Positions 1 through 64,000 of a DNA stretch of 64,000 bases are shown in pieces. The notes below the pieces were generated by a model, which was given only the letters and a program-made list of their open reading frames with translations, did not search any database and had not been told where the DNA came from. The number at the start of each line of letters is the position of its first letter. The first letter of the stretch is position 1. The position numbers and the translations under genes are program-made. Source of the stretch: Pseudomonas sp. StFLB209 (GTDB taxonomy: Bacteria > Pseudomonadota > Gammaproteobacteria > Pseudomonadales > Pseudomonadaceae); contig NZ_AP014637.1 in the NCBI RefSeq assembly GCF_000829415.1, forward strand, positions 3,117,001-3,181,000, written 5' to 3'.

Positions 1-252
1 CTGGATCACAATCTCAGCCTGTTCAAGCACATGGAAGTTCTGCAAGCGTTGGGGCGCCCACTCTTGGTGGGTGTCTCGCGCAAGAGCATGATTGGCGGTG
101 TGCTGGGGCGTGCGGTGGATGAGCGCCTGTATGGCGGTCTGGCCCTGGCGGCTCTGGCGATGAGCAAGGGCGCGCGGATCCTGCGTGTGCACGATGTTGC
201 CGAGACGGTCGATGTCGTACGCATGATTACAGCTGTCGAGTCAGCTGAATAA
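1..252 (+). CDS. folP: Dihydropteroate synthase, C-terminal part (partial)
   Basis: The window opens inside this gene; the frame is open from base 1 to a TAA at 250-252, giving the last 83 residues. FolP joins p-aminobenzoate to hydroxymethyl-dihydropterin diphosphate in cytosolic folate synthesis and is the sulfonamide target. The visible stretch PLLVGVSRKSMIG is the conserved substrate/sulfonamide-binding segment near the end of the TIM barrel, followed by the usual ending in which the protein runs through ALAMSKGARILRVHDV. It lies 18 bp before glmM, the standard folP-glmM pair of gamma-proteobacteria, so the two are probably co-transcribed. The start lies outside the window. Assignment rests on motif and context. 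Confidence 0.95.
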   Translation: MDHNLSLFKHMEVLQALGRPLLVGVSRKSMIGGVLGRAVDERLYGGLALAALAMSKGARILRVHDVAETVDVVRMITAVESAE

Positions 253-270
253 GAACACTGTGGAGCACCC

Positions 271-1611
271 ATGACTACCAAAAAATATTTCGGCACCGAC
301 GGCATTCGCGGTCGTGTTGGCCAGTACCCGATTACCCCTGATTTCATGCTTAAGCTGGGCTGGGCAGCGGGCATGGCGTTTCGCCGTATGGGCGCCTGCC
401 GAATTCTGGTGGGTAAGGACACTCGTATTTCGGGCTACATGTTCGAATCCGCCCTGGAGGCCGGTCTTTCGGCTGCCGGGGCCGATGTCATGTTGCTCGG
501 TCCGATGCCTACGCCGGCGATCGCCTACCTGACGCGCACCTTTCACGCAGAAGCCGGTATCGTGATCAGCGCATCGCACAATCCGCATTACGATAACGGC
601 ATCAAGTTTTTCTCGGGGCAGGGCACCAAGCTGCCTGACGAGATCGAAATGATGATCGAAGAGTTGCTGGATGCGCCGATGACCGTCGTGGACTCGGAGA
701 ATCTGGGCAAGGTGTCGCGGATCAACGACGCAGCCGGTCGTTATATCGAGTTCTGCAAGAGCAGCGTGCCGACGGGCACCAGCTTTGCCGGGCTGAAACT
801 GGTGGTCGATTGTGCTCATGGGGCTACCTACAAGATCGCGCCCAGCGTGTTTCGCGAGCTGGGTGCGCAGGTCAGTGTTCTGGCTGCGCAGCCCAACGGC
901 CTGAATATCAACGAAAACTGCGGTTCCACGCACCTTGAGTCATTGCAGGCCGCCGTGCTGGCCGAGAAGGCCGACCTGGGCATCGCCTTTGACGGCGATG
1001 GTGACCGGGTGCTGATGGTCGACCAGACCGGTGCGATAGTCGATGGCGATGAGTTGATGTACATCATTGCCCGCGACATGCATCAGCGTGATCGCCTCAA
1101 TGGCGGTGTCGTCGGTACATTGATGAGCAATCTGGGGCTTGAGCTTGGGCTGGCCGAGCTCGGCATTCCATTTGTTCGGGCCAATGTCGGTGACCGCTAC
1201 GTGATTGCCGAACTGCTGGAGCGCAACTGGCTGCTCGGCGGTGAGAACTCCGGGCATGTGGTATGTATGCAGCACACCACGACCGGGGATGCCGTTATCG
1301 CCGCGCTGCAGGTGTTGATGGCCCTGCGCCGTGCAGGTGAAAGCCTGGCTCAGGCGCGCCAGAAACTGCGCAAGTGCCCTCAGGTGTTGATCAATGTGCG
1401 CTTCGCTGGCGGCCTGGATCCGGTCGCTCATCCGTCCGTGCAGCAGGCTTGTGCCCGGGTAACCGACGAAATGGCCGGGCGTGGTCGGGTGTTGTTGCGC
1501 AAGTCCGGGACCGAGCCGCTGGTGCGTGTCATGGTCGAAGGTGAGGACGAAGTGCGGGTCCGGGCCTATGCCGAAGAACTGGCCAGGCTGGTCGATGAAG
1601 TTTGTTCCTGA
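271..1611 (+). CDS. glmM: Phosphoglucosamine mutase
   Basis: Cytosolic enzyme that interconverts glucosamine-6-phosphate and glucosamine-1-phosphate, feeding UDP-GlcNAc for peptidoglycan and LPS. The 446-residue length is normal for GlmM. Visible motifs are the phosphoserine loop ISASHNP with the catalytic Ser at residue 102, the metal-binding DGDGDR segment, the sugar-binding GGENSGH segment, and the C-terminal phosphate-binding [17 protein letters not shown] at 271 follows folP by 18 bp with GGAG nearby. The next gene is tpiA, 66 bp downstream. Known family biology: the enzyme must be phosphorylated on the loop serine to be active. No oddities seen. Confidence 0.98.
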
Positions 1612-1677
1612 AAACGGCTTGCCAGCTTTGAAATGGTTGGGTAAGATCTGCGCCCACTTTGACCGACGAGGTAAAGC

Positions 1678-2433
1678 ATGCGTCGCCCTATGGTAGCTGG
1701 TAACTGGAAGATGCACGGTACCCGCGCCAGCGTCGCTGAGCTGGTCGAGGGACTCGCAGCGCAGGACCTGCCTGGCAGTGTTGATGTTGCAGTGATTCCT
1801 TCGAGTCTGCATATCGGTCAAGTGGTCGACGCGCTCCAAGGTACGTCGATCGTCGTGGGAGCCCAGGATGCAGCCGTTCAGGCTGAACAGGGCGCCCTGA
1901 CAGGCGAGACGGCATCGGTTCAGTTGGTCGATGCAGGTTGTAAGCTGGTTCTGGTTGGTCACTCCGAGCGACGCCTTTTGTTGGGCGAGTCTGACGAAGT
2001 GCTCAATCGCAAGTTTGCGGCCATTCAGGCAAGTGGTCTGGTGCCGGTGTTGTGTGTTGGGGAAACTCTTGCACAGCGCGAGGCGGGTCAAACTCTTGAG
2101 GTGGTCGGGCAGCAGCTTGACAGTGTCATCAAGGCGTTTGGTATCCAGGCGCTGGTTAACGCCGTTGTTGCCTACGAGCCTGTATGGGCCATTGGCACCG
2201 GGTTGACGGCAACGCCTGAGCAGGCGCAGGAGGTGCACGCAGCAATACGTGCGCAACTGGCCGAAAATGATTCTGGGGTTGCACAAGGTGTGCGACTTCT
2301 CTACGGCGGCAGTGTAAAGGCGGCCAATGCGGCTGAGCTTTTCAGTATGCCGGATATCGATGGGGGGCTTGTTGGTGGAGCTTCCCTGAATGCAGATGAG
2401 TTCGGTGCGATCTGTCGCGCCGCGGGAAACTGA
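1678..2433 (+). CDS. tpiA: Triosephosphate isomerase
   Basis: Interconverts dihydroxyacetone phosphate and glyceraldehyde-3-phosphate in the cytosol. The 251-residue protein has the full catalytic set: GNWKMHG with Lys11, VGHSERR with His95 (electrophile) and [11 protein letters not shown] with Glu167 (base), plus the C-terminal phosphate-binding [17 protein letters not shown] ribosome binding site precedes the ATG. It is followed after 4 bp by secG, so the two are very likely translationally linked. The glmM-tpiA-secG order is usual in Pseudomonas. Confidence 0.98.
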
Positions 2434-2437
2434 CAAT

Positions 2438-2818
2438 ATGCTGGAAACAGTCGTAATCGTTTTTCATCTGCTGGGTGCCCTGGGTGTTGTAGCCCTGGTT
2501 CTGATGCAGCAGGGTAAGGGTGCTGAAGCAGGTGCTTCATTTGGTGCGGGTGCATCAAATACTGTCTTCGGAAGCCAAGGAAGTGCTACCTTTCTTAGTA
2601 AGTTTACTGCTATACTTGCAGCATGTTTTTTCTTGAGTAGCCTGGGTTTAGGTTACTTTGCTAAAGAAAAAGCTCAAGAGCTGAATCAGGTAGGTTTGCC
2701 AGATCCAGCGGTAATGGAAATCAAGCAAAAGCCGGCATCCGACGATGTTCCTATGCTTGACGGCCAGAAGCCCGCAGCTACTGTCCCAGCCGATGTTCCT
2801 CAGGCTCCGGAAAAGTAA
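2438..2818 (+). CDS. secG: Protein-export membrane protein SecG
   Basis: Small inner-membrane subunit of the SecYEG translocon, 126 residues. The start is taken at [12 protein letters not shown] (ATG 2438), 4 bp after tpiA; an upstream in-frame ATG at 2390 lies inside tpiA and is not credible. Two membrane segments are visible: residues about 3-23 and 50-70 ([19 protein letters not shown]), separated by the typical Gly/Ser-rich loop [26 protein letters not shown]. The C-terminus has the acidic/Pro tail often seen in pseudomonads. The middle of the gene (about 2570-2660) is noticeably more AT-rich than its neighbours. A tRNA-Leu gene follows 44 bp downstream, as in other Pseudomonas. Confidence 0.95.
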
Positions 2819-2862
2819 GCAAGAATTCGACGATGCAGTTGATATCGTCAAAGTGTTGTAAT

Positions 2863-2948
2863 GCCGAGGTGGTGGAATTGGTAGACACGCAACCTTGAGG
2901 TGGTTGTGCCCATAGGGTGTAGGGGTTCGAGTCCCCTTCTCGGTACCA
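2863..2948 (+). tRNA. tRNA-Leu (anticodon GAG)
   Basis: 86-nt cloverleaf with a long variable arm and encoded CCA. The acceptor arm pairs GCCGAGG with the 3' segment before ACCA through G-U wobbles. The anticodon stem CAACC/GGTTG closes the loop TTGAGGT, giving anticodon GAG (reads CUC/CUU). The T arm contains GGTTCGAGTCC. The class-II variable arm is the GCCCATAGGGTGT region. It sits 44 bp after secG, and no convincing promoter of its own was seen, so co-transcription with secG is likely. Confidence 0.96.
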
Positions 2949-2962
2949 TATAAAACAAGATG

Positions 2963-2984
2963 GCCCGCATTAGCGGGCTTTCTT
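2963..2984 (+). terminator. Hairpin terminator after tRNA-Leu
   Basis: Perfect 6-bp stem GCCCGC/GCGGGC with a 4-nt loop followed by TTTCTT. It lies 14 bp after the CCA end of tRNA-Leu and just upstream of the tRNA-fMet promoter, so it separates the glmM-tpiA-secG-tRNA transcript from the next operon. Confidence 0.75.
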
Positions 2985-3000
2985 GTAGGTGGATGTTCGA

Positions 3001-3029
3001 TTGACCTGTCAAGTAATCGATCGTATAAT
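3001..3029 (+). promoter_or_regulatory. Sigma-70 promoter of tRNA-fMet / nusA operon
   Basis: Near-consensus -35 TTGACC (3001-3006) and perfect -10 TATAAT (3024-3029) with a 17-bp spacer. The predicted start is near 3036, followed by a GC-rich stretch, 10 bp before the mature tRNA-fMet 5' end. This is the strongest promoter match in the window and probably drives the initiator tRNA and, by read-through, rimP-nusA-infB. Confidence 0.85.
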
Positions 3030-3045
3030 CCGCCCCCAGCTTTGT

Positions 3046-3122
<77 letters not shown>

Positions 3123-3132
3123 GTTTTAGCGG

Positions 3133-3155
3133 AGCCCCTATCAAGGGGCTTTTTG
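3133..3155 (+). terminator. Hairpin terminator after tRNA-fMet
   Basis: Stem AGCCCC/GGGGCT with a 6-nt loop and a TTTTTG tail, 10 bp after the tRNA. Some polymerase must read through it if the tRNA promoter is to feed rimP-nusA. Confidence 0.7.
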
Positions 3156-3240
3156 TTAGCTGGACAGAACGGATCTCTCTAAAGATGCGATTTTTAGAGG
3201 TTTCCGAACATGACGTCGGTGTTCAGCGGCGTTTTCACTG

Positions 3241-3267
3241 ATGGGCTTGTGCCCATTTTTTTATTTT
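3241..3267 (+). terminator. Terminator/attenuator in the rimP-nusA leader
   Basis: Stem ATGGGC/GCCCAT with a TTGT tetraloop, immediately followed by a run of seven T (one overlapping the stem), then ATTTT. It ends only about 25 bp before the rimP start codon. It is a textbook intrinsic terminator placed inside the leader of the nusA operon, so it looks like an attenuator that could respond to NusA. An in-frame ATG at 3241 lies in this hairpin and is not the rimP start. Confidence 0.7.
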
Positions 3268-3291
3268 CAAAGCATGCACGAGGGGGTTCAG

Positions 3292-3750
3292 ATGTCGAGC
3301 AAGCTGGAACAGTTGCAGGCCATGCTGGCCCCAGTGGTCGAAGCACTTGGCTACACATGCTGGGGGATCGAGTTCGTTTCCCAGGGCCGGCATTCAATGC
3401 TGCGCATTTTTATCGATAAGGAAGGCGGCGTCCTGGTGGAAGACTGCGAAATCGTCAGTCGTCAGGTCAGTGGCATATTGGATGTAGAAGATCCAATCAG
3501 CTCTGAGTACACGCTGGAAGTGTCGTCTCCCGGCATGGATCGCCCACTGTTCACACTTGAACAGTTTGCTTTGCACACTGGGAACCAAGTGAAAATTAAG
3601 CTGCGTTCGCCATATGAAGGACGTCGCAACTTTCAGGGCCTTCTCCGCGGGGTGGAGGAGCAGGATGTCGTGGTGCAGGTTGATGACCATGAGTACCTGT
3701 TGCCGATCGACATGATCGACAAGGCCAACATCATTCCCACGTTTGACTGA
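3292..3750 (+). CDS. rimP: Ribosome maturation factor RimP
   Basis: Cytosolic 152-residue factor for 30S subunit assembly. The start is taken at MSSKLEQLQ because GAGGGGG lies 6-7 bp upstream and this gives the family length; longer versions from 3241 or 3274 would begin in the terminator hairpin or lack a ribosome binding site. The N-terminal alpha/beta domain contains the family signature [12 protein letters not shown] (about residues 79-90), and the C-terminal half is the SH3-like domain ending near IPTFD. First gene of the rimP-nusA-infB operon. Confidence 0.95.
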
Positions 3751-3810
3751 AGACGTGCCAGATACTGCGGATCCCGCGGATCCAATGGCTTGCGAAAGGC
3801 GAGGCGTACG

Positions 3811-5292
3811 ATGAGCAAAGAAGTACTGCTGGTTGTTGAGTCGGTGTCCAATGAAAAGGGCGTACCGGCGGGTGTTATTTTTGAAGCGCTGGAGCTGGCA
3901 CTGGCTACCGCGACAAAAAAACGCTATGAAGATGAAGTCGATGTGCGTGTTGAAATCAACCGTCACACCGGCAATTACGAGACATACCGTCGCTGGACTG
4001 TGGTCGAGGACGAAGACCTTGATGATCCGGCACACCAGTACGCGGTAGATCAGGCCCAGGCGCACAAACCGGGCGCTGTGGCTGGCGAAGTCATCGAGGA
4101 GAAGATCGAGTCCATCGAGTTCGGTCGTATCGCCGCGCAGACCGCCAAGCAAGTCATTGTCCAGAAGGTTCGTGAAGCCGAGCGCGCCCAGGTGGTTGAC
4201 GCTTACCGTGAGCGTCTGGGTGAAATTATTTCCGGCACCGTCAAGAAGGTCACGCGTGACAGCGTCATCGTCGACCTGGGCAACAATGCCGAAGCACTGC
4301 TGGCACGTGAAGACATCATCTCCCGTGAGACTTTCCGGGTTGGTGTCCGCCTGCGAGCGCTGCTAAAAGAAATCCGCACTGAGAACCGTGGCCCGCAGCT
4401 GATTCTGTCGCGTACTGCGCCAGAAATGCTGATCGAGCTGTTCCGTATTGAAGTCCCGGAGATCGCCGAAGGGTTGATCGAAGTGATGGCTGCTTCCCGT
4501 GATCCGGGGTCGCGAGCCAAGATTGCTGTTCGCTCCAAGGACAAGCGTATTGATCCGCAAGGTGCCTGTATTGGCATGCGCGGTTCGCGTGTCCAGGCTG
4601 TTTCGGGCGAATTGGGCGGTGAACGTGTGGATATCGTGCTGTGGGACGACAACCCGGCACAATTCGTGATCAATGCAATGTCCCCTGCTGAAGTGGCGGC
4701 AATCATCGTTGATGAAGACGCTCATGCAATGGACATCGCGGTTGGCGCGGACAACCTGGCTCAGGCCATCGGTCGTGGTGGACAGAACGTACGTCTGGCC
4801 AGTCAATTGACCGGCTGGACTCTGAATGTAATGACCGAGTCGGACATTCAGGCCAAGCAACAGGCGGAGACCGGAGACATCCTGCGCAATTTCATCGACG
4901 ACCTTGAAGTCGACGAAGAGCTGGCTCAGGTTCTGGTCGACGAAGGCTTTACCAGCCTCGAAGAAATCGCCTACGTACCGCTGGAAGAAATGCTCAACAT
5001 CGACGGCTTTGACGAGGACATCGTCAATGAGCTTCGTGCTCGCGCCAAGGATCGCCTGTTGACCAAAGCCATCGCTACTGAGGAAAAACTGGCAGACGCC
5101 CAACCAGCCGAAGACCTGCTCTCTCTTGAGGGTATGGACAAGGACCTGGCGATGGAACTGGCGGTGCGCGGCGTCCTGACCCGCGAAGACCTGGCCGAGC
5201 AGTCGATTGACGACCTGCTCGACATCGACGGCATCGACGACGATCGTGCCGGCAAGTTGATCATGGCCGCCCGTGCCCATTGGTTCGAGTAA
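3811..5292 (+). CDS. nusA: Transcription termination/antitermination factor NusA
   Basis: Binds RNA polymerase and nascent RNA to control pausing, termination and antitermination. The 493-residue length and order match the family: N-terminal RNAP-binding domain (1-125), S1 domain (about 135-200), two KH domains (about 230-345, with IGMRGSRV and [12 protein letters not shown]), then two acidic helix-hairpin-helix repeats (about 365-490) typical of gamma-proteobacterial NusA. The start is ATG 3811 ([12 protein letters not shown]); an ATG seven codons upstream adds residues not found in the family. It follows rimP by 60 bp and precedes infB by 27 bp. Confidence 0.98.
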
Positions 5293-5319
5293 CAAGGCGC
5301 GGCCTGAGGAGAGAAGTGC

Positions 5320-7881
5320 ATGACGCAAGTCACGGTGAAAGAACTGGCCAAGACGGTTGACACACCGGTAGAGCGCCTGCTGCAGCAGATGCGTGAGGCA
5401 GGTCTGCCGCACACCGCCGCCGAGCAAGTAGTGACCGATAACGAAAAACAGGCGCTGTTGGCGCATCTGAAAAGCGGTCACAAGAGCAAGGCGGAAGAAC
5501 CGCGCAAGATTACCTTGCAGCGTAAGACCACCAGCACTCTGCGTGTGGCCGGTAGCAAGAGCATCAGCGTAGAAGTTCGCAAGAAGAAAGTTTTCGTACA
5601 ACGCAGCGCTGAAGAAATTGAAGCCGAGCGCAAGCGCGAGCTCGATGAGCGCCGTGCAGCCGAAGCGGCTGTTCGTCAGAAAGCTGAAGCAGAAGAAGCC
5701 AAGCGTCGCAGCGAAGAAGATGCACGTCGCCCTGCGAACGTTGAAGCCAAGCCGCAGCCGGTGGCCGACAAGCCTAAGCCGGTCGAGGCAGCGGTCGAGC
5801 GTGCTGCTGCGCCTGAGCCTGTGCGTGAAGCACCGGTTGCAGCACCCGCCAACAACACCCCGGCGACCACGACCATTGAAGTGCGCAAGCGCGAAGAGCG
5901 TCGTCCCGAGAAGACCCATCGCAGCGAGGACCGTCCGGCCCGTGGCAATGGCGACGGCGAGCGCAAAGGCGCCGCCCACCGCCCTGCTGCCAAGGACAAG
6001 GCGCCAAATGCGCGCGTTGCACCGCGTACCTCCGATGAAGAAAGCGATGGCTTCCGTCGCGGTCGTGGTGGCAAGTCCAAGCTCAAGAAGCGTAATGCTC
6101 ACGGCTTCCAGGCACCGACCGGTCCAGTCATCCGTGACGTGGCCATTGGTGAAACCATTACTGTCGGCGAACTGGCGGTGAAGATGTCGGTCAAGGCGGC
6201 CGAGGTCATCAAGTTCATGTTCAAGATGGGCACCCCGGTGACCATCAACCAGGTACTGGACCAGGAAACCGCGCACCTGATCGCTGAAGAACTGGGCCAC
6301 AAGGTCACTCTGGTCAGCGACAACGCGCTGGAAGAGTCCCTGGCCGAGTCCCTGAAGTTCGAAGGTGAGACCTTCTCGCGTGCTCCGGTCGTTACCGTCA
6401 TGGGTCACGTTGACCATGGTAAGACCTCGCTGCTCGACTACATCCGTCGTGCCAAAGTAGCGGCTGGCGAAGCCGGCGGCATTACCCAGCACATCGGTGC
6501 GTACCACGTTGAAACCGAGCGTGGCATGGTTACCTTCCTCGACACCCCTGGTCACGCGGCGTTTACTGCCATGCGTGCTCGCGGTGCCAAGGCGACTGAC
6601 ATCGTGATCCTGGTGGTTGCAGCCGACGACGGCGTGATGCCGCAAACCATCGAAGCGGTTCAGCACGCAGTAGCGGCTGGCGTTCCGCTGGTGGTTGCAG
6701 TGAACAAGATCGACAAGCCAGGCGCTGATCTGGACCGTATCCGCAGTGAGCTGTCGGTTCACGGCGTGACGTCTGAAGAGTGGGGCGGTGATACGCCGTT
6801 CGTTCCGGTTTCCGCGAAAATGGGTACCGGTGTTGACGAACTGCTCGAAGCCGTACTGCTGCAGGCCGAGGTTCTGGAACTCAAGGCTACGCCATCGGCC
6901 CCGGGTCGTGGTGTGGTGGTCGAGTCGCGTCTGGACAAGGGCCGTGGCCCGGTGGCCACCGTTCTGGTTCAGGACGGTACCCTGCGTCAGGGCGACATGG
7001 CTCTGGTGGGCTCCAACTATGGCCGTATCCGCGCCATGCTCGACGAGAACGGCAAGCCTGTGAAGGAAGCCGGTCCGTCGATCCCGGTCGAGATTCTCGG
7101 TCTGGATGGCACCCCGGAAGCCGGTGACGAGATGACTGTACTGGCTGACGAGAAGAAGGCCCGTGAAGTTGCGCTGTTCCGTCAAGGCAAGTTCCGCGAA
7201 GTCAAACTGGCTCGCGCCCATGCCGGCAAGCTGGAAAACATCTTCGAAAACATGGGCCAGGAAGAGAAGAAGACGCTCAACATCGTCCTCAAATCCGACG
7301 TCCGTGGTTCGCTCGAGGCGCTGCAAGGTGCTCTGGGCGGTCTGGGTAACGATGAAGTGCAGGTCCGGGTCATCGGTGGCGGTGTCGGTGGTATCACCGA
7401 GAGCGACGCCAACCTGGCACTGGCCTCCAACGCTGTCCTGTTCGGCTTCAACGTGCGTGCCGATGCCGGTGCGCGCAAGATCGTCGAGCAGGAAGGTCTG
7501 GACATGCGTTACTACAACGTGATCTATGACATCATCGAAGACGTCAAGAAGGCCCTGACCGGCATGCTTGGCAGCGATGTTCGCGAGAACATCCTCGGTG
7601 TTGCCGAAGTCCGTGACGTGTTCCGTTCGCCGAAGTTTGGTGCGATCGCCGGCTGTATGGTTATCGAGGGTACTGTCCACCGTAACCGTCCGATCCGCGT
7701 TCTGCGCGAAGACATCGTTATCTTCGAAGGCGAGCTGGAGTCGCTGCGTCGCTTCAAGGATGACGCCTCTGAAGTGCGTAACGGCATGGAATGTGGTATC
7801 GGCGTCAAGAGCTACAACGACGTCAAGGTCGGCGACAAGATCGAAGTCTTCGAGAAAGTCCAGGTGGCCCGCAGCCTCTAA
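5320..7881 (+). CDS. infB: Translation initiation factor IF-2
   Basis: GTPase that brings fMet-tRNA to the 30S subunit and promotes subunit joining. 853 residues. The N-terminal IF2N module ([13 protein letters not shown]) is followed by a long Lys/Glu/Ala/Pro-rich linker (about 60-260), a second IF2N-like segment (about 275-345), then the G domain with G1 [10 protein letters not shown]3 DTPGH, G4 NKID and SAKMG, and the C-terminal beta-barrel and fMet-binding domains. GAGGAGAG lies before the ATG. Many bacteria make shorter IF2 forms from internal starts; I could not identify one with confidence here. Confidence 0.98.
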
Positions 7882-7930
7882 GTCGCGGGTTTCGGGCACG
7901 GCGTTGTTACCGTGCCTTGAGCTGAACGCA

Positions 7931-7964
7931 ACGCCCGGTCTGACCTACGTCAGGCCGGGCGTTT
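7931..7964 (+). terminator. Stem-loop between infB and rbfA
   Basis: 14-bp stem starting ACGCCCGGTC and ending GGCCGGGCGT with one G-T wobble, a CTAC loop and a short TTT tail. It could be a partial terminator lowering rbfA/truB expression or an RNase processing site. The T-run is short, so full termination is unlikely. Confidence 0.5.
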
Positions 7965-8016
7965 GCCGCTTTCAGACCTTCAGGGTTTCGCCCAGGGTCA
8001 GTAACAGGTATCAAAA

Positions 8017-8418
8017 ATGGCCAAAGAATATAGCCGCACCCAACGTATTGGCGATCAGATGCAGCGCGAGCTGGCGCAACTGATCCGTCGTGAAGTCAAA
8101 GACCCGCGCCTGGGGCTGGTCACCATCACTGCTGTAGATGTCAGCCGTGACCTGAGCCATGCTCAGGTGTATGTCACGGTCATGGGGCAGGACGGCAATG
8201 ATGAAGTTGCCCAGAGCATCAAGGTGCTCAACACGGCGGCCGGCTTTCTGCGCATGCAGATCGGTCGTGAAATGAAGCTGCGTACCGTACCGCAGTTGCA
8301 TTTCCGTTATGACGAGAGCGTGTCGCGTGGTGCGCACCTCTCGGCCCTGATCGAGCGCGCCGTGGCTGAGGACAGCCAGCACCAGCCTGGCTCCGCCTCA
8401 GACGATTCCAAGGAGTGA
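8017..8418 (+). CDS. rbfA: Ribosome-binding factor A
   Basis: 133-residue KH-type protein needed for late 30S maturation and 16S 5' end processing. Visible family features are the N-terminal [17 protein letters not shown], the middle [27 protein letters not shown], and the ending in which [12 protein letters not shown] precedes a short variable tail. ATG 8017 gives the standard start [11 protein letters not shown]. It lies between infB and truB as in most gamma-proteobacteria; the truB GTG start follows the stop by 3 bp. Confidence 0.97.
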
Positions 8419-8421
8419 CGG

Positions 8422-9339
8422 GTGGCTCAGGTCAAACGTATCCGCCGTAACGTCAGCGGTATCATCCTGCTCGACAAGCCGCTGGGCTTCACGTCCAATG
8501 CGGCCCTGCAGAAGGTGCGCTGGTTGCTCAATGCCGAGAAAGCCGGCCATACCGGTAGCCTCGACCCCTTGGCCACTGGCGTCTTGCCGCTGTGCTTTGG
8601 TGAAGCCACCAAGTTTTCGCAGTACCTGCTCGATTCCGACAAGTCTTACGAGACGCTGGCGCAGTTGGGCAAGACTACGACCACCGCAGACTCCGAAGGC
8701 GAGGTTTTGCAAACCCGTCCGGTGACCGTTGGTCGCCAGGATATCGAAGCGATCCTGCCGGATTTTACCGGTCAGATCAGCCAGATACCGCCGATGTACT
8801 CGGCTCTCAAGCGTGATGGGCAGCCGTTGTATAAACTGGCGCGTGCAGGGGAAGTAGTGGAGCGCGAGGCGCGTTCTGTTACTATTGCGCGCCTGGAGTT
8901 GCTGGCGTGCGAAGGCGAGACTGCACGACTGGCCGTGGATTGCAGCAAAGGCACCTATATCCGTACCCTGGTGGAAGATATTGGTGAGCGTCTTGGCTGC
9001 GGTGCCTACGTCGCCGAGTTGCGCCGCACCCAGGCCGGCCCTTTCAGTCTGGCCCAGACGGTCACGCTGGAAGAGCTTGAGCAAGCCCATGCCGAAGGCG
9101 GCAACGAAGCCATTGATCGCTTCCTGATGCCCTCAGACAGCGGGTTGCTCGACTGGCCATTGCTGAAGTTCTCGGAGCACAGCGCTTTCTACTGGCTGCA
9201 TGGTCAGCCAGTCAGGGCGCCGGACGCACCGAAGTTCGGCATGGTCCGGGTACAGGATCACCAGGGCCGCTTCATCGGTATCGGTGAAGTGAGCGAAGAC
9301 GGGCGTATTGCGCCGCGTCGACTGATTCGGTCAGAGTGA
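8422..9339 (+). CDS. truB: tRNA pseudouridine(55) synthase TruB
   Basis: Converts U55 in the T loop of tRNAs to pseudouridine. 305 residues with a GTG start at 8422, supported by the AAGGAG site at 8410-8415 that overlaps the rbfA stop. The catalytic motif [12 protein letters not shown] places the nucleophile at Asp48. Other conserved blocks are the YSALK segment (about 131-137) and [15 protein letters not shown] (about 174-188), followed by a PUA-like C-terminal domain. Probably translationally coupled to rbfA. Confidence 0.97.
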
Positions 9340-9346
9340 CCGAAAT

Positions 9347-9372
9347 CCGCATGGCTGGTGTCAGGCATGCGG
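9347..9372 (+). terminator. Hairpin between truB and rpsO
   Basis: 11-bp inverted repeat CCGCATGGCTG/CAGGCATGCGG with one mismatch and a 4-nt loop, 8 bp after truB. There is no T-run, so it may be a processing or mRNA-stability structure rather than a terminator. Confidence 0.4.
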
Positions 9373-9453
9373 GCGAGGGTGGCTGTCAACAGGCACGGTC
9401 ACATCTCTTTTTTAAATACGAGGCTTTGGCCTTGGCCTGTTGGAATCGTCCCG

Positions 9454-9469
9454 CAAGGACGGCTCCTTG
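9454..9469 (+). promoter_or_regulatory. Possible S15 autoregulatory leader hairpin
   Basis: CAAGGA-CGGC-TCCTTG hairpin ending 18 bp before the rpsO ATG; the following TTGAAGGATT carries the ribosome binding site. In E. coli S15 represses its own mRNA by binding a leader structure that includes the ribosome binding site. The placement here is suggestive only. Confidence 0.35.
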
Positions 9470-9487
9470 ACTTGAAGGATTGCCCAA

Positions 9488-9757
9488 ATGGCACTCAGCG
9501 TTGAAGAAAAAGCTCAGATCGTAACCGACTACCAGCAAGCTGCCGGTGATACTGGTTCGCCAGAAGTGCAAGTTGCACTGCTGACCGCCAACATCAACAA
9601 GCTGCAAGGCCACTTCAAGGCCAACGGTAAAGACCACCACTCCCGTCGTGGTCTGATCCGCATGGTAAACCAGCGCCGCAAGCTGCTGGACTACCTGAAA
9701 GGCAAAGACGTGAGCCGTTACAGTGCTCTGATCGGCCGTCTGGGTCTGCGTCGCTAA
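9488..9757 (+). CDS. rpsO: 30S ribosomal protein S15
   Basis: Primary 16S rRNA-binding protein of the 30S platform. 89 residues, the standard length, with the conserved [32 protein letters not shown] and [13 protein letters not shown] blocks. AAGGAT precedes the ATG by 7 bp. It is followed by a 242-bp leader and pnp, the classical rpsO-pnp pair. Confidence 0.99.
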
Positions 9758-9786
9758 TCACGGCGTGGTGACTCTCTTTCCGCCAA

Positions 9787-9818
9787 GCCTGGTTGCGTCA
9801 GTCACTGACGGGCCAGGC
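9787..9818 (+). terminator. Hairpin downstream of rpsO
   Basis: Stem-loop with outer arms GCCTGG/CCAGGC and inner arms GTCAG/CTGAC around a TCA loop, 30 bp after rpsO. It lacks a strong T-run. It may be the attenuator/processing structure that separates rpsO from pnp expression. Confidence 0.45.
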
Positions 9819-9838
9819 GTCTGGCCGGAAAGAAATAT

Positions 9839-9900
9839 GAGGTTGGTAGCCTGTCTGGGCATATCGGTCAAACCGATGTGTCTGGCAGGCTTCCAGCCTC
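9839..9900 (+). promoter_or_regulatory. Long stem-loop in the pnp leader (RNase III type)
   Basis: A roughly 29-bp imperfect stem: the left arm begins GAGGTTGGTAGCC, the right arm ends GGCTTCCAGCCTC, and the loop is CAA at 9869-9871. It ends 99 bp before the pnp GTG. In E. coli a long leader hairpin is cut by RNase III and the product is then degraded by PNPase, so PNPase represses itself; position and shape match that arrangement. Confidence 0.65.
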
Positions 9901-9999
9901 AAGTTTTATCTGGACTGCCATCGGGGCCGATTCCCCGTGCTGCCCAAGAATTCGCAAGAAGACATTTTCCCCAGAGCCACAAATGAAAGGTAGGAAACC

Positions 10000-12105
10000 G
10001 TGAACCCGGTAATCAAGAAGTTTCAGTTCGGTCAATCGACCGTAACCCTGGAGACAGGCCGCATTGCCCGTCAGGCCTCAGGCGCAGTACTGGTCAGCGT
10101 TGACGACGACGTCAGCGTTCTGGTGACCGTAGTGGGTGCCAAGCACGCCGACCCAAGCAAGGGCTTTTTCCCGCTGTCGGTGCACTATCAGGAAAAAACC
10201 TACGCGGCCGGCAAGATCCCGGGTGGCTTCTTCAAGCGTGAAGGCCGTCCTTCCGAAAAAGAAACCCTGACCTCGCGTCTGATCGACCGTCCGATCCGTC
10301 CTCTGTTCCCGGAAGGCTTCCTGAACGAAGTGCAGGTCGTCTGCACCGTGGTTTCCACCAGCAAGAAGACTGATCCGGACATCGCGGCGATGATCGGTAC
10401 TTCTGCGGCCCTGGCCATCTCCGGCATCCCGTTTGACGGCCCGGTAGGCGCTGCCCGTGTGGCCTACCACCCGGAAACCGGCTACCTGCTCAACCCGACT
10501 TACGAGCAGCAGACTGCTTCGAGCCTCGACATGGTCGTGGCGGGTACTGCAGAGGCAGTACTGATGGTTGAATCGGAAGCCAAAGAGCTGACCGAAGACC
10601 AGATGCTGGGTGCCGTGCTGTTCGCCCACGACGAATTCCAGGCCGTGATCAACGCCGTCAAGGAATTCGCTGCCGAAGCCGCCAAGCCAACCTGGAACTG
10701 GCAGCCAGAAGCCGAGAACACTGTCCTGCTCAATGCCATTCGCAGTGAGTTCGGCGAAGCCATTTCCCAGGCTTACACCATCACCGTCAAGGCCGACCGC
10801 TATGCTCGCCTGGGCGAGTTGCGTGACCAGGTTGTTGCCCGTCTGGCCGTTGAAGAGAATGGCCCGTCGGCTGGCGAAGTCAAAGCTGCTTTCGGTGAAA
10901 TCGAATACCGCACCGTGCGCGAGAACATCGTCAACGGCAAGCCGCGTATCGATGGCCGTGACACCCGCACCGTTCGCCCGCTGAACATCGAAGTCGGCGT
11001 TCTGCCAAAGACTCACGGTTCGGCGCTGTTCACCCGTGGCGAAACCCAGGCGCTGGTGGTTGCAACCCTGGGTACTGCCCGTGATGCACAACTGCTCGAC
11101 ACTCTGGAAGGCGAGAAAAAAGACAGCTTCATGCTGCACTACAACTTCCCTCCATTCTCGGTGGGCGAGTGTGGCCGCATGGGCGGTGCTGGCCGTCGCG
11201 AGATCGGTCACGGCCGTCTGGCACGTCGCAGCGTACAGGCCATGCTGCCTAGCGCTGACCAGTTTCCGTACACCATCCGCGTCGTATCGGAAATCACCGA
11301 ATCCAACGGTTCCAGCTCCATGGCTTCGGTCTGCGGCGCTTCGCTGGCGCTGATGGACGCCGGTGTGCCGGTCAAGGCGCCGGTTGCCGGTATCGCCATG
11401 GGCCTGGTCAAGGAAGGCGAGAAGTTCGCAGTCCTGACCGACATCCTCGGTGACGAAGACCACCTGGGTGACATGGACTTCAAGGTTGCCGGTACCGCCA
11501 ACGGTGTTACTGCACTGCAGATGGACATCAAGATCAAGGGCATCACCGAAGAGATCATGGAGATCGCCCTGGGCCAGGCCCTGGAAGCGCGCCTGAACAT
11601 CCTCGGTCAGATGAACCAGATCATCGGTCAATCGCGCAGCGAGCTGTCGGCCAACGCACCGACCATGCTGGCGATGAAGATCGATACCGACAAGATCCGC
11701 GACGTGATCGGCAAAGGTGGTGCGACCATCCGTGCCATCTGCGAAGAAACCAAGGCTTCGATCGACATCGAAGACGACGGCTCGATCAAGATCTTCGGTG
11801 AAACCAAAGAAGCCGCTGAAGCAGCCCGTCAGCGCGTACTGGGTATCACCGCAGAGGCCGAGATCGGCAAGATCTACGTCGGCAAGGTCGAGCGTATCGT
11901 TGACTTCGGTGCGTTCGTCAACATCCTGCCTGGCAAGGACGGTCTGGTTCACATCTCGATGCTCAGCGATGCTCGCGTAGAGAAAGTGACCGACATCCTC
12001 AAGGAAGGTCAGGAAGTCGAAGTGCTGGTACTGGACGTGGACAACCGCGGCCGTATCAAACTGTCGATCAAAGACGTGGCGGCTGCCAAAGCTTCCGGCG
12101 TCTGA
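10000..12105 (+). CDS. pnp: Polyribonucleotide nucleotidyltransferase (PNPase)
   Basis: Phosphorolytic 3'-5' exoribonuclease and degradosome component in the cytosol. 701 residues from a GTG at 10000, preceded by AGGTAGGAAA. Two RNase PH-like domains (about 1-215 and 310-540; [41 protein letters not shown]) flank the helical domain. A KH domain (about 555-615, with IGKGGATIR) and an S1 domain (about 622-690, [30 protein letters not shown] split across) close the protein. Likely self-regulated through the leader stem-loop. Confidence 0.99.
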
Positions 12106-12150
12106 TTCAGGTGTGAATCGGGCTGTCTTGGGCAGCCCGGTTGCCTGCGA

Positions 12151-12184
12151 AAATCCGCGCTCAGCAATGAGCGCGGATTTTTTT
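12151..12184 (+). terminator. pnp terminator
   Basis: AAATCCGCGCTCA and TGAGCGCGGATTT form a 13-bp perfect stem with a GCAA loop and a run of seven T. It is a strong intrinsic terminator ending the rpsO-pnp transcript. The preceding GGGCTG/CAGCCC hairpin (about 12120-12138) is weaker. Confidence 0.9.
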
Positions 12185-12258
12185 CGCCTGCAGATTTTGC
12201 TGCAATCAGCCTGAGAGGTTGTACGACGATTGCTGGCACCGGGCCGGACTGTATAAAC

Positions 12259-12273
12259 TGAGATGCATTCTCA
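12259..12273 (+). promoter_or_regulatory. Candidate Fur box upstream of ECF sigma gene
   Basis: TGAGATGCATTCTCA is a 7-1-7 inverted repeat close to the Fur consensus TGATAATNATTATCA (outer TGA/TCA kept on both sides). It lies 22 bp before the ECF sigma ATG and overlaps a plausible promoter (GTATAAACT just upstream). Fur repression in iron-rich cells is the usual control of FecI-type sigma genes. Confidence 0.65.
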
Positions 12274-12294
12274 TCAGTAAAGCTTACTCATTCC

Positions 12295-12810
12295 ATGCTC
12301 ACACCTGCAGACTATGCGCCTGTCCAACGCCTCTACACCGCTCATCATGCGTGGCTGACCGGTTGGTTGAGCCGTCGTGTGTATGACCGCAGTGATGCCG
12401 CAGACCTGAGCCAGGATACTTTTCTGCGCGTACTGAGTGTCCCGCATCAGGCTGAAGATCTGCGTGAGCCGCGCGCCTATCTGGCGACCATTGCCAAGCG
12501 TCTGCTGGCCAATCTGTATCGCCGTCGTTCTCTGGAAGATGCCTGGCGCGATGCGCTGGCCAGCTTGCCGGACGAACAGGCGCCCAGCGCTGAGTCTCAG
12601 GCTGCCATTCTCGAAGCCCTCAATGAGGTCGATCAGGTGCTTTCCAGGCTCTCGGCCAAGGCCCGTCAGGCGTTCTTGATGTCGCAGATCGAGGGCTATA
12701 GCCAGGAAGAAATTGCCCTGACCTTGAATATCAGCGTGCGTACCGTGCAGCGTTATCTGTTACAAGGTTTCGAGGAATGTATCGTCCTGGCTTCGAGTGA
12801 ATGGCTTTGA
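12295..12810 (+). CDS. FecI-type ECF sigma factor (iron starvation)
   Basis: 171-residue sigma-70 family protein with only regions 2 and 4. Region 2 has YDRSDAADLSQDTFLRVL (about residues 24-48). Region 4 has GYSQEEIALTLNISVRTVQRYL (about 136-157), whose NISVRTVQRY form is typical of FecI/FpvI-like factors. It should direct RNA polymerase to the promoter of the receptor gene when the cognate siderophore binds outside the cell. Start ATG 12295. Its last 10 bp overlap the FecR-type gene, so the pair is translationally coupled. The cognate siderophore cannot be read from the sequence. Confidence 0.92.
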   Translation: MLTPADYAPVQRLYTAHHAWLTGWLSRRVYDRSDAADLSQDTFLRVLSVPHQAEDLREPRAYLATIAKRLLANLYRRRSLEDAWRDALASLPDEQAPSAESQAAILEALNEVDQVLSRLSAKARQAFLMSQIEGYSQEEIALTLNISVRTVQRYLLQGFEECIVLASSEWL

Positions 12811-13769
12811 GTGCAAAGACTGTCCCGATTGACCGTGAGATTGCTCGCCAGGCGGCGGCATGGATCCTGCGGCTGCAGGCTGCGGACGTAACCGAGCAGG
12901 ATCACCAGAATTGCGCCCACTGGCGACGCCAGCACGCCGAGCACGAGCGTGCCTGGCAACTGGCCAACCGCTTCAGCGAACAACTGCAGAGTATTCCTCC
13001 GGCAGTCGGGCGCTCGACCCTGTATCGCAGTGCCAACCTTAAACGGCGCCTGGCACTCAAGAGCTTGACCACCATGATCGTCGTCGGCTCGCTGGGCTTT
13101 GCCGCATCGCGCAGCCCGGCGGTGGTTTCGCTGGTGGCGGATATCAGTACCGGCGTAGGCGAGCGCCGCACCGTCAGCCTGTCTGACGGCACCCTGGTGC
13201 AACTCAATACCGACAGTGCCATCGACGTTCGCTACACGCCGGCTGAGCGCATGCTGGTGCTGCGCAAAGGCGAGATTTTCGTCACCACCGGCCGAGCCGA
13301 TGGCCGACCGTTTTCGGTGGAGTCCGGGCTTGGCAATTACCGGCCGATCGGCACGAAGTTCTCGGTTCGCCAGTTGGCTGACCACGACCTGCTGCAAGTG
13401 CTGGAGGGGCAGGTGGCCGTCGTGCCGCACCAGGCGCCTGGCGTGCGTCTGGACGTCGCTGCCGGCCAGCAGGCGCGTGTCACGACCCGCACGGTCCAGG
13501 CGTTGCCTGAGCCGGTGCGGGGCATTGACTGGCTGGACGGCGTGCTGCGGGTCGAACGCATGCCGCTGGCTGACTTTGTCGCCGAGCTGGGGCGCTACCG
13601 GCGTGGCTGGACCCGCTGTGAGCCGCAAGTGGCCGGGCTGTTGATTTCCGGTGCCTTCCAGCTACAGGACACTGACAGCGTCCTGGCGGCAGTGGCGTTG
13701 ACCCTGCCGGTGAAGGTCAGTTATGTGACGCGGTATTGGGTCACGCTGGGGCCGCTGCAAAAAAGTTGA
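12801..13769 (+). CDS. FecR-type anti-sigma / signal-transducing protein
   Basis: 322-residue inner-membrane regulator that passes the signal from the outer-membrane receptor to the ECF sigma factor. The cytosolic N-terminal sigma-binding region has the family Trp/His pattern (AAAWILRLQAAD, AHWRRQHAEHERAW, about residues 16-55). One membrane segment lies near 89-105 (TTMIVVGSLGFAAS). The periplasmic FecR domain follows (about 118-215, GERRTVSLSDGTLVQLNTDS), then a C-terminal domain expected to contact the STN domain of the receptor. ATG 12801 overlaps the sigma gene by 10 bp. It is complete with no frameshift. Confidence 0.93.
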   Translation: MALSAKTVPIDREIARQAAAWILRLQAADVTEQDHQNCAHWRRQHAEHERAWQLANRFSEQLQSIPPAVGRSTLYRSANLKRRLALKSLTTMIVVGSLGFAASRSPAVVSLVADISTGVGERRTVSLSDGTLVQLNTDSAIDVRYTPAERMLVLRKGEIFVTTGRADGRPFSVESGLGNYRPIGTKFSVRQLADHDLLQVLEGQVAVVPHQAPGVRLDVAAGQQARVTTRTVQALPEPVRGIDWLDGVLRVERMPLADFVAELGRYRRGWTRCEPQVAGLLISGAFQLQDTDSVLAAVALTLPVKVSYVTRYWVTLGPLQKS

Positions 13770-13847
13770 TAAACCCTGTCGTGTTTTTTGCCGGTGGCGT
13801 GTCCTCCCTCCTGAAAACGCACTTACACGCCATCAGGAACCCCCTTC

Positions 13848-16229
13848 ATGCCCGCATCATCGCTGTTTCGTGTCGCTTTGCTCGCCAGGGCCATCGGCGC
13901 TCCGGCGCTGGCCTTGAGCTGCATCGCCGTGGCGCCGCAGAGCCATGCCCAGCAAGGTACGCAGTACTATGATGTTCCCGCCGGCCCGCTGAGCGAAAGC
14001 CTCGCCGCCTTCGCTGCCAAAGCCGGGGTGACTCTACCGATTGACCCGGTCGTGACCCAGAACCTGCGCAGTGACGCACTCAAAGGCGAGTGGACGATCA
14101 GTCAGGGATTCGGGCAACTGCTGCGTGGCAGCGGCCTTGAGGCCGTGCCACAGGCTGGCAACACCTACACATTGCGTGCGTTGCCGGCCAACGGTTCGGC
14201 ACTGCAGCTCGATGCCACCAACATTTCCGGGCAGCATTCAGGCAGCCAGGCGATTGGCACGGTCGAAGGTTATAGTGCGGCGCGCAGCGCTACCGGAACC
14301 AAAACCGACACACCGTTGCGCGATATCCCCCAGTCGATTCAGGTGGTCACCCGCCAGGTGATCGAGGATCAACAGATCACCAGCCTGGGCGATGCCTTGA
14401 GTAACGTCAGCAGTATTCAGCGCGGCAACACTCACGGCGGCACTACCGAGAGCTTCTTCATTCGCGGTTTTCAGAACACCACTTATGCGGTGGACGGGAT
14501 GATGACCAACTCGCTGGTGGTCCGCCCGGAAATCCTCAGCGACCTGAGCAACATCGAGCGCGTTGAAGTGCTCAAGGGGCCGGCCTCGGTGTTGTACGGG
14601 CGCGGCAACCCCGGCGGTTTAATCAACCTGGTGACCCGCAAGCCGACCTATACGCCGCAAGGCCAGCTCAAGGCGCAGGTCGGTTCCTGGGACATGCGCC
14701 GCTTGCAGGCCTACCTCAGCGGTCCACTGGACAGCCAGCATGCTCTGGCCGGCGGGCTGGCCATTGCGACGCAGACCGAGGGCAGCTTCCGCGACCTGTA
14801 CCGCGACAGCCACCGGCGCTTCATCGCGCCGACGTTGCTCTGGGAACCAAATGAGCTCACTCGGGTAGAGATGGGCCTGGAGTACACCGAAACCGACGCC
14901 CAGTACGACCGCGGCCTGCTGGCGCTCAATGGCAAGGTCGACTCGCGGCATAAACTGTTTCTTGAAGAACCCTGGTCCAGAGCTGAAAGCGACAAGACTG
15001 CTGCCTGGGTACGCATCGAGCATCAAGCCAACGACTGGCTGACCCTGCGTCAGGTCACTCGCTGGGATGAATCGAGCAAGCACATGCTCAACGTGTCTCA
15101 GCAATCGCTGCAAAGCGATGGCCGCACGAGCAATCGGCGAGCTACGGATTTCGACGAGTCGGCCCGTTCGCTGAGTGCCCAGTTCGAAGCCATTGCCGAT
15201 TTATCGCTGTGGGGGCTGCAACATCAAGTGCTGGGTGGCTTCGAGACGGTCAATGGCAGGCGCCAAGTGCGGATGCTGCGCGCCAATCTGGCAGCGCTGG
15301 ACATCTTCAACCCTGTGCATGGCGCACAGCCTGGCCCGTTCAGCTTTGGTGAAGACACTCGGGTGCGGCAGAACAGCTACGGGCTGTATCTGCAGGACCA
15401 GATTGACCTCAGTGAGCAATGGAAACTGCTGCTTGGTGTGCGCTGGGACAAGGTCGAGCAGCGCAACCGCAACTACACGGCAACCGGCAGCTACAGCGAT
15501 ATCAATATCGAGCCGTCGGACACTTCGCCGCGGGCCGGCATCGTCTATCAGCCGACTGACCGGCTGGCCTTGTATGCCAGCTACAGCACGTCCTTTGCGC
15601 CGCAAAACCGGCTGACCCGCGATGGCAGCGTGCTGGACCCGGAAACCGGCGAACAATACGAGATCGGCGCCAGGTACGAGCTGACTCCCGAGCGCATGAG
15701 TGCCACCCTTTCGGCATTTGAGATCCGTCGCGAGAACCTGTCCACCACAGACCCTGCCGATAGCAACTATTCGATCCAGACCGGTCAGCAGCGGGTGCGC
15801 GGCCTCGAACTGGATGTAAGCGGCGAGATCAGCGATGGCTGGAACCTGATCGGCAACGTGGCCGTGCTCGATGCCAAGCTGATCAAGGACACCCAACTTG
15901 AAGAAGGCAATCGCCTGGAAGGTATTCCGGTGCTCAGTGGCTCGCTATGGTCCAGCTACCAGTTGCAGAACGGCCCACTGCGAGGCCTGGGTATGGGCGC
16001 TGGGGTGATTTATGCCGGCAAGCGTTATGGCAACCTGGCCAACAACTACAGTGCCAGCGGTTATACGCGCATCGACATGAGCCTGTTCTACGACATCAAT
16101 GAACAGTTGCGGGTATCGCTCAATGCCCGCAACGTGACCGACCGCGATTACATCGAGACGGTCGCCAGTGCCGGTAACTATGCCGGCGAACCGGCCTCCG
16201 TGACCGCTACTCTGAGCATGGGCTTCTAG
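13848..16229 (+). CDS. TonB-dependent siderophore receptor with STN signalling domain
   Basis: 793-residue outer-membrane receptor. The signal peptide runs to about residue 34 (SHA|Q). A secretin/TonB N-terminal signalling domain (about 38-110, YYDVPAGPLSESLAAFAAKAG) interacts with FecR. The plug domain (about 145-255) contains IRGFQNTTYAVDGM and VEVLKGPASVLYGRGNPGG. A 22-strand barrel follows and ends in LSMGF with the C-terminal Phe needed for outer-membrane insertion. Together with the two genes upstream it forms a complete cell-surface signalling cassette. Similarity in layout to FiuA/FoxA-like hydroxamate receptors is noted, but I do not assign a ligand. Confidence 0.93.
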   Translation: MPASSLFRVALLARAIGAPALALSCIAVAPQSHAQQGTQYYDVPAGPLSESLAAFAAKAGVTLPIDPVVTQNLRSDALKGEWTISQGFGQLLRGSGLEAVPQAGNTYTLRALPANGSALQLDATNISGQHSGSQAIGTVEGYSAARSATGTKTDTPLRDIPQSIQVVTRQVIEDQQITSLGDALSNVSSIQRGNTHGGTTESFFIRGFQNTTYAVDGMMTNSLVVRPEILSDLSNIERVEVLKGPASVLYGRGNPGGLINLVTRKPTYTPQGQLKAQVGSWDMRRLQAYLSGPLDSQHALAGGLAIATQTEGSFRDLYRDSHRRFIAPTLLWEPNELTRVEMGLEYTETDAQYDRGLLALNGKVDSRHKLFLEEPWSRAESDKTAAWVRIEHQANDWLTLRQVTRWDESSKHMLNVSQQSLQSDGRTSNRRATDFDESARSLSAQFEAIADLSLWGLQHQVLGGFETVNGRRQVRMLRANLAALDIFNPVHGAQPGPFSFGEDTRVRQNSYGLYLQDQIDLSEQWKLLLGVRWDKVEQRNRNYTATGSYSDINIEPSDTSPRAGIVYQPTDRLALYASYSTSFAPQNRLTRDGSVLDPETGEQYEIGARYELTPERMSATLSAFEIRRENLSTTDPADSNYSIQTGQQRVRGLELDVSGEISDGWNLIGNVAVLDAKLIKDTQLEEGNRLEGIPVLSGSLWSSYQLQNGPLRGLGMGAGVIYAGKRYGNLANNYSASGYTRIDMSLFYDINEQLRVSLNARNVTDRDYIETVASAGNYAGEPASVTATLSMGF

Positions 16230-16286
16230 ATCTGATTCGCCAGCCGCTGAGCTGCTCAAGGATTAACCTGTCAGCTGGGTGTAACA

Positions 16287-16301
16287 CTTGCAACTTGCAA
16301 G
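16287..16301 (+). promoter_or_regulatory. Palindrome, candidate activator site (UAS)
   Basis: CTTGCAA-C-TTGCAAG is a perfect 7-bp inverted repeat with a 1-nt centre, about 105 bp upstream of the -24 element of the BON gene. This is the usual distance for an enhancer site bound by a sigma-54 activator. Which activator would bind is unknown. Confidence 0.4.
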
Positions 16302-16356
16302 CGTCCTGAGCGGCCGAGCGGGCAATCTGCACGATGCGCAAATTATAATTAATTTT

Positions 16357-16369
16357 TAACTTGTTGATT
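16357..16369 (+). promoter_or_regulatory. IHF consensus site
   Basis: The reverse strand reads AATCAACAAGTTA, a full match to the IHF consensus WATCAANNNNTTR, embedded in an AT-rich tract. It lies between the candidate UAS and the -24/-12 promoter, where IHF normally bends DNA for sigma-54 activation. Confidence 0.6.
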
Positions 16370-16396
16370 AATAACGAAATTATAAGGGTTAAAAAG

Positions 16397-16412
16397 TTGG
16401 CACAGCGCTTGC
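16397..16412 (+). promoter_or_regulatory. Sigma-54 (-24/-12) promoter of BON-domain gene
   Basis: TTGGCAC-AGCGC-TTGC matches the RpoN consensus (TGGCAC, 5-nt spacer, TTGC) with the invariant GG and GC at the right distance. It predicts a transcript start near 16424 and a 52-nt leader before the BON gene. Confidence 0.8.
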
Positions 16413-16475
16413 GATATACCTGTTAACCCTCGCTAGACATTGGCGCGGTTTTTCAGAAAAACAGGAGTTCATCGT

Positions 16476-16826
16476 ATGAAGAAGTTCGCTATCGCTGCTG
16501 CTGCCGCTGCTCTGACTCTGTCCATGACCGGTGGCGCATTCGCCCAGACCACTACTCAGGCTCCGCTGATGCTGGCTGCCAACACGACTGTTGAAAACGC
16601 CAAGCAAGAAGGCAGCGACACCTGGATCACCACCAAGGTGAAAGCCGACCTGCTGACCGAAAAAGGCATTCCGGGCTCTGACATCAAAGTAGAAACCGCT
16701 AACGGCGTGGTTGCCCTCTCTTCGGACGTCAAAGTGACCGAGACTCAGAAGAAAACTGCCGTGAACATCGCCAAGAACATCAAAGGCGTGAAGTCGGTGA
16801 CTGCTGAAGCGCTGAAAGCTGAATAA
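16476..16826 (+). CDS. Secreted BON-domain protein (OsmY-like)
   Basis: 116 residues. The start is taken at MKKFAIAAAAAALTL (ATG 16476) because it follows AGGAG by 8 bp and begins a clear Sec signal peptide (cleavage near GAFA|Q, residue 23); an earlier ATG at 16440 lies in the leader and gives no signal peptide. The mature protein has one BON domain (about 45-114): SDTWITTKVKADLL, then GIPGSDIKVETANGVVALSSDV, then IAKNIKGVKSVTAEA. BON domains bind phospholipid surfaces, and OsmY-type proteins are periplasmic stress proteins. The upstream region shows a sigma-54 promoter and IHF site, unusual for this family. Confidence 0.9.
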   Translation: MKKFAIAAAAAALTLSMTGGAFAQTTTQAPLMLAANTTVENAKQEGSDTWITTKVKADLLTEKGIPGSDIKVETANGVVALSSDVKVTETQKKTAVNIAKNIKGVKSVTAEALKAE

Positions 16827-16923
16827 TTCGGTTCGACTATGAGCATCTGACGCGGGTTCTGGCCAGGGAGGCCGGAACCTGGTGTAGAAAGTTCATGCGA
16901 TCGGCCATATGGATGTGGCCATT

Positions 16924-16958
16924 ACAGGCCCCGGCTCTTGAGTCGGGGCCTGTTCTAT
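16924..16958 (+). terminator. Terminator after BON gene
   Basis: ACAGGCCCCG/CGGGGCCTGT, a 10-bp perfect stem with a 10-nt loop, followed by TCTATTT. It ends 25 bp before the convergent DUF2845 gene and probably serves the forward transcript. A second hairpin (GGTTCTGGCC..GGCCGGAACC, about 16855-16881) lies between it and the gene. Confidence 0.7.
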
Positions 16959-16983
16959 TTCGAGTCTTGAAAAGTCACTGGCG

Positions 16984-17295
16984 CTATTGGCCGCGCTTGC
17001 TGTCAATGCGTATCAATCGTCCGCCTTCAAAGCGCAGGTAACGATACATGCCGTGATCAGGGCCGTAGATCCACTCCTCGATTCGTACCTGTTCCGAATA
17101 CCGATAGTTGCCGCTAAAGCTCTCCTTCGAGCCGATCACCGCCTGGCTGACTGGCGTGCCGCACTTTCTTTCGACCTCGAAGGCATGGTCACCGACGCTG
17201 ATCAACTGGCTGCCGCAGCGCATGGTTGAGGCCTGTGCCGGGCTTGTCAACAGTACGGTCAGGGTCAGGATGGCGCAGGTCAAAGAGCGGCTCAT
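16984..17295 (-). CDS. DUF2845 domain protein, secreted
   Basis: 103 residues with a Sec signal peptide (MSRSLTCAILTLTVLLTSPAQA, cleavage near residue 22). The remainder fits DUF2845: MRCGSQLISVGDHAFEVERKCGTP with two cysteines that may form a disulfide, and the ending EWIYGPDHGMYRYLRFEGGRLIRI. Function is unknown for the family. It lies 3 bp downstream of the DUF748 gene on the same strand and is probably co-transcribed with it. Confidence 0.85.
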   Translation of the reverse strand: MSRSLTCAILTLTVLLTSPAQASTMRCGSQLISVGDHAFEVERKCGTPVSQAVIGSKESFSGNYRYSEQVRIEEWIYGPDHGMYRYLRFEGGRLIRIDSKRGQ

Positions 17296-17298
17296 GGG

Positions 17299-20256
17299 TT
17301 ATTCGCTGTCCAGATGCAGGGGGGTGATGACCTGGCCATCGGCCTGGGCCTTGCCGAGTTGCGCGTCGATGAAGTACACCCGATCATCTTCCAGTCCTGC
17401 TTTGCCCACCAGATAATCCTTGATGCTGCTCGCCCGGTCCTGACCGAGCTCGCGTAACAGCACTTCATTGCTGCTCCAGAACTGCAGCATGGCATTGCGT
17501 AGCTGATTGGTGCGGGCTTCCTGATCAAGCTGTTCCCACTGTGCCGGTGGTTGCTGCTTGAGCCGGGCGCGATAAATGCCTTCGAGCATCGGCGCCTTTT
17601 CGTCTTCCGGCACCTGCAACAGGCTGGCGTTGGCCGGGACCTTGTCACCGCGGCGCTGCATGATCTTGTAGTAGGTCAATTGATACTCACGCTCCAGACG
17701 CTGGCGTGCGATCAAAGGGCCGTCACTGCTTTGGGCACTGGTGCCCTCGATTTCCAGACGCAGTGTCGGACGCTCCTTGAGGGCCGCGGCGAGTTTGTCG
17801 AGCGCCTGTTGCGCTGTACCTGACAAGCTGCTGGCGCCAGGCGCAAACTGGATACTGCCCAGATCCTGCGAGCCACCACCGGCCACCAGCCCACCGATAA
17901 ATTTGAACGGCGACTGGGCGGCGCGTACCACCAGATTGCGCAGGGTCTGCCAGACAATCGGCATGACACTGAACTGCGGGTTATTCAGGTCACCCTCCAC
18001 CGGCAGCTCCAGAGAAATCCGCCCTTGGGGATCTTTGAGCAGTGCCACCGCCAGCCGAATCGGCAGGTCCAGGGCATCCGGGCTGTCGACCCTCTCGCCC
18101 AACTGCAACTGTTCGACCAGCACCGTATTCTCGGCCTTGAGCCGGCCTTCGCTGATTTGATAATGCAGGTCGAGGTTCAGCCGGCCCTTGCGGATGCGAA
18201 AGCCTGCGAACTTGCCCGAGTAAGGGGTCAGCGTGGTCAGTTCGACGCGTCTGAAACTGGTCGCGATGTCCAGGCTGGACATCGGGTTGAACGGATTGAG
18301 GCTGCCGTGGATGACCACCGGGGCGTAGCGGTCGACCTTGCCCTGGATGTTGACGGGGGCCGGCTTGTTGTGGCTGTTATCGATCGGGCCGATCCGGCCG
18401 TTGAGTTGTTGCACGGCGGTAGCGAAGTTCGGCGTCAGGGTGAAGTCAGCGAAGTACGCCGAGCCATCATTGATGTTCACTTCCCCGACCCGGATACCCA
18501 GCGGCTTTTGCGCGCTGGCGCTGGCGCTGCTTTTGCTGCGGGTAGCGGTTTTTGGCTCGGCCGGCTGTGGGATCAACAAGTCATCGACGTTGGTGGTGCG
18601 GTCTTCGTTGATCATGAAGCGCGCATAGGGTTGCTGCAGATCGACCCGGTCGATGGACAGGCTTTGCCCATGCTGATAGTTCAGGCCGCCCAGCAGCAGT
18701 TGCTGCCATTTGACGAAGTCACGCTGCTTGAGCGTGTCGAGGGCGTGCAACTGATTGACCTGCGCCTTGCCGGTGACGCTCAGGGCCAGCGGCTCGGTGC
18801 TCTTGAGATCCACTGCCAGGTCGCTACCGAGCATGCCGCTGCGCAGTTCCAGACGGATGAACGGGCTGATATAGGCTTGAGCGATGCGCAGGTCGAGGTC
18901 TTCACTGGTGACATTGAGCCTGGCGCTGACCGGGGCCAGATTCACTTCGCCGGCGGCGGTCAGCTTGCCTTGCTTACCCAGGCCGGTATCGAGCCTGACC
19001 TTGAAGGGCGACTTGTTCAGGCTGTCGAAATTTTGCAGGTCGAGATTCAGCGGGCCCAGTTCCAGAGCAACGGGGTCGCTTGGCACCCGGTCGGCGAGAT
19101 GGACCTGATAGTTGCGCAGTTGTACATCGCGCACCAGCACCTGCCAGGGCCGCGAAGCTTCAGCGGGTTTGCCCGGTGCGACTGGCGCCGCAGGCTCGGC
19201 TGCTTTGTCGTCAGCGGCGGGTTTGGCGGCGGCGGGCTTTTTGGGGGCAGGCTGGCCGGCGAACAGTTTCTGCCAGTCCAGTTGCCCGTCTGCTTCACGG
19301 GCCGCCCAGGTTTCCAGTTTCTGGCTGCGCACTTTACCGACTACTACCTGCTGCTTGACCAGATCCAGGCTTGTGTCACTGACCTCCAGGTTTTGCAAAC
19401 GCACCAGTGAACGGCCATCTGGGGCGTTGAGTGCCAGGGCCGTCACGTTTGCCCGGATGTTGCTCAGTTGCAGCTCAGTGTTCTTGGCCAGATTCAATTT
19501 GTAGCCGGTTTCCAGGCTCAGTCGGCCATCCTGCAATGCCAGCGGCACGGCGTCACGTACATAGGGCCACCAGAGTTTCATCTTGCTGTCGGTGACCTTG
19601 AGGGTGCCTTCGGAGGCAATCGGCGCCAGGCTGAAGCGGCCCTGCCAGTCGATCTGCCCGCCATCAGGGCCGGCCGCCACCAGGGTGGCATCAGTATTGT
19701 CTTCAGGCAGGGTGCTGAGATTTTTCAGTTCCAGGTTCAACTGGTCGTAGAGAAACTCGATCGGCTCGCCGGGACGCAGGTCACGAAAGTGCAGGTAGCC
19801 ATCGACCAGCCTGATGCGGTCAATGCGCAGGGCAAAGGGCTTGCCAGCAGGTTCGGCTGCAGGCGATGGCTCAGTGGCAGGCAGCTTGAACAACTGCGTG
19901 AGGTTCAATTGGCCGCTCTTGTCGAACAGCAGTTCGGTCTTCGGCTTTACCAGCTCGACGTCAAGCAAATGCAGGGCACCGCTCCACAGGCTGTCGATCT
20001 GCAGGTTGGCGTAGAGCTTTTCCAGGGCTACCTGCTCCTGGCCCGGTGTGCCGATATTCAGCCCCCAGAGCTTGAGTTCCAGGCTGTAGGGGTTGAACTC
20101 CAGGCGCTCGATGCGGGCCGGTACGCTGGCGTACTCGGCCAGTTGCTGATTGGCAATGCGCAGGGCGATGCCCGGCAGGATAAAAAAGCCCAGCAGGCTG
20201 TACAGCACGAAGACCGCCACCAGGGCGCCAATAATACGTTTAAGACCTTTGGGCAT
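17299..20256 (-). CDS. DUF748 / AsmA-like envelope protein
   Basis: 985 residues. One N-terminal membrane segment (about residues 8-33, IIGALVAVFVLYSLLGFFILPGIAL) is followed by a long periplasmic beta-rich region of the DUF748 type, with repeated short blocks such as FSLAPIASEGTLKVTD and PYSGKFAGFRIRKGRLNLDLHYQI. A low-complexity Ala/Pro/Lys linker lies near 338-370. The C-terminal part has an OmpA-like stretch (FAPGASSLSGTAQQALDKLAAAL). AsmA/YhdP-class proteins are thought to bridge the envelope for lipid transport, and this one may do the same; no substrate can be inferred. No partner gene beyond DUF2845 is obvious. Confidence 0.85.
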   Translation of the reverse strand: MPKGLKRIIGALVAVFVLYSLLGFFILPGIALRIANQQLAEYASVPARIERLEFNPYSLELKLWGLNIGTPGQEQVALEKLYANLQIDSLWSGALHLLDVELVKPKTELLFDKSGQLNLTQLFKLPATEPSPAAEPAGKPFALRIDRIRLVDGYLHFRDLRPGEPIEFLYDQLNLELKNLSTLPEDNTDATLVAAGPDGGQIDWQGRFSLAPIASEGTLKVTDSKMKLWWPYVRDAVPLALQDGRLSLETGYKLNLAKNTELQLSNIRANVTALALNAPDGRSLVRLQNLEVSDTSLDLVKQQVVVGKVRSQKLETWAAREADGQLDWQKLFAGQPAPKKPAAAKPAADDKAAEPAAPVAPGKPAEASRPWQVLVRDVQLRNYQVHLADRVPSDPVALELGPLNLDLQNFDSLNKSPFKVRLDTGLGKQGKLTAAGEVNLAPVSARLNVTSEDLDLRIAQAYISPFIRLELRSGMLGSDLAVDLKSTEPLALSVTGKAQVNQLHALDTLKQRDFVKWQQLLLGGLNYQHGQSLSIDRVDLQQPYARFMINEDRTTNVDDLLIPQPAEPKTATRSKSSASASAQKPLGIRVGEVNINDGSAYFADFTLTPNFATAVQQLNGRIGPIDNSHNKPAPVNIQGKVDRYAPVVIHGSLNPFNPMSSLDIATSFRRVELTTLTPYSGKFAGFRIRKGRLNLDLHYQISEGRLKAENTVLVEQLQLGERVDSPDALDLPIRLAVALLKDPQGRISLELPVEGDLNNPQFSVMPIVWQTLRNLVVRAAQSPFKFIGGLVAGGGSQDLGSIQFAPGASSLSGTAQQALDKLAAALKERPTLRLEIEGTSAQSSDGPLIARQRLEREYQLTYYKIMQRRGDKVPANASLLQVPEDEKAPMLEGIYRARLKQQPPAQWEQLDQEARTNQLRNAMLQFWSSNEVLLRELGQDRASSIKDYLVGKAGLEDDRVYFIDAQLGKAQADGQVITPLHLDSE

Positions 20257-20365
20257 TGGTGCAGCGCTCTCTCTGGCAGGAGGTGCTTGGAGTATGGCAT
20301 GCGCTTTCGGTTCACAAGCCAGTGCCGACCAGCTTTGTAGGAAAATTCCCTATATTTGCCTGCCT

Positions 20366-21382
20366 TCAGAACTGCAGAACCAGGGTTTTGAGCGGTGGCT
20401 GATTATCCAGTGACGGAAAATCATCGGCCGGTCGGATGACTTGCCACTCGCGCACGGGGCGTCCGGCCTTTTCCGCGCAACGCAGCACCTGTTCTTGCCA
20501 TTCATCTATCGGCACCTTGGCAAGGTTGTTACAGCAGATCAGCACGCCATCTTCGGCAGTCGCCAGCAGTGCCGGTTTGAGCAGACTTTGATAATCACGC
20601 CACAGATCGACCGTACCAAAGGCGCTCTTGGCCCAGGCGGGCGGGTCGAGTAGAACCAGGTCATATTGGCGTGGCAAAAGACGCGGATAGGCTGGCAGCT
20701 TCTGCCCGCGCCGGGCGGTGACCGGCAGGCCCGCCAACTGACGGATCGCCGGAAAGTAATCGGACTGGATGAACTGCATCGGTGGCAGTTGCGGATTGAG
20801 CGTGCCGTTCTCACGACCGACGGCCAGGTTGCCCTCGGCGAAATCCAGGTTGCACACCTCGCGGGCGCCGCCGGCTGCTGCGCTGAGGCCGACCCCGCAG
20901 GTATAGGCGAACAAATTCAATACACTCTTGCCGGCGCTGTGTTGGCGCACCCAGCTGCGGGCATTGCGCAGGTCGAGAAACAGCAGCGGGTCCTGGCCTG
21001 CGTGCCGGGCACGGACCCGGTACTTCAAGCCGCCTTCATGGCCGACGCCATCCTGCAAGGCCGCTTCGCTGGCCTGAAATACACTGTCTTGGCGATCAAT
21101 CCTGGAGTTGCCGCCCGAGCGGTCGTTGTACACCGGCAGCAGTTCAAGCCCAAGATGGCGCTGGACGGTATCGATCAACCCCGGTACGACATCGCTCGCC
21201 AGGCTTTCATGGAAGCTCTGAATCAGCAGTTGGGGGCCGTAGCGGTCGATGGTCAGACCCGCGGCACCTTCCTGGCTGCCATGGAACAACCGGTAGCAAT
21301 CGGTGCCTTGCGCATGCAGTTCAGCCAGCAGCGCTTGACGACGGTCGAGGGCGACGCTGAGCGCCTGGTTCAGGAAGGACAT
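20366..21382 (-). CDS. Class I SAM-dependent methyltransferase (RlmI-like)
   Basis: 338 residues. The catalytic half has motif I VLNLFAYTCGVGLSAAAGGA (about residues 152-171), a motif II-like acidic stretch (VCNLDFAEGN) and motif IV DLVLLDPPAWAKS (about 241-253), the pattern of RlmI/RlmK-type rRNA methyltransferases. The N-terminal half resembles the RNA-binding part of this family but lacks an obvious PUA domain. It probably methylates an RNA base with S-adenosylmethionine; the exact target is not readable. It stands alone on the reverse strand, 95 bp from DUF1523 and separated from it by a hairpin. Confidence 0.8.
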   Translation of the reverse strand: MSFLNQALSVALDRRQALLAELHAQGTDCYRLFHGSQEGAAGLTIDRYGPQLLIQSFHESLASDVVPGLIDTVQRHLGLELLPVYNDRSGGNSRIDRQDSVFQASEAALQDGVGHEGGLKYRVRARHAGQDPLLFLDLRNARSWVRQHSAGKSVLNLFAYTCGVGLSAAAGGAREVCNLDFAEGNLAVGRENGTLNPQLPPMQFIQSDYFPAIRQLAGLPVTARRGQKLPAYPRLLPRQYDLVLLDPPAWAKSAFGTVDLWRDYQSLLKPALLATAEDGVLICCNNLAKVPIDEWQEQVLRCAEKAGRPVREWQVIRPADDFPSLDNQPPLKTLVLQF

Positions 21383-21437
21383 GCAAAGCGCCTCGGGCAG
21401 GAACAGGAATGAGGCGCGGGAGTTTATCAGTTACGCA

Positions 21438-21465
21438 GCCGGCACGGAGGGCTCTGCGTGCCGGC
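21438..21465 (-). terminator. Hairpin between DUF1523 and methyltransferase genes
   Basis: GCCGGCACG/CGTGCCGGC, a 9-bp perfect stem with a 10-nt loop just downstream of the DUF1523 stop. No T-run is seen on either strand, so it may slow or process the transcript instead of fully terminating it. Confidence 0.4.
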
Positions 21466-21477
21466 ATGCAGGAGCGG

Positions 21478-22023
21478 TCAGCTGCGAACCACGCCATCGA
21501 CACGTGGCTTGCGCACCCGGCGGCGGATGAAGAGGGCGCTGAACAGCACGATCAGGATCAGCACCGTGAAGAACACGGTGTTGAACACCGGGAAGGGCTC
21601 GTCACGGCTGCTGGTCGACTCAACGGCGGTGATGTTGGGGAACATCGACAGGATCTGGATACGCCAGCCGTAATGACGGATCAGGACCAGTTGCTGTGCG
21701 TCACGCGAGTAGCCCTGGGCCTTGGCCTGCAGGTCGGCCGAGTCGAACTTGAAGTACCACGGGAAGCTCCAGCCGGTGTCTTCGTTGCGGTAAACCACGA
21801 CTTTCTTGGTTTGCGGGTCTTCGGTGTTAATGAAGTAAACGTCACGGGTCGGGCCGTCTGCCGGATTCTCGGCGTTGATCACGCCGTCAGCGTCCATGCG
21901 TTTGACTTCAACGCCGGTGACCAGCACCACATCATGCCGTGGCAGCAGGTAATGCAGGCTCAGTGCGCCCACGCCCACAACCAGAAAAACCACCAGCCAG
22001 ATCGACCGTCTGAGCCACTTCAT
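21478..22023 (-). CDS. DUF1523 family membrane protein
   Basis: 181 residues. An N-terminal membrane segment (about 7-27, IWLVVFLVVGVGALSLHYLLP) and a C-terminal one (about 147-166, VFFTVLILIVLFSALFI) followed by a basic tail flank a periplasmic domain. The domain has the DUF1523 pattern HDVVLVTGVEVKRMD near its start, then RDVYFINTEDPQTKKVVVYRNEDTGW and the WRIQILSMFPNI segment. Function is unknown. It is divergent from the ATP-grasp gene that begins the Ter locus, sharing a 158-bp intergenic region. Confidence 0.8.
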   Translation of the reverse strand: MKWLRRSIWLVVFLVVGVGALSLHYLLPRHDVVLVTGVEVKRMDADGVINAENPADGPTRDVYFINTEDPQTKKVVVYRNEDTGWSFPWYFKFDSADLQAKAQGYSRDAQQLVLIRHYGWRIQILSMFPNITAVESTSSRDEPFPVFNTVFFTVLILIVLFSALFIRRRVRKPRVDGVVRS

Positions 22024-22070
22024 GTCATTGTCCTCTTTGAAGAATTGCTTGAGTGTCAGGAATCTGCGGC

Positions 22071-22083
22071 TTTCTACTAGAAA
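22071..22083 (+). promoter_or_regulatory. Palindrome in the divergent DUF1523/Ter-locus region
   Basis: TTTCTA-C-TAGAAA is a perfect 6-bp inverted repeat with a 1-nt centre, 48 bp from the DUF1523 start and 99 bp from the ATP-grasp start. It may be an operator for one or both genes. I see no clear -35/-10 pair near it. Confidence 0.3.
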
Positions 22084-22181
22084 TCGCGCGACTTTGCTTG
22101 AATTCCAGTATTTTGCAGCAAATCAGTTATTACAAAATTCGACAAGGCCATCACGGATGGCTGCAAACGACGGAGAGTTGC

Positions 22182-23180
22182 ATGATCTGGTTCCTGGAAG
22201 GGCAGTCCAGCCAACGTGAAATCATCATGGGCGCACGCGAAGCCTTGCCAGCGTCGGTACGTATCGTTGCCTCGCATCGCCAGGAGCGTCCGGAGATCAC
22301 CAGCCAGGCTGACATCGCCCTGCGCGAACCCCATAACAGCGCCGAGCGGGTCGACTGGGTGATCAGCACGGCCCGGCAACTGGGGGTAAAGGTCGTGGTG
22401 GCCGGACGCATTGGCAGTGTTTATGAAAACCATCGTCAGCGTTTCGCTGAAGCCGACCTCGATCTGGTCACCGGCGGCCTGTCGCCGCAAACCTTCCACA
22501 GCGTAGACGACAAGAGCTGTTTTACCGCCGCCGCCGAGCAGGCCGGGCTGGCCTGTATACCGGGCATCACGGTAACCAATGCCGAGCAATTGCAAGAGGC
22601 CTACGCCGCGTTGAGTGTTTACGGTGAGGTATGCATCAAGCCAACGGTCGGCATCTTTGGTCATGGCTTCTGGCGCTTCAAGGACGGCGTTGACGCGTTC
22701 CGCTGTTTTGCCAACCCTGATGCGCGTGAGACCACCTTCGACGCTTATCTGCAGGCCTACCGGCAACCTGGCGAGCGCCCTGCGATGTTGGTCATGCCGT
22801 ACATGGCGGGCAGTGAGTGTTCGGTGGACCTGATCTGTGAAGGCGGCAAGGTGATTACCGGGGTCGGCCGGCGCAAGCAGGGCCTGCATCAGAGTTTTGA
22901 ACGCGATACGCCAGCGGTGCAGCTGGCGATGCAGGCAGCCGAGCACTTCGGCTGCGACGGCCTGGTCAATGTCCAGACCCGCGATGACGCGCAGGGCAAA
23001 CCGCACCTGCTGGAAATCAACCCGCGTTACTCCGGCGGTATCGGTTATACCCGTGAAACAGGCGTCAACTTGCCCGGTATTTTTGCGTGTCGACGTCTCG
23101 GCCTGAAAGAACCGGAAACAAATTGGTTGCCAAATATGCGCGTGAAGGCCATTACGGTGGCTGTACGGGCTCTCGCGTGA
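22182..23180 (+). CDS. ATP-grasp enzyme of the Ter locus
   Basis: 332 residues, start MIWFLEGQSSQREIIMGAREAL (ATG 22182, GGAGAG 5 bp upstream); upstream in-frame ATGs have no ribosome binding site. The central/C-terminal ATP-grasp fold is visible: CIKPTVGIFGHGFWRF (nucleotide-binding Lys and glycine loop), VMPYMAGSECSVDLICEGGKV, and the metal-binding LLEINPRYSGGIGYTRETGVN (E and N ligands). ATP-grasp enzymes make peptide-like or amide bonds through acyl-phosphates. It is the first gene of the Ter-associated biosynthetic block, where such an enzyme is known to recur; the substrate is unknown. Confidence 0.85.
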   Translation: MIWFLEGQSSQREIIMGAREALPASVRIVASHRQERPEITSQADIALREPHNSAERVDWVISTARQLGVKVVVAGRIGSVYENHRQRFAEADLDLVTGGLSPQTFHSVDDKSCFTAAAEQAGLACIPGITVTNAEQLQEAYAALSVYGEVCIKPTVGIFGHGFWRFKDGVDAFRCFANPDARETTFDAYLQAYRQPGERPAMLVMPYMAGSECSVDLICEGGKVITGVGRRKQGLHQSFERDTPAVQLAMQAAEHFGCDGLVNVQTRDDAQGKPHLLEINPRYSGGIGYTRETGVNLPGIFACRRLGLKEPETNWLPNMRVKAITVAVRALA

Positions 23181-23238
23181 TCGTAAATAATAGATTTTTA
23201 CTATTAGTCAGTCTTTCAGCCCATCAAGGAGGACCGGT

Positions 23239-24381
23239 ATGAAAGTGCTGGCACCTGGCGCAAACATCGCTCTTGCCAATGCCCGCTGCTCCTGGAATCT
23301 GGAGAGCGGCAAGGCTTCGGTTTTCGGCGACTTTGCCGCCGTTGCGCTGCTGCCTGTCAACGAGAAGCGCCAGCCTACCGGCGACGCCGCGTTGCTGCAT
23401 GATGAGCAGCGCTGGATGGAATGGAGCGGCGGCCCGGAAAACGTCGGCTGCACCTTGACCCTCAACAGCCTTCCGGGCGGCAGCGACCGGGTGCTGTTGA
23501 TGGTTTATGTCTATGCAGCGGCCGGCCCGGTCAGTGAAGTCAACAGCCTGGCCCTGCAGATCGACAACGACATCGAGTATCGCCTTGACCTGCGCGACAA
23601 CGGCGAAGCCTCGATCATCATCGGTGAGTTCTATCGCCGCAATGAGCAATGGAAATTTCGTGCCCTGAGCGAAGGCTCGGCCTATGGCCTGGCAGCATTC
23701 GGGCGCAACATCGGCCTGACGGTCAGCGATTACCACCCGCGGCGCGGTGCCAATAGCGGTGGCCAGAACGAACCGCGACATCAGTCAGCGACCGGCACGG
23801 CATTCGTGGTGGGGCCGGCGCACTTGATGACCTGCGCGCATGTCATCGAAGACATGAGCGTACTGCATATCAGCTCTCTGGAAGGCCGCTACAAGGTCGA
23901 ACCGGTGGTGGTTGACCGACGCAATGACATTGCCTTGCTGCGCGTGCAGGGGGCTTCGCCGCTCCACTCATTGCCGTTTCGCGAAGGGCCGGGCTGCGAG
24001 GCGGGTGACAATGTCGTTGCACTGGGCTATCCGCTGGCGTCGATTTCCGGTGGCAGCCTGCAGGTCACCCAAGGCGGTATTTCCAGCCTGTTCGGCCTGC
24101 ACAGCGATGCCAGCCTGTTGCAATTCACCGCACCGATCCAGCCTGGCTCCAGTGGCAGTCCACTGTTTGACAGCGGCGGCGCGGTGGTCGGCATGGTCAC
24201 CTCCAGCGTGCCGGACGCACAGAATATGAACTTTGCAGTCAAATCCGCGCTGCTGGTGGCGTTTCTACAAGCCTGTCGGGTACCAACGACGTTGCTGCGC
24301 CCGGAAAGAACCTACAGCACAACTGAAATATCCCGTACCGCACAGTCGGCGTTATGGCTGGTCGAAGCCTCCCGTAGCTGA
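23239..24381 (+). CDS. TerD-domain / trypsin-like serine protease fusion
   Basis: 380 residues. Residues 1-165 are a TerD-type beta domain (MKVLAPGANIALANARCSW, FYRRNEQWKFRALSEGSAYGLAAFGRNIG), but without the acidic DNRTGxGxGDDE calcium loop. Residues about 185-350 are a trypsin-2/DegP-like protease: TCAHVIED with His201, NDIALLRV with Asp230 and PGSSGSPLFD with Ser305, a complete triad. There is no signal peptide, so it is probably cytosolic, and no PDZ domain. AAGGAGG precedes the ATG. It sits second in the Ter operon and may cut a target when TerD partners sense stress; the target is unknown. Protease fusions to TerD domains are uncommon compared with free TerD proteins. Confidence 0.88.
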   Translation: MKVLAPGANIALANARCSWNLESGKASVFGDFAAVALLPVNEKRQPTGDAALLHDEQRWMEWSGGPENVGCTLTLNSLPGGSDRVLLMVYVYAAAGPVSEVNSLALQIDNDIEYRLDLRDNGEASIIIGEFYRRNEQWKFRALSEGSAYGLAAFGRNIGLTVSDYHPRRGANSGGQNEPRHQSATGTAFVVGPAHLMTCAHVIEDMSVLHISSLEGRYKVEPVVVDRRNDIALLRVQGASPLHSLPFREGPGCEAGDNVVALGYPLASISGGSLQVTQGGISSLFGLHSDASLLQFTAPIQPGSSGSPLFDSGGAVVGMVTSSVPDAQNMNFAVKSALLVAFLQACRVPTTLLRPERTYSTTEISRTAQSALWLVEASRS

Positions 24382-24436
24382 CTCCGATTGGTCGGTACAC
24401 CCCGATACACTTGCTTCTCCAACCAGGATTTGATCG

Positions 24437-25570
24437 ATGAACAGCCGTCAGGCGCTTCCCCAACCGACCATGCTGCATGCCCAATTGATGCGTGGACGCC
24501 TCGATGTGACGGTGGATGCCTCCTCCATTGCCCCTGATTCGCTGTTCGGTTTTGCCGAGCGGCGTAACCCCAAGCGTGCCTTTCTGTTCGTCTCGCGAGT
24601 ACTGGGCCGGCACATTCCTGTGCGCCCGGCGGTCATGCAGCAGAGTTTCGAAGACCTTGCAGCGCGGATTCCTGCGGACCTGCCGGGGCCGGTCCTGATC
24701 ATCGGCATGGCAGAGACTGCCGTCGGCCTTGGTGCCGGGGTGCACCGCGCCTACAGCCAGGCCCGCGACGATGTGCTGTACATGGTCAGCACCCGGCATC
24801 CAACTGGTACTGAGTTGTTCGCCCGTTTCGAAGAAGAGCACAGCCATGCCAGTGCTCACCTGATTCACCAGCCTGTCGACCCGGACCTGCGTGAAATGAT
24901 GCTTGCCGCGCTTTCGCTGGTGCTGGTCGATGACGAAGCCTCGACCGGCAAGACCTTCATCAATCTACATCACGCGCTGGTCGAGGCCGGCCTGACGCGT
25001 ATCGAGCGATTGGTGACCTGTGTGCTGACCGACTGGTCGGCAGGGGCGGTCAGCCGCAGCGCGAACGTGCAGACCGAGCAGGTTTCGCTGCTGCAGGGTA
25101 ACTATCACTTTGCCGAAGACCCTGAGGCGCCATTGCCTGAAATGCCTCAGGTAGGCACCGTGGCGGCGGGTGACTGGTCATTGTCGGCAGATAATGACTG
25201 GGGCCGCCTGGGCGTGCGTTCGGTCAACGACAGCCTGGCGCCGGACCTGCAAGTCAAGGCCGGGGAGAAAATCCTTGTTGTAGGCACCAGTGAGTTTGTC
25301 TGGCGGCCGTTCCTGCTGGCTGAGCGGCTGGAGCGGGCCGGTGCCGATGTGCATTTCAGCTCCACCAGCCGGTCGCCGATTGCTTTGGGCCATGCCATCG
25401 GGCATGCCTTGTCGTTCGCTGACAACTACGGGCTGGGGATTCCCAATTTTCTCTACAACGTCCGCCCCGGGCACTACGACCGGGTACTGATCTGCACCGA
25501 AACACCGGCTCAGGCCGTCGCGGCCGAACTGGTCGAAGCACTCAATGCCGAGGTCATCTGTGATGAGTAA
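24437..25570 (+). CDS. Ter-locus phosphoribosyltransferase with TRSP-type C-terminus
   Basis: 377 residues. The N-terminal part has a type I PRTase core: PVLIIGMAETAVGLGAGVHRA (about residues 84-104) and the PRPP loop SLVLVDDEASTGKTF (about 158-172, acidic pair then STGKT). The C-terminal part (about 245-377) fits the TRSP domain found next to these enzymes, with VVGTSEFVWRPFLLAERLE and STSRSPIALGHAI, and the YGLGIPNFLYNV segment. It should transfer or remove a phosphoribosyl group in the predicted nucleoside-like pathway. Its stop overlaps the HAD gene start by 8 bp. Confidence 0.83.
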   Translation: MNSRQALPQPTMLHAQLMRGRLDVTVDASSIAPDSLFGFAERRNPKRAFLFVSRVLGRHIPVRPAVMQQSFEDLAARIPADLPGPVLIIGMAETAVGLGAGVHRAYSQARDDVLYMVSTRHPTGTELFARFEEEHSHASAHLIHQPVDPDLREMMLAALSLVLVDDEASTGKTFINLHHALVEAGLTRIERLVTCVLTDWSAGAVSRSANVQTEQVSLLQGNYHFAEDPEAPLPEMPQVGTVAAGDWSLSADNDWGRLGVRSVNDSLAPDLQVKAGEKILVVGTSEFVWRPFLLAERLERAGADVHFSSTSRSPIALGHAIGHALSFADNYGLGIPNFLYNVRPGHYDRVLICTETPAQAVAAELVEALNAEVICDE

Positions 25571-26321
25571 TCCACGCCCTCTGATTCTCGTCGACCTTGA
25601 CGACACGCTGTTTCAGACCGCGCGCAAGACCGCGCCGGGTATCGAAAAGCACCCTGCGACCGTGGATATCAGCGGTAACCCCAACGGCTACATGACCAAC
25701 GTGCAGCAATCGTTCGTCAACTGGATGCTGGCCAATGCCGACGTGGTGCCGGTGACCGCCCGCAGTGTCGAGGCCTACAGCCGGGTAAAGCTGCCATTCA
25801 CGCAGGGCGCCATCTGCTCGCATGGCGGGGTGATGCTCGATGCCGGCGGCCGAGTGGATCAGGACTGGAACGAGCAGATGAAGCAAACCCTGGCGGGCTA
25901 TCAGATGCGTTTGCACGAGCTGTGCGCCGCGACCCTGGCGATTGGTCAGGAACTGGGTTTTTCGTTGCGCGGCTGGGTGGTGGAGGAGGCGCGCCTGTTC
26001 CATTACGTCGTCACCAAGCACAACGAAAGCGACGACCGGATCCTTGAGCGGGTGCTGGCTGAAGTTCAGACCCGTGGCCTGCTCGACGGCATGCATGTGC
26101 ATGGCAATGGCAACAACCTGGCATTCCTGCCCGATGGTCTGGCCAAGCGCTATGCCGTGCAGGAATGGTTGCGCCGCGACCGGGCGGTGCATGGCGAGCG
26201 CCCGGTATTGGGCTTTGGCGACAGCATCACTGACCTGGACTTCATGAACGAATGTCACTGGTGGGCAACCCCGGCCCGCAGTCAGTTGGCCCGGGTGTTT
26301 CTGGAGGCGACCGGTGAGTAA
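25563..26321 (+). CDS. HAD-family phosphatase of the Ter locus
   Basis: 252 residues, start MSNPRPLILVDLDDTLF (ATG 25563), overlapping the PRTase stop. HAD motif I is LVDLDDTLFQT (nucleophile Asp and acid/base Asp), a Thr of motif II lies in DVVPVTARS, and motif IV is FGDSITDLDFM (about 219-229). The size and cap type resemble Cof/sucrose-phosphatase-like HADs. It probably removes a phosphate from the pathway intermediate made by the neighbouring PRTases. Its last 8 bp overlap the next gene, so translation is tightly coupled. Confidence 0.85.
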   Translation: MSNPRPLILVDLDDTLFQTARKTAPGIEKHPATVDISGNPNGYMTNVQQSFVNWMLANADVVPVTARSVEAYSRVKLPFTQGAICSHGGVMLDAGGRVDQDWNEQMKQTLAGYQMRLHELCAATLAIGQELGFSLRGWVVEEARLFHYVVTKHNESDDRILERVLAEVQTRGLLDGMHVHGNGNNLAFLPDGLAKRYAVQEWLRRDRAVHGERPVLGFGDSITDLDFMNECHWWATPARSQLARVFLEATGE

Positions 26322-27432
26322 CCCGCGGCACGGCCCGGTGCGCGGTCCGATTCAGGGCATGCCCACCGTCGGCAGCGGCAGCTACCGTGAGGACGACGTG
26401 CAGTTTCTGCTGCGCAGTGTCGACATCGAAGTCACCGGCGTCGAAGAAAAAGAGCGGTTGATCCAGACCCGGCAAAAGCACTATTCGGAAATGATCAGCC
26501 AGGAACAGGCGCCGACGCCTGAGCACCAGCAGCTATACGAGCGCGCCCTGGCGTACAACGGTCAGCGTATGGCCGAAGATGTCCAGGCACTTGCCCAAGC
26601 CCTTGACCGGGAGTGCCACGGGCCGCAGATCGTGCTGGTGTCGTTCGTGCGTGCCGGCCTGCCGTTGGGCGTGCTGCTGGGCCGCGCCCTGCGCGACCTG
26701 GGGCGCCAGACCTGTCATTACGGCATCAGTATCATCCGCGACCGGGGCATCGATCAGCTTGCCCTGAAGACGATCATCGAGGCTCATGGCGCGCAGTCGA
26801 TCGTGTTCGTCGACGGCTGGACCGGCAAAGGCGCAATCAGTGCTGAGGTACAACGTAGCCTGGCGCAAGACCCGCGTTTCAGCGGGCCGCCCCGGCTGGT
26901 GGTGCTCGCCGATCCCTGCGGCCGCGCCTGGCTGGCGGCCTCCGCCGAAGACTGGGTCATTCCTTCCGGGATTCTCGGTGCTACCGTTTCCGGGCTGGTC
27001 TCGCGCTCCATCTGGCCGTCTGAGGCCGGTTTGCATGGTTGCGTGGTCTACGATCATTTGCAGGCCCACGACGTGACCCGGCCGTTTGTCGACCGGATTG
27101 ACGGTCTGCGTCGGCAATTGCCTGCCGTAACCACGGCGCAGCCATGGTCGGCAGACCAGGCTGGGCAGTTGCAGGCAGCGGCGGGGCAGGCCATTGATGG
27201 TCTGGCGGCGCGGTTTGCAGTGAGCAACTTCAACCGGATCAAACCGGGTATTGCGGAAGCGACGCGGGCAGTCATGCGCCGGGTACCTGATCATGTACTG
27301 GTGCGCGACAAGCGTGACAGTGACGTGCAGCTACTGTTGCATCTGACCGAACGGGCGGGCGTCCCGGTCGAGCAGGTTGGCGCTGCGCTGGGGCCCTATC
27401 GGGCGGCAACCATTATTCGGAGTCTCAGCTGA
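26314..27432 (+). CDS. PRTase/StiP-type protein with PELOTA RNA-binding domain
   Basis: 372 residues from a GTG at 26314 that overlaps the HAD stop. The N-terminal region (about 10-275) fits the family catalogued as PRTase_1 or, in other annotation, cysteine protease StiP: DDVQFLLRSVDIE, VSFVRAGLPLGVLLGRAL, HYGISIIRDRGID, FVDGWTGKGAIS (a PRPP-loop-like segment), and SGLVSRSI. The C-terminal 80 residues (SNFNRIKPGIAEATRAVMRR onward) fit the PELOTA RNA-binding-like domain. Whether it acts as a transferase, an RNA-binding enzyme or a protease is not settled for the family. Stop and next start overlap (TGATG). Confidence 0.8.
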   Translation: MSNPRHGPVRGPIQGMPTVGSGSYREDDVQFLLRSVDIEVTGVEEKERLIQTRQKHYSEMISQEQAPTPEHQQLYERALAYNGQRMAEDVQALAQALDRECHGPQIVLVSFVRAGLPLGVLLGRALRDLGRQTCHYGISIIRDRGIDQLALKTIIEAHGAQSIVFVDGWTGKGAISAEVQRSLAQDPRFSGPPRLVVLADPCGRAWLAASAEDWVIPSGILGATVSGLVSRSIWPSEAGLHGCVVYDHLQAHDVTRPFVDRIDGLRRQLPAVTTAQPWSADQAGQLQAAAGQAIDGLAARFAVSNFNRIKPGIAEATRAVMRRVPDHVLVRDKRDSDVQLLLHLTERAGVPVEQVGAALGPYRAATIIRSLS

Positions 27433-28382
27433 TGGCCCTTTTTTCGCCTTATGCGCTGGGCGCGACCCTCTACATGCCGGCCACCCGGGAAGATATCCTC
27501 GAGGTGGTATTTGGCCGCAAGATTCCCGAACTCCGCTCGTTGGTGGTGTGTCTGGAAGATGCCGTGGCGCCGGTTGATGTGGCCACGGCGCTGGATAACC
27601 TGCGTGAAGTGCTGCTGCGTATCGAGACTGTCGGCGGGCGTCCCGAAAATGGCCCGTTGCTGTTCGTGCGGCCTCGTGATGCGCAGATGGCGGCGGTGCT
27701 CAACGACTGGCCGCTGATGCGCCATGTGGACGGTTTCGTGGTGCCCAAGCTATCGCTGGGCAACCTGCACAGTTGGGAGCAGGCAGTGACCAATCCGGCG
27801 CTGGGGCTGATGCCGACCCTGGAAACCCCTGAGGTATTCAATCCGCTGGCCATGGCTGACCTGGGCCAGGCGCTCAAGGGCAGTCTCGATCAGCGCATCA
27901 TTGCCCTGCGCATTGGCGGCAATGACCTGATGGGGTGCCTGGGGTTGCGACGCAATCCGGCCATGACGCTGTATGGCACGCCGATGGGCTATGTGATTCC
28001 AATGCTGGCGGGGGTCATGGGGTCGCTGGGTTTTGCCCTGACCGCGCCGGTCTTCGAACAACTGGCAACCCCGGAAATTCTTGAGCAGGAGCTTGCACTG
28101 GACATCTCCCATGGCCTGGTGGGCAAGACCGCGATTCATCCTTCGCAGATCACCACCATCCAGAACGCCTTGCGGGTCAGCCTGGAAGATATGAATTCTG
28201 CACGGATGATATTGAACTCTGCGGCGGCTGCGGTGTTCAAGTACAACGACGCGATGTGTGAGCCGGCCACCCATTACAAGTGGGCAACCCGCATCATGGA
28301 GCGCGCCAAGTGGCATGGCGTGTTGCCGGCGCCGGCTGCAATCGTGGATGCCAGCATTCGACTCGCTGAGGCGGTTAGCTAA
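27432..28382 (+). CDS. HpcH/HpaI aldolase / citrate lyase beta-like protein
   Basis: 316 residues in the CitE-like TIM-barrel family. Signatures are LYMPATREDILEVVFGRKIP (N-terminus), SLVVCLEDAV (metal-ligand Glu), FVRPRD, GFVVPKLS (barrel strand), LMPTLETPE and GGNDLMGCLG, and the ending KTAIHPSQITTIQNALRVS. These enzymes cleave or condense C-C bonds of acyl-CoA or oxo-acids with Mg2+. In Ter loci this gene travels with the PRTases and HADs and is thought to supply or cleave a carbon skeleton. ATG overlaps the previous stop by 1 bp, and the following gene starts directly at the stop. Confidence 0.87.
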   Translation: MALFSPYALGATLYMPATREDILEVVFGRKIPELRSLVVCLEDAVAPVDVATALDNLREVLLRIETVGGRPENGPLLFVRPRDAQMAAVLNDWPLMRHVDGFVVPKLSLGNLHSWEQAVTNPALGLMPTLETPEVFNPLAMADLGQALKGSLDQRIIALRIGGNDLMGCLGLRRNPAMTLYGTPMGYVIPMLAGVMGSLGFALTAPVFEQLATPEILEQELALDISHGLVGKTAIHPSQITTIQNALRVSLEDMNSARMILNSAAAAVFKYNDAMCEPATHYKWATRIMERAKWHGVLPAPAAIVDASIRLAEAVS

Positions 28383-29123
28383 ATGACAGAGCCAGTGATA
28401 GAACCCGATCTGGAAGTTGAGGTGCAGGAGCGCCTGTTGGCGGTGTTCGATTTTGACGGAACCCTGACCCGGCATGACAGCTTCGTACCTTTTCTGAAGT
28501 TCGCCTTCGGTCAGCGGACATTTTCCTCGCGCATGGCGCGCATGGTGCTGCCCGGTCTCGGTTATCTGGCGCGGCGCGTGACCCGCGACGAGTTGAAAGC
28601 GCGATTGATCAAAGCTTTCCTCAGCGGCGTCGAAGCCCAGTGGGTCGAGGAAAAGGCCCAAGCCTTCTGCGACGCGTGGTGGGATCGCCTGATGCGCCCG
28701 ACCGCCTTGGTTTCCGTGGCAGCCGAGCTTGAAAAGGGCGCCATTGTGACGCTCTGCTCGGCATCGCCGGAAATCGTTCTGCGCCCGTTTGCTGATCGCC
28801 TCAAGGTCGAGCTGATCGGCACCAGCCTTGAGATTGTCGATGGCAAGCTGACCGGGCTGATCGAAGGTAGCAATTGCCGACGTGATTCCAAGGTCAGCCG
28901 TCTTGAAGGTGTTTACGGCCCGCTGAGCCAGTTCCGGGTGCGCGCCTGGGGCGACACCAGTGGTGACCACGAATTGCTCGCCGCCGCCCAGGATGCCCAC
29001 TGGCGACATTTCCATCCGGCGTGGCAGCGGGGGCGCTACAAGGCCCTGCCCAAGACCCCGTCCAAGGCGGCCATTAACGCCAAGTTACACAATCGAGATG
29101 GCTTTGATGAGCCATCGCGGTAA
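28383..29123 (+). CDS. HAD-IB phosphatase (SerB-like)
   Basis: 246 residues. Motif I is VFDFDGTLTRHDSF (about 20-33), motif II is ATLCSASPE-like TLCSASPEIV (Ser of motif II, about 123-132), and motif III/IV is AWGDTSGDHELL (about 189-200), the HAD-IB/phosphoserine phosphatase class with the C1 helical cap in between. It is the second phosphatase of the block; two HADs in one pathway suggest two dephosphorylation steps or a quality-control step. It begins directly after the aldolase stop. Confidence 0.87.
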   Translation: MTEPVIEPDLEVEVQERLLAVFDFDGTLTRHDSFVPFLKFAFGQRTFSSRMARMVLPGLGYLARRVTRDELKARLIKAFLSGVEAQWVEEKAQAFCDAWWDRLMRPTALVSVAAELEKGAIVTLCSASPEIVLRPFADRLKVELIGTSLEIVDGKLTGLIEGSNCRRDSKVSRLEGVYGPLSQFRVRAWGDTSGDHELLAAAQDAHWRHFHPAWQRGRYKALPKTPSKAAINAKLHNRDGFDEPSR

Positions 29124-29170
29124 CGCTGTCACGCTTTTAATCCGACTACCGTAGTTCAAGGGAGCGAAAA

Positions 29171-29761
29171 ATGGCACTCACGTTGGCAAAAAACCAGACA
29201 ATCTCGCTGGAAAAGACCGCCGGCACGGGCCTTAAAAAGGTCAGCATGGGCCTGGGCTGGGATCCCGAGAAAGCCAGCGGGTTCTTCGGCAAACTGCTCG
29301 GCGGCGGTGGCGAGATCGACCTTGATGCCTCGTGCATCATGCTCGACGCCGACAAAAAGCCGCTGGACCTGGTCTGGTTCCGTCAGTTGCAATCGCGCGA
29401 CGGCGCCATCCAGCACTCCGGCGACAACCGTACCGGCGAAGGCGCCGGTGACGACGAAACGATCAGCGTCGACCTGGAGCGTCTGCCGGGCACCGTCAAG
29501 TACCTGGTGTTCACCGTCAACTCGTTCACCGGGCAGACCTTCGAGAAGGTCGCCAACGCCTATTGCCGTATCGTCGACAATGGCTCGCGCAACGAGCTGG
29601 GTCGCTTCGACCTGTCCGAGAAAGGCCATCACACCGGTGTGGTCATGTCCTACCTGACCCGTACCGCAAGCGGCTGGGACTTCACCGCAGTCGGTCAGGT
29701 GACCAACGGCCGTACCGCTGACGATCTGGTCGATCTGGCCATTGGAGCGATTCGCGCATGA
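29171..29761 (+). CDS. terZ: TerZ-type TerD-family protein
   Basis: 196 residues, one TerD domain. It has MALTLAKNQTISLEKTAG, GLGWDPEKASGFFGKLLGGGGEIDLDAS and the intact calcium loop GDNRTGEGAGDDETI. The SFTGQTFEKVANAYCRIVD stretch in place of the usual IHDAD..QSFGQV is typical of TerZ. Predicted cytosolic calcium-binding protein that associates with the membrane protein TerC in stress and tellurite resistance. First gene of the classical terZABCDE order. Its stop overlaps terA by 4 bp (ATGA). Confidence 0.88.
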   Translation: MALTLAKNQTISLEKTAGTGLKKVSMGLGWDPEKASGFFGKLLGGGGEIDLDASCIMLDADKKPLDLVWFRQLQSRDGAIQHSGDNRTGEGAGDDETISVDLERLPGTVKYLVFTVNSFTGQTFEKVANAYCRIVDNGSRNELGRFDLSEKGHHTGVVMSYLTRTASGWDFTAVGQVTNGRTADDLVDLAIGAIRA

Positions 29762-30963
29762 CCCAACTTGTCCCAGGCGCCAACGCGCCAGTAGCGGCCG
29801 GCCCATTGACGGTCGACGTCGAGTACTCGCCTCTGGCAGGCGCGGAAATCGACATCTCTGCATTTTTGCTGACCAATACCGGCAAGGTGCGTGGCGACCA
29901 GGACATGTGTTTCTACGGCCAGACCAGCGTCAACGGCGGCGCTGTGCAACTGACCGACAGCGCTACCGGCAAGGTGCGCTTCAATCTGGACCTGGCGCGA
30001 CTGGACCCGGCGATCGAGAAGGTTGCACTGACCGCAACCATCCACGAGAACAAGGCCAGTTTCGATAAGGTCTCGCGTTTGCAGGTGAGCATCAGCGGCG
30101 GTCTTGAGGCGGCTATTTCCACCTCTGGCATGCAGGAAACCGCACTGATTCTCGGTGAGTTCTATCTGCGTCAGGGCGCCTGGAAATTCCGCTGCGTTGC
30201 TCAGGGCTTTGCTGGCGGCCTGGAGCCACTGGCGAAGAACTTCGGGGTTGAAGTGGCGGCTCCCGAGGTGCAGCCTCCAGCTCCAGCTCCAGCTCCAGCT
30301 CCAGCTCCAGCTCCAGCTCCAGCTCCAGCTCCGGCACCTGCGGCCAAGCCCACGGTCAGCCTGAGCAAGATCACGCTGGACAAGACGCGCGCCTCGATCA
30401 GCCTGGAAAAGACCAGTGCCGGTTTTGGCGAGATTCGCGTCAACCTGAACTGGAACCGCCGCAGCGAAGGTTCGGGCGGTTTTTTCTCGCGGCTCAAAAG
30501 CAATGCCATCGATCTCGATGTCGGCTGCCTGTTCGAGCTGCAGGACGGTTACAAGGGCGCGGTGCAGGCGCTGGGCAATGCCTTCGGTTCGCTGCAGGAA
30601 GAGCCGTACATCAAGCTGATGGGCGACGACCGTACCGGTTCTGTCAGTGAGGGCGAGTGGTTGCATATCAATGGCAGCCACTGGAGCAAGATTCGCCGGA
30701 TCCTGATCTACGCCTTCATTTACGAGGGCGCGCCGAACTGGAAGGAAACCGACGGGGTGATCACGATCCACGTGCCAGGCCAGCCACCGATCGAGGTGCG
30801 TCTGAACGAGGAGGGCGGTCGCCAGGGCATGTGTGCGATCGCCCTGCTGGAAAACGACAACGGCGCGGTCAAGGTGACTCGCCGGGTTGATTTCCATAAC
30901 GGCCACAGCAATATGGACAAGGCTTACAACTGGGGTATGCGCTGGGCGGCTGGCTCGAAGTGA
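29758..30963 (+). CDS. terA: TerA-type protein, two TerD-like domains joined by an Ala-Pro linker
   Basis: 401 residues. The N-terminal TerD-like domain (about 1-170) has VPGANAPVAAGPLTVDVEY and FYLRQGAWKFRCVAQGFAGGLEPLAKNFGVEV but no acidic calcium loop. A linker of about 11 Ala-Pro pairs (about 173-199) is encoded by a hexanucleotide run. The C-terminal domain (about 200-401) has SLEKTSAGFGEIRVNLNW and a degenerate calcium loop GDDRTGSVSEGEW. TerA is a standard member of the Ter operon, but its role is less clear than that of TerB/C/D. The next gene is separated by a 130-bp repeat element. Confidence 0.85.
   Translation: MTQLVPGANAPVAAGPLTVDVEYSPLAGAEIDISAFLLTNTGKVRGDQDMCFYGQTSVNGGAVQLTDSATGKVRFNLDLARLDPAIEKVALTATIHENKASFDKVSRLQVSISGGLEAAISTSGMQETALILGEFYLRQGAWKFRCVAQGFAGGLEPLAKNFGVEVAAPEVQPPAPAPAPAPAPAPAPAPAPAPAAKPTVSLSKITLDKTRASISLEKTSAGFGEIRVNLNWNRRSEGSGGFFSRLKSNAIDLDVGCLFELQDGYKGAVQALGNAFGSLQEEPYIKLMGDDRTGSVSEGEWLHINGSHWSKIRRILIYAFIYEGAPNWKETDGVITIHVPGQPPIEVRLNEEGGRQGMCAIALLENDNGAVKVTRRVDFHNGHSNMDKAYNWGMRWAAGSK
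30277..30330 (+). repeat. Hexanucleotide repeat (CCAGCT)9 in terA
   Basis: Nine perfect tandem copies of CCAGCT encode alternating Pro-Ala. Because the unit is 6 bp, gain or loss of copies changes linker length by two residues without shifting the frame. Confidence 0.97.
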
Positions 30964-30985
30964 ATGTCGTTGATGTCAGTGCGTG

Positions 30986-31115
30986 CCTCTAAAAACGTAG
31001 GCGAGGCAGCCAGCGCCAGGCGAAATCAGGCTAAAAAGCGGAGCTTACGGGTTGTAAGTGAGCACTTTTAGCCTGATTTCAACAACGCGATGGCCACGCA
31101 GGTAGTTTTTAGAGG
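30986..31115. repeat. 130-bp palindromic intergenic element, copy B
   Basis: Sits between terA and terB. The ends are CCTCTAAAAAC/GTTTTTAGAGG (11 bp, perfect). The inner arms AATCAGGCTAAAA/TTTTAGCCTGATT and CTTAC/GTAAG flank the centre. The core AGGCGAAAT..AAAAAGCGGAG..TGAGCA..GATTTCAAC is shared with the element at 56193-56322, but the end sequences differ. It resembles the short palindromic repeats common between genes in the P. fluorescens group; the exact named family was not identified. Confidence 0.8.
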
Positions 31116-31178
31116 TGCCCACGTGGATTCCGTAATTAAGAGTGTTGGGGCGGCCGTGCCGCTCCAAAGGGGGATAGA

Positions 31179-31628
31179 ATGCTGGACTGGTTGAAAAGCA
31201 ATGCAACAGCGGCGCGTGACAAACTCGCCTCTGAGGTCTCGAAGTACAAGAACCGCGAATTCCTTGATGCGGTTGTGTCGGGATGTGCGCTGGTCGCGGC
31301 TGCTGATGGTGATATCAGCTCCGCCGAGAAGCAGAAGATGGCGGGTTTCATCCAGAACTCCCAGGAACTCAAAGCCTTTGACATGAAAGATGTCATCAAG
31401 GCCTTCCAGGATGCTTGCTCCAAGTTCGAATTCGATGTCGAGATCGGTCGTGCCGAAGCACTCAAGACCATTGGCAAGATCAAGAACAAGGAAGATGCTG
31501 CGCGTCTGTTGATTCGCGTCTGCTGCGCCATTGGTGGTGCCGACGGCAGTTTCGAAGAAAGCGAGCGCCAGGTGTGCCGGATCATTTGTCGCGAACTGGG
31601 CCTGAACCCGGCCGACTTCGATCTGTAA
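31179..31628 (+). CDS. terB: TerB-family protein
   Basis: 149 residues, all-helical TerB fold. The two conserved acidic repeats are visible: AAADGDISSAEKQK (about residues 45-58) and GGADGSFEESERQ (about 116-128), plus DAARLLIRVCCAI. Family members bind metal and form the inner-membrane-associated stress complex with TerC. GGGGGATAG precedes the ATG. Because the 130-bp repeat lies upstream, it may have its own promoter; none was clear by eye. Confidence 0.92.
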   Translation: MLDWLKSNATAARDKLASEVSKYKNREFLDAVVSGCALVAAADGDISSAEKQKMAGFIQNSQELKAFDMKDVIKAFQDACSKFEFDVEIGRAEALKTIGKIKNKEDAARLLIRVCCAIGGADGSFEESERQVCRIICRELGLNPADFDL

Positions 31629-31655
31629 TCTATATCCCTCGAGGTACTCTGTTAA

Positions 31656-32693
31656 ATGGAAAGCAGCACTGCTATCGGCTTCCCGCCCCTGACAATGACC
31701 GTATTTATCGGTCTTGCCGTTGGCGCGATGATCATCGACCTCTTTTCGCACCGCGGCAACAAGCCGATCACCCTGACCCAGGCCTCCCTGTGGTCGATCT
31801 TCTGGGTCGCCATCTCGGTGGCGTTCGGCGTGTTCCTGTACTTCCAGCACGGCTCAGAAGTTTCGACCCTGTTCTTTACCGGCTATGCGCTGGAAAAAGT
31901 CCTCAGTGTCGACAACCTGTTTGTGTTCATGGCCCTGTTCGCCTGGTTCAAGATTCCCGATGGCCTGCGTCATCGTGTTCTGTACTGGGGCATCATGGGC
32001 GCCATTGTGTTCCGCGGCATCTTCGTGGCCATCGGTACCGGCCTGCTGGCCCTGGGCCCATGGGTCGAAGTGGTGTTTGCGATCATCGTTGCCTGGACCG
32101 CAATCATGATGTTGCGTGCCGGCGATGACGACGACGAAGAGATCGACTACTCGCAGCACATGGCTTACCGCTTCGCCAAGAAACTGTTCCCGGTCTGGCC
32201 AAAGCTGCACGGCCACAACTTCTTCGTGCGCCGTTCGGTACTCGAAGAAGAGATCAAGAAGCCTGAAAACGCCGGTATCACTCTGGCGGCCAAAGGTGCT
32301 CTGTTTGCAACCCCACTGTTTCTGTGTGTGGTTGTGGCCGAGATCTCCGACGTGCTGTTCGCTTTCGACTCGGTACCGGCGATCATCGCTGTCAGCCGTG
32401 AGCCGCTGATCGTCTACTCGGCGATGCTGTTCGCAATCCTGGGCCTGCGTACCCTGTACTTCGTCCTCGAAGCACTCAAGCGCTACCTGGTGCACCTGGA
32501 AAAAGCAGTTATTGCGTTGCTGTTCTTCATCGCCTTCAAACTGGGTCTGAACGCAACCGATCACATCTTCGGCCACGGCTACGGCATCAGCCCGAACACC
32601 AGCCTGATCGTCGTCATGGTTGTACTGGCCATCGGTATTCTGGCCAGCGTACTGTTCCCGGCCAAAGACGAAGAACCGGCTGCAAAAGCGTAA
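31656..32693 (+). CDS. terC: TerC integral membrane protein
   Basis: 345 residues with about nine membrane helices. Conserved acidic residues lie in the membrane motifs LEKVLSVDNLFVF (about residues 79-91) and VVAEISDVLFAFDSVPAI (about 225-242), the metal-ion transport signature of TerC/Alx/MntP-like proteins. A cytosolic loop rich in Asp/Glu (GDDDDEEIDY, about 156-165) is present. TerC anchors TerB/TerD at the inner membrane; related proteins export Mn2+. The leader is only 27 bp, too short for a yybP-ykoY riboswitch. Confidence 0.95.
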   Translation: MESSTAIGFPPLTMTVFIGLAVGAMIIDLFSHRGNKPITLTQASLWSIFWVAISVAFGVFLYFQHGSEVSTLFFTGYALEKVLSVDNLFVFMALFAWFKIPDGLRHRVLYWGIMGAIVFRGIFVAIGTGLLALGPWVEVVFAIIVAWTAIMMLRAGDDDDEEIDYSQHMAYRFAKKLFPVWPKLHGHNFFVRRSVLEEEIKKPENAGITLAAKGALFATPLFLCVVVAEISDVLFAFDSVPAIIAVSREPLIVYSAMLFAILGLRTLYFVLEALKRYLVHLEKAVIALLFFIAFKLGLNATDHIFGHGYGISPNTSLIVVMVVLAIGILASVLFPAKDEEPAAKA

Positions 32694-32720
32694 ATACTGG
32701 AAAAAGGAGATTACCCAATC

Positions 32721-33296
32721 ATGGCTTTGACTCTGCAAAAAGGTGGCAACCTTTCGCTGTCCAAGACTGACCCGAGCCTGACCAATGTGTTGATCGGCCT
32801 GGGCTGGGATCCACGCGCCACCGACGGTCAGGAGTTCGATCTGGACGCCAGTGCTTTTCTGATCGGCGCCAGTGGCAAGGTCCGCAGTGAAGCGGATTTC
32901 ATTTTCTACAACCAGCTCAAGAGCGCTGATGGCTCCGTCGAGCACACCGGTGACAACCGTACCGGTGCCGGTGACGGCGACGACGAAGTGATCAAGGTCG
33001 ACCTGAGCCGCGTACCGGCCGACGTCGAGAAAGTCGTGTTCGTGGTCACCATCCATGACGCCGATTCGCGCAAGCAGAACTTCGGTCAGGTGGGTGGTTC
33101 GTTCATTCGCGTGGTCAACGAGAAAAGCGGCAGCGAGATCGTACGTTACGACCTGGCTGAAGATGCCTCGACCGAAACCGCCATGCTGTTCGCCGAACTG
33201 TACCGCAACAATGGCGAGTGGAAATTCCGCGCTGTCGGCCAGGGTTATGCCGGTGGCCTGCGCGCTGTTGCCAACAATCTCGGCCTGAATTTCTGA
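32721..33296 (+). CDS. terD: TerD-family calcium-binding protein
   Basis: 191 residues, one TerD domain with all signature blocks: [55 protein letters not shown] (intact calcium loop), [23 protein letters not shown] and [15 protein letters not shown]. Cytosolic calcium-dependent partner of TerB/TerC. AAAGGAG lies 9 bp before the ATG. It is about two-thirds identical by eye to the following terE product, so the pair looks like a tandem duplication. Confidence 0.93.
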
Positions 33297-33333
33297 TTCA
33301 GGCTTTATCTGTATTCACTGGAGGAACACGCAA

Positions 33334-33912
33334 ATGGCTGTAAGTCTGAGCAAAGGCGGCAACGTCTCTCTGTCCAAAGAAGCTCCTGGTCTGTCGGAAA
33401 TCACTGTTGGCCTGGGCTGGGACCCTCGCGTGACTGACGGTACCGAGTTCGACCTCGACGCTTCGATCTTCGTCGTTGGTGAAAATGGCAAGGTGCTGAA
33501 CGACAGCGGCTTCATTTTCTACAACAACAAGAAGTCGGCTGATGGCTCGGTCGAGCACTTGGGCGACAACCGCTCCGGCGCTGGCGAAGGCGACGACGAG
33601 TCGGTACTGGTCAAGCTGACCGGCCTGGCTGCCGACGTGAAGAAGCTGGTGTTCGCTGTGACCATCCACGACGCCGATGCACGCAAGCAGAGCTTCGGTC
33701 AGGTTTCCAACGCCTACATCCGCGTTGTGAACAAGGCTGACGGCAAGGAAATCGCCCGTTACGACCTGTCGGAAGATGCTTCCACCGAAACCGCGATGAT
33801 CTTCGGTGAGCTGTATCGTCACAACGACGAGTTCAAGTTCAAGGCCATCGGCCAGGGCTTCGCCGGCGGCCTCAAGCCACTGGCTGAAGCTCATGGTGTA
33901 TCGATCGGCTGA
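33334..33912 (+). CDS. terE: TerE-type TerD-family calcium-binding protein
   Basis: 192 residues with the same architecture as ter[40 protein letters not shown], calcium loop [35 protein letters not shown], and [26 protein letters not shown] lies upstream of the ATG. Last gene of the forward Ter transcript, ended by a strong terminator and facing convergent terF. terD and terE symbols follow order in the classical operon; sequence alone does not separate them. Confidence 0.92.
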
Positions 33913-33927
33913 TCCTGATCGGTAAAC

Positions 33928-33958
33928 AAAAACCGCCATCTTCGATGGCGGTTTTTTT
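33928..33958. terminator. Bidirectional terminator between terE and terF
   Basis: AAAAACCGCCATC/GATGGCGGTTTTT with a TTC loop. The A-run on the left and T-run on the right let it end transcripts from both sides; it lies between the convergent terE and terF stops. Confidence 0.9.
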
Positions 33959-33959
33959 A

Positions 33960-35207
33960 TTAGAGAATTCCTGCGCTTTTGGCCGCCTTCAGCCAGTCAG
34001 GAAACTCCTCCATCAGCAGGTCATAGAGTTTCTCTTCAGCAATCTCGTCCAGTCGGTCGAGGGCGAAGAAATTGCAGTTATCCACCACTCGGCCTTCCAT
34101 GTCGTCGAGCTTCTCCAGAACCCCGTAACCATGCCCGCCCAGGCCGACAAACTGCCAGAAGATCGGTAGCCTGGCGGCTTCGCTCATCAGTTTGATGATC
34201 TCGCGGTTCTGCGATACGCCGCCATCGCTGATGAACAGGATATACACCGGGGTACGGTCGCCAGACTGCTTGTAGAAGTCGATCACCTGACGCATGACCT
34301 TGGGTTCGTTATTGACCCGTGAACCCAGTTCCCAGTCGCGCCAGCCGCCATGGTCGGTCTTGATGAAATCGCGGAAGTTGCTCAAGGTGACCGGCGTCAA
34401 GCGCATTGGCTTTGCGGCAAAGGCCCAGCAATCCAGCGCGCCGTCATCGTCAAAATGCACTGCCAGCGGCAACAGACGGTCAACGACTTCCTGGACATGG
34501 CCTCTGGAGTACTGGCCGTTCATGGAGCCGGAAGCATCCAGCACCAGCCCGACCCGGGCGCGGGTATCGGTCAACTGCGCCTTTTCCAGACTGACCTGGG
34601 CTTTCTTGGCCAGGCTGACCAGTTGTGGAGCCGCCTCGGCCACTTTCTTTTCCAGAGAAATTTTCGCGGCCGCCACGACAGGTGCCGGCGCCGGAGCAGG
34701 CTCATCGGCGACCTCGCCGCCAAAATGCACCACCAGGGCATCGAGCCCTGCGTTGTAGCCCTGCAGGTTGGAAGCCAGCCGCCACTCACCGTTCTTGCGA
34801 TACAGGTCAATGACCATGATCGCTTTTTCGGCGTTGAAGCTGCTGCCGGAGAACTCGCCGCGGGCAACCTCGCGACCCGCCTGGCCGATACTGAAGTGGC
34901 TGGCGCGGATCTGCTGCATGGTGCCTGCACCATCGATCGAGGCGGTGAACACCAGCCGATCAATGCTGGCCGGCAGGCTGCTCAGGTTCAGGCGAAACTC
35001 ATTGCCTTGCTGCTGGATGCTATTGCACGGGCTGGCCGGCTGATTGAAGAAGATCATGTAGCGATCATCTGACAGCTTGCCGTTGGCGTCGACGCCGAAG
35101 CACACATAGTCAATGACATGTGGCGAGTCGATGGCGAGGGTCAGGGTCAATGTCTGGCCCGAGATCAGGTTCGACAGCGGGACACGTTGTCCTTGGGAAA
35201 TCAGCAT
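33960..35207 (-). CDS. terF: TerF-type protein: TerD domain plus vWA domain
   Basis: 415 residues, start MLISQGQRVPLSNLI (AGGAGG 7 bp upstream on the reverse strand); the open frame extends 83 codons further but into the neighbouring region without support. The N-terminal TerD domain (about 1-170) lacks the acidic calcium loop. A Pro-Ala linker and Lys-rich helix (about 175-225) lead to a von Willebrand A domain (about 228-415) with the MIDAS motif LVLDASGSM and a later ISDGG. vWA proteins of Ter loci probably assemble metal-dependent protein complexes. It is convergent with terE and 41 bp downstream of the AIM24-type gene. Confidence 0.88.
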   Translation of the reverse strand: MLISQGQRVPLSNLISGQTLTLTLAIDSPHVIDYVCFGVDANGKLSDDRYMIFFNQPASPCNSIQQQGNEFRLNLSSLPASIDRLVFTASIDGAGTMQQIRASHFSIGQAGREVARGEFSGSSFNAEKAIMVIDLYRKNGEWRLASNLQGYNAGLDALVVHFGGEVADEPAPAPAPVVAAAKISLEKKVAEAAPQLVSLAKKAQVSLEKAQLTDTRARVGLVLDASGSMNGQYSRGHVQEVVDRLLPLAVHFDDDGALDCWAFAAKPMRLTPVTLSNFRDFIKTDHGGWRDWELGSRVNNEPKVMRQVIDFYKQSGDRTPVYILFISDGGVSQNREIIKLMSEAARLPIFWQFVGLGGHGYGVLEKLDDMEGRVVDNCNFFALDRLDEIAEEKLYDLLMEEFPDWLKAAKSAGIL

Positions 35208-35248
35208 GGCGCCTCCTGGAGTTTGACGTGGACGTTTGACTGCAGCGA

Positions 35249-36322
35249 TCAGCGTTCGCTGCGGCCCACACTGCCAGCCGGCAGGGCCGCCAGCATGCGT
35301 CCGGCCAGGCGCGAGAAGGGCAGGCTCTGCAGCCAGACGGTGCCGGGACCGGTCAGGCGGGCGAAAAACACGCCTTCGCCACCGAACAGCATCGACTTGA
35401 TACCGCCGACCATGCGGATGTCGTAATCGACGTTCTGGGTCATGGCTGCCAGGCAACCGGTGTCGACATCCAGCGATTCCCCAGGTGCCAGCTCGATACG
35501 CCTTACCGTACCGCCGGTATGCACGAACACCCAGCCGTCACCTTCGAGTTTCTGCAGGATGAAGCCTTCACCGCCGAACAGCCCGGTGAGGATCTTTTTC
35601 TGGAACTGGATGCCGATGGACACGCCCTTGGCCCCGGCCAGAAAGCTGTCTTTCTGGCACACCAGCTTGCCGCCGAAATCGCGCAGGTTGAGCGGCAGAA
35701 TGGTGCCGGGGTAGGGTGCCGCGAAGGCCACCCGGCCTTTGCCTGCGCCCTGTTGCGAGAACACCGTGGTGAACAGGCTTTCGCCGGTGAGCATGCGCTT
35801 GCCGGCACCGAACAATGAACCGAGTAGCCCGGAGGACTGACTGCTGCCGTCGCCGAAGATGGTTTCCATCTGTACGTCGCAGGTCTTGTACATCATCGCC
35901 CCGGCTTCGGCCACGGCGCTTTCACCACGGTCCAGTTCAAGCTCGACGAACTGCGTCTCGCTGCCGTACAGCTTGAAGTCAACGCCCTCGGTCACTGCCA
36001 GGGCGCCATAACCACTGGAGGCGCCAGACGCCGGGCTGGCTGCCGCTGGAACCGGTTGGGCGGAGGGCTGTGCGGGCGGTGCACTGTGCGGCGGCACTGC
36101 AGTGGGCCGAGGCTGCAGCATGTCAGCAGTCGGGTCGGGGAAAGGCGTGATGCCGTCCTTTTTCACGGCACGCACCTGTGGCACCTGATAAATCGGCTGC
36201 CAATCGGCCATGCCTGCGGTCCAGCACCAGGCGCCTGGTGCTTCCCGGGCAATCAGTCGAGCCGCTGCGTCATCCATCGGGCCCAACTGCTTGCCCGCAT
36301 TCACTACGAACCACTGTTGCAT
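35249..36322 (-). CDS. GYF-like plus AIM24 (TIGR00266) domain protein
   Basis: 357 residues. The N-terminal 50 residues have a GYF_2-like pattern (WFVVNAGKQLGPMDDAAARLI, WCWTAGMADWQPI). A Pro/Ala-rich linker (about 60-105) leads to the AIM24/TIGR00266 beta-rich domain (about 112-335), with VELELDRGESAVAEAGAMMY, GESLFTTVFSQ and GEGFILQKLEGDGWVFVHTGG. Proteins of this family often neighbour TerD genes; the function is unknown, possibly membrane- or complex-associated. It is upstream of terF on the same strand and probably co-transcribed with it. Confidence 0.85.
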   Translation of the reverse strand: MQQWFVVNAGKQLGPMDDAAARLIAREAPGAWCWTAGMADWQPIYQVPQVRAVKKDGITPFPDPTADMLQPRPTAVPPHSAPPAQPSAQPVPAAASPASGASSGYGALAVTEGVDFKLYGSETQFVELELDRGESAVAEAGAMMYKTCDVQMETIFGDGSSQSSGLLGSLFGAGKRMLTGESLFTTVFSQQGAGKGRVAFAAPYPGTILPLNLRDFGGKLVCQKDSFLAGAKGVSIGIQFQKKILTGLFGGEGFILQKLEGDGWVFVHTGGTVRRIELAPGESLDVDTGCLAAMTQNVDYDIRMVGGIKSMLFGGEGVFFARLTGPGTVWLQSLPFSRLAGRMLAALPAGSVGRSER

Positions 36323-36356
36323 GGTGCTGACTCCTGCTATAGATGCGATGGCTGCC

Positions 36357-37205
36357 TTACAGGCTCAGACGCATGGACAGGTCCACCGCCTTGACATCCT
36401 TGGTCATCGAGCCGATAGAGATATAGTCCACCCCCGTTTCTGCAATCACCCGCAAGGTCTGCTCGCTGATGCCGCCGCTGGCTTCGAGCTTGGCGCGGCC
36501 ATTGTTCAGGCGCACCGCTTCGCGCATGTCATCCAGGCTCAGCTCGTCGAGCATGATGATATCGGCGCCGGCGTCCAGCGCTTCGCGCAGCTCATCAAGG
36601 CTCTCGACTTCCACCTCGACCGGTTTGCCTGGCGCGATCTTGTGTGCGGCCGCAACGGCCTGAGGGATGCCGCCGCAGGCGGCGATGTGGTTTTCCTTGA
36701 TCAGGAATGCATCGTAAAGGCCGATGCGGTGGTTATGGCAGCCACCGCAGGTAACTGCATATTTTTGTGCCAGACGCAGGCCCGGCAGGGTCTTGCGGGT
36801 GTCGAGCAATTGCACTTGGGTGCCGTTTACCAGGTCGGCGAAGAACCGCGCGCGGGTGGCGACACCGGACAACAGCTGCAGGAAGTTCAGCGCACTGCGT
36901 TCACCGGTGAGCAATGAACGGGCCGGCCCCTCAAGATGAAACAGAATCTGGTCAGCGTTGACCCGGTCACCGTCGGCAACTTGCCAGTGCACTGCAACCC
37001 GTGGATCAAGCTGGCGGAACACGGTATCGACCCAGGCCGTGCCGGATATCACCGCATTATCGCGAGAAATGATCGTGGCCTTGGCCAGACGGCTCTCCGG
37101 GATCAACTGGGCAGTGATGTCGCCGCTGCCGACATCCTCAAGCAACGCACGACGGACGTTGGCTTCGATTTCAGCGGTCAGGGCAGCAAGTCGTACATTC
37201 GGCAT
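36357..37205 (-). CDS. nadC: Nicotinate-nucleotide pyrophosphorylase (quinolinate PRTase)
   Basis: Makes nicotinate mononucleotide from quinolinate and PRPP in de novo NAD synthesis, cytosolic. Start [14 protein letters not shown] (ATG at 37205) gives 282 residues, the usual Pseudomonas length; a 4-codon longer start is less likely. Conserved blocks: [65 protein letters not shown], and [11 protein letters not shown] with [12 protein letters not shown] near the end. The upstream region has TATACT on the reverse strand near 37234-37239 as a possible -10. Confidence 0.97.
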
Positions 37206-37563
37206 AGCGGGCTCCACTCACAAAGTCGGCCGAGTATAAGGCACGCCACTGCCGCTACCCACCCATGGCAGGCCTTGACCGGCGATTTTTTGCCGGGGCG
37301 GCGCATGACAGTTGGTCGGTTTCAGGGCGCTGTTTGCGACAGATCAGCAAATTTGTGGTCTACGGGGGGAGGCAGGGATTCCCCTATGGAATTGCGAACG
37401 GATCTTGCAAGATAATCACGACTTGTAATTGACGTCATGAGATTGACATTGGTTGTGGGTTTGAGCTGCCAAGGCCGAGCGCAGTCGTTTCACACAGCCT
37501 CTGCGGGTGTAACGCCAGCAGTTTCCAGGTGCACCCGAGAGCCAATTCCTGTCAGGAGATACA
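37206..37563. other. Intergenic region between nadC and DUF1631 gene
   Basis: 358 bp without a supported gene. It holds the divergent promoters of nadC and the DUF1631 gene. A perfect 8-bp palindrome TGACGTCA lies at 37430-37437 and a candidate nadC -10 (TATACT, reverse strand) near 37234-37239. No clear terminator, repeat or RNA gene was seen. Confidence 0.5.
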
Positions 37564-39795
37564 ATGCAAAGCGACGAAAAGGTTGTGCCACTGAGCAAAG
37601 CGGTGCCGTTGCAGGCGACCCAGACGCCATTGGCTCGCTTGCCTGTCGTGTTGTTGCAGGTGCGCGACAAGGCTGCGCAGCAGCTCAAGGACGCCTTGCA
37701 GAGGCTGTTTGACAATGCTGACGACACCCTCTTCGAGATGGCTGATCGGGCGCGTAACAACAGCGAGCAGAACCACTTCTTCGAGGCCATGCGTGATCTG
37801 CGCCTCAAGCGCAAGAGCATCGAGCGAACCTTCGTCGACAAGTTCTACGAAGCGTTTCTGGTTCTGGGCCAGTACCAGGTCGCCGAGCCTGTGCTGCCGG
37901 GGCCAGTGGTCTTCGACAAGCTGGAACTGGTCAATAATGACGATCTGGAGCGCACCGTGGCGGTTGATGCCATGGTGACCAAGGTCATGAGCCGCGACAG
38001 CCTGGCCCTTGGTCAGTTGACCGCGCGCCTGAACCAGTTGGTCCCCCAGCCCATCACCGACCAGAGCAATCCGCTGGGGCCTATGCTGCTGTGCGATTTC
38101 TTTCTGCAATCGGCGCGCAGCTTCGGGGTGGAAATTCGGGTCAAGCTGATCATCCTCAAGCTGTTCGAGAGATACGTTCTGGCCGATGCCGATCAGCTGT
38201 ACGCAGAAGCCAACCAGTTGTTGATCGCCACGGGCATCCTGCCTGACATGAAAGCCCTGCCGGCGCGGCGCATGACCGATCGCGGGCAGCGCGAGCAGCG
38301 TACTGCGCGGCTGGAAGATCCGGCGCTGGTTCAGGCTACCGAGAAGCTCGACAAAGGCGTTCAGGAAGTCTTCGAGGCAATGCAGGAACTGCTGGCGCAT
38401 CTGCGTGGCAGCCTGGCACCTCGGCATGATTCCAATGCCGAAATCCGGCCGATTTCCAGTCAGGACCTGCTGCGCCTGTTGTCGCACCTGCAGCAGTACG
38501 TACCGTCTGGCGAGGAGGTCGAAGACTTCGACCTGCGTCAGCAGCTTGAACAACTGCTGACCCGCGTCAGTGTGCGCAGCGGCAAGTCACGGATCGTCGG
38601 TGGCGGCGATGAAGACGTTATCAACCTGATCTCGATGCTGTTCGAATTCATCCTGGACGACCGTAATCTGCCGTCTTCGCTGCGTGCGCTGATCGGCCGG
38701 TTACAGATCCCGATGCTCAAGGTCGCGGTGCTCGACAAAAGCTTTTTCAGCCGTGGCAGCCATCCGGCGCGTCGTCTGCTCAACGAGATCGCGTCTGCCG
38801 CGCTGGGCTGGGGCGGGCGTGATGACTATCAGCGTGATTCGCTGTACCTGCGGGTCGAGCATATCGTCCAGCGGCTGCTCAATGACTTTGTCGACGACAC
38901 GGCGATCTTCTCCGAGCTGTTGGCGGATTTCCTCGCCTTTACCAGTGATGAGCGGCGCCGCAGCGAGTTGCTTGAACAACGCACCCGCGATGCCGAAGAA
39001 GGCCGTTCGCGAGCTGAGTTGGCCCGTCAGCGTGTGCAGCAGGAGCTGAACCTTCGGCTGCTGGGCCGAACCCTGCCGCAGGTTGTTGTGCGCCTGCTTC
39101 AGGAAGCCTGGAGCAAGGTGCTGCTGCTGACCTGCCTCAAGCACGGTGAGGTCTCCCAGGAATGGCAGGCCGGCCTTGATGCCGTGGACGATCTGATCTG
39201 GAGCGTCGAGCCGCACGAGGAACCCGAGGCCCGCCAGCGTTTGCTTGAGCAGGTCCCGGGGCTGCTCAAGGTGTTGCGCGAAGGGCTGGCCAGTGCGGCC
39301 TTCGACCCTTTTGCCACCAGCGAATTTTTCAGCCAGCTGGAAGTGCTGCACATGCAGGCACTGCAGCGTCTGTCGCGGCATCAGCAGGGGGCGACCGAAG
39401 CGCCGCTGGCCACTGATGACGCTGCGCCGATGATCAATGTGGTCGAGGAAATCGTCCTCATTGCGCCGGAAGAACACCTGTTCAGCGAGCCGCTGCAGTC
39501 ATTGCCCGTCGATGACGCCGGTCTGCTGCAGGTCAACCGGCTTAATGTCGGGATGTGGGTCGAGATTCAGGAGGATGAAGAGCACAAGTTGCGTTGCAAG
39601 CTGGCCGCCATCGTCGAGCCGGGTGGCCGCTATGTGTTCGTCAACCGCACTGGCATGAAGGTCCTGGAAAAGACCCGTATGGGCCTGGCGGTGGAGTTCC
39701 GCCGCGGCTCGGTGCGGGTGCTGGACGATTCCTTGTTGTTTGACCGTGCGCTGGCCTCGGTCATGGGCAACCTGCGCAGGGGCAAGGGCGCCTGA
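37564..39795 (+). CDS. DUF1631 family protein
   Basis: 743 residues, mostly helical, with no signal peptide or membrane segment, so probably cytosolic. Family blocks visible are NSEQNHFFEAMRDLRLKRKSIE near the start, LSHLQQYVP, VINLISMLFEFILDDRNLP in the middle, LRALIGRLQIPMLKVAVLDKSFF, and SHPARRLLNEIASAALGW. The C-terminal 100 residues (LNVGMWVEIQEDEEHKLRCKLAAI) look PilZ-like in layout, which could link it to c-di-GMP, but key RxxxR residues were not clearly found. Function is unknown. CAGGAG lies before the ATG. It commonly neighbours ampD in Pseudomonas. Confidence 0.85.
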   Translation: MQSDEKVVPLSKAVPLQATQTPLARLPVVLLQVRDKAAQQLKDALQRLFDNADDTLFEMADRARNNSEQNHFFEAMRDLRLKRKSIERTFVDKFYEAFLVLGQYQVAEPVLPGPVVFDKLELVNNDDLERTVAVDAMVTKVMSRDSLALGQLTARLNQLVPQPITDQSNPLGPMLLCDFFLQSARSFGVEIRVKLIILKLFERYVLADADQLYAEANQLLIATGILPDMKALPARRMTDRGQREQRTARLEDPALVQATEKLDKGVQEVFEAMQELLAHLRGSLAPRHDSNAEIRPISSQDLLRLLSHLQQYVPSGEEVEDFDLRQQLEQLLTRVSVRSGKSRIVGGGDEDVINLISMLFEFILDDRNLPSSLRALIGRLQIPMLKVAVLDKSFFSRGSHPARRLLNEIASAALGWGGRDDYQRDSLYLRVEHIVQRLLNDFVDDTAIFSELLADFLAFTSDERRRSELLEQRTRDAEEGRSRAELARQRVQQELNLRLLGRTLPQVVVRLLQEAWSKVLLLTCLKHGEVSQEWQAGLDAVDDLIWSVEPHEEPEARQRLLEQVPGLLKVLREGLASAAFDPFATSEFFSQLEVLHMQALQRLSRHQQGATEAPLATDDAAPMINVVEEIVLIAPEEHLFSEPLQSLPVDDAGLLQVNRLNVGMWVEIQEDEEHKLRCKLAAIVEPGGRYVFVNRTGMKVLEKTRMGLAVEFRRGSVRVLDDSLLFDRALASVMGNLRRGKGA

Positions 39796-39883
39796 ACACA
39801 AGTGGAGGGCGTTCTGCAACTGTCGCAAAACGCCTTGGCAAGGGCATACTGGCGGCTGTCCAAACGTCCATCAAGGAGTGTTC

Positions 39884-40450
39884 ATGCAACTGGACTCCGC
39901 AAGCGGTTGGTGTCGCGGGATCAACCACTGCCCGTCGCCCAACTTCAATGCGCGGCCCGCAGGCGAAATCTCGCTGCTGGTAATCCACAATATCAGCCTG
40001 CCGCCCGCCTGTTTCAAGACCGGCCATGTCCAGGCCTTGTTCCAGAACCGTCTGGACCCAGGCGCGCATCCGTATTTCGAAGGCATTGCCGAACTGCGTG
40101 TTTCAGCGCACTTTCTCATCGAGCGTGATGGTGAAGTCAGCCAGTTCGTGTCTTGTCTGGAGCGTGCCTGGCACGCCGGAGTGTCAAGCTTCGAGGGGCG
40201 TGAGGGCTGTAATGACTTTTCCATCGGCATCGAGCTGGAAGGCACCGACGATCAGCCTTTCACCGATCTGCAATATACGGCGCTGGTCGAGCTGACCCGG
40301 CAACTGCGCCAGGCCTGGCCGGGCATCACCGTCGAGCGTATCTGCGGGCATAGTGATATCGCCCCGCAGCGCAAGACCGATCCGGGGCCGTGCTTCGACT
40401 GGGAGCGTTTTCGACAGGCTGTGCAGCAGGTGTGTGGGGGTAACGAATGA
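39884..40450 (+). CDS. ampD: 1,6-anhydro-N-acetylmuramyl-L-alanine amidase AmpD
   Basis: Cytosolic zinc amidase that cleaves anhydro-muropeptides in cell-wall recycling; its loss derepresses AmpC beta-lactamase through AmpR. Start MQLDSASGWCRGINHCPSPN (ATG 39884, AAGGAG upstream) gives 188 residues, the family length. Zinc ligands are His35 (LLVIHNISLP), His156 (CGHSDIAP) and Asp166 (KTDPGP), with catalytic Glu118 in IGIELEG; all are intact. It overlaps ampE by 4 bp. No ampC or ampR is in the window. Confidence 0.96.
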   Translation: MQLDSASGWCRGINHCPSPNFNARPAGEISLLVIHNISLPPACFKTGHVQALFQNRLDPGAHPYFEGIAELRVSAHFLIERDGEVSQFVSCLERAWHAGVSSFEGREGCNDFSIGIELEGTDDQPFTDLQYTALVELTRQLRQAWPGITVERICGHSDIAPQRKTDPGPCFDWERFRQAVQQVCGGNE

Positions 40451-41283
40451 GTTTTCTGGTGTTGTTGCTGGCAATTGTGATCGAAAAATTTTCTGCTCTG
40501 CGCCGACAGGTCCAGCGTGACGATGCCTGGCTCAAGCAATTGGCACGGCTCGAAGCGGCGCCGCGTACCGCGCGGCAGCCCTGGCTGGTACTGGCGCTGG
40601 TCGTATTGCTGCCGGTGCTGGTGTTGCACCTGGCCATGCTGATCATTGGTTCGGTTGCCTACGGCTGGATGCTGTTGCCGGTGCACCTGCTGGTGTTGAT
40701 CTACAGCCTGGGCCGCGGTGATGTGCTCGCCGCATTGGGGCCGTTTCGTGATGCATGCCGACGCGGTGATGTGCAGGCGGCGGTGCATGTCGCCGAACGG
40801 GATCTGCACGTCCAGGCCGACAATGAACAGCAACTGATCTTCGGTGTGCAGGCGCAACTGCTGTGGCAGGCCTACCAAGGCTTTTTCGCGGTAATTTTCT
40901 GGTATGCCCTGCTCGGTCCCGTGGCTGCGCTGGCGTATCGCTTGCTGGCGCTGAGCGCCGAGAAGGCCAGCAGCAAGCCAGTGGCTGAGCGTGCCGGGCA
41001 ATTGTGCCATGCCTTCGACTGGATCCCGGTACGCCTGCTGGCGGCCAGCTTCGCGCTGGTCGGCAACTTTGCCGCCGTCAGCCGGGAACTGTTGCAGGAA
41101 CTGCTGAACTGGAACATCAGCGCGGCGCGTCTGGTCGCCCGCATCGGCTGTGTGGCCAGTGAAGTACCGGCGCCGACTGTCGGGATCAGTGCGGTCAACA
41201 GCCTGGATCTGATCTGGGAGTTGCTGGTGCGCTCGGCCGTTGTCTGGTACGCAGGTTTTGCCCTGTGGACGCTGCTGTTCTGA
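40447..41283 (+). CDS. ampE: AmpE inner-membrane protein
   Basis: 278 residues with about four to five membrane helices (residues about 1-15, 45-75, 145-170, 195-215, 255-278) and family blocks MSFLVLLLAIVIEKFSALRR and GQLCHAFDWIPVRLLAASFALVGNF. AmpE is annotated as a regulatory or sensory partner of AmpD, but its biochemical role is unresolved. It resembles the cobalamin biosynthesis CobD/CbiB fold family. Start ATG 40447 overlaps the ampD stop (ATGA). Confidence 0.93.
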   Translation: MSFLVLLLAIVIEKFSALRRQVQRDDAWLKQLARLEAAPRTARQPWLVLALVVLLPVLVLHLAMLIIGSVAYGWMLLPVHLLVLIYSLGRGDVLAALGPFRDACRRGDVQAAVHVAERDLHVQADNEQQLIFGVQAQLLWQAYQGFFAVIFWYALLGPVAALAYRLLALSAEKASSKPVAERAGQLCHAFDWIPVRLLAASFALVGNFAAVSRELLQELLNWNISAARLVARIGCVASEVPAPTVGISAVNSLDLIWELLVRSAVVWYAGFALWTLLF

Positions 41284-41284
41284 G

Positions 41285-42088
41285 TCACTGCCGCGGTGTT
41301 TGAACCTGGCTGGCCCAGCCCAGTATCTGCATGGCATTGGCGGTGCTGGCCTGGGCCAGTTGCTCGGCGCTGATGCCTATCAGCTCTGCCAGCGCCCGGC
41401 AGATATCGGGCAGGTATTGCGGGCTGTTACGCTGATGCGCATGCATGGCCGGCGCCATGTCCGGTGCGTCGGTCTCCAGCACCAGGCTGTCGAGCGGTAG
41501 CTGCGGCAGCACCCGATGCATGCGCAGCGCCTGCGGCCAGGTGGCGGCGCCGCCCAGGCCCAGCTTGTAACCCAGCCTGATGTACTCCCGGGCTTGTTCG
41601 ATACTGCCGGCGAAGGCGTGCACGATACCGCTGCGTTTGAGTTTGTAGCGCTTGAGGGTGGCGATTACTTCGGCATGGCTGCGGCGCACGTGCAGCAGCA
41701 CCGGCAGATCAACATCCGCAGCCAGGCCCAGTTGCGCTTCGAATAGCGCTTGCTGACGCTGACGATCAAGCTCGGGCAAAAAGAAGTCCAGGCCGATTTC
41801 ACCCACCGCGCACAACTGCCCATGGCCTTTGAGGCGCGTCAGCCAGTCGCCCAGCTCGTTGAGGTGTTGCGGCCGGTGTTCGTCGAGATACACCGGATGC
41901 AGGCCAAAGGCCGCGTACAGCGCCGGATTGGCTAGGCACAGTTCCCACAGCCGCTGCCAATTGCGTTGATAGACCCCAAGCACCACCATGCGCTGCACGC
42001 CTAGACTCAGGCTGTGGCGCAGCACCGCCGCGCGGTCGGCGTCAAACTCTGGAAAGTCCAGATGGGTGTGGGTATCGATCAACTGCAC
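41285..42088 (-). CDS. TatD-family metal-dependent hydrolase
   Basis: 267 residues, amidohydrolase TIM barrel. Metal ligands are in IDTHTHLDFPEFD (N-terminal HxH), AVGEIGLDFF (Glu), LLHVRRSH (His), VHAFAGS (His) and LVLETDAPDM (Asp). TatD-family proteins are cytosolic DNases involved in repair or DNA degradation. It is 2 bp downstream of fruR on the same strand, so it is probably co-transcribed with it. It converges on ampE. Confidence 0.92.
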   Translation of the reverse strand: MQLIDTHTHLDFPEFDADRAAVLRHSLSLGVQRMVVLGVYQRNWQRLWELCLANPALYAAFGLHPVYLDEHRPQHLNELGDWLTRLKGHGQLCAVGEIGLDFFLPELDRQRQQALFEAQLGLAADVDLPVLLHVRRSHAEVIATLKRYKLKRSGIVHAFAGSIEQAREYIRLGYKLGLGGAATWPQALRMHRVLPQLPLDSLVLETDAPDMAPAMHAHQRNSPQYLPDICRALAELIGISAEQLAQASTANAMQILGWASQVQTPRQ

Positions 42089-42090
42089 GC

Positions 42091-43074
42091 TCAGACCTCG
42101 CCAATCCGCTGCTTGAACGTGCGCGGTATGGCGTGTACGCCGGGCTGGTAGTGTTCCTGCTCGATGGCGCTCAGGGCCAGTTCCAGCGCCTTGTCGGCGA
42201 TCAACTGGTGTTGCTGAGCCATGGCGTTGACCGGCAGCGGCAGGAAATCCAGCAACTGGGTGTCGCCAAAGGTGCCCAGATGCGGTGTCGCATGGCGCGG
42301 CAGGGCATCAAATACCCCTTGCAACAGCACGTAGGAGGTGGTCACCAGCGCGTCAGGCAGGTGTCCGAGGCGTTGCAGCAGTTCCTCGGTCAGGCGTTGT
42401 CCGCAGGCGCGGCTAAACGCATCACCCTGTTCAATGATGACCTGGCCGCTGAAGCCTTCCAGCGCCTGACTGAAACCGGCCGCCCGTTCGCGGCTGACGC
42501 TCAGTTCCGGGCGTGCGCCGATCAGGGCGATGTGCTGCGGGCGGGTCTTGAGCAGGCTTTGGGTCAGTTGCTGGCTGGCTTGCTGGTCATCGCTGACCAC
42601 TGAGCAGAACAGCTCACGGTCCATCTCGCGGTCGATGGCAATGATCGGTATGCCCTGGCTTTGCAACTGGCGGTAGCTATCATCACTGGCCGGCAAGCCG
42701 CTGGCGACCAGCAGCGCGTCGCAGCGGCGGGCGCGGAACAATTGCAGCAATTGCAGCTCACTGAGCGGGTCATCGTCGGAGCTGGCGACCAGTAACTGGT
42801 AGCCACGGGCGCGGGCACCTTGTTCCAGCAGCTTGGCAATGCGTGCGTAGCTGGGGTTTTCCAGGTCCGGAAGGATGAAGCCCAGGGTGCGACTGTGCCG
42901 GCTGCGCAAGCCTGCCGCCTGGGGGTTGGGGCGAAAGTCGTGTTGTTCGACCACCGCCCGCACTCGCTCCACAGTGGCCGGGCTGATGCGTTGTTGCTCA
43001 GCCTTGCCGTTGATCACATAGCTGGCGGTCGTGACTGAAACCCCTGCCAGACGCGCGATATCACTAAGTTTCAC
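42091..43074 (-). CDS. fruR: Fructose repressor / catabolite regulator FruR (Cra)
   Basis: 327 residues, LacI family. Start is a GTG at 43074 giving VKLSDIARLAGVSVTTASYVINGKAEQ (read in two parts), with AAAGGAA 7 bp upstream; the open frame reaches 43125 but lacks support there. The N-terminal helix-turn-helix is followed by a periplasmic-binding-like effector domain with RTLGFILPDLENPSYARIAKLLE. In P. putida this protein binds fructose-1-phosphate and controls mainly fruBKA. It is divergent from fruB, with its operator between them. Confidence 0.95.
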   Translation of the reverse strand: MKLSDIARLAGVSVTTASYVINGKAEQQRISPATVERVRAVVEQHDFRPNPQAAGLRSRHSRTLGFILPDLENPSYARIAKLLEQGARARGYQLLVASSDDDPLSELQLLQLFRARRCDALLVASGLPASDDSYRQLQSQGIPIIAIDREMDRELFCSVVSDDQQASQQLTQSLLKTRPQHIALIGARPELSVSRERAAGFSQALEGFSGQVIIEQGDAFSRACGQRLTEELLQRLGHLPDALVTTSYVLLQGVFDALPRHATPHLGTFGDTQLLDFLPLPVNAMAQQHQLIADKALELALSAIEQEHYQPGVHAIPRTFKQRIGEV

Positions 43075-43255
43075 CGAAGATTCCTTTGTCTTGGTTGCCT
43101 CATGGCCGCAGGGATTCTCTCCCAAGCGGCGTGATCTTTACAGCAGACCATGGGTGACGACGAATGCTCGAACTATTTGACGAGCGTCGCAGCGAATCGG
43201 CCCGGTGGGCTTCAACCTGTGCAAAGAATCGAGTAATGTGCCGCATAAGTTTAGA

Positions 43256-43267
43256 TTAAACGTTTCA
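43256..43267 (+). promoter_or_regulatory. FruR/Cra operator
   Basis: TTAAACGTTTCA is identical to the operator reported for P. putida Cra at the fruB promoter. It lies 143 bp before the fruB start and 182 bp from fruR, in a 335-bp intergenic region (43075-43409) where nothing else is clear. Confidence 0.85.
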
Positions 43268-43409
43268 GCAGGCAAGTTTTTACGTTAATCACTTATCGCT
43301 GAAACTGTCAGGCGGACGGTGAATCTGTTCTCTACGCTGTCGGTATTTGTGCAACAGAATTTCTAAAACAAGAATCAAGCGGCGTATTGGCGCCAAACAG
43401 GAGTCAGGC

Positions 43410-46274
43410 ATGCTCGAACTCGCTCTGGAGCAGATTTCCATGGCCCAGGTGGCAGCGGACAAATCCGCAGCCCTGCAACTGTTGGCCGATCATCTGGTGG
43501 CTGACGGTCTGGTTGCCCCTGGGTATCTTCAAGGCTTGCAAGATCGCGAGCAACAGGGCTCGACCTTTCTGGGGCAGGGTATTGCCATCCCTCACGGCAC
43601 CCCGCAGACCCGTGATCAGGTGCACACCACCGGGGTGCGTCTGATGCAGTTTCCCGAGGGGGTGGACTGGGGCGATGGGCAGATCGTCTATCTGGCGATC
43701 GGTATCGCGGCCACCTCCGATGAGCACCTGCGCCTGCTGCAATTATTGACCCGGGCGCTGGGCGAAGATGATCTGGGACCGTCATTGTGTGCCGCCAGAA
43801 CGCCAGAGGATCTGCTCAAGCTATTGCAAGGCGCCCCGCAGGAACTGGCCCTGGATGCGCAGATGATCAGCCTGGGCCTGTCGGTGGAGGATTTCGAAGA
43901 GCTGGTCTGGCGGGGCGCGCGGTTATTGCGCAAGGCCGATTGTGTCAATAACGGTTTTGCCGCAATCCTGCAGCAGGTCGAAGCCCTGCCACTGGGTGAC
44001 GGCCTGTGGTGGTTGCACAGTGAGCAGACCGTCAAGCGTCCGGGGCTGGCGTTTGTAACCCCGGACAAGCCTCTGCGCTACCTGGGCCAGCCGTTGACTG
44101 GCTTGTTCTGTCTGGCCAGCCTGGGCGAGGCGCACCAGGCGCTGCTTGAGCGTCTATGTGCCTTGCTGATTGAGGGCCGTGGCCAGGAACTGGGCCAGGC
44201 CACCAATAGCCGCACGGTGTTGCAGGCGCTGGGGGGGCAGGTGCCGCCCGAGTGGCCTGCTGCACAGATCGTTCTGGCCAACGCCCACGGTCTGCATGCC
44301 CGGCCAGCCAAAGCGTTGGCGCAACTGGCCAAGGGCTTTGATGGCGAGATTCGCGTGCGGGTACTGGAAAGTGCCGAAACCGCGGTGTCGGCGAAGAGCC
44401 TCAGCAAGCTGCTGAGCCTGGGGGCCCGCCGTGGCCAGACCCTGGAGTTCGTGGCTGAGCCGAGTATTGCCAGCGATGCCTTACCGGCGTTGCTGGCGGC
44501 TGTGGAGCAGGGCTTGGGCGAGCAGGTCGAGCCGCTGGCTGCCGTACCTGCAGCTGCGCCCGTGTTGCAGGCGGCTACGCCTCTTAGCGTAGCGGCGCCG
44601 TCGGCCGGTGCCGTGATCGCTGCGGTGGCGGCGTCACCGGGCATTGCCTTGGGGCCGGCCCATGTGCAGGTAACGCCGACCTTCGACTACCCGCAGCAAG
44701 GCCAATCGCCGGCTGCCGAGCGCGAGCGTCTGCACAACGCCCTGGCTCAGGTGCGCGACGAGCTCGGCCAACTGATTCAGCGCAGCCAGGCCAAGGCGAT
44801 CAGCGAGATTTTTGTTACCCATCAGGAAATGCTCGACGACCCGGAACTGAGCGCCGAGGTATTGCGATGCCTGGACAGCGGTGCCAGCGCCGCCGCCGCC
44901 TGGGATGGCGTTATCGAGTCGGCGGCCTCGCGCCAGGAAGCACTCAATGACGCCCTGCTCGCCGAGCGGGCTGCTGACCTGCGCGACGTCGGTCGGCGGG
45001 TGCTTGGCCATCTGTGCGGTGTGCGGCAGGTCGCCGAACCGCAGCAACCTTATGTGCTGGTGATTGATGAGGTTGGCCCGTCCGATGTGGCGCGCCTCGA
45101 CCCGCAACGGGTAGCCGGCATTCTTACCGCACGCGGTGGCGCCACGGCGCATAGCGCGATTGTCGCTCGTGCGCTGGGCATTACCGCGCTGGTGGGCGCC
45201 GGTGAGCAGGTGCTGTTGATCGAGCCGGGCACGCCGTTGCTGCTCGATGCGCAACGTGGCCGCCTGACCGTGGCACCGGATCAGGCTGTGGTGCAGCGCG
45301 CCCTTGATGAGCGTGACGCCCGCGAGCAGCGCCTCAAGGCTGCCTTCGCTGCACGCTTTGAGCCGGCCCAGACCCGCGACGGTCATCGGGTTGAGGTCTG
45401 TGCGAACATCGGCGACAGCAGCGGCACACCGGCAGCCGTGGAGCAGGGTGCTGAGGGTATTGGCCTGTTGCGTACCGAGCTGTTGTTCATGGCTCATGAC
45501 CAGGCGCCGGACGAAGCGACCCAAGAACTCGAATACCGGCGGGTGCTGGATGATCTGGGCGGCCGTGCGCTGGTGGTGCGCACGCTGGATGTTGGCGGCG
45601 ACAAACCGCTGCCGTACTGGCCCATCGACAAGGAAGAGAACCCGTTCCTCGGCGTGCGCGGCATCCGTTTGACCTTGCAGCGCCCGCAGATCATGGAGGC
45701 GCAATTGCGTGCCCTGCTGCGCGCTGCCGATAACCGTGCGCTGCGGATCATGTTCCCGATGGTCGGCAGTGTCGAAGAATGGCGTCAGGGCCGCGACATG
45801 GTTGAGCGCCTGCGCCGCGAGATTCCGGTCAGCGATCTGCAAGTGGGCATCATGGTCGAGGTGCCATCTGCCGCCCTGCTGGCCCCGGTACTGGCCCAGG
45901 AGGTGGACTTCTTCAGCGTAGGCACTAATGACCTGACCCAGTACGCGCTGGCCATCGACCGGGGTCACCCGACGTTGTCAGCCCAGGCCGACGGCCTGCA
46001 CCCGGCGGTCCTGCAATTGATCGACATGACCGTCAAGGCGGCGCATGCCCAAGGCAAGTGGGTCGGCGTGTGTGGCGAGCTGGCCGCCGATCCGCTGGCC
46101 GTGCCGGTGCTGGTCGGTCTTGGGGTGGATGAGCTGAGCGTTGCGGCGCGCAGCATTGCCGAGGTCAAGGCCTGCGTGCGCGAACTCAGCCTGTCGAGCG
46201 CTCAGGCACTGGCCCGGGAGGCGCTGAAAGCCAGCAGCGCCACACACGTGCGTACACTGGTGGAGGCTCTCTGA
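43410..46274 (+). CDS. fruB: PTS fructose multiphosphoryl transfer protein (EIIA-HPr-EI)
   Basis: 954 residues from ATG 43410 (MLELALEQISM; CAGGAG upstream; a 21-codon longer form begins in the leader). Domains: EIIA-Fru (about 1-145, His62 in GIAIPHGTP), a linker/M region, HPr (about 284-370, His296 in GLHARPAKAL with Ser in the regulatory helix), then enzyme I (about 415-954, His581 in GGATAHSAIVARAL, plus GIGLLRTELLFM and the PEP site). It takes phosphate from PEP and passes it to FruA. First gene of fruBKA, controlled by FruR. Confidence 0.97.
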   Translation: MLELALEQISMAQVAADKSAALQLLADHLVADGLVAPGYLQGLQDREQQGSTFLGQGIAIPHGTPQTRDQVHTTGVRLMQFPEGVDWGDGQIVYLAIGIAATSDEHLRLLQLLTRALGEDDLGPSLCAARTPEDLLKLLQGAPQELALDAQMISLGLSVEDFEELVWRGARLLRKADCVNNGFAAILQQVEALPLGDGLWWLHSEQTVKRPGLAFVTPDKPLRYLGQPLTGLFCLASLGEAHQALLERLCALLIEGRGQELGQATNSRTVLQALGGQVPPEWPAAQIVLANAHGLHARPAKALAQLAKGFDGEIRVRVLESAETAVSAKSLSKLLSLGARRGQTLEFVAEPSIASDALPALLAAVEQGLGEQVEPLAAVPAAAPVLQAATPLSVAAPSAGAVIAAVAASPGIALGPAHVQVTPTFDYPQQGQSPAAERERLHNALAQVRDELGQLIQRSQAKAISEIFVTHQEMLDDPELSAEVLRCLDSGASAAAAWDGVIESAASRQEALNDALLAERAADLRDVGRRVLGHLCGVRQVAEPQQPYVLVIDEVGPSDVARLDPQRVAGILTARGGATAHSAIVARALGITALVGAGEQVLLIEPGTPLLLDAQRGRLTVAPDQAVVQRALDERDAREQRLKAAFAARFEPAQTRDGHRVEVCANIGDSSGTPAAVEQGAEGIGLLRTELLFMAHDQAPDEATQELEYRRVLDDLGGRALVVRTLDVGGDKPLPYWPIDKEENPFLGVRGIRLTLQRPQIMEAQLRALLRAADNRALRIMFPMVGSVEEWRQGRDMVERLRREIPVSDLQVGIMVEVPSAALLAPVLAQEVDFFSVGTNDLTQYALAIDRGHPTLSAQADGLHPAVLQLIDMTVKAAHAQGKWVGVCGELAADPLAVPVLVGLGVDELSVAARSIAEVKACVRELSLSSAQALAREALKASSATHVRTLVEAL

Positions 46275-47216
46275 ATGGCGCGGATTCTGACCGTTACTCT
46301 CAATCCGGCACTGGACCTGACCGTCCAGCTGGGGCAACTGCGTATCGGCGAGGTCAATCGCAGCGAGGCGATGCACACCCATGCGGCGGGCAAAGGGCTC
46401 AACGTCGCCCAGGTGTTGGCTGATCTGGGCCATCAGCTGACCGTGTCGGGGTTTCTTGGCCTGGATAACCCTCAGGCGTTTGATCGATTGTTCGAGCAAC
46501 GCGGCTTTGTCGATGCGTTTGTCCGGGTGCCGGGCGAGACGCGCAGCAATCTCAAGCTGGCCGAAGCCGATGGGCGAATCACCGATATCAACGGGCCGGG
46601 TCTTGAGGTCGGTAGCGAGGCGCAGCATGCGCTGTTTGAGCGTATCGAGCGGATCGCCAGACAGTTCGACGCGGTGGTGGTGGCCGGCAGCCTGCCGCGC
46701 GGCGTAACGCCACAGTGGTTGCAACGCTTGCTGGGCATGCTCAACAAGCAGGGTGTCAAAGTGGCCCTCGACACCAGTGGCGAGGCGCTGCGCGCCGGTC
46801 TGCAAGCTGCGCCGTGGCTGATCAAGCCCAACACCGAAGAGCTGGCCCAGGTGCTTGCTGTGCCGCTTGACTCCGTTGCCGCGCAGACGGCGGCGGCCCG
46901 CGAGCTGCAGCGCCACGGTATCGAGCATGTGGTGATTTCCCAGGGTGGCGAGGGGCTGTGCTGGTTCCGCGCTGGCGCAGCGCTGCATGCGCGACCGCCC
47001 AAGGTTCGTGTGGCCAGTACGGTGGGGGCCGGTGACTCATTGCTGGCGGGGCTGTTACACGGCCTGCTAAATGGCCATGAGCCGCAACAGGCGCTGCGCA
47101 CCGCCACGGCAGTCGCGGCGTTGGCGGTGACCCAGATCGGGTTCGGCATCAGCGATGCCGCACAACTTGAATCGTTGGCGAGCGGCGTGACCGTGCGCAG
47201 CCTGAGCGAAGAATAA
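46275..47216 (+). CDS. fruK: 1-phosphofructokinase
   Basis: Phosphorylates fructose-1-phosphate to fructose-1,6-bisphosphate. 313 residues, PfkB family: start motif TVTLNPALDLTVQLGQL, substrate site GKGLNVAQVLADLG, and the C-terminal anion hole/catalytic VGAGDSLLAGLLHGLL with its Asp base. It begins at the base after the fruB stop and precedes fruA by 15 bp. Because it removes fructose-1-phosphate it also resets FruR. Confidence 0.97.
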   Translation: MARILTVTLNPALDLTVQLGQLRIGEVNRSEAMHTHAAGKGLNVAQVLADLGHQLTVSGFLGLDNPQAFDRLFEQRGFVDAFVRVPGETRSNLKLAEADGRITDINGPGLEVGSEAQHALFERIERIARQFDAVVVAGSLPRGVTPQWLQRLLGMLNKQGVKVALDTSGEALRAGLQAAPWLIKPNTEELAQVLAVPLDSVAAQTAAARELQRHGIEHVVISQGGEGLCWFRAGAALHARPPKVRVASTVGAGDSLLAGLLHGLLNGHEPQQALRTATAVAALAVTQIGFGISDAAQLESLASGVTVRSLSEE

Positions 47217-47231
47217 CAAGAGGAAAGGGTA

Positions 47232-48968
47232 ATGAAATTAGCCATAGTCACGGCCTGCCCCAACGGCAAGATCAGCAGCGTACTCAGCGCCCGCTTGCTG
47301 GACGCGGCAGCCCAGCGCCTGGGTTGGTCGACCTGCGTCGAGGTGGTCGACCCGCACAAGCCGCAGCGTTGTCTGTCGGCGCAAGACATCGAGCAGGCCG
47401 ATCTGGTGGTTGCCGTGTACACCGGCCCTCTGGATCTGAGCCGGTTTGCCGGCAAACGCTTATACCAGGCTGCGCCCGCTCAGGCGTTGCAGGATGCCGA
47501 AGGGTTTCTCAAGGGCGCCGCCGCGCAGGCACAACCTTTCCAGCCGGCGAGCAGCCCGGCGGCGGCCGTGCAGTCAGCCGCGCAGGGCGCGCGTATTGTG
47601 GCCATCACCGCCTGCCCGACCGGCGTGGCGCACACCTTCATGGCCGCCGAGGCCTTGCAACAGGCTGCCAAACGCCTGAACCACGAGCTGCAAGTGGAAA
47701 CCCAGGGGTCGGTCGGTGCCCGTACCCCATTGAGCGCCGAGGCCATTGAGCAGGCCGATGTGGTGCTGCTGGCCACCGATATTGAAGTGGCCACCGAGCG
47801 CTTCGCCGGCAAGCGGATCTACCGCTGCGGTACCGGTATCGCCCTGAAGCAACCTGAAGCGATCCTCGGCAAAGCATTGAGCGAGGCAGTGGTCGAAACC
47901 CACGGTAAAGCCAGCGCGGCAGCGACCAAGAGCGAGGGCAATGGCGTCTATAAACACCTGCTGACGGGTGTGTCGTTCATGCTGCCGATGGTGGTGGCCG
48001 GCGGCTTGTTGATTGCCTTGTCGTTTGTGTTCGGCATCGAAGCGTTCAAGGAGCAGGGCACTCTGGCGGCGGCCCTGATGCAGATTGGCGGTGAGGCGGC
48101 GTTCAAACTGATGGTGCCGCTGCTGGCCGGTTACATCGCCTGGTCCATCGCCGACCGGCCGGGGCTGGCGCCGGGGATGATCGGCGGCTTGCTGGCCAGT
48201 ACCCTCGGTGCGGGCTTCATTGGCGGGATCGTCGCCGGTTTTCTGGCCGGCTACAGCGCGCAGCTGATCAACCGTTATGCGCGTTTGCCGGCCAGCGTCG
48301 AAGCACTCAAACCGATTCTGATCATTCCGCTGCTGGCCAGCCTGTTTACCGGGCTGATGATGATCTACGTGGTGGGGCGGCCGGTGGCAGGGATGCTCAG
48401 TGCCTTGACCCAGTTTCTGGAAACCATGGGCACCGCCAACGCCATTTTGCTCGGTGTGGTGCTTGGCGCGATGATGTGCGTCGATCTGGGCGGGCCGATC
48501 AACAAGGCGTCTTATGCGTTCTCGGTCGGCTTGCTGGCATCGCAGAGCTACGCGCCCATGGCGGCGGCGATGGCGGCCGGTATGGTACCGCCGATCGGCA
48601 TGGGCATCGCCAGCCTGCTTGCGCGGCGCAAGTTTGCCCAGAGTGAACGAGAGGCCGGCAAGGCGTCTTTCGTGCTGGGCCTGTGTTTCATTTCCGAGGG
48701 CGCGATCCCGTTTGCCGCCAAAGACCCGTTGCGGGTCATTCCGGCAAGCATCGCCGGGGGCGCACTGACCGGCGCCCTGTCGATGTATTTTGGCTGCAAG
48801 CTGATGGCGCCGCATGGCGGCCTGTTCGTGATGCTGATCCCCAACGCGATCAACCATGCCTTGCTGTACCTGCTGGCCATCGTTGCCGGCAGCCTGCTGA
48901 CCGGTGTGCTCTACGCCATGCTTAAACGCCCGGATGTGGTCGAGTTGCGAGTGGCGCCGCAGAGCTGA
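47232..48968 (+). CDS. fruA: PTS fructose transporter subunit EIIBC
   Basis: 578 residues. Two EIIB-like domains: B' (about 1-95, Cys9 in TACPNGK) and the active B domain (about 117-215, Cys128 in TACPTGVAHTFMAAEAL). The membrane EIIC domain (about 235-570) begins at YKHLLTGVSFMLPMVVAGG and has eight to ten helices with LGGPINKASYAFSVGLL and the GAIPFAA segment. It imports fructose and releases fructose-1-phosphate. GAGGAAAG lies before the ATG. Last gene of the operon. Confidence 0.97.
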   Translation: MKLAIVTACPNGKISSVLSARLLDAAAQRLGWSTCVEVVDPHKPQRCLSAQDIEQADLVVAVYTGPLDLSRFAGKRLYQAAPAQALQDAEGFLKGAAAQAQPFQPASSPAAAVQSAAQGARIVAITACPTGVAHTFMAAEALQQAAKRLNHELQVETQGSVGARTPLSAEAIEQADVVLLATDIEVATERFAGKRIYRCGTGIALKQPEAILGKALSEAVVETHGKASAAATKSEGNGVYKHLLTGVSFMLPMVVAGGLLIALSFVFGIEAFKEQGTLAAALMQIGGEAAFKLMVPLLAGYIAWSIADRPGLAPGMIGGLLASTLGAGFIGGIVAGFLAGYSAQLINRYARLPASVEALKPILIIPLLASLFTGLMMIYVVGRPVAGMLSALTQFLETMGTANAILLGVVLGAMMCVDLGGPINKASYAFSVGLLASQSYAPMAAAMAAGMVPPIGMGIASLLARRKFAQSEREAGKASFVLGLCFISEGAIPFAAKDPLRVIPASIAGGALTGALSMYFGCKLMAPHGGLFVMLIPNAINHALLYLLAIVAGSLLTGVLYAMLKRPDVVELRVAPQS

Positions 48969-49001
48969 GTTGCCGTGGCAATACAGGCGTCAGTCGTGTC
49001 G

Positions 49002-49021
49002 CAGGCTGGCGCCTGCTTCTG
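49002..49021 (+). terminator. Possible fruBKA terminator
   Basis: GCAGGC-TGGC-GCCTGC hairpin followed by TTCTG, 33 bp after fruA. The T-run is weak. Confidence 0.5.
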
Positions 49022-49093
49022 TAAAACCCTGTCACATATGATGTCGTACTTGGCTTATCATTAGTCACCTAACGACGGGACGGGGTGTGGGGC

Positions 49094-50035
49094 ATGCTGG
49101 CAATTTTTCTTGAAACACTCAATGTCACCGCCCCGGTGTTTGCGATGCTGTTCATGGGCGTGTTTCTCAAGCGTATCGGCGCCATTAATGACGGCTTCAT
49201 CGTTACCGCTTCGTCGCTGGTGTTCAATGTCACCATGCCGGCGTTGCTGTTCATGGGCATTGTCCATGCTGATCTGAGCACCGCCCTGCAGCCTGACCTG
49301 CTGATCTTTTTCACGCTCTCGACCCTGTTGAGCTTCGCCCTGCTGTGGGGCTGGGCGATCTGGCGCATTCCGTTCGAAGACCGCGGCGTCTACGTGCAAG
49401 GCGCATTCCGTGGCAATAACGGCGTGGTCGGCCTGGCGCTGGCGGCGAGCATGTACGGTAGCCATGGCATCTCGGTCGGGGCGATCCTCGCGGCGATGGT
49501 CATCCTCTATTACAACGCGCTGTCGACCATGATCCTGGCGGTGTATAGCCCGGTGATCAAATCCGACCCGTGGAGCGTGATCAAGAGCGTGTTGTCCAAC
49601 CCGCTGATCATCAGCGTAATCGTCGCTTCGCCGTTCGCCTACTACGGTGTGCGCCTGCCGACCTGGTTCGAAACCTCGGCCAACTATCTGGCGCAGATGA
49701 CCCTGCCGCTGGCGCTGATCTGTATCGGTGGCACCCTGTCGCTGGCCTCGCTGCGCAAGAGCGGCAAAATGGCGGTTGGCGCGAGCCTGATGAAAATGGT
49801 CTGGCTGCCGCTGATCTGTACCCTGGCGGCCTGGGCTTATGGTTTCCGGGGCGCAGAGCTGGGCATTCTGTTCCTGTACTTCGCCAGCCCGACCGCAGCG
49901 TCGAGCTACATCATGGCCCGCTCGGCCAATGGCAACTACGAGTTGGCGGCAGCGATCATTGTGCTGACCACCCTGGCGGCCGCAGTGACCACCAACATCG
50001 GAATCTTCCTGTTGCAGTGGGGTGGCTGGATCTAG
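49094..50035 (+). CDS. AEC-family transporter
   Basis: 313 residues with about ten membrane helices, auxin-efflux-carrier superfamily. Start MLAIFLETLNVTAPVFAM (ATG 49094, GTGGGG upstream); a GTG three codons earlier (49085) is also possible. Conserved features are the N-terminal NVTAPVFAMLFMGVFLKRIG, FRGNNGVVGLALA, and the second-half repeat TLPLALICIGGTLSLASL. Bacterial members export or import small carboxylates such as malonate or malate; no substrate is assigned. It converges on the exchanger gene and probably has its own promoter. Confidence 0.88.
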   Translation: MLAIFLETLNVTAPVFAMLFMGVFLKRIGAINDGFIVTASSLVFNVTMPALLFMGIVHADLSTALQPDLLIFFTLSTLLSFALLWGWAIWRIPFEDRGVYVQGAFRGNNGVVGLALAASMYGSHGISVGAILAAMVILYYNALSTMILAVYSPVIKSDPWSVIKSVLSNPLIISVIVASPFAYYGVRLPTWFETSANYLAQMTLPLALICIGGTLSLASLRKSGKMAVGASLMKMVWLPLICTLAAWAYGFRGAELGILFLYFASPTAASSYIMARSANGNYELAAAIIVLTTLAAAVTTNIGIFLLQWGGWI

Positions 50036-50064
50036 GCAGTTGCAGGCGGGGAGCGCCTGCGCTG

Positions 50065-51153
50065 CTATCGGTGTTGGCGCCACCAACTGCGCAGCATGCC
50101 GAGCAAGACCAGAGCGGTCAGTGTCGGCAGCACGAAGCGTAGCATCAGGCTTTCCAGGCGTTCGGCCTGCAGCGAGCCGGTGCTGAAGCCGATGATGTCC
50201 AGCCCGTACAGCGCGTAGAGCGCCAGCAGCAGCAGGCCTTTGAGGCGGTCTATACGCAGCCCGGAATGCAACAGCGGCAGGCACAGTACCGTCACACCGA
50301 GCATGATCGGCAGGTCGTAGACCAGTGAGTTGGGCGAGACTGACAGCGGCTGTGGAGCGACCAGCGTGGTCAGGCCCAATACGCCGAGCAGGTTGAACAG
50401 GCTGCTGCCGATCACGTTGCCTACGGCGATGTCGCGTTCGCCGCGCAGGGCTGCGATCAACGAGGTGAGCAGCGCCGGGATCGAGGTGGCGACCGCCATC
50501 AGGGTCAAACCGATGATGCGCTCTGACAGGCCCAGGTGAATGGCGATCACCACGGTCGCCTCGACCAGCATATGGCCACCGCTGACCAGCGCCGTCAGGC
50601 CGGCGGCCAGCATCAGCAAGTGCTTGGCTGCCTGTGGCCGACGGCTCAACTGTTCGGTGCTCTGGTAATGCCCGTGTCGTGCGCCGTGGCTGGCCTGACG
50701 CAGGATGATCAACAGGCAGGCGGCAAGGCCCAGCAGCAGTATCACGCCGTCCAGCGTACTGATTTCACCGTTGCGTGCCAGTACGAACAGCAGCACGCAG
50801 GCGCCAATCAGCAAGGGTATATCGATACGCACCACCTGCAATGGCACACGCAAGGGGATGATCAGTGCACACAATCCCAGCGTGACCAGCATATTGAAGA
50901 TATGCCCGCCGACCACGCTGCCCACCGCGATATCCGGGCTTGCCGTCAAGGCCGCCTGCAAGCCCACCGACAGCTGTGGTGCGCTGCTGCCCAGGGCCAC
51001 GACGGTCAGGCCGATGATCAGCGCACGCACCTGTAACAGGGCGGCCAGGCCGACAGCGGCGCGTACCGACAAACCGGCACCGATCAATAGCAACAGCAGG
51101 CCGCTGGCCAATTGCAGCAGCAGTTGGGGGGGCAGAGCAATCAGATAGCTAAT
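50065..51153 (-). CDS. Ca2+/Na+ exchanger (CaCA family), probable ATT start
   Basis: 362 residues with about ten to eleven membrane helices. The two alpha repeats are visible: IGLTVVALGSSAPQLSVGLQA with VGSVVGGHIFNMLVTLG, and IGLTLMAVATSIPALLTSLIAA with VGNVIGSSLFNLLGVLG. These are the ion-binding signature of YrbG-like exchangers (the first repeat keeps GSSAPQL where GTSxPE is usual). The frame has no ATG, GTG or TTG between the rlpA stop and the first helix; ATT at 51153-51151 has GAGGG 7 nt upstream. A start at 51243 would overlap rlpA by about 80 bp. Confidence 0.85.
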   Translation of the reverse strand: MSYLIALPPQLLLQLASGLLLLLIGAGLSVRAAVGLAALLQVRALIIGLTVVALGSSAPQLSVGLQAALTASPDIAVGSVVGGHIFNMLVTLGLCALIIPLRVPLQVVRIDIPLLIGACVLLFVLARNGEISTLDGVILLLGLAACLLIILRQASHGARHGHYQSTEQLSRRPQAAKHLLMLAAGLTALVSGGHMLVEATVVIAIHLGLSERIIGLTLMAVATSIPALLTSLIAALRGERDIAVGNVIGSSLFNLLGVLGLTTLVAPQPLSVSPNSLVYDLPIMLGVTVLCLPLLHSGLRIDRLKGLLLLALYALYGLDIIGFSTGSLQAERLESLMLRFVLPTLTALVLLGMLRSWWRQHR

Positions 51154-51163
51154 GGCAAGGCCC

Positions 51164-51532
51164 TCATTCCAGGCTCTGGATACGGACTTTGGCGGTTCCG
51201 CTGCGCAGCATGCCCAGTTGCTCGGCGGCTTCGCGGGACACATCGATCAGCCGGCCGCGGGTGTGCGGGCCACGGTCATTGATCCGCAGCACGACACTGC
51301 GTTCGTTGTTGAGGTTGGTGACTTTGACCCGGGTGCCGAAGGGTAACTGGCGATGCGCGGCGGTCAGGGCATGCTGGTCGAACGGCTCGCCGCTGGCGGT
51401 GCGCTTGCCATGGTGGGCGTTGCCGTAATAGGACGCGGTACCGATCTGGTCGTAACCGTGCGGGTCAATGGTGTGGCTGGCGCAGCCAGCCAGCAGGGAA
51501 AGCAGGGAACAGGCAATGAGCAATCGGCGCAT
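51164..51532 (-). CDS. RlpA-family lipoprotein (short form)
   Basis: 122 residues from ATG at 51532 (MRRLLIACSLLSLLAGCASH). It has a lipoprotein signal with lipobox LLAG|C at Cys18. The double-psi beta-barrel domain follows (TASYYGNAHHGKRTASGEPFDQHALTAAH, then LPFGTRVKVTNLNN and the RINDRGPHTRGRLIDVS active-site region with Asp). RlpA proteins are lytic transglycosylases acting on naked glycan strands. This one lacks the C-terminal SPOR domain that targets septal RlpA, so it may act elsewhere. Its stop overlaps the ribosome binding site of the exchanger. Confidence 0.9.
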   Translation of the reverse strand: MRRLLIACSLLSLLAGCASHTIDPHGYDQIGTASYYGNAHHGKRTASGEPFDQHALTAAHRQLPFGTRVKVTNLNNERSVVLRINDRGPHTRGRLIDVSREAAEQLGMLRSGTAKVRIQSLE

Positions 51533-51602
51533 GGAGATTATCCTTCTCGGGTTATTACGCCAGGCATGAGCCTGTATGGGCTGCAACAGATCACCCGTCT
51601 TG

Positions 51603-51682
51603 CAGGAGCGGCCGGGCGGCGATCCGCTTTAGCTGCGAAACCTTCGCGGCTAAATCCTTCGCGGCTAAAGCCGCTCCTACAG
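51603..51682. repeat. Paired inverted REP elements (REPIN-like)
   Basis: Two REP-type units in opposite orientation: CAGGAGCGGCC..CTTTAGCTGCGAA on the left and TTCGCGGCTAAAGCCGCTCC on the right. Between them CCTTCGCGGCTAAA occurs twice in tandem (51641-51654 and 51656-51669), so the right unit is partly duplicated. It lies between rlpA and gatB. Confidence 0.8.
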
Positions 51683-51696
51683 GGGGCGACCTTGAA

Positions 51697-53142
51697 TCAG
51701 CCTTCCAGTTTGGTCTTAAGCAGTTCGTTGACCTGTTGCGGGTTGGCTTTGCCTTTGGAGACTTTCATCGCCTGGCCAACGAAGAAGCCGAACATCTTGC
51801 CGCGCTTGGCCTCGTCGGCGGCGCGGTACTGCTCGACCTGTTCGGCGTTAGCGGCAAGCATCTCGTCGAGCATCGCCTCGATCGCGCCGCTGTCGGTTAC
51901 CTGCTTCAGGCCGCGCTTGTCGATGACTTCATCGGCGCTGCCTTCACCATTGGCCATCGCTTCGAAGACCATCTTGGCGATCTTGCCGGAAATGGTGTTG
52001 TCGCGAATGCGCAGCAGCATGCCACCCAGTTGCTCGGCACTGACCGGCGACGCTTCGATTTCCAGGCCTTGCTTGTTGAGCAGGCTGCCCAGCTCGACCA
52101 TGACCCAGTTGGCCGCCAGCTTGGCGTCACCGCTGATGCTGACCACCTGCTCGAAGTAATCGGCCTGCTCGCGGCTGCTGGCCAGTACGCTGGCATCGTA
52201 GCTGGACAGGCCGAACTGGCTCTGGAAGCGCTCGCGCTTTTGTTGCGGCAGCTCGGGCAGGGTGGCGCGGGTGGCTTCGATGAACGAGTCTTCGATAATC
52301 ACCGGCAGCAGGTCCGGGTCGGGGAAGTAACGGTAGTCGTTGGCTTCCTCCTTGCTGCGCATGGCACGGGTTTCGTCCTTGTTCGGATCGTACAGGCGAG
52401 TTTGCTGCACGACCTTGCCGCCGTCTTCGATCAGGTCGATCTGGCGCTGGATCTCGCTGTTGATGGCCTTTTCGATGAAGCGGAACGAGTTGACGTTCTT
52501 GATCTCGCAGCGGGTGCCGAACTCGACCTGGCCCTTTGGCCGGATCGAGACGTTGCAGTCGCAGCGCAGCGAGCCTTCGGCCATGTTGCCGTCGCAGATG
52601 CCCAGGTAGCGCACCAGCGCATGAATGGCGCGCACATAGGCGACCGCTTCCTTGGCGCTGCGCATGTCAGGCTCGGAAACGATTTCCAACAGGGGCGTGC
52701 CGGCGCGGTTCAGGTCGATGCCGCTCATGCCGCTGAAATCTTCGTGCAGGCTCTTGCCAGCGTCTTCTTCCAGGTGCGCCCGGGTAATGCCGACGCGCTT
52801 GACCGTGCCGTCTTCCAGAGTGATGTCCAGGTGGCCCTTGCCGACCACCGGCAGTTCCATCTGGCTGATCTGGTAGCCCTTGGGCAGGTCAGGGTAGAAG
52901 TAGTTCTTGCGCGCGAACACGTTGTGCTGGCCGATCTCGGCATCGACCGCCAGGCCGAACTTCACCGCCATGCGCACGGCTTCTTTATTGAGCACCGGCA
53001 GCACGCCCGGCATGCCCAGATCAACCAGGCTGGCCTGGGTGTTGGGCTCGGAGCCGAACGTGGTGGCACTGCCGGAGAAAATCTTCGATTGGGTCAAAAG
53101 CTGGGTGTGGATTTCCAGCCCGATGACGACTTCCCATTGCAT
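51697..53142 (-). CDS. gatB: Asp/Glu-tRNA amidotransferase subunit B
   Basis: 481 residues. GatB binds misacylated tRNA, activates the Glu/Asp side chain with ATP and receives ammonia from GatA. Conserved blocks: [13 protein letters not shown] at the start, [20 protein letters not shown]-like [25 protein letters not shown], and [12 protein letters not shown]. The tail (GatB/YqeY domain, about 330-481) ends in KTKLEG. Third gene of gatCAB on the reverse strand, 12 bp after gatA, with AAGGAGA before the ATG. Confidence 0.98.
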
Positions 53143-53154
53143 GTGATCTTCTCC

Positions 53155-54606
53155 TTAGAAGCCTTCAGGGGCGCGGGTGTGCCAGTCAGTGTTTAGCTGA
53201 TACTGGTGCGCGATGTTCAGCAGGCGACCTTCCTGGAAGTAAGGAGCGAGCAATTGCACGCCGACCGGCAGGCCGTCGACGAACCCGGCCGGCATCGACA
53301 GGCCTGGCAGGCCGGCGAGGTTGGCGGTGATGGTGTACACGTCTTCCAGATACGCGGCGACCGGGTCGCTGCTCTTGGTGCCGAGCTTCCAGGCCGGGTT
53401 CGGCGTGGTCGGGCCGAGGATTACGTCGACCTCGGCAAAGGCGTTCATGAAGTCGTTCTTGATCAGCCGGCGGATCTTCTGTGCCTTGAGGTAATAGGCA
53501 TCGTAGTAACCGGCCGACAGCGCATAGGCACCGACCATGATGCGGCGCTGCACCTCAGGGCCGAAACCTTCGCCACGCGAACGCTTGTACAGGTCGGTGA
53601 GGTCTTTGGGCTCTTCGCAGCGATGGCCGAAGCGCACGCCGTCGAAACGCGACAGGTTCGAGGATGCCTCGGCCGGCGCGATGACGTAATAGGCCGGGAT
53701 GCCGTGCTGCAGATTCGGCAGGCTGATTGGCTTGACCACGGCGCCGAGCTTTTCCAGCTCCTTGACGCTGTCTTGCACCAGTTGCGCAATGCGCGGGTCC
53801 AGGCCAGCACCGAAGTACTCTTTCGGCAGGCCGATGCGCAGCCCCTTGAGCGAGTCGTTCAGGGTCGCGCTGTAGTCCGGCACCGGTTCATCGATGCTGG
53901 TGGAGTCTTTCGCGTCGAAGCCGGCCATGCCTTGCAGCAGCAGGGCGCAGTCTTCAGCGGTGCGGGCCAGCGGGCCGCCCTGGTCGAGGCTCGATGCGTA
54001 GGCAATCATGCCCCAGCGCGAAACACGACCGTAGGTCGGTTTCAGGCCGGTGAGGTTGGTCAGCGCAGCAGGCTGACGAATCGAGCCGCCGGTGTCGGTG
54101 CCGGTGGTCGCGGGCAGCAGGCGCGCGGCAACCGCCGCTGCGGAGCCGCCGGACGAACCGCCGGGTACGTGCTCAAGGCTCCAGGGGTTTTTCACCGCAC
54201 CGTAGTAGCTCGACTCGTTGGCCGAACCCATGGCGAATTCGTCCATGTTGGTTTTGCCCAGCGTCACGGTGCCGGCTTTGGCGAGCTTTTCCACAACCGT
54301 GGCGTCGTACGGCGCCCGGAAGTTGTCGAGCATGCGCGAGCCACAACTGGTGCGCACACCCTGGGTGCAGAACAGGTCCTTGTGTGCCAGCGGGGCACCG
54401 AGCAGTGCGCCGGTTTCGCCGGCAGCACGCCGGGCATCGGCGGCCTGGGCCTGGGTGATGGCCAGGTCTTCGGTGACGGTAATGAAGCTGTTGATCTGCG
54501 GGTCGAGCTTATTGATGCGCTCGAGCAGGTTGCGGGTCAGCTCTTCAGAGGAGAATTTCTTGTCGGCGAGTCCGCGGGCGATCTCGGCCAGAGTCATTTG
54601 ATGCAT
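53155..54606 (-). CDS. gatA: Asp/Glu-tRNA amidotransferase subunit A
   Basis: 483 residues, amidase signature family. It releases ammonia from glutamine for the tRNA-dependent reaction. The catalytic Ser-cisSer-Lys triad is present: Lys in [11 protein letters not shown], Ser in [17 protein letters not shown], and nucleophile Ser in [12 protein letters not shown]. Start [13 protein letters not shown] (54606); a second ATG three codons in (54597) is also possible. Between gatC (14 bp upstream) and gatB. Confidence 0.98.
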
Positions 54607-54620
54607 GCAGGCGCTTTCCC

Positions 54621-54908
54621 TTACTCGATGACTTTCGGTACCAGATACAGGCCTTGCTCGACCGCTGGGGCGATGGCCTGGTATTCGTCGCGATGATTCT
54701 GTTCGGTGACGGCGTCTTCGCGCAGGCGCTGCGAGGCTTCCAGAGGGTGCGCCAGCGGTTCGATGCCGTTGGTGTCGACCGCTTGCATCTGGTCGACCAG
54801 GCCGAGAATGCTGTTCAGTGCTTCGGTGGTGCGTGGCAAGTCGGCATCGTCAAGGCCCAGGCGGGCCAGATGGGCGATCTTTTCCACGTCGCTGCGTTCG
54901 AGCGCCAT
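54621..54908 (-). CDS. gatC: Asp/Glu-tRNA amidotransferase subunit C
   Basis: 95-residue small subunit that wraps around and stabilises GatA. Family features: [17 protein letters not shown] at the start, [20 protein letters not shown] and the C-terminal LVPKVIE. First gene of gatCAB. It is divergent from mreB, with a 208-bp intergenic region between them that holds both promoters. Confidence 0.97.
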
Positions 54909-55104
54909 GAGAATTCTCCAGTGGGGTGCGAAGGATCAGGGTCCATGCACTGATTGCGGAACACAACGGCGATTTTGCGGTCCTAGAACCTCAAACGCGC
55001 AGGGTCGTGCTCGGAAAAACAGCCAATTTAACATATTGGCTCCTTGCCCAAAATCCCTGTCGTTGTTAGAGTTTGCCGCACTTTTTTACCCACGCGTTCC
55101 CTAG

Positions 55105-56154
<1,050 letters not shown>

Positions 56155-56192
56155 TTCGTCGGACGTGCGCCAGCCACTTTTTGGTGAGGGGG

Positions 56193-56322
56193 TGCTTACA
56201 AAGTCGGCGAACCAAGGCAATACAAGGCGAAATTGGCCGAAAAAGCGGAGTTTACTGTAGTAAATGAGCATTTTGAGGTCGATTTCAACGCAGTATCGCC
56301 GAGTGCAGCCATGTTGTAAGCA
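56193..56322. repeat. 130-bp palindromic intergenic element, copy A
   Basis: Lies between mreB and mreC. The ends are TGCTTACAA/TTGTAAGCA (9 bp, perfect) and the centre is TTTAC-TGTA-GTAAA. It shares the core AAGGCGAAAT..AAAAAGCGGAG..TGAGCATTTT..GATTTCAACGC with copy B (30986-31115) and has exactly the same length, but its ends differ. The rest of the 56155-56456 gap shows no gene; an open frame from 56399 to 56461 is discussed under mreC. Confidence 0.8.
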
Positions 56323-56456
56323 TCCTCTTGCAGGTAGCCCTTGTGCGACCTGTGGGCGCGCCCAACGCGCTTTTCATCTGTCCAGGCTTCTCTTGCTCAT
56401 GAACATCCGCCAAGCCAGGCCCGCACCTTCGAGCGAATGCCCGAAAGGAGTGGCCT

Positions 56457-57584
56457 ATTAAACCGCTTTTCGCCAAAGGCCCTTCGCTGGGTGTGCGTCT
56501 GCTCGTGCTGGCGGTGCTGTCTGTAACGCTGATGGTGGTGGACGCCCGTTTCACCCTGCTCAAGCCGGTGCGCAGCCAGATGTCGCTGGTGCTGATGCAG
56601 GCTTACTGGGTCGTCGATTTGCCACAGCGTCTTTATCAGGGCGTTGCCTCGCAATTTGGCAGCCGCACCGAGCTGCTCGCCGAAAACGAGAAACTCAAGA
56701 CTGAAGCCTTGCTGCTGCAAGGGCGCCTGCAGAAACTGGCAGCCCTGACCGAGCAGAACGTGCGGCTGCGCGAATTGCTCAACTCCTCGGCGCTGGTCAA
56801 CGAGAAAGTCGAGGTGGCCGAACTCATCGGCATGGACCCCAACCCGTTCACTCATCGCATCATCATCAACAAAGGCGAGCGCGACGGTGTGTTCCTCGGC
56901 CAGCCGGTGCTCGATGCCCGCGGGTTGATGGGCCAGGTGGTCGAGTTGATGCCTTATACCGCCCGGGTCCTGCTGCTGACCGACACCACTCATAGCATTC
57001 CGGTGCAGGTCAACCGCAACGGCTTGCGCGCTATCGCCAGTGGTACAGGCAACCCGGAGCGTCTGGAATTGCGGCATGTGGCCGATACCGCTGATATCAA
57101 AGAGGGTGATCTGCTGGTCAGCTCTGGCCTGGGCCAGCGCTTCCCGGCCGGTTATCCGGTGGCGACGGTCAAGGAAGTGATTCACGATTCCGGGCAACCG
57201 TTCGCCATTGTGCGGGCGGTGCCTACTGCCGCTTTGAATCGCAGTCGCTACCTGCTACTGGTGTTTTCTGACGGGCGTTCGCCTGAAGAGCGTGCCGCAG
57301 AGGCGGCCCAGGCCCAGGAAAGCCTGGACAGAAGCGAAGCCGCGGTAGCGCCTGCGACACCTGCCACTTACGCGCCGGTGCTGTCGAACATTCCGGGGGC
57401 GTTGTTGCCGTTCTACCCAGGCCCTATACCGGGCCTTGCGGCGCCGGCCACGCACAGCACGCCGCAGCCGGCCAGCCCTGCGCCGGCCAGCAGTCGCCCG
57501 GCCGCCAGGCCGGCGGCGAGCCCACCGGCAGCGGCCCCCGCGAACAGAACACCGTCCACCTCCCGGGAGCCTATTGATGGTTAG
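56457..57584 (+). CDS. mreC: Rod shape-determining protein MreC, ATT start
   Basis: 375 residues from ATT at 56457. The ATT reading gives (M)KPLFAKGPSLGVRL, which lines up with the E. coli MreC start MKPIFSRGPSLQIR, and AAAGGAG lies 7 bp upstream; no ATG or GTG gives this conserved N-terminus, the next in-frame candidate being GTG 56493. One membrane helix (about 13-32), a coiled coil (about 65-110, NEKLKTEALLLQGRLQKLAAL), then two beta-barrel domains (about 115-275), and a Pro/Ala-rich tail. MreC is the periplasmic scaffold of the elongasome. It overlaps mreD by 8 bp. Confidence 0.93.
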   Translation: MKPLFAKGPSLGVRLLVLAVLSVTLMVVDARFTLLKPVRSQMSLVLMQAYWVVDLPQRLYQGVASQFGSRTELLAENEKLKTEALLLQGRLQKLAALTEQNVRLRELLNSSALVNEKVEVAELIGMDPNPFTHRIIINKGERDGVFLGQPVLDARGLMGQVVELMPYTARVLLLTDTTHSIPVQVNRNGLRAIASGTGNPERLELRHVADTADIKEGDLLVSSGLGQRFPAGYPVATVKEVIHDSGQPFAIVRAVPTAALNRSRYLLLVFSDGRSPEERAAEAAQAQESLDRSEAAVAPATPATYAPVLSNIPGALLPFYPGPIPGLAAPATHSTPQPASPAPASSRPAARPAASPPAAAPANRTPSTSREPIDG

Positions 57585-58068
57585 TCATGTATCCGGGCGC
57601 AATGGCTGGGTGGTCTGGCTGACGTTCGCCATCGGCCTGTTGCTCAGTATCGTACCGTTGCCACAGTTCATGGAGTTCTTCCGGCCCATGTGGCTGGCGC
57701 TGTTGATGACCTTCTGGGCGCTGACCCTGCCGCATCGCATCGGCATGACCACCGCCTGGTTGCTGGGGCTGATGGAGGATGTGCTGTATGGCACCTTGCT
57801 GGGCCAGCATGCATTGATCCTGACGCTGATCACCTGTCTGGTCATGGCCTTGCAGCAGCGCCTGCGGATCTACCCGATGTGGCAGCAATGCCTGATCCTG
57901 CTGGTGGTCTATGGCGTCGCGCAACTGGCCCAGTTGTGGCTCAGCGCGCTGACGGGCAATCGCCAGCCGACCCTGACCCTGGTCCTGCCGGCGCTGGTCA
58001 GTGCCTTGCTGTGGCCATGGATCAGCTATGGCTTACGCGGGCTGAGCAAACGCTTGAAAATCAATTAA
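57577..58068 (+). CDS. mreD: Rod shape-determining protein MreD
   Basis: 163 residues from ATG 57577 (MVSHVSGRNGWVVWLTF), overlapping the mreC stop by 8 bp, with GGGAG upstream. Five to six membrane helices; the family blocks FFRPMWLALLMTFWALTLPHRIG and GLMEDVLYGTLLGQHALILTL are clear. Inner-membrane partner of MreC in the elongasome. maf follows 44 bp downstream. Confidence 0.95.
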   Translation: MVSHVSGRNGWVVWLTFAIGLLLSIVPLPQFMEFFRPMWLALLMTFWALTLPHRIGMTTAWLLGLMEDVLYGTLLGQHALILTLITCLVMALQQRLRIYPMWQQCLILLVVYGVAQLAQLWLSALTGNRQPTLTLVLPALVSALLWPWISYGLRGLSKRLKIN

Positions 58069-58112
58069 GCCAGGCGCTCCAGGCGGGGCGTCGCTGACAA
58101 GGAGACGTCCTC

Positions 58113-58715
58113 ATGCCACCTGTGCTTTACCTGGCTTCCGGTTCACCGCGACGTCGTGAGCTGCTGACCCAGATCGGCATCCCTTTCAACGTGCTGAGCG
58201 CGCAGATCGACGAAAGCCCTTTGCCTGATGAGCCACCGGCCAGTTATGTCGAGCGTCTGGCGCGGGGCAAGGCGGCGGCCGGCCTGGCCTTGCTCGACCA
58301 TGAGCCTGCCTGTGTCATGGGCGCTGACACGGCAGTGGTGCTGGACGGTCGAATTCTTGGCAAACCGCAGGATGAGGCCGATGCCCTGGCCATGCTGGCT
58401 GCCTTGTCGGGGCGTGAACACCAGGTACTCACCGCCGTGGCGGTGCTTGATCGGCAGCGCTGCGAAAGTCGGGTGGTGAGCAGTCAGGTGCGGTTCAGAG
58501 CGATCAGCGCCGACCAGGCGCGGGCTTATTGGTCCACGGGCGAGCCGCAGGACAAGGCGGGCAGCTATGCGATTCAGGGGCTGGCAGCCATATTTGTCGA
58601 GGCCCTGCACGGCAGTTATTCCGCGGTTGTCGGCTTGCCGTTGTGTGAAACAGCAGACCTGCTGGGGCTTTTCGGCATACCCTGTTGGCAAGGCCCGGAA
58701 GGTGAGCAGCCATGA
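58113..58715 (+). CDS. maf: Maf nucleotide pyrophosphatase (YhdE type)
   Basis: 200 residues. Hydrolyses dTTP/UTP and modified nucleotides to monophosphates, preventing their incorporation. Motifs: [13 protein letters not shown] at the start, the catalytic [10 protein letters not shown] and [10 protein letters not shown], and [13 protein letters not shown]. The absence of the YceF-type pattern favours the YhdE subgroup. AAGGAGA lies before the ATG. Its stop overlaps rng by 4 bp. The mreBCD-maf-rng order is widespread in gamma-proteobacteria. Confidence 0.95.
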
Positions 58716-60169
58716 GTGAAGAAATCCTGATCAATATCACCCCCATGGAGTCCCGTGTGGCGGTGGTCGAAAACGGTGTTCTGCAAGAGGTCCACGTCGA
58801 GCGCACCCAGCGTCGCGGCATTGTCGGCAATATCTATAAAGGCAAGGTCGTCAGGGTCTTGCCCGGCATGCAGGCTGCCTTCATCGACATCGGCCTGGAT
58901 CGGGCAGCATTCATTCATGCCTCGGAAATCTCCCTGCGCGAAGGCTCGGCGGTCGAGCCGATCAGCTCGCTGGTGCATGAAGGCCAGAGCCTGGTGGTCC
59001 AGGTCACCAAGGACCCTATCGGCAGCAAGGGCGCACGCCTGACCACGCAGTTGTCCATTCCGTCGCGCTATCTGGTGTATATGCCGCGCACCGCGCATGT
59101 CGGCATCTCACTGAAGATCGAAGACGAGGGCGAGCGCGAGCGCTTGAAAAAGGTGGTCAGCGACTGCGTCGAGCAGGAGGGCATCAAGGAGGCCGGCGGG
59201 TTTATCCTGCGTACCGCTGCCGAAGGCGCCGGTGCCGACGAAATCCTCATGGACATCCGTTACCTGCGCCGCCTGTGGGATCAGATCGGCGAGCAGATCA
59301 AGACCATCAGCCCGCCCAGCGTCATCTACGAAGACCTGGGTCTGGCGTTGCGTACTTTGCGCGACCTGGTCAGCCCGCGGATCGAGAAGATCCGCATCGA
59401 CTCGCGGGAAACCTTCCAGAAGACCGGCCAGTTCGTCACTGAACTGATGCCCGAGATCGCCGATCGCCTGGAGCACTACCCCGGCGAGCGACCGATCTTC
59501 GATCTGTACGGCGTCGAGGATGAAATCCAGAAAGCGCTGGAGCGCAAGGTGCCGCTTAAGTCCGGCGGCTACCTGGTGGTCGATCCGGCCGAGGCAATGA
59601 CGACCATCGACGTCAATACCGGTGCTTTTGTCGGTCATCGCAACCTTGAAGAAACCATCTTCAAGACCAATCTGGAGGCGGCCACCGCCATCGCCCGGCA
59701 ACTGCGCCTGCGCAACCTGGGCGGCATCATCATCATCGACTTCATCGACATGGAAGACGTCGAGCATCAGCGTCAGGTGCTGCGCACCCTGGAGAAACAG
59801 CTCGAACGCGACCATGCCAAAACCAACATCATCGGCATCACCGAGCTTGGCCTGGTGCAGATGACCCGTAAACGTACCCGTGAAAGCCTGGAGCAGATCC
59901 TTTGCGAGCCCTGCCACTGCTGTCAGGGGCGCGGCAAGCTGAAAACGCCGGAGACCATCTGCTATGAGATATTCCGCGAAATCCTGCGTGAGGCCCGGGC
60001 GTATCAGGCGGTCGGTTACCGGGTGCTGGCCAACCAGCGGGTCGTTGACCGCCTGCTCGACGAAGAGTCGGGCAATGTCGCGGAACTTGAAGCCTTCATT
60101 GGCCGAACCATTCGCTTCCAGGTCGAGTCAATGTATTCCCAGGAACAATACGACGTTGTGCTGCTGTAG
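58712..60169 (+). CDS. rng: Ribonuclease G
   Basis: 485 residues, endoribonuclease that matures the 16S rRNA 5' end and cuts mRNAs. The S1 domain (about 35-125, [25 protein letters not shown]) is followed by the RNase E/G catalytic core with 5' sensor, DNase I-like part ([29 protein letters not shown] with the catalytic Asp residues) and the zinc-link [11 protein letters not shown]. It ends at [19 protein letters not shown] overlaps the maf stop. The TAG stop is part of a REP sequence that begins at this point. Confidence 0.97.
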
Positions 60170-60350
60170 GAGCGGCTTTAGCCGCGACACGCGGACCCGG
60201 TGGGAAGAGCCGGCCGGCGCCCCGGTCTGCTCGCGAAGAGGCCAGTAAAGTCACAGCATCTGCTGCGAATGTGCTGCCGTCTTCGCCAGCAGAGTTGCCT
60301 CCCACCTAGATTTGTGTGCTTAACCGAACAGTATTGGCTTTAGCCGCGAA
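60167..60350. repeat. REP-type repeat remnants after rng
   Basis: The 301-bp gap 60170-60470 holds three REP-like pieces: TAGGAGCGGCTTTAGCCGCGA (60167-60187, starting with the rng stop codon; read as two halves), a degenerate unit ending CTCGCGAAGAGGCC near 60226-60242, and a partial GGCTTTAGCCGCGAA near 60336-60350. No gene is supported in the gap; the rest (60351-60470) likely holds the yhdP promoter, which I could not identify. Confidence 0.7.
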
Positions 60351-60470
60351 CACCCTGCAAACAACCCGCCCAGCGTATCGATGCGAGTAACGTGTGACCA
60401 ATGAGCAAACCTCGGCCCCGACTGCACTGGCCTGTATGAAACAACCCCCCATGCGACGGATTTTCGTCTG

Positions 60471-63400
60471 ATGGGGCGTGTGCCTGGCCTGTTGGCAACC
60501 CTGACGCGTTGGGGGTTGAGCCTGTGTGCCTTGCTGTTGGTCCTGGCGGCCTTGTACGTCAGCCTTGGCCGGCAACTGGTGCCCATGGTCGCCGAATACC
60601 GTGCCGATCTTGAAAGCCGGGTCAGCAGCGCACTCGACATGCCGGTCAGCATTGGCAGCCTGGAAGGCCGCTGGAGCGGCTTCGCTCCGGTGTTGCTGGC
60701 CCATGATGTGATGGTTGGCTCAGGCGGCAATCAATTGCGCCTCGATCAGGTGCGGGTGGTGCCGGCGCTGTGGGCCAGCCTCAAGGCCCGGACGGTGCGT
60801 CTGGCGCATCTGGAAGTCAGCGGTCTGCAAGTGGTGCTCAGCCAGGCCGAAGACGGTCAGTGGCGCTTGCAGGGGCTGCCGGTCAAGGACGACACCCCGA
60901 CCGATCCGACGCAGGTTCTCAACAGCCTGCAGCAGGTCGCGCATCTTTCGCTGCTCGACAGCCAGGTCACGGTGCAGCCGTTCCAGGCCAACCCGCTGAC
61001 GTTCACCTACGTCAACCTGAGTCTGGTCAGCGGCAGCTGGCAGCAGCGCCTGGACGCCCGTTTGAATCTGCCAGATGGCCAGCCGCTGGCATTGAACGTA
61101 AAGGCCCGCGTCGATGCCAGCCGCTGGCGCGAAGCCCAGGCCGATGTCTATCTGAGCCTGCCACAGAGTGACTGGGCCAAATGGTTGCCCGGCAACCTGA
61201 CCCGTGACTGGCATCTGCACACCCTGAAGGCCGGTGGCGAGTTCTGGCTGGGCTGGGACAAGGGCACAGTGCAGCGTGCAGCAGTGCGTCTCAATGCGCC
61301 GCAACTGGAAGGCGGTTACCAGCAGCACAAACCTGCGCGCATCGACAATCTGGCGCTCAATGCCTGGCTGGCGCGCAACGATCAGGGGATCCGGGTCACC
61401 CTCGGTTCGCTGGCCATGAGTCTGGGCGAGCAGCGCTGGGAGAGTCGGGTGCAGGTCCAGCAGCATCAGGCCCGGCCCGGCAGCGAGAATGAGGAACGCT
61501 GGCATGTCGAGGCCGACCGTCTCGACCTGACCCCACTGACCCCGCTGCTTCAGGCGCTGGCACCGATGCCCGATGGTCTGCGCGAGGTGGTCAAGCGCCT
61601 GCAGGTCACTGGCGGGCTGCGCAATGTGTTGCTCGACTGGCGGCCGCAGGCCAGCGGTGACGAGCGGCTGAGCTTTGCCGCCAACCTGGACCGGGTCGGT
61701 TTCGATGCCTACCACGGCGCGCCGGCCGTCGGTAACGTCAGCGGGGCGATCAGCGGTGATCTGGGCAAAGGCGAGCTGCGTCTGGCCACGGATGACTTCA
61801 TGCTGCATCTGGACCCGATTTTCGCCAAGCCCTGGCACTACCTCAAAGCCAACGCTCGCCTGACCTGGACCCTCGATCAGGAGCGTTTCACCCTGATTGC
61901 GCCGTACATCAAAGTGCTTGGCGAAGAGGGCAAGATCGCGGCGGATTTCTTGATCCGTATTCATCTCAAGCCCGGTCATGAAGACTATATGGACCTGCGC
62001 GTCGGGCTGACCGACGGCGACGGCCGGTTTACCGGCAAGTACCTGCCTGCCGTCCTCAGCCCGGCGCTGGACCACTGGCTGCGTACCGCTATTGTGGCGG
62101 GAGATGTCAGGGAAGGGTTTTTCCAGTACCAGGGCTCGTTGCACAAGGACGCCAGCGACACCGCGCGGGTGATCAGCCTGTTCTTCGATGTGGGCAATGC
62201 AACACTGGATTTCCAGCCGGGCTGGCCGTTGCTGACCGGCATCGACGGCAAGGTGTATGTCGAGAACAGCGGGGTGCGGATCAAGGCCAGCAAGGGCCAG
62301 CTGCTCGATACCCGGGTCAGTGACGTGCGCGTCGAGGTGCCGCATGCGCCCAAAGGGCAGCCCAGCCATCTGTTGGTAGACGGCAAGTTTGCAGGCAGCC
62401 TGGTCGACGGTTTGAAAATCCTCCAGAGCGCGCCGCTTGGTACGGCGGCGACGTTTGCCGGTTGGCAGGGGCAGGGGCCGCTCAATGGCAGCCTGAAACT
62501 GGACATCCCGCTGGAGAAGGGCCTGGAGCCGAAGATCCTGGTGGATTTTGCCAGTGAGGGCGCGCAACTCAAACTGGCCGACCCGGTGCTGGACCTGACC
62601 CAGCTCAAGGGCGAGTTCCGTTTTGACAGCGCGCGGGGGTTGTCTGGCAAGGGTATCAGTGCTCAGGCGTTCGGTCGTCCGGTTACCGCCGAGATTGCCG
62701 CTGAAGGCAAGCCAGGCGCGAACGTCACGCGCATCACTGCCAATGGGCAGATTGCCTTGAAGCGTCTCACCGACTGGCTGAGCTTTACCCAGCCGCTACC
62801 GGTGTCGGGCGATATTCCCTACCAGTTGCAGTTGCTGCTCGATGGCGCGTCGACGCCGCTGTCGATCACTTCAAGCCTGCAAGGATTGGCAGTGGATCTG
62901 CCGGCCCCGTTCGGCAAATCCCGTGATGAAGCCCGCCCCAGTGAATTGCGGATGACCCTGCAAGGCAGCGAACGGCGTTTTGATGCGGCCTATGGTGAGC
63001 TGGCCAATCTGGCCTGGGCGGCGCCGGCCAGCAACCCGGCACAAGGCCGTGGCGAGCTGTTTATCGGCCAGGGCGGCGCAGTGGTGCCCCAGGCCAAAGG
63101 CTTGCGGATTACCGGCAGCCTGGCGGAACTGGACCTCAGCCCCTGGCAGGACATTGCTCAGCGCTACAGTGGCAACGACCCCGGCGGCAGCGCCCGACAG
63201 ACCCTTGGCGGTGTGGATCTGCAGGTCGGCAGGCTGACCGCCATGGGCACCACCCTGGACCAGGCGCGGGTTCAGTTGGAGCGCAATGCTGCCGCCTGGC
63301 GATTGTCGCTGGACAGTACCCAGGCCAAAGGCAGTGCGCTGTTGCCCGATGCCAAAAACGCGCCGATCGACATCGCCATGCAGTATGTACGCTTGCCAGC

Positions 63401-64000
63401 GCCCGATCCTGACGCGCCGGTGGTGGAGAACCCGCCTGACCCGCTGGTGGATGTTGACCCGCGCAAGATTCCGGCACTGAACGTCAATATCAACCAGCTG
63501 TTCCAGGGCCAGCAACTGGTCGGCGCCTGGGCGCTGAAAATCCGTCCGACGCCGACAGGCTTGCGCTTGAGCGATCTGAGCCTGGGGCTCAAGGGCCTGT
63601 TGCTGGAGGGCGAGGGTGGCTGGGAAGGCGCGCCAGGGGCCAGCAGCAGTTGGCTCAAGGGGCATATGGCGGGCAAGAATCTGGGCGATGTGCTCAAAGC
63701 CTGGAATTTCGCCCCGACCGTGACCAGTCAGACGTTCGATCTGGACATCGACGGGCGTTGGCCCGGCTCGCCAGCCTGGGTCGGTCTGAAGCGTTACTCC
63801 GGCAGCCTGGATGCGACGCTGCGCAATGGTCAGTTCGTCGAGGTCGAGGGCGGTGCGCAAGCGTTACGGGTATTCGGCTTGCTGAATTTCAACTCCATCG
63901 GCCGTCGCCTGCGGCTGGACTTCTCCGACCTGTTGGGCAAGGGCTTGAGTTACGATCGGGTCAAAGGTCTGTTGGTGGCCAGCGACGGTGTCTATGTGAC
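60471..64000 (+). CDS. yhdP: YhdP-family AsmA-like envelope protein (partial)
   Basis: The frame is open from ATG 60471 to the window end, 1176 residues visible and no stop. Start MGRVPGLLATLTRWGL gives one membrane helix (about 12-31, SLCALLLVLAALYVSLGRQ) and then the long periplasmic beta-rich DUF3971/AsmA-like region, with LEGRWSGFAPVLLAHDV near the start and the YhdP signature FNSIGRRLRLDFSDLLGKGL at the end of the visible part. YhdP proteins form envelope-spanning grooves for phospholipid transport to the outer membrane. Position after rng is standard. Confidence 0.93.
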   Translation, partial: MGRVPGLLATLTRWGLSLCALLLVLAALYVSLGRQLVPMVAEYRADLESRVSSALDMPVSIGSLEGRWSGFAPVLLAHDVMVGSGGNQLRLDQVRVVPALWASLKARTVRLAHLEVSGLQVVLSQAEDGQWRLQGLPVKDDTPTDPTQVLNSLQQVAHLSLLDSQVTVQPFQANPLTFTYVNLSLVSGSWQQRLDARLNLPDGQPLALNVKARVDASRWREAQADVYLSLPQSDWAKWLPGNLTRDWHLHTLKAGGEFWLGWDKGTVQRAAVRLNAPQLEGGYQQHKPARIDNLALNAWLARNDQGIRVTLGSLAMSLGEQRWESRVQVQQHQARPGSENEERWHVEADRLDLTPLTPLLQALAPMPDGLREVVKRLQVTGGLRNVLLDWRPQASGDERLSFAANLDRVGFDAYHGAPAVGNVSGAISGDLGKGELRLATDDFMLHLDPIFAKPWHYLKANARLTWTLDQERFTLIAPYIKVLGEEGKIAADFLIRIHLKPGHEDYMDLRVGLTDGDGRFTGKYLPAVLSPALDHWLRTAIVAGDVREGFFQYQGSLHKDASDTARVISLFFDVGNATLDFQPGWPLLTGIDGKVYVENSGVRIKASKGQLLDTRVSDVRVEVPHAPKGQPSHLLVDGKFAGSLVDGLKILQSAPLGTAATFAGWQGQGPLNGSLKLDIPLEKGLEPKILVDFASEGAQLKLADPVLDLTQLKGEFRFDSARGLSGKGISAQAFGRPVTAEIAAEGKPGANVTRITANGQIALKRLTDWLSFTQPLPVSGDIPYQLQLLLDGASTPLSITSSLQGLAVDLPAPFGKSRDEARPSELRMTLQGSERRFDAAYGELANLAWAAPASNPAQGRGELFIGQGGAVVPQAKGLRITGSLAELDLSPWQDIAQRYSGNDPGGSARQTLGGVDLQVGRLTAMGTTLDQARVQLERNAAAWRLSLDSTQAKGSALLPDAKNAPIDIAMQYVRLPAPDPDAPVVENPPDPLVDVDPRKIPALNVNINQLFQGQQLVGAWALKIRPTPTGLRLSDLSLGLKGLLLEGEGGWEGAPGASSSWLKGHMAGKNLGDVLKAWNFAPTVTSQTFDLDIDGRWPGSPAWVGLKRYSGSLDATLRNGQFVEVEGGAQALRVFGLLNFNSIGRRLRLDFSDLLGKGLSYDRVKGLLVASDGVYV

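Follow-up and report, generated by a model that had tools for sequence, protein, structure and literature searches.

A chromosomal Ter stress locus of Pseudomonas sp. StFLB209 with a TerD-trypsin protease gene and an enzyme content that is nested among related loci

Ter-dependent stress response systems were reportedly described by Anantharaman, Iyer and Aravind in 2012. In excerpts of two later papers (PMC7824862; PMC8115787), Ter stress systems combine TerD, TerB, TerC and vWA proteins with genes for phosphoribosyltransferase (PRTase) and HAD enzymes, and their metabolite is predicted to be nucleoside-like; the locus described here shares these genes, and the prediction extends to it. Compared with the systems as these excerpts present them, it adds a TerD-trypsin gene, a DUF1523 gene, a GYF-AIM24 gene and a nested enzyme content. 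According to excerpts of the corresponding reports, terZ-F is enough to make laboratory E. coli tellurite-resistant (PMC8115787) and terCD is the core set for this resistance (PMC8779313), so that the biosynthetic half presumably has another role.

The window, which is the whole stretch of 64,000 nucleotides analysed (contig NZ_AP014637.1, positions 3,117,001 to 3,181,000), almost certainly contains a chromosomal and apparently intact Pseudomonas-type Ter stress locus. An earlier note on this DNA had listed 15 consecutive Ter-family genes at 22182-36322, and all of them are present there, with Pfam matches above the curated cut-offs and, for the HAD-IIB gene, a sub-cutoff NCBIfam match. Its family names and its division into a biosynthetic and a TerZABCDE part are borne out by Pfam and NCBIfam, and the profile searches on which it had made its reading depend place the PRTase, TRSP and PELOTA regions. 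Its list was incomplete, as a 16th gene, encoding a DUF1523 protein, had been overlooked. The locus shows TerD, TerB and TerC genes together (Pfam) and a biosynthetic module of ATPgrasp_Ter, PRTase_2-TRSP, StiP-PELOTA, C-C lyase and HAD genes (Pfam, NCBIfam), and it contains all six TerD matches of the whole genome. Since the Ter class is already known, the locus is largely ordinary; new here are the TerD-trypsin protein as a regular part, the nested enzymes, the divergent DUF1523 gene and the corrected terF start and gene overlaps.

The biosynthetic half, on the plus strand, begins with a gene encoding an ATP-grasp ligase (ATPgrasp_Ter, 332 aa; 22182-23180; Pfam 135 bits), which starts at the ATG at 22182 with GGAGAG upstream and shows an E.N.R.SGG motif kept in relatives. 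Between this gene and the PRTase-TRSP gene is the TerD-trypsin gene (23239-24381). The PRTase-TRSP gene (24437-25570) encodes a PRTase_2 domain and a C-terminal TRSP domain (Pfam 198 and 73 bits, respectively), and its PRPP-loop-like VDDEASTG is taken by us to match the type I phosphoribosyltransferase PRPP loop motif. A structure model and a PDB match confirm the PRTase fold, and the proteins matched are free-base enzymes. The TRSP domain gave no fold match, as the PRTase domain filled the match list, and the idea that TRSP is a second PRTase domain is unsupported, with no profile similarity to PRTases. The next gene (25545-26321) has no Pfam match and encodes a HAD-IIB type phosphatase by the sub-cutoff NCBIfam match (27.4 bits, against a cut-off of 41.8), and its DLDDT motif is conserved in 38-39 of the 39 seeds. 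It is followed by a gene encoding StiP (PRTase_1) with a PELOTA_1 RNA-binding domain (26314-27432; Pfam 310 and 85 bits), which shows a PRPP-loop-like VDGWTGKG in 40 of 40 seeds and matches the PRTase_2 profile weakly (E 0.0052, probability 6.9%). The last two enzymes are a CitE-like C-C bond lyase (27432-28382; Pfam C-C_Bond_Lyase 338 bits), for which the PDB gives citrate lyase beta (1sgj) as a weak match (E 0.0026), and a HAD-IB phosphatase (28383-29123; Pfam HAD 99 bits; TIGR01490 111.4 bits, against a cut-off of 98.3). The catalytic motifs of the enzymes are retained in relatives, the catalytic residues within the conserved motifs being those we presume to be so.

The PELOTA domain raises the alternative that these core enzymes act on RNA, with the PELOTA domain of StiP bringing the PRTase to tRNA or rRNA and a modified RNA base as product. 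The PELOTA_1 score of StiP agrees with this, and all PDB neighbours that it has within E 1 belong to the L7Ae RNA-binding proteins, matched on the PELOTA domain at a non-significant E of 0.42. However, the other PRTase has TRSP instead and a fold that matches free-base enzymes, and the locus has no Rfam match at or above a gathering score; we consider an RNA target improbable.

The earlier note had also held that many starts overlap the previous stop and that the first half forms one translational chain. An overlapping chain does run from the PRTase-TRSP gene (24437) to the HAD-IB gene (29123), but the claim was overstated: the 12 plus-strand junctions comprise four overlaps (1-26 bases), one abutting junction and seven gaps (27-215 bases), and the first two, on either side of the protease gene, are gaps of 58 and 55 bases. 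In 2-kb windows G+C ranges from 0.56 to 0.64, with the lowest values of the locus in terB-terD and no sharp step at the locus ends, so a recent horizontal origin by base composition was rejected.

The ter half contains, also on the plus strand, terZ (29171-29761; TerD domain by Pfam, with all Ca2+ ligand positions kept), terA (29758-30963; TerD domain by Pfam, and a second TerD-like half by alignment), terB (31179-31628; Pfam TerB 86 bits), terC, encoding a membrane protein (31656-32693; Pfam TerC 140 bits), terD (32721-33296; TerD domain with Ca2+ ligand positions kept, close to the solved 2kxt) and terE (33334-33912; TerD domain by Pfam, with Ca2+ ligand positions kept). Between the convergent terE and terF lies a terminator-like stem-loop with T-runs on both strands (about 33930-33958), which was spotted by eye and is absent from the list of the consensus scan; its folding energy is -19 kcal/mol for each strand, and none of 200 shuffles is as good. 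On the minus strand, terF (33960-35207) encodes a TerD and vWA protein of 415 aa (Pfam TerD 90.6 and vWA-TerF-like 277 bits) and starts at the ATG at 35207, not at the TTG that overlaps the AIM24 gene. Its vWA domain passes the cut-off in 16 of the 199 Pseudomonas genomes, each of which also bears TRSP. The last gene (35249-36322, minus strand) encodes a GYF_2-AIM24 protein (Pfam GYF_2 37.7 and AIM24 243 bits), whose GYF part was examined in the window. Among 33 AIM24-bearing Pseudomonas genomes, seven show a long AIM24 frame (at least 369 aa), always at the ter locus, and 26 show a short one (248-297 aa). Only one of these 26 (G041) has TRSP, and AIM24 was rejected as Ter-specific.

The DUF1523 (PF07509) gene (21478-22023, minus strand; 181 aa; Pfam 212.7 bits) is divergent from the cassette and is a membrane gene, its product having hydrophobic segments at both termini by eye. 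It is present in 19 of 199 Pseudomonas genomes, all of them TRSP-bearing; in 398 genomes of the phylum, 37 have DUF1523 and only two of these (G000 and G309) have TRSP. DUF1523 was therefore rejected as a general Ter component, being found outside Pseudomonas mostly without TRSP. Its occurrence in mycobacteriophages was dropped as a hint, as the records are single lines in tables and one matches weakly, and a plus-strand ORF at 21409-22080 is antisense to DUF1523 and has no Pfam or NCBIfam match. The divergent intergenic region (22024-22181) contains an 18-bp block (22124-22141) that is identical across 13 aligned sequences, namely the window and 12 relatives chosen by us from 84 extracted. 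A regulon of this block was rejected, since it has one place in the genome at up to three mismatches, the same as the backward control. A sigma-70 promoter was also rejected: the scan gave one site in the region, against 3.8 expected, and none ahead of the cassette.

The gene-order comparison in relatives, proposed in the earlier note, confirms a single cassette. Of the 199 Pseudomonas genomes, 28 have the TRSP marker. The full run of 13 plus-strand genes from the ATP-grasp gene to terE, arranged as here, is found in 22 of the 30 Pseudomonas loci, and likewise in 49 of the 80 named loci. If missing genes are allowed for, the arrangement and direction of the remaining ones agree with the window in 29 Pseudomonas loci and 77 named loci; some genomes are common to both sets and a few stretches end early. 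Among plasmids, pLec-476cz of Leclercia, with IncHI1A/IncP replicons (L097), shows the same six enzymes, terZABCDE and terF. Unlike the window locus, its enzymes and terZ-F are divergent, the TerD-protease is absent from the stretch, and there are additional genes annotated as terW, vWA, TerY-C, PP2C and kinase. The megaplasmid pPniHBP1_1 of P. nitroreducens (L098) shows the same order as here, including the TerD-protease and HAD-IB, but its cassette is plasmid-borne, has LprI-like, DUF4236 and ankyrin genes between terE and terF, and lacks a DUF1523 or AIM24 match in the stretch.

Another reading is that the locus is an anti-phage or anti-bacteriocin system, in which infection would lead to a nucleoside-like messenger read by TerD domains, and the TerD-protease and the membrane proteins would act as effectors. 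The PRTase-TRSP gene occurs in 2,556 of the 72,556 plasmid records, and jumbo phage ME3 has the three-gene core adjoining a TerD-type gene, for which an excerpt of PMC7824862 proposes superinfection defence. Ten of the 16 locus proteins were compared with PADLOC-DB 2.0.0, and they did not correspond to a known anti-phage system: nine were without a match and the tenth, the TerD-protease, matches RT-Protease_XI (E 9.9e-20) and other models by its protease domain alone. The cassette adjoins nadC on the chromosome in the window and in two other genomes (G018 and G180), a place more like that of a resident locus than of a defence island, but this argument is weak because the other flank differs, with DUF748 and methyltransferase genes only in some loci. 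Overall, a defence role seems rather unlikely.

The TerD-trypsin gene encodes a TerD domain and a trypsin/HtrA-like protease (Pfam TerD 36.7 and Trypsin_2 88.3 bits) with the His-Asp-Ser triad H201, D230 and S305, which is kept in 186 of 187 protease sequences and is invariant in the 186 that reach that region. The predicted model matches the HtrA/DegS fold in the protease domain, with an unsure domain arrangement (pTM 0.55). It shares fold and triad with HtrA/DegS proteases and differs from them in its TerD fusion, in having no PDZ match after the protease (Pfam scan at E 0.001) and in having no signal peptide evident by eye. Most Ca2+ ligand positions of its TerD domain are changed with respect to K. 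pneumoniae TerD (ligand numbers from an excerpt of PMC8779313): one of six Ca1 positions is identical (Glu89; Asp78 is Glu) and one of four Ca2 positions (Trp29), in a local alignment that is loose. The same domain pair, TerD before trypsin, occurs in P. syringae YP_273108.1, which an excerpt of a 2008 serine protease survey (PMC2605481) gives as a single protein, calls not functionally characterised and presents without its context.

Full-length TerD-protease has 25 copies in the 199 Pseudomonas genomes, all adjoining TRSP (25 of 31 TRSP places), and the Pseudomonas Ter form usually carries a catalytically equipped TerD-protease. Of the 79 dereplicated loci, 37 have the protease; most of these are from Pseudomonas, with Burkholderia and marine relatives also represented, and no enteric record is among 132 plasmid matches at E 1e-20. 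Since the other 42 loci and, at this threshold, the enteric plasmid records lack it, the protease is not an output common to all Ter loci. The same distribution would suit a gene that hitch-hikes with the ter cassette in the Pseudomonas lineage and is functionally unlinked to it, a reading that we find unlikely: every full-length Pseudomonas copy adjoins TRSP, the triad is invariant, the protease is kept in Burkholderia loci without ATP-grasp and HAD-IB (L139, L148-L150 and L156), and the enteric-type genome L202 has it at a different position within the locus.

The enzyme content of the loci is nested: the two PRTases and HAD-IIB come first, then the lyase, ATP-grasp and HAD-IB, and 78 of 79 dereplicated loci obey this order. 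Those 78 show no violation, against 15.2 expected with permuted columns, and none of 10,000 permutations, which ignore the relatedness of loci, reaches zero. The L204 locus has HAD-IB without ATP-grasp and HAD-IIB. ATP-grasp presence shows 11 changes on a tree from a quick method, which gave all tree counts, and at least seven are on well-supported branches. The absence of HAD-IB from enteric-type loci may partly reflect the 20-kb stretches. In Burkholderia L157 the ATP-grasp and HAD-IB genes are broken or shortened and the core, lyase and protease genes are whole. Of the six dereplicated loci with the core only, one is the phage (L101) and another (L161) has a lyase remnant (41 bits), and is thus a decayed locus. 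The nesting suggests that metabolite enzymes were added in a fixed order; that this is also the order of tailoring could, from gene content, equally be right or wrong.

If the locus served simply for tellurite or metal-oxyanion resistance, terCDE would detoxify with the aid of helpers, and the biosynthetic enzymes and the protease would be loosely attached passengers. This would fit the sufficiency of terCD or terZ-F in E. coli, and in an excerpt of PMC9537497 P. putida KT2440 gained an 8-fold higher tellurite MIC from an IncP-2-type plasmid. However, the enzymes retain their motifs, and their order across Pseudomonas, Burkholderia and enteric-type loci, and the three-gene core also occurs without any ter gene in the stretch (L099, which begins at the record start, 1.6 kb ahead of the PRTase gene, L100 and L192). 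We doubt that resistance is the whole function, and judging from the excerpted reports the enzyme half is dispensable for the tellurite phenotype after which the locus is named.

Our preferred explanation of the whole, held at somewhat less than even confidence, is a Ter locus with a core-made nucleoside-like compound, tailoring, a membrane-side reader and a docking protease. Gene content, conserved order, kept catalytic motifs, nested enzymes and the TerD-protease as a usual Pseudomonas part are its observed elements. The obligatory core of two phosphoribosyltransferases and the HAD-IIB phosphatase would yield a ribosylated, dephosphorylated compound, which is probably nucleoside-like. The lyase, ATP-grasp and HAD-IB would tailor it in that order, so lineages would make simpler or more complex versions. 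TerZ, TerD and TerE, with Ca2+-type TerD domains, may assemble with TerC, TerB and TerF into a membrane-side complex that acts as reader of the compound or of the ion state. The protease would use its altered TerD domain to dock on this complex and would cleave some target as an output or reset step; that it is the output of the Ter complex is a tentative proposal. A full signalling system, in which a core-made nucleoside-like messenger with lineage-specific tailoring is read by the Ter complex and switches the TerD-protease, is a long shot.

The nested content turns the six-enzyme puzzle into a series, a core of three, then the lyase, ATP-grasp and HAD-IB, and the product becomes easier to chase stepwise through natural variants. 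The TerD-protease would be a defined output whose targets are open to proteomics, and a messenger-switched TerD-protease, if true, would be the Ter counterpart of nucleotide-messenger immune systems.

The fifteen genes at 22182-36322 match, in Pfam and NCBIfam profile searches, the Ter families that the earlier note had named from the sequence; the finding is real, its reading is correct and the class of locus is already known. The plus strand contains, in order, genes encoding ATPgrasp_Ter, a protein with TerD and trypsin domains (TerD-protease), PRTase_2 with TRSP, HAD-IIB (only a weak match), StiP with PELOTA_1, C-C_Bond_Lyase and HAD-IB, followed by terZ, terA, terB, terC, terD and terE; the minus strand contains terF (TerD-vWA, start at 35207) and a GYF_2-AIM24 gene. 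A DUF1523 gene (21478-22023, minus strand), missing from the earlier gene list, lies upstream. The 6.33-Mb single-contig genome shows six TerD matches, every one inside this locus. The claimed start/stop overlaps hold for four of the 12 plus-strand junctions; one further junction abuts and seven are gapped by 27 to 215 bases. Between terE and terF there is a stem-loop with T-runs (-19 kcal/mol on either strand, equalled by 0 of 200 shuffles), which is not among the sites listed by a consensus scan of the region. The 18-bp block CAGTTATTACAAAATTCG (22124-22141) precedes the ATP-grasp gene and is unchanged across the window sequence and 12 selected relatives; over the whole genome, with up to three mismatches allowed, it shows a single occurrence, the same as the backward control.

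TRSP was found in 28 of 199 Pseudomonas genomes, at 31 places, in 12 of 398 genomes across the phylum, and in 24 of 149 genomes of the G578 family, labelled enteric because its loci share the gene order of a Leclercia plasmid (L097). Plasmids contribute 2,556 PRTase-TRSP records, 130 from Pseudomonas. Gene order, whose comparison had been proposed as a check, is conserved: among the 30 other Pseudomonas places, each covered by at most 20 kb of sequence (less at some, 4.6 kb at one), 22 show the complete set of 13 genes, ATP-grasp through terE, in the window order, and 29 keep order and direction for the genes present. The best 80 of 522 named relatives, partly overlapping with these stretches, show the full 13 genes in order in 49 loci and window order and direction for the genes present in 77; they are for the most part Pseudomonas, the others belonging to Burkholderia, Paraburkholderia, Azomonas, Stutzerimonas, Oceanobacter, Marinobacterium and Paucimonas. 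The top 19 (L102-L120), which we place in or close to the P. syringae group, all carry an upstream DUF1523 gene and a downstream AIM24 gene. The P. cerasi genome (L055, L109) has its ATP-grasp gene broken into two ORFs, and its StiP gene likewise. A 65-kb contig catalogued as viral, IMGVR_UViG_2660238583_000003 (L182), carries the full cassette including the TerD-protease, and may be a phage-plasmid or a plasmid misfiled as viral.

The cassette adjoins nadC in the window, G018 and G180, and nadC also neighbours AIM24 in L055, L109, L110 and L118. On the opposite flank, DUF748 and methyltransferase genes were observed in the window, L048/L104, L102 and L103 alone; therefore, the upstream flank varies between relatives. 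The nadC surroundings of ten genomes lack the cassette in nine: eight of these genomes have no TRSP and one (G011) has it at another place. Upstream of the cassette, by-eye reading of translations places a sigma-factor/FecR-like/TonB-receptor-like trio at 12295-16229, flanked by pnp-like and DUF748 genes, and similar genes border the ter locus of G009 (L041). The window also contains two tRNA genes (Leu, 2863-2948; Met, 3046-3122) and a ribosomal S15 leader (9432-9544).

DUF1523 is present in 19 of the 199 Pseudomonas genomes, all within the 28 bearing TRSP (hypergeometric 4e-20, inflated by relatedness), in some of them distant from ter. Outside Pseudomonas only two of the 37 DUF1523 genomes (398 searched) have TRSP, and the association breaks down. 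The TerF vWA domain scores above cut-off in 16 Pseudomonas genomes, all among the same 28, and four additional genomes show weak sub-cutoff matches. AIM24 is above cut-off in 33 Pseudomonas genomes: seven have open frames of at least 369 aa, all at the ter locus, and 26 have shorter frames, of which G041 alone has TRSP. In a Stutzerimonas locus (L160), AIM24 follows terE and DUF1523 is close by.

Enzyme content is nested. Profiles made from the loci themselves were scored on 149 loci, of which 138 extend 3.5 kb or more upstream of the PRTase gene and 5.5 kb or more beyond it on the downstream side; dereplication at 90% or greater likeness in PRTase-TRSP left 79. Counting genes within about 10 kb, a range that may miss HAD-IB in enteric-type loci, six show only the core (PRTase-TRSP, HAD-IIB and StiP), 12 add the lyase, 14 the lyase and ATP-grasp, and 46 the lyase, ATP-grasp and HAD-IB. 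The sole exception, L204, has HAD-IB and lyase without ATP-grasp or HAD-IIB, and is still the single violation with any-hit thresholds on the 138 loci. Excluding it, the 78 loci show no violations vs a permuted mean of 15.2 (minimum six in 10,000; kinship ignored). ATP-grasp presence requires 11 changes on a quick PRTase-TRSP tree (77 rows, phage row excluded), at least seven on well-supported branches. L161, classed as core only, contains a lyase remnant, and L157 (Burkholderia sp. D-99), classed as lyase-only, has a shortened HAD-IB and an ATP-grasp gene split between two ORFs, with core, lyase and protease intact. L099, L100 and L192 (Rhizobium plasmids and one further genome) have PRTase-TRSP, HAD-IIB and StiP, with lyase and ter genes absent from the stretch examined.

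Of the 199 Pseudomonas genomes, 22 carry full-length TerD-protease copies (at least 53% identity), at 25 places that all adjoin TRSP; the protease is absent from six TRSP places, with a short remnant left at one (G126). Among plasmid records at E ≤1e-20, 126 of 132 are from Pseudomonas and none carries an enteric organism name. In an enteric-type locus of G663 (L202), the gene follows the lyase, not its usual Pseudomonas position, and is truncated by the stretch end. Of 187 distinct sequences, 186 conserve the triad H201, D230, S305, and the remaining one ends early at a stretch end. Sequence and predicted model both match HtrA/DegS proteases; the model has pLDDT 82.7, but its pTM of 0.55 leaves the arrangement of the domains uncertain. 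The solved TerD structure 2kxt is matched by the N-terminal half (E 1.9e-10). At the TerD Ca2+ ligand positions listed in PMC8779313, where the alignment is loose, this half keeps one of six for Ca1 (Glu89, with Glu in place of Asp78) and, for Ca2, one of four; terD, terE and terZ retain every listed position. A 2008 listing gives this domain pair for one P. syringae protein (PMC2605481, accessible part), and a literature search combining TerD, trypsin-like and tellur- gave nothing else in the text it covered. Two points deserve specialist attention: the protease-bearing form of the locus in Pseudomonas, and the nested pathway.
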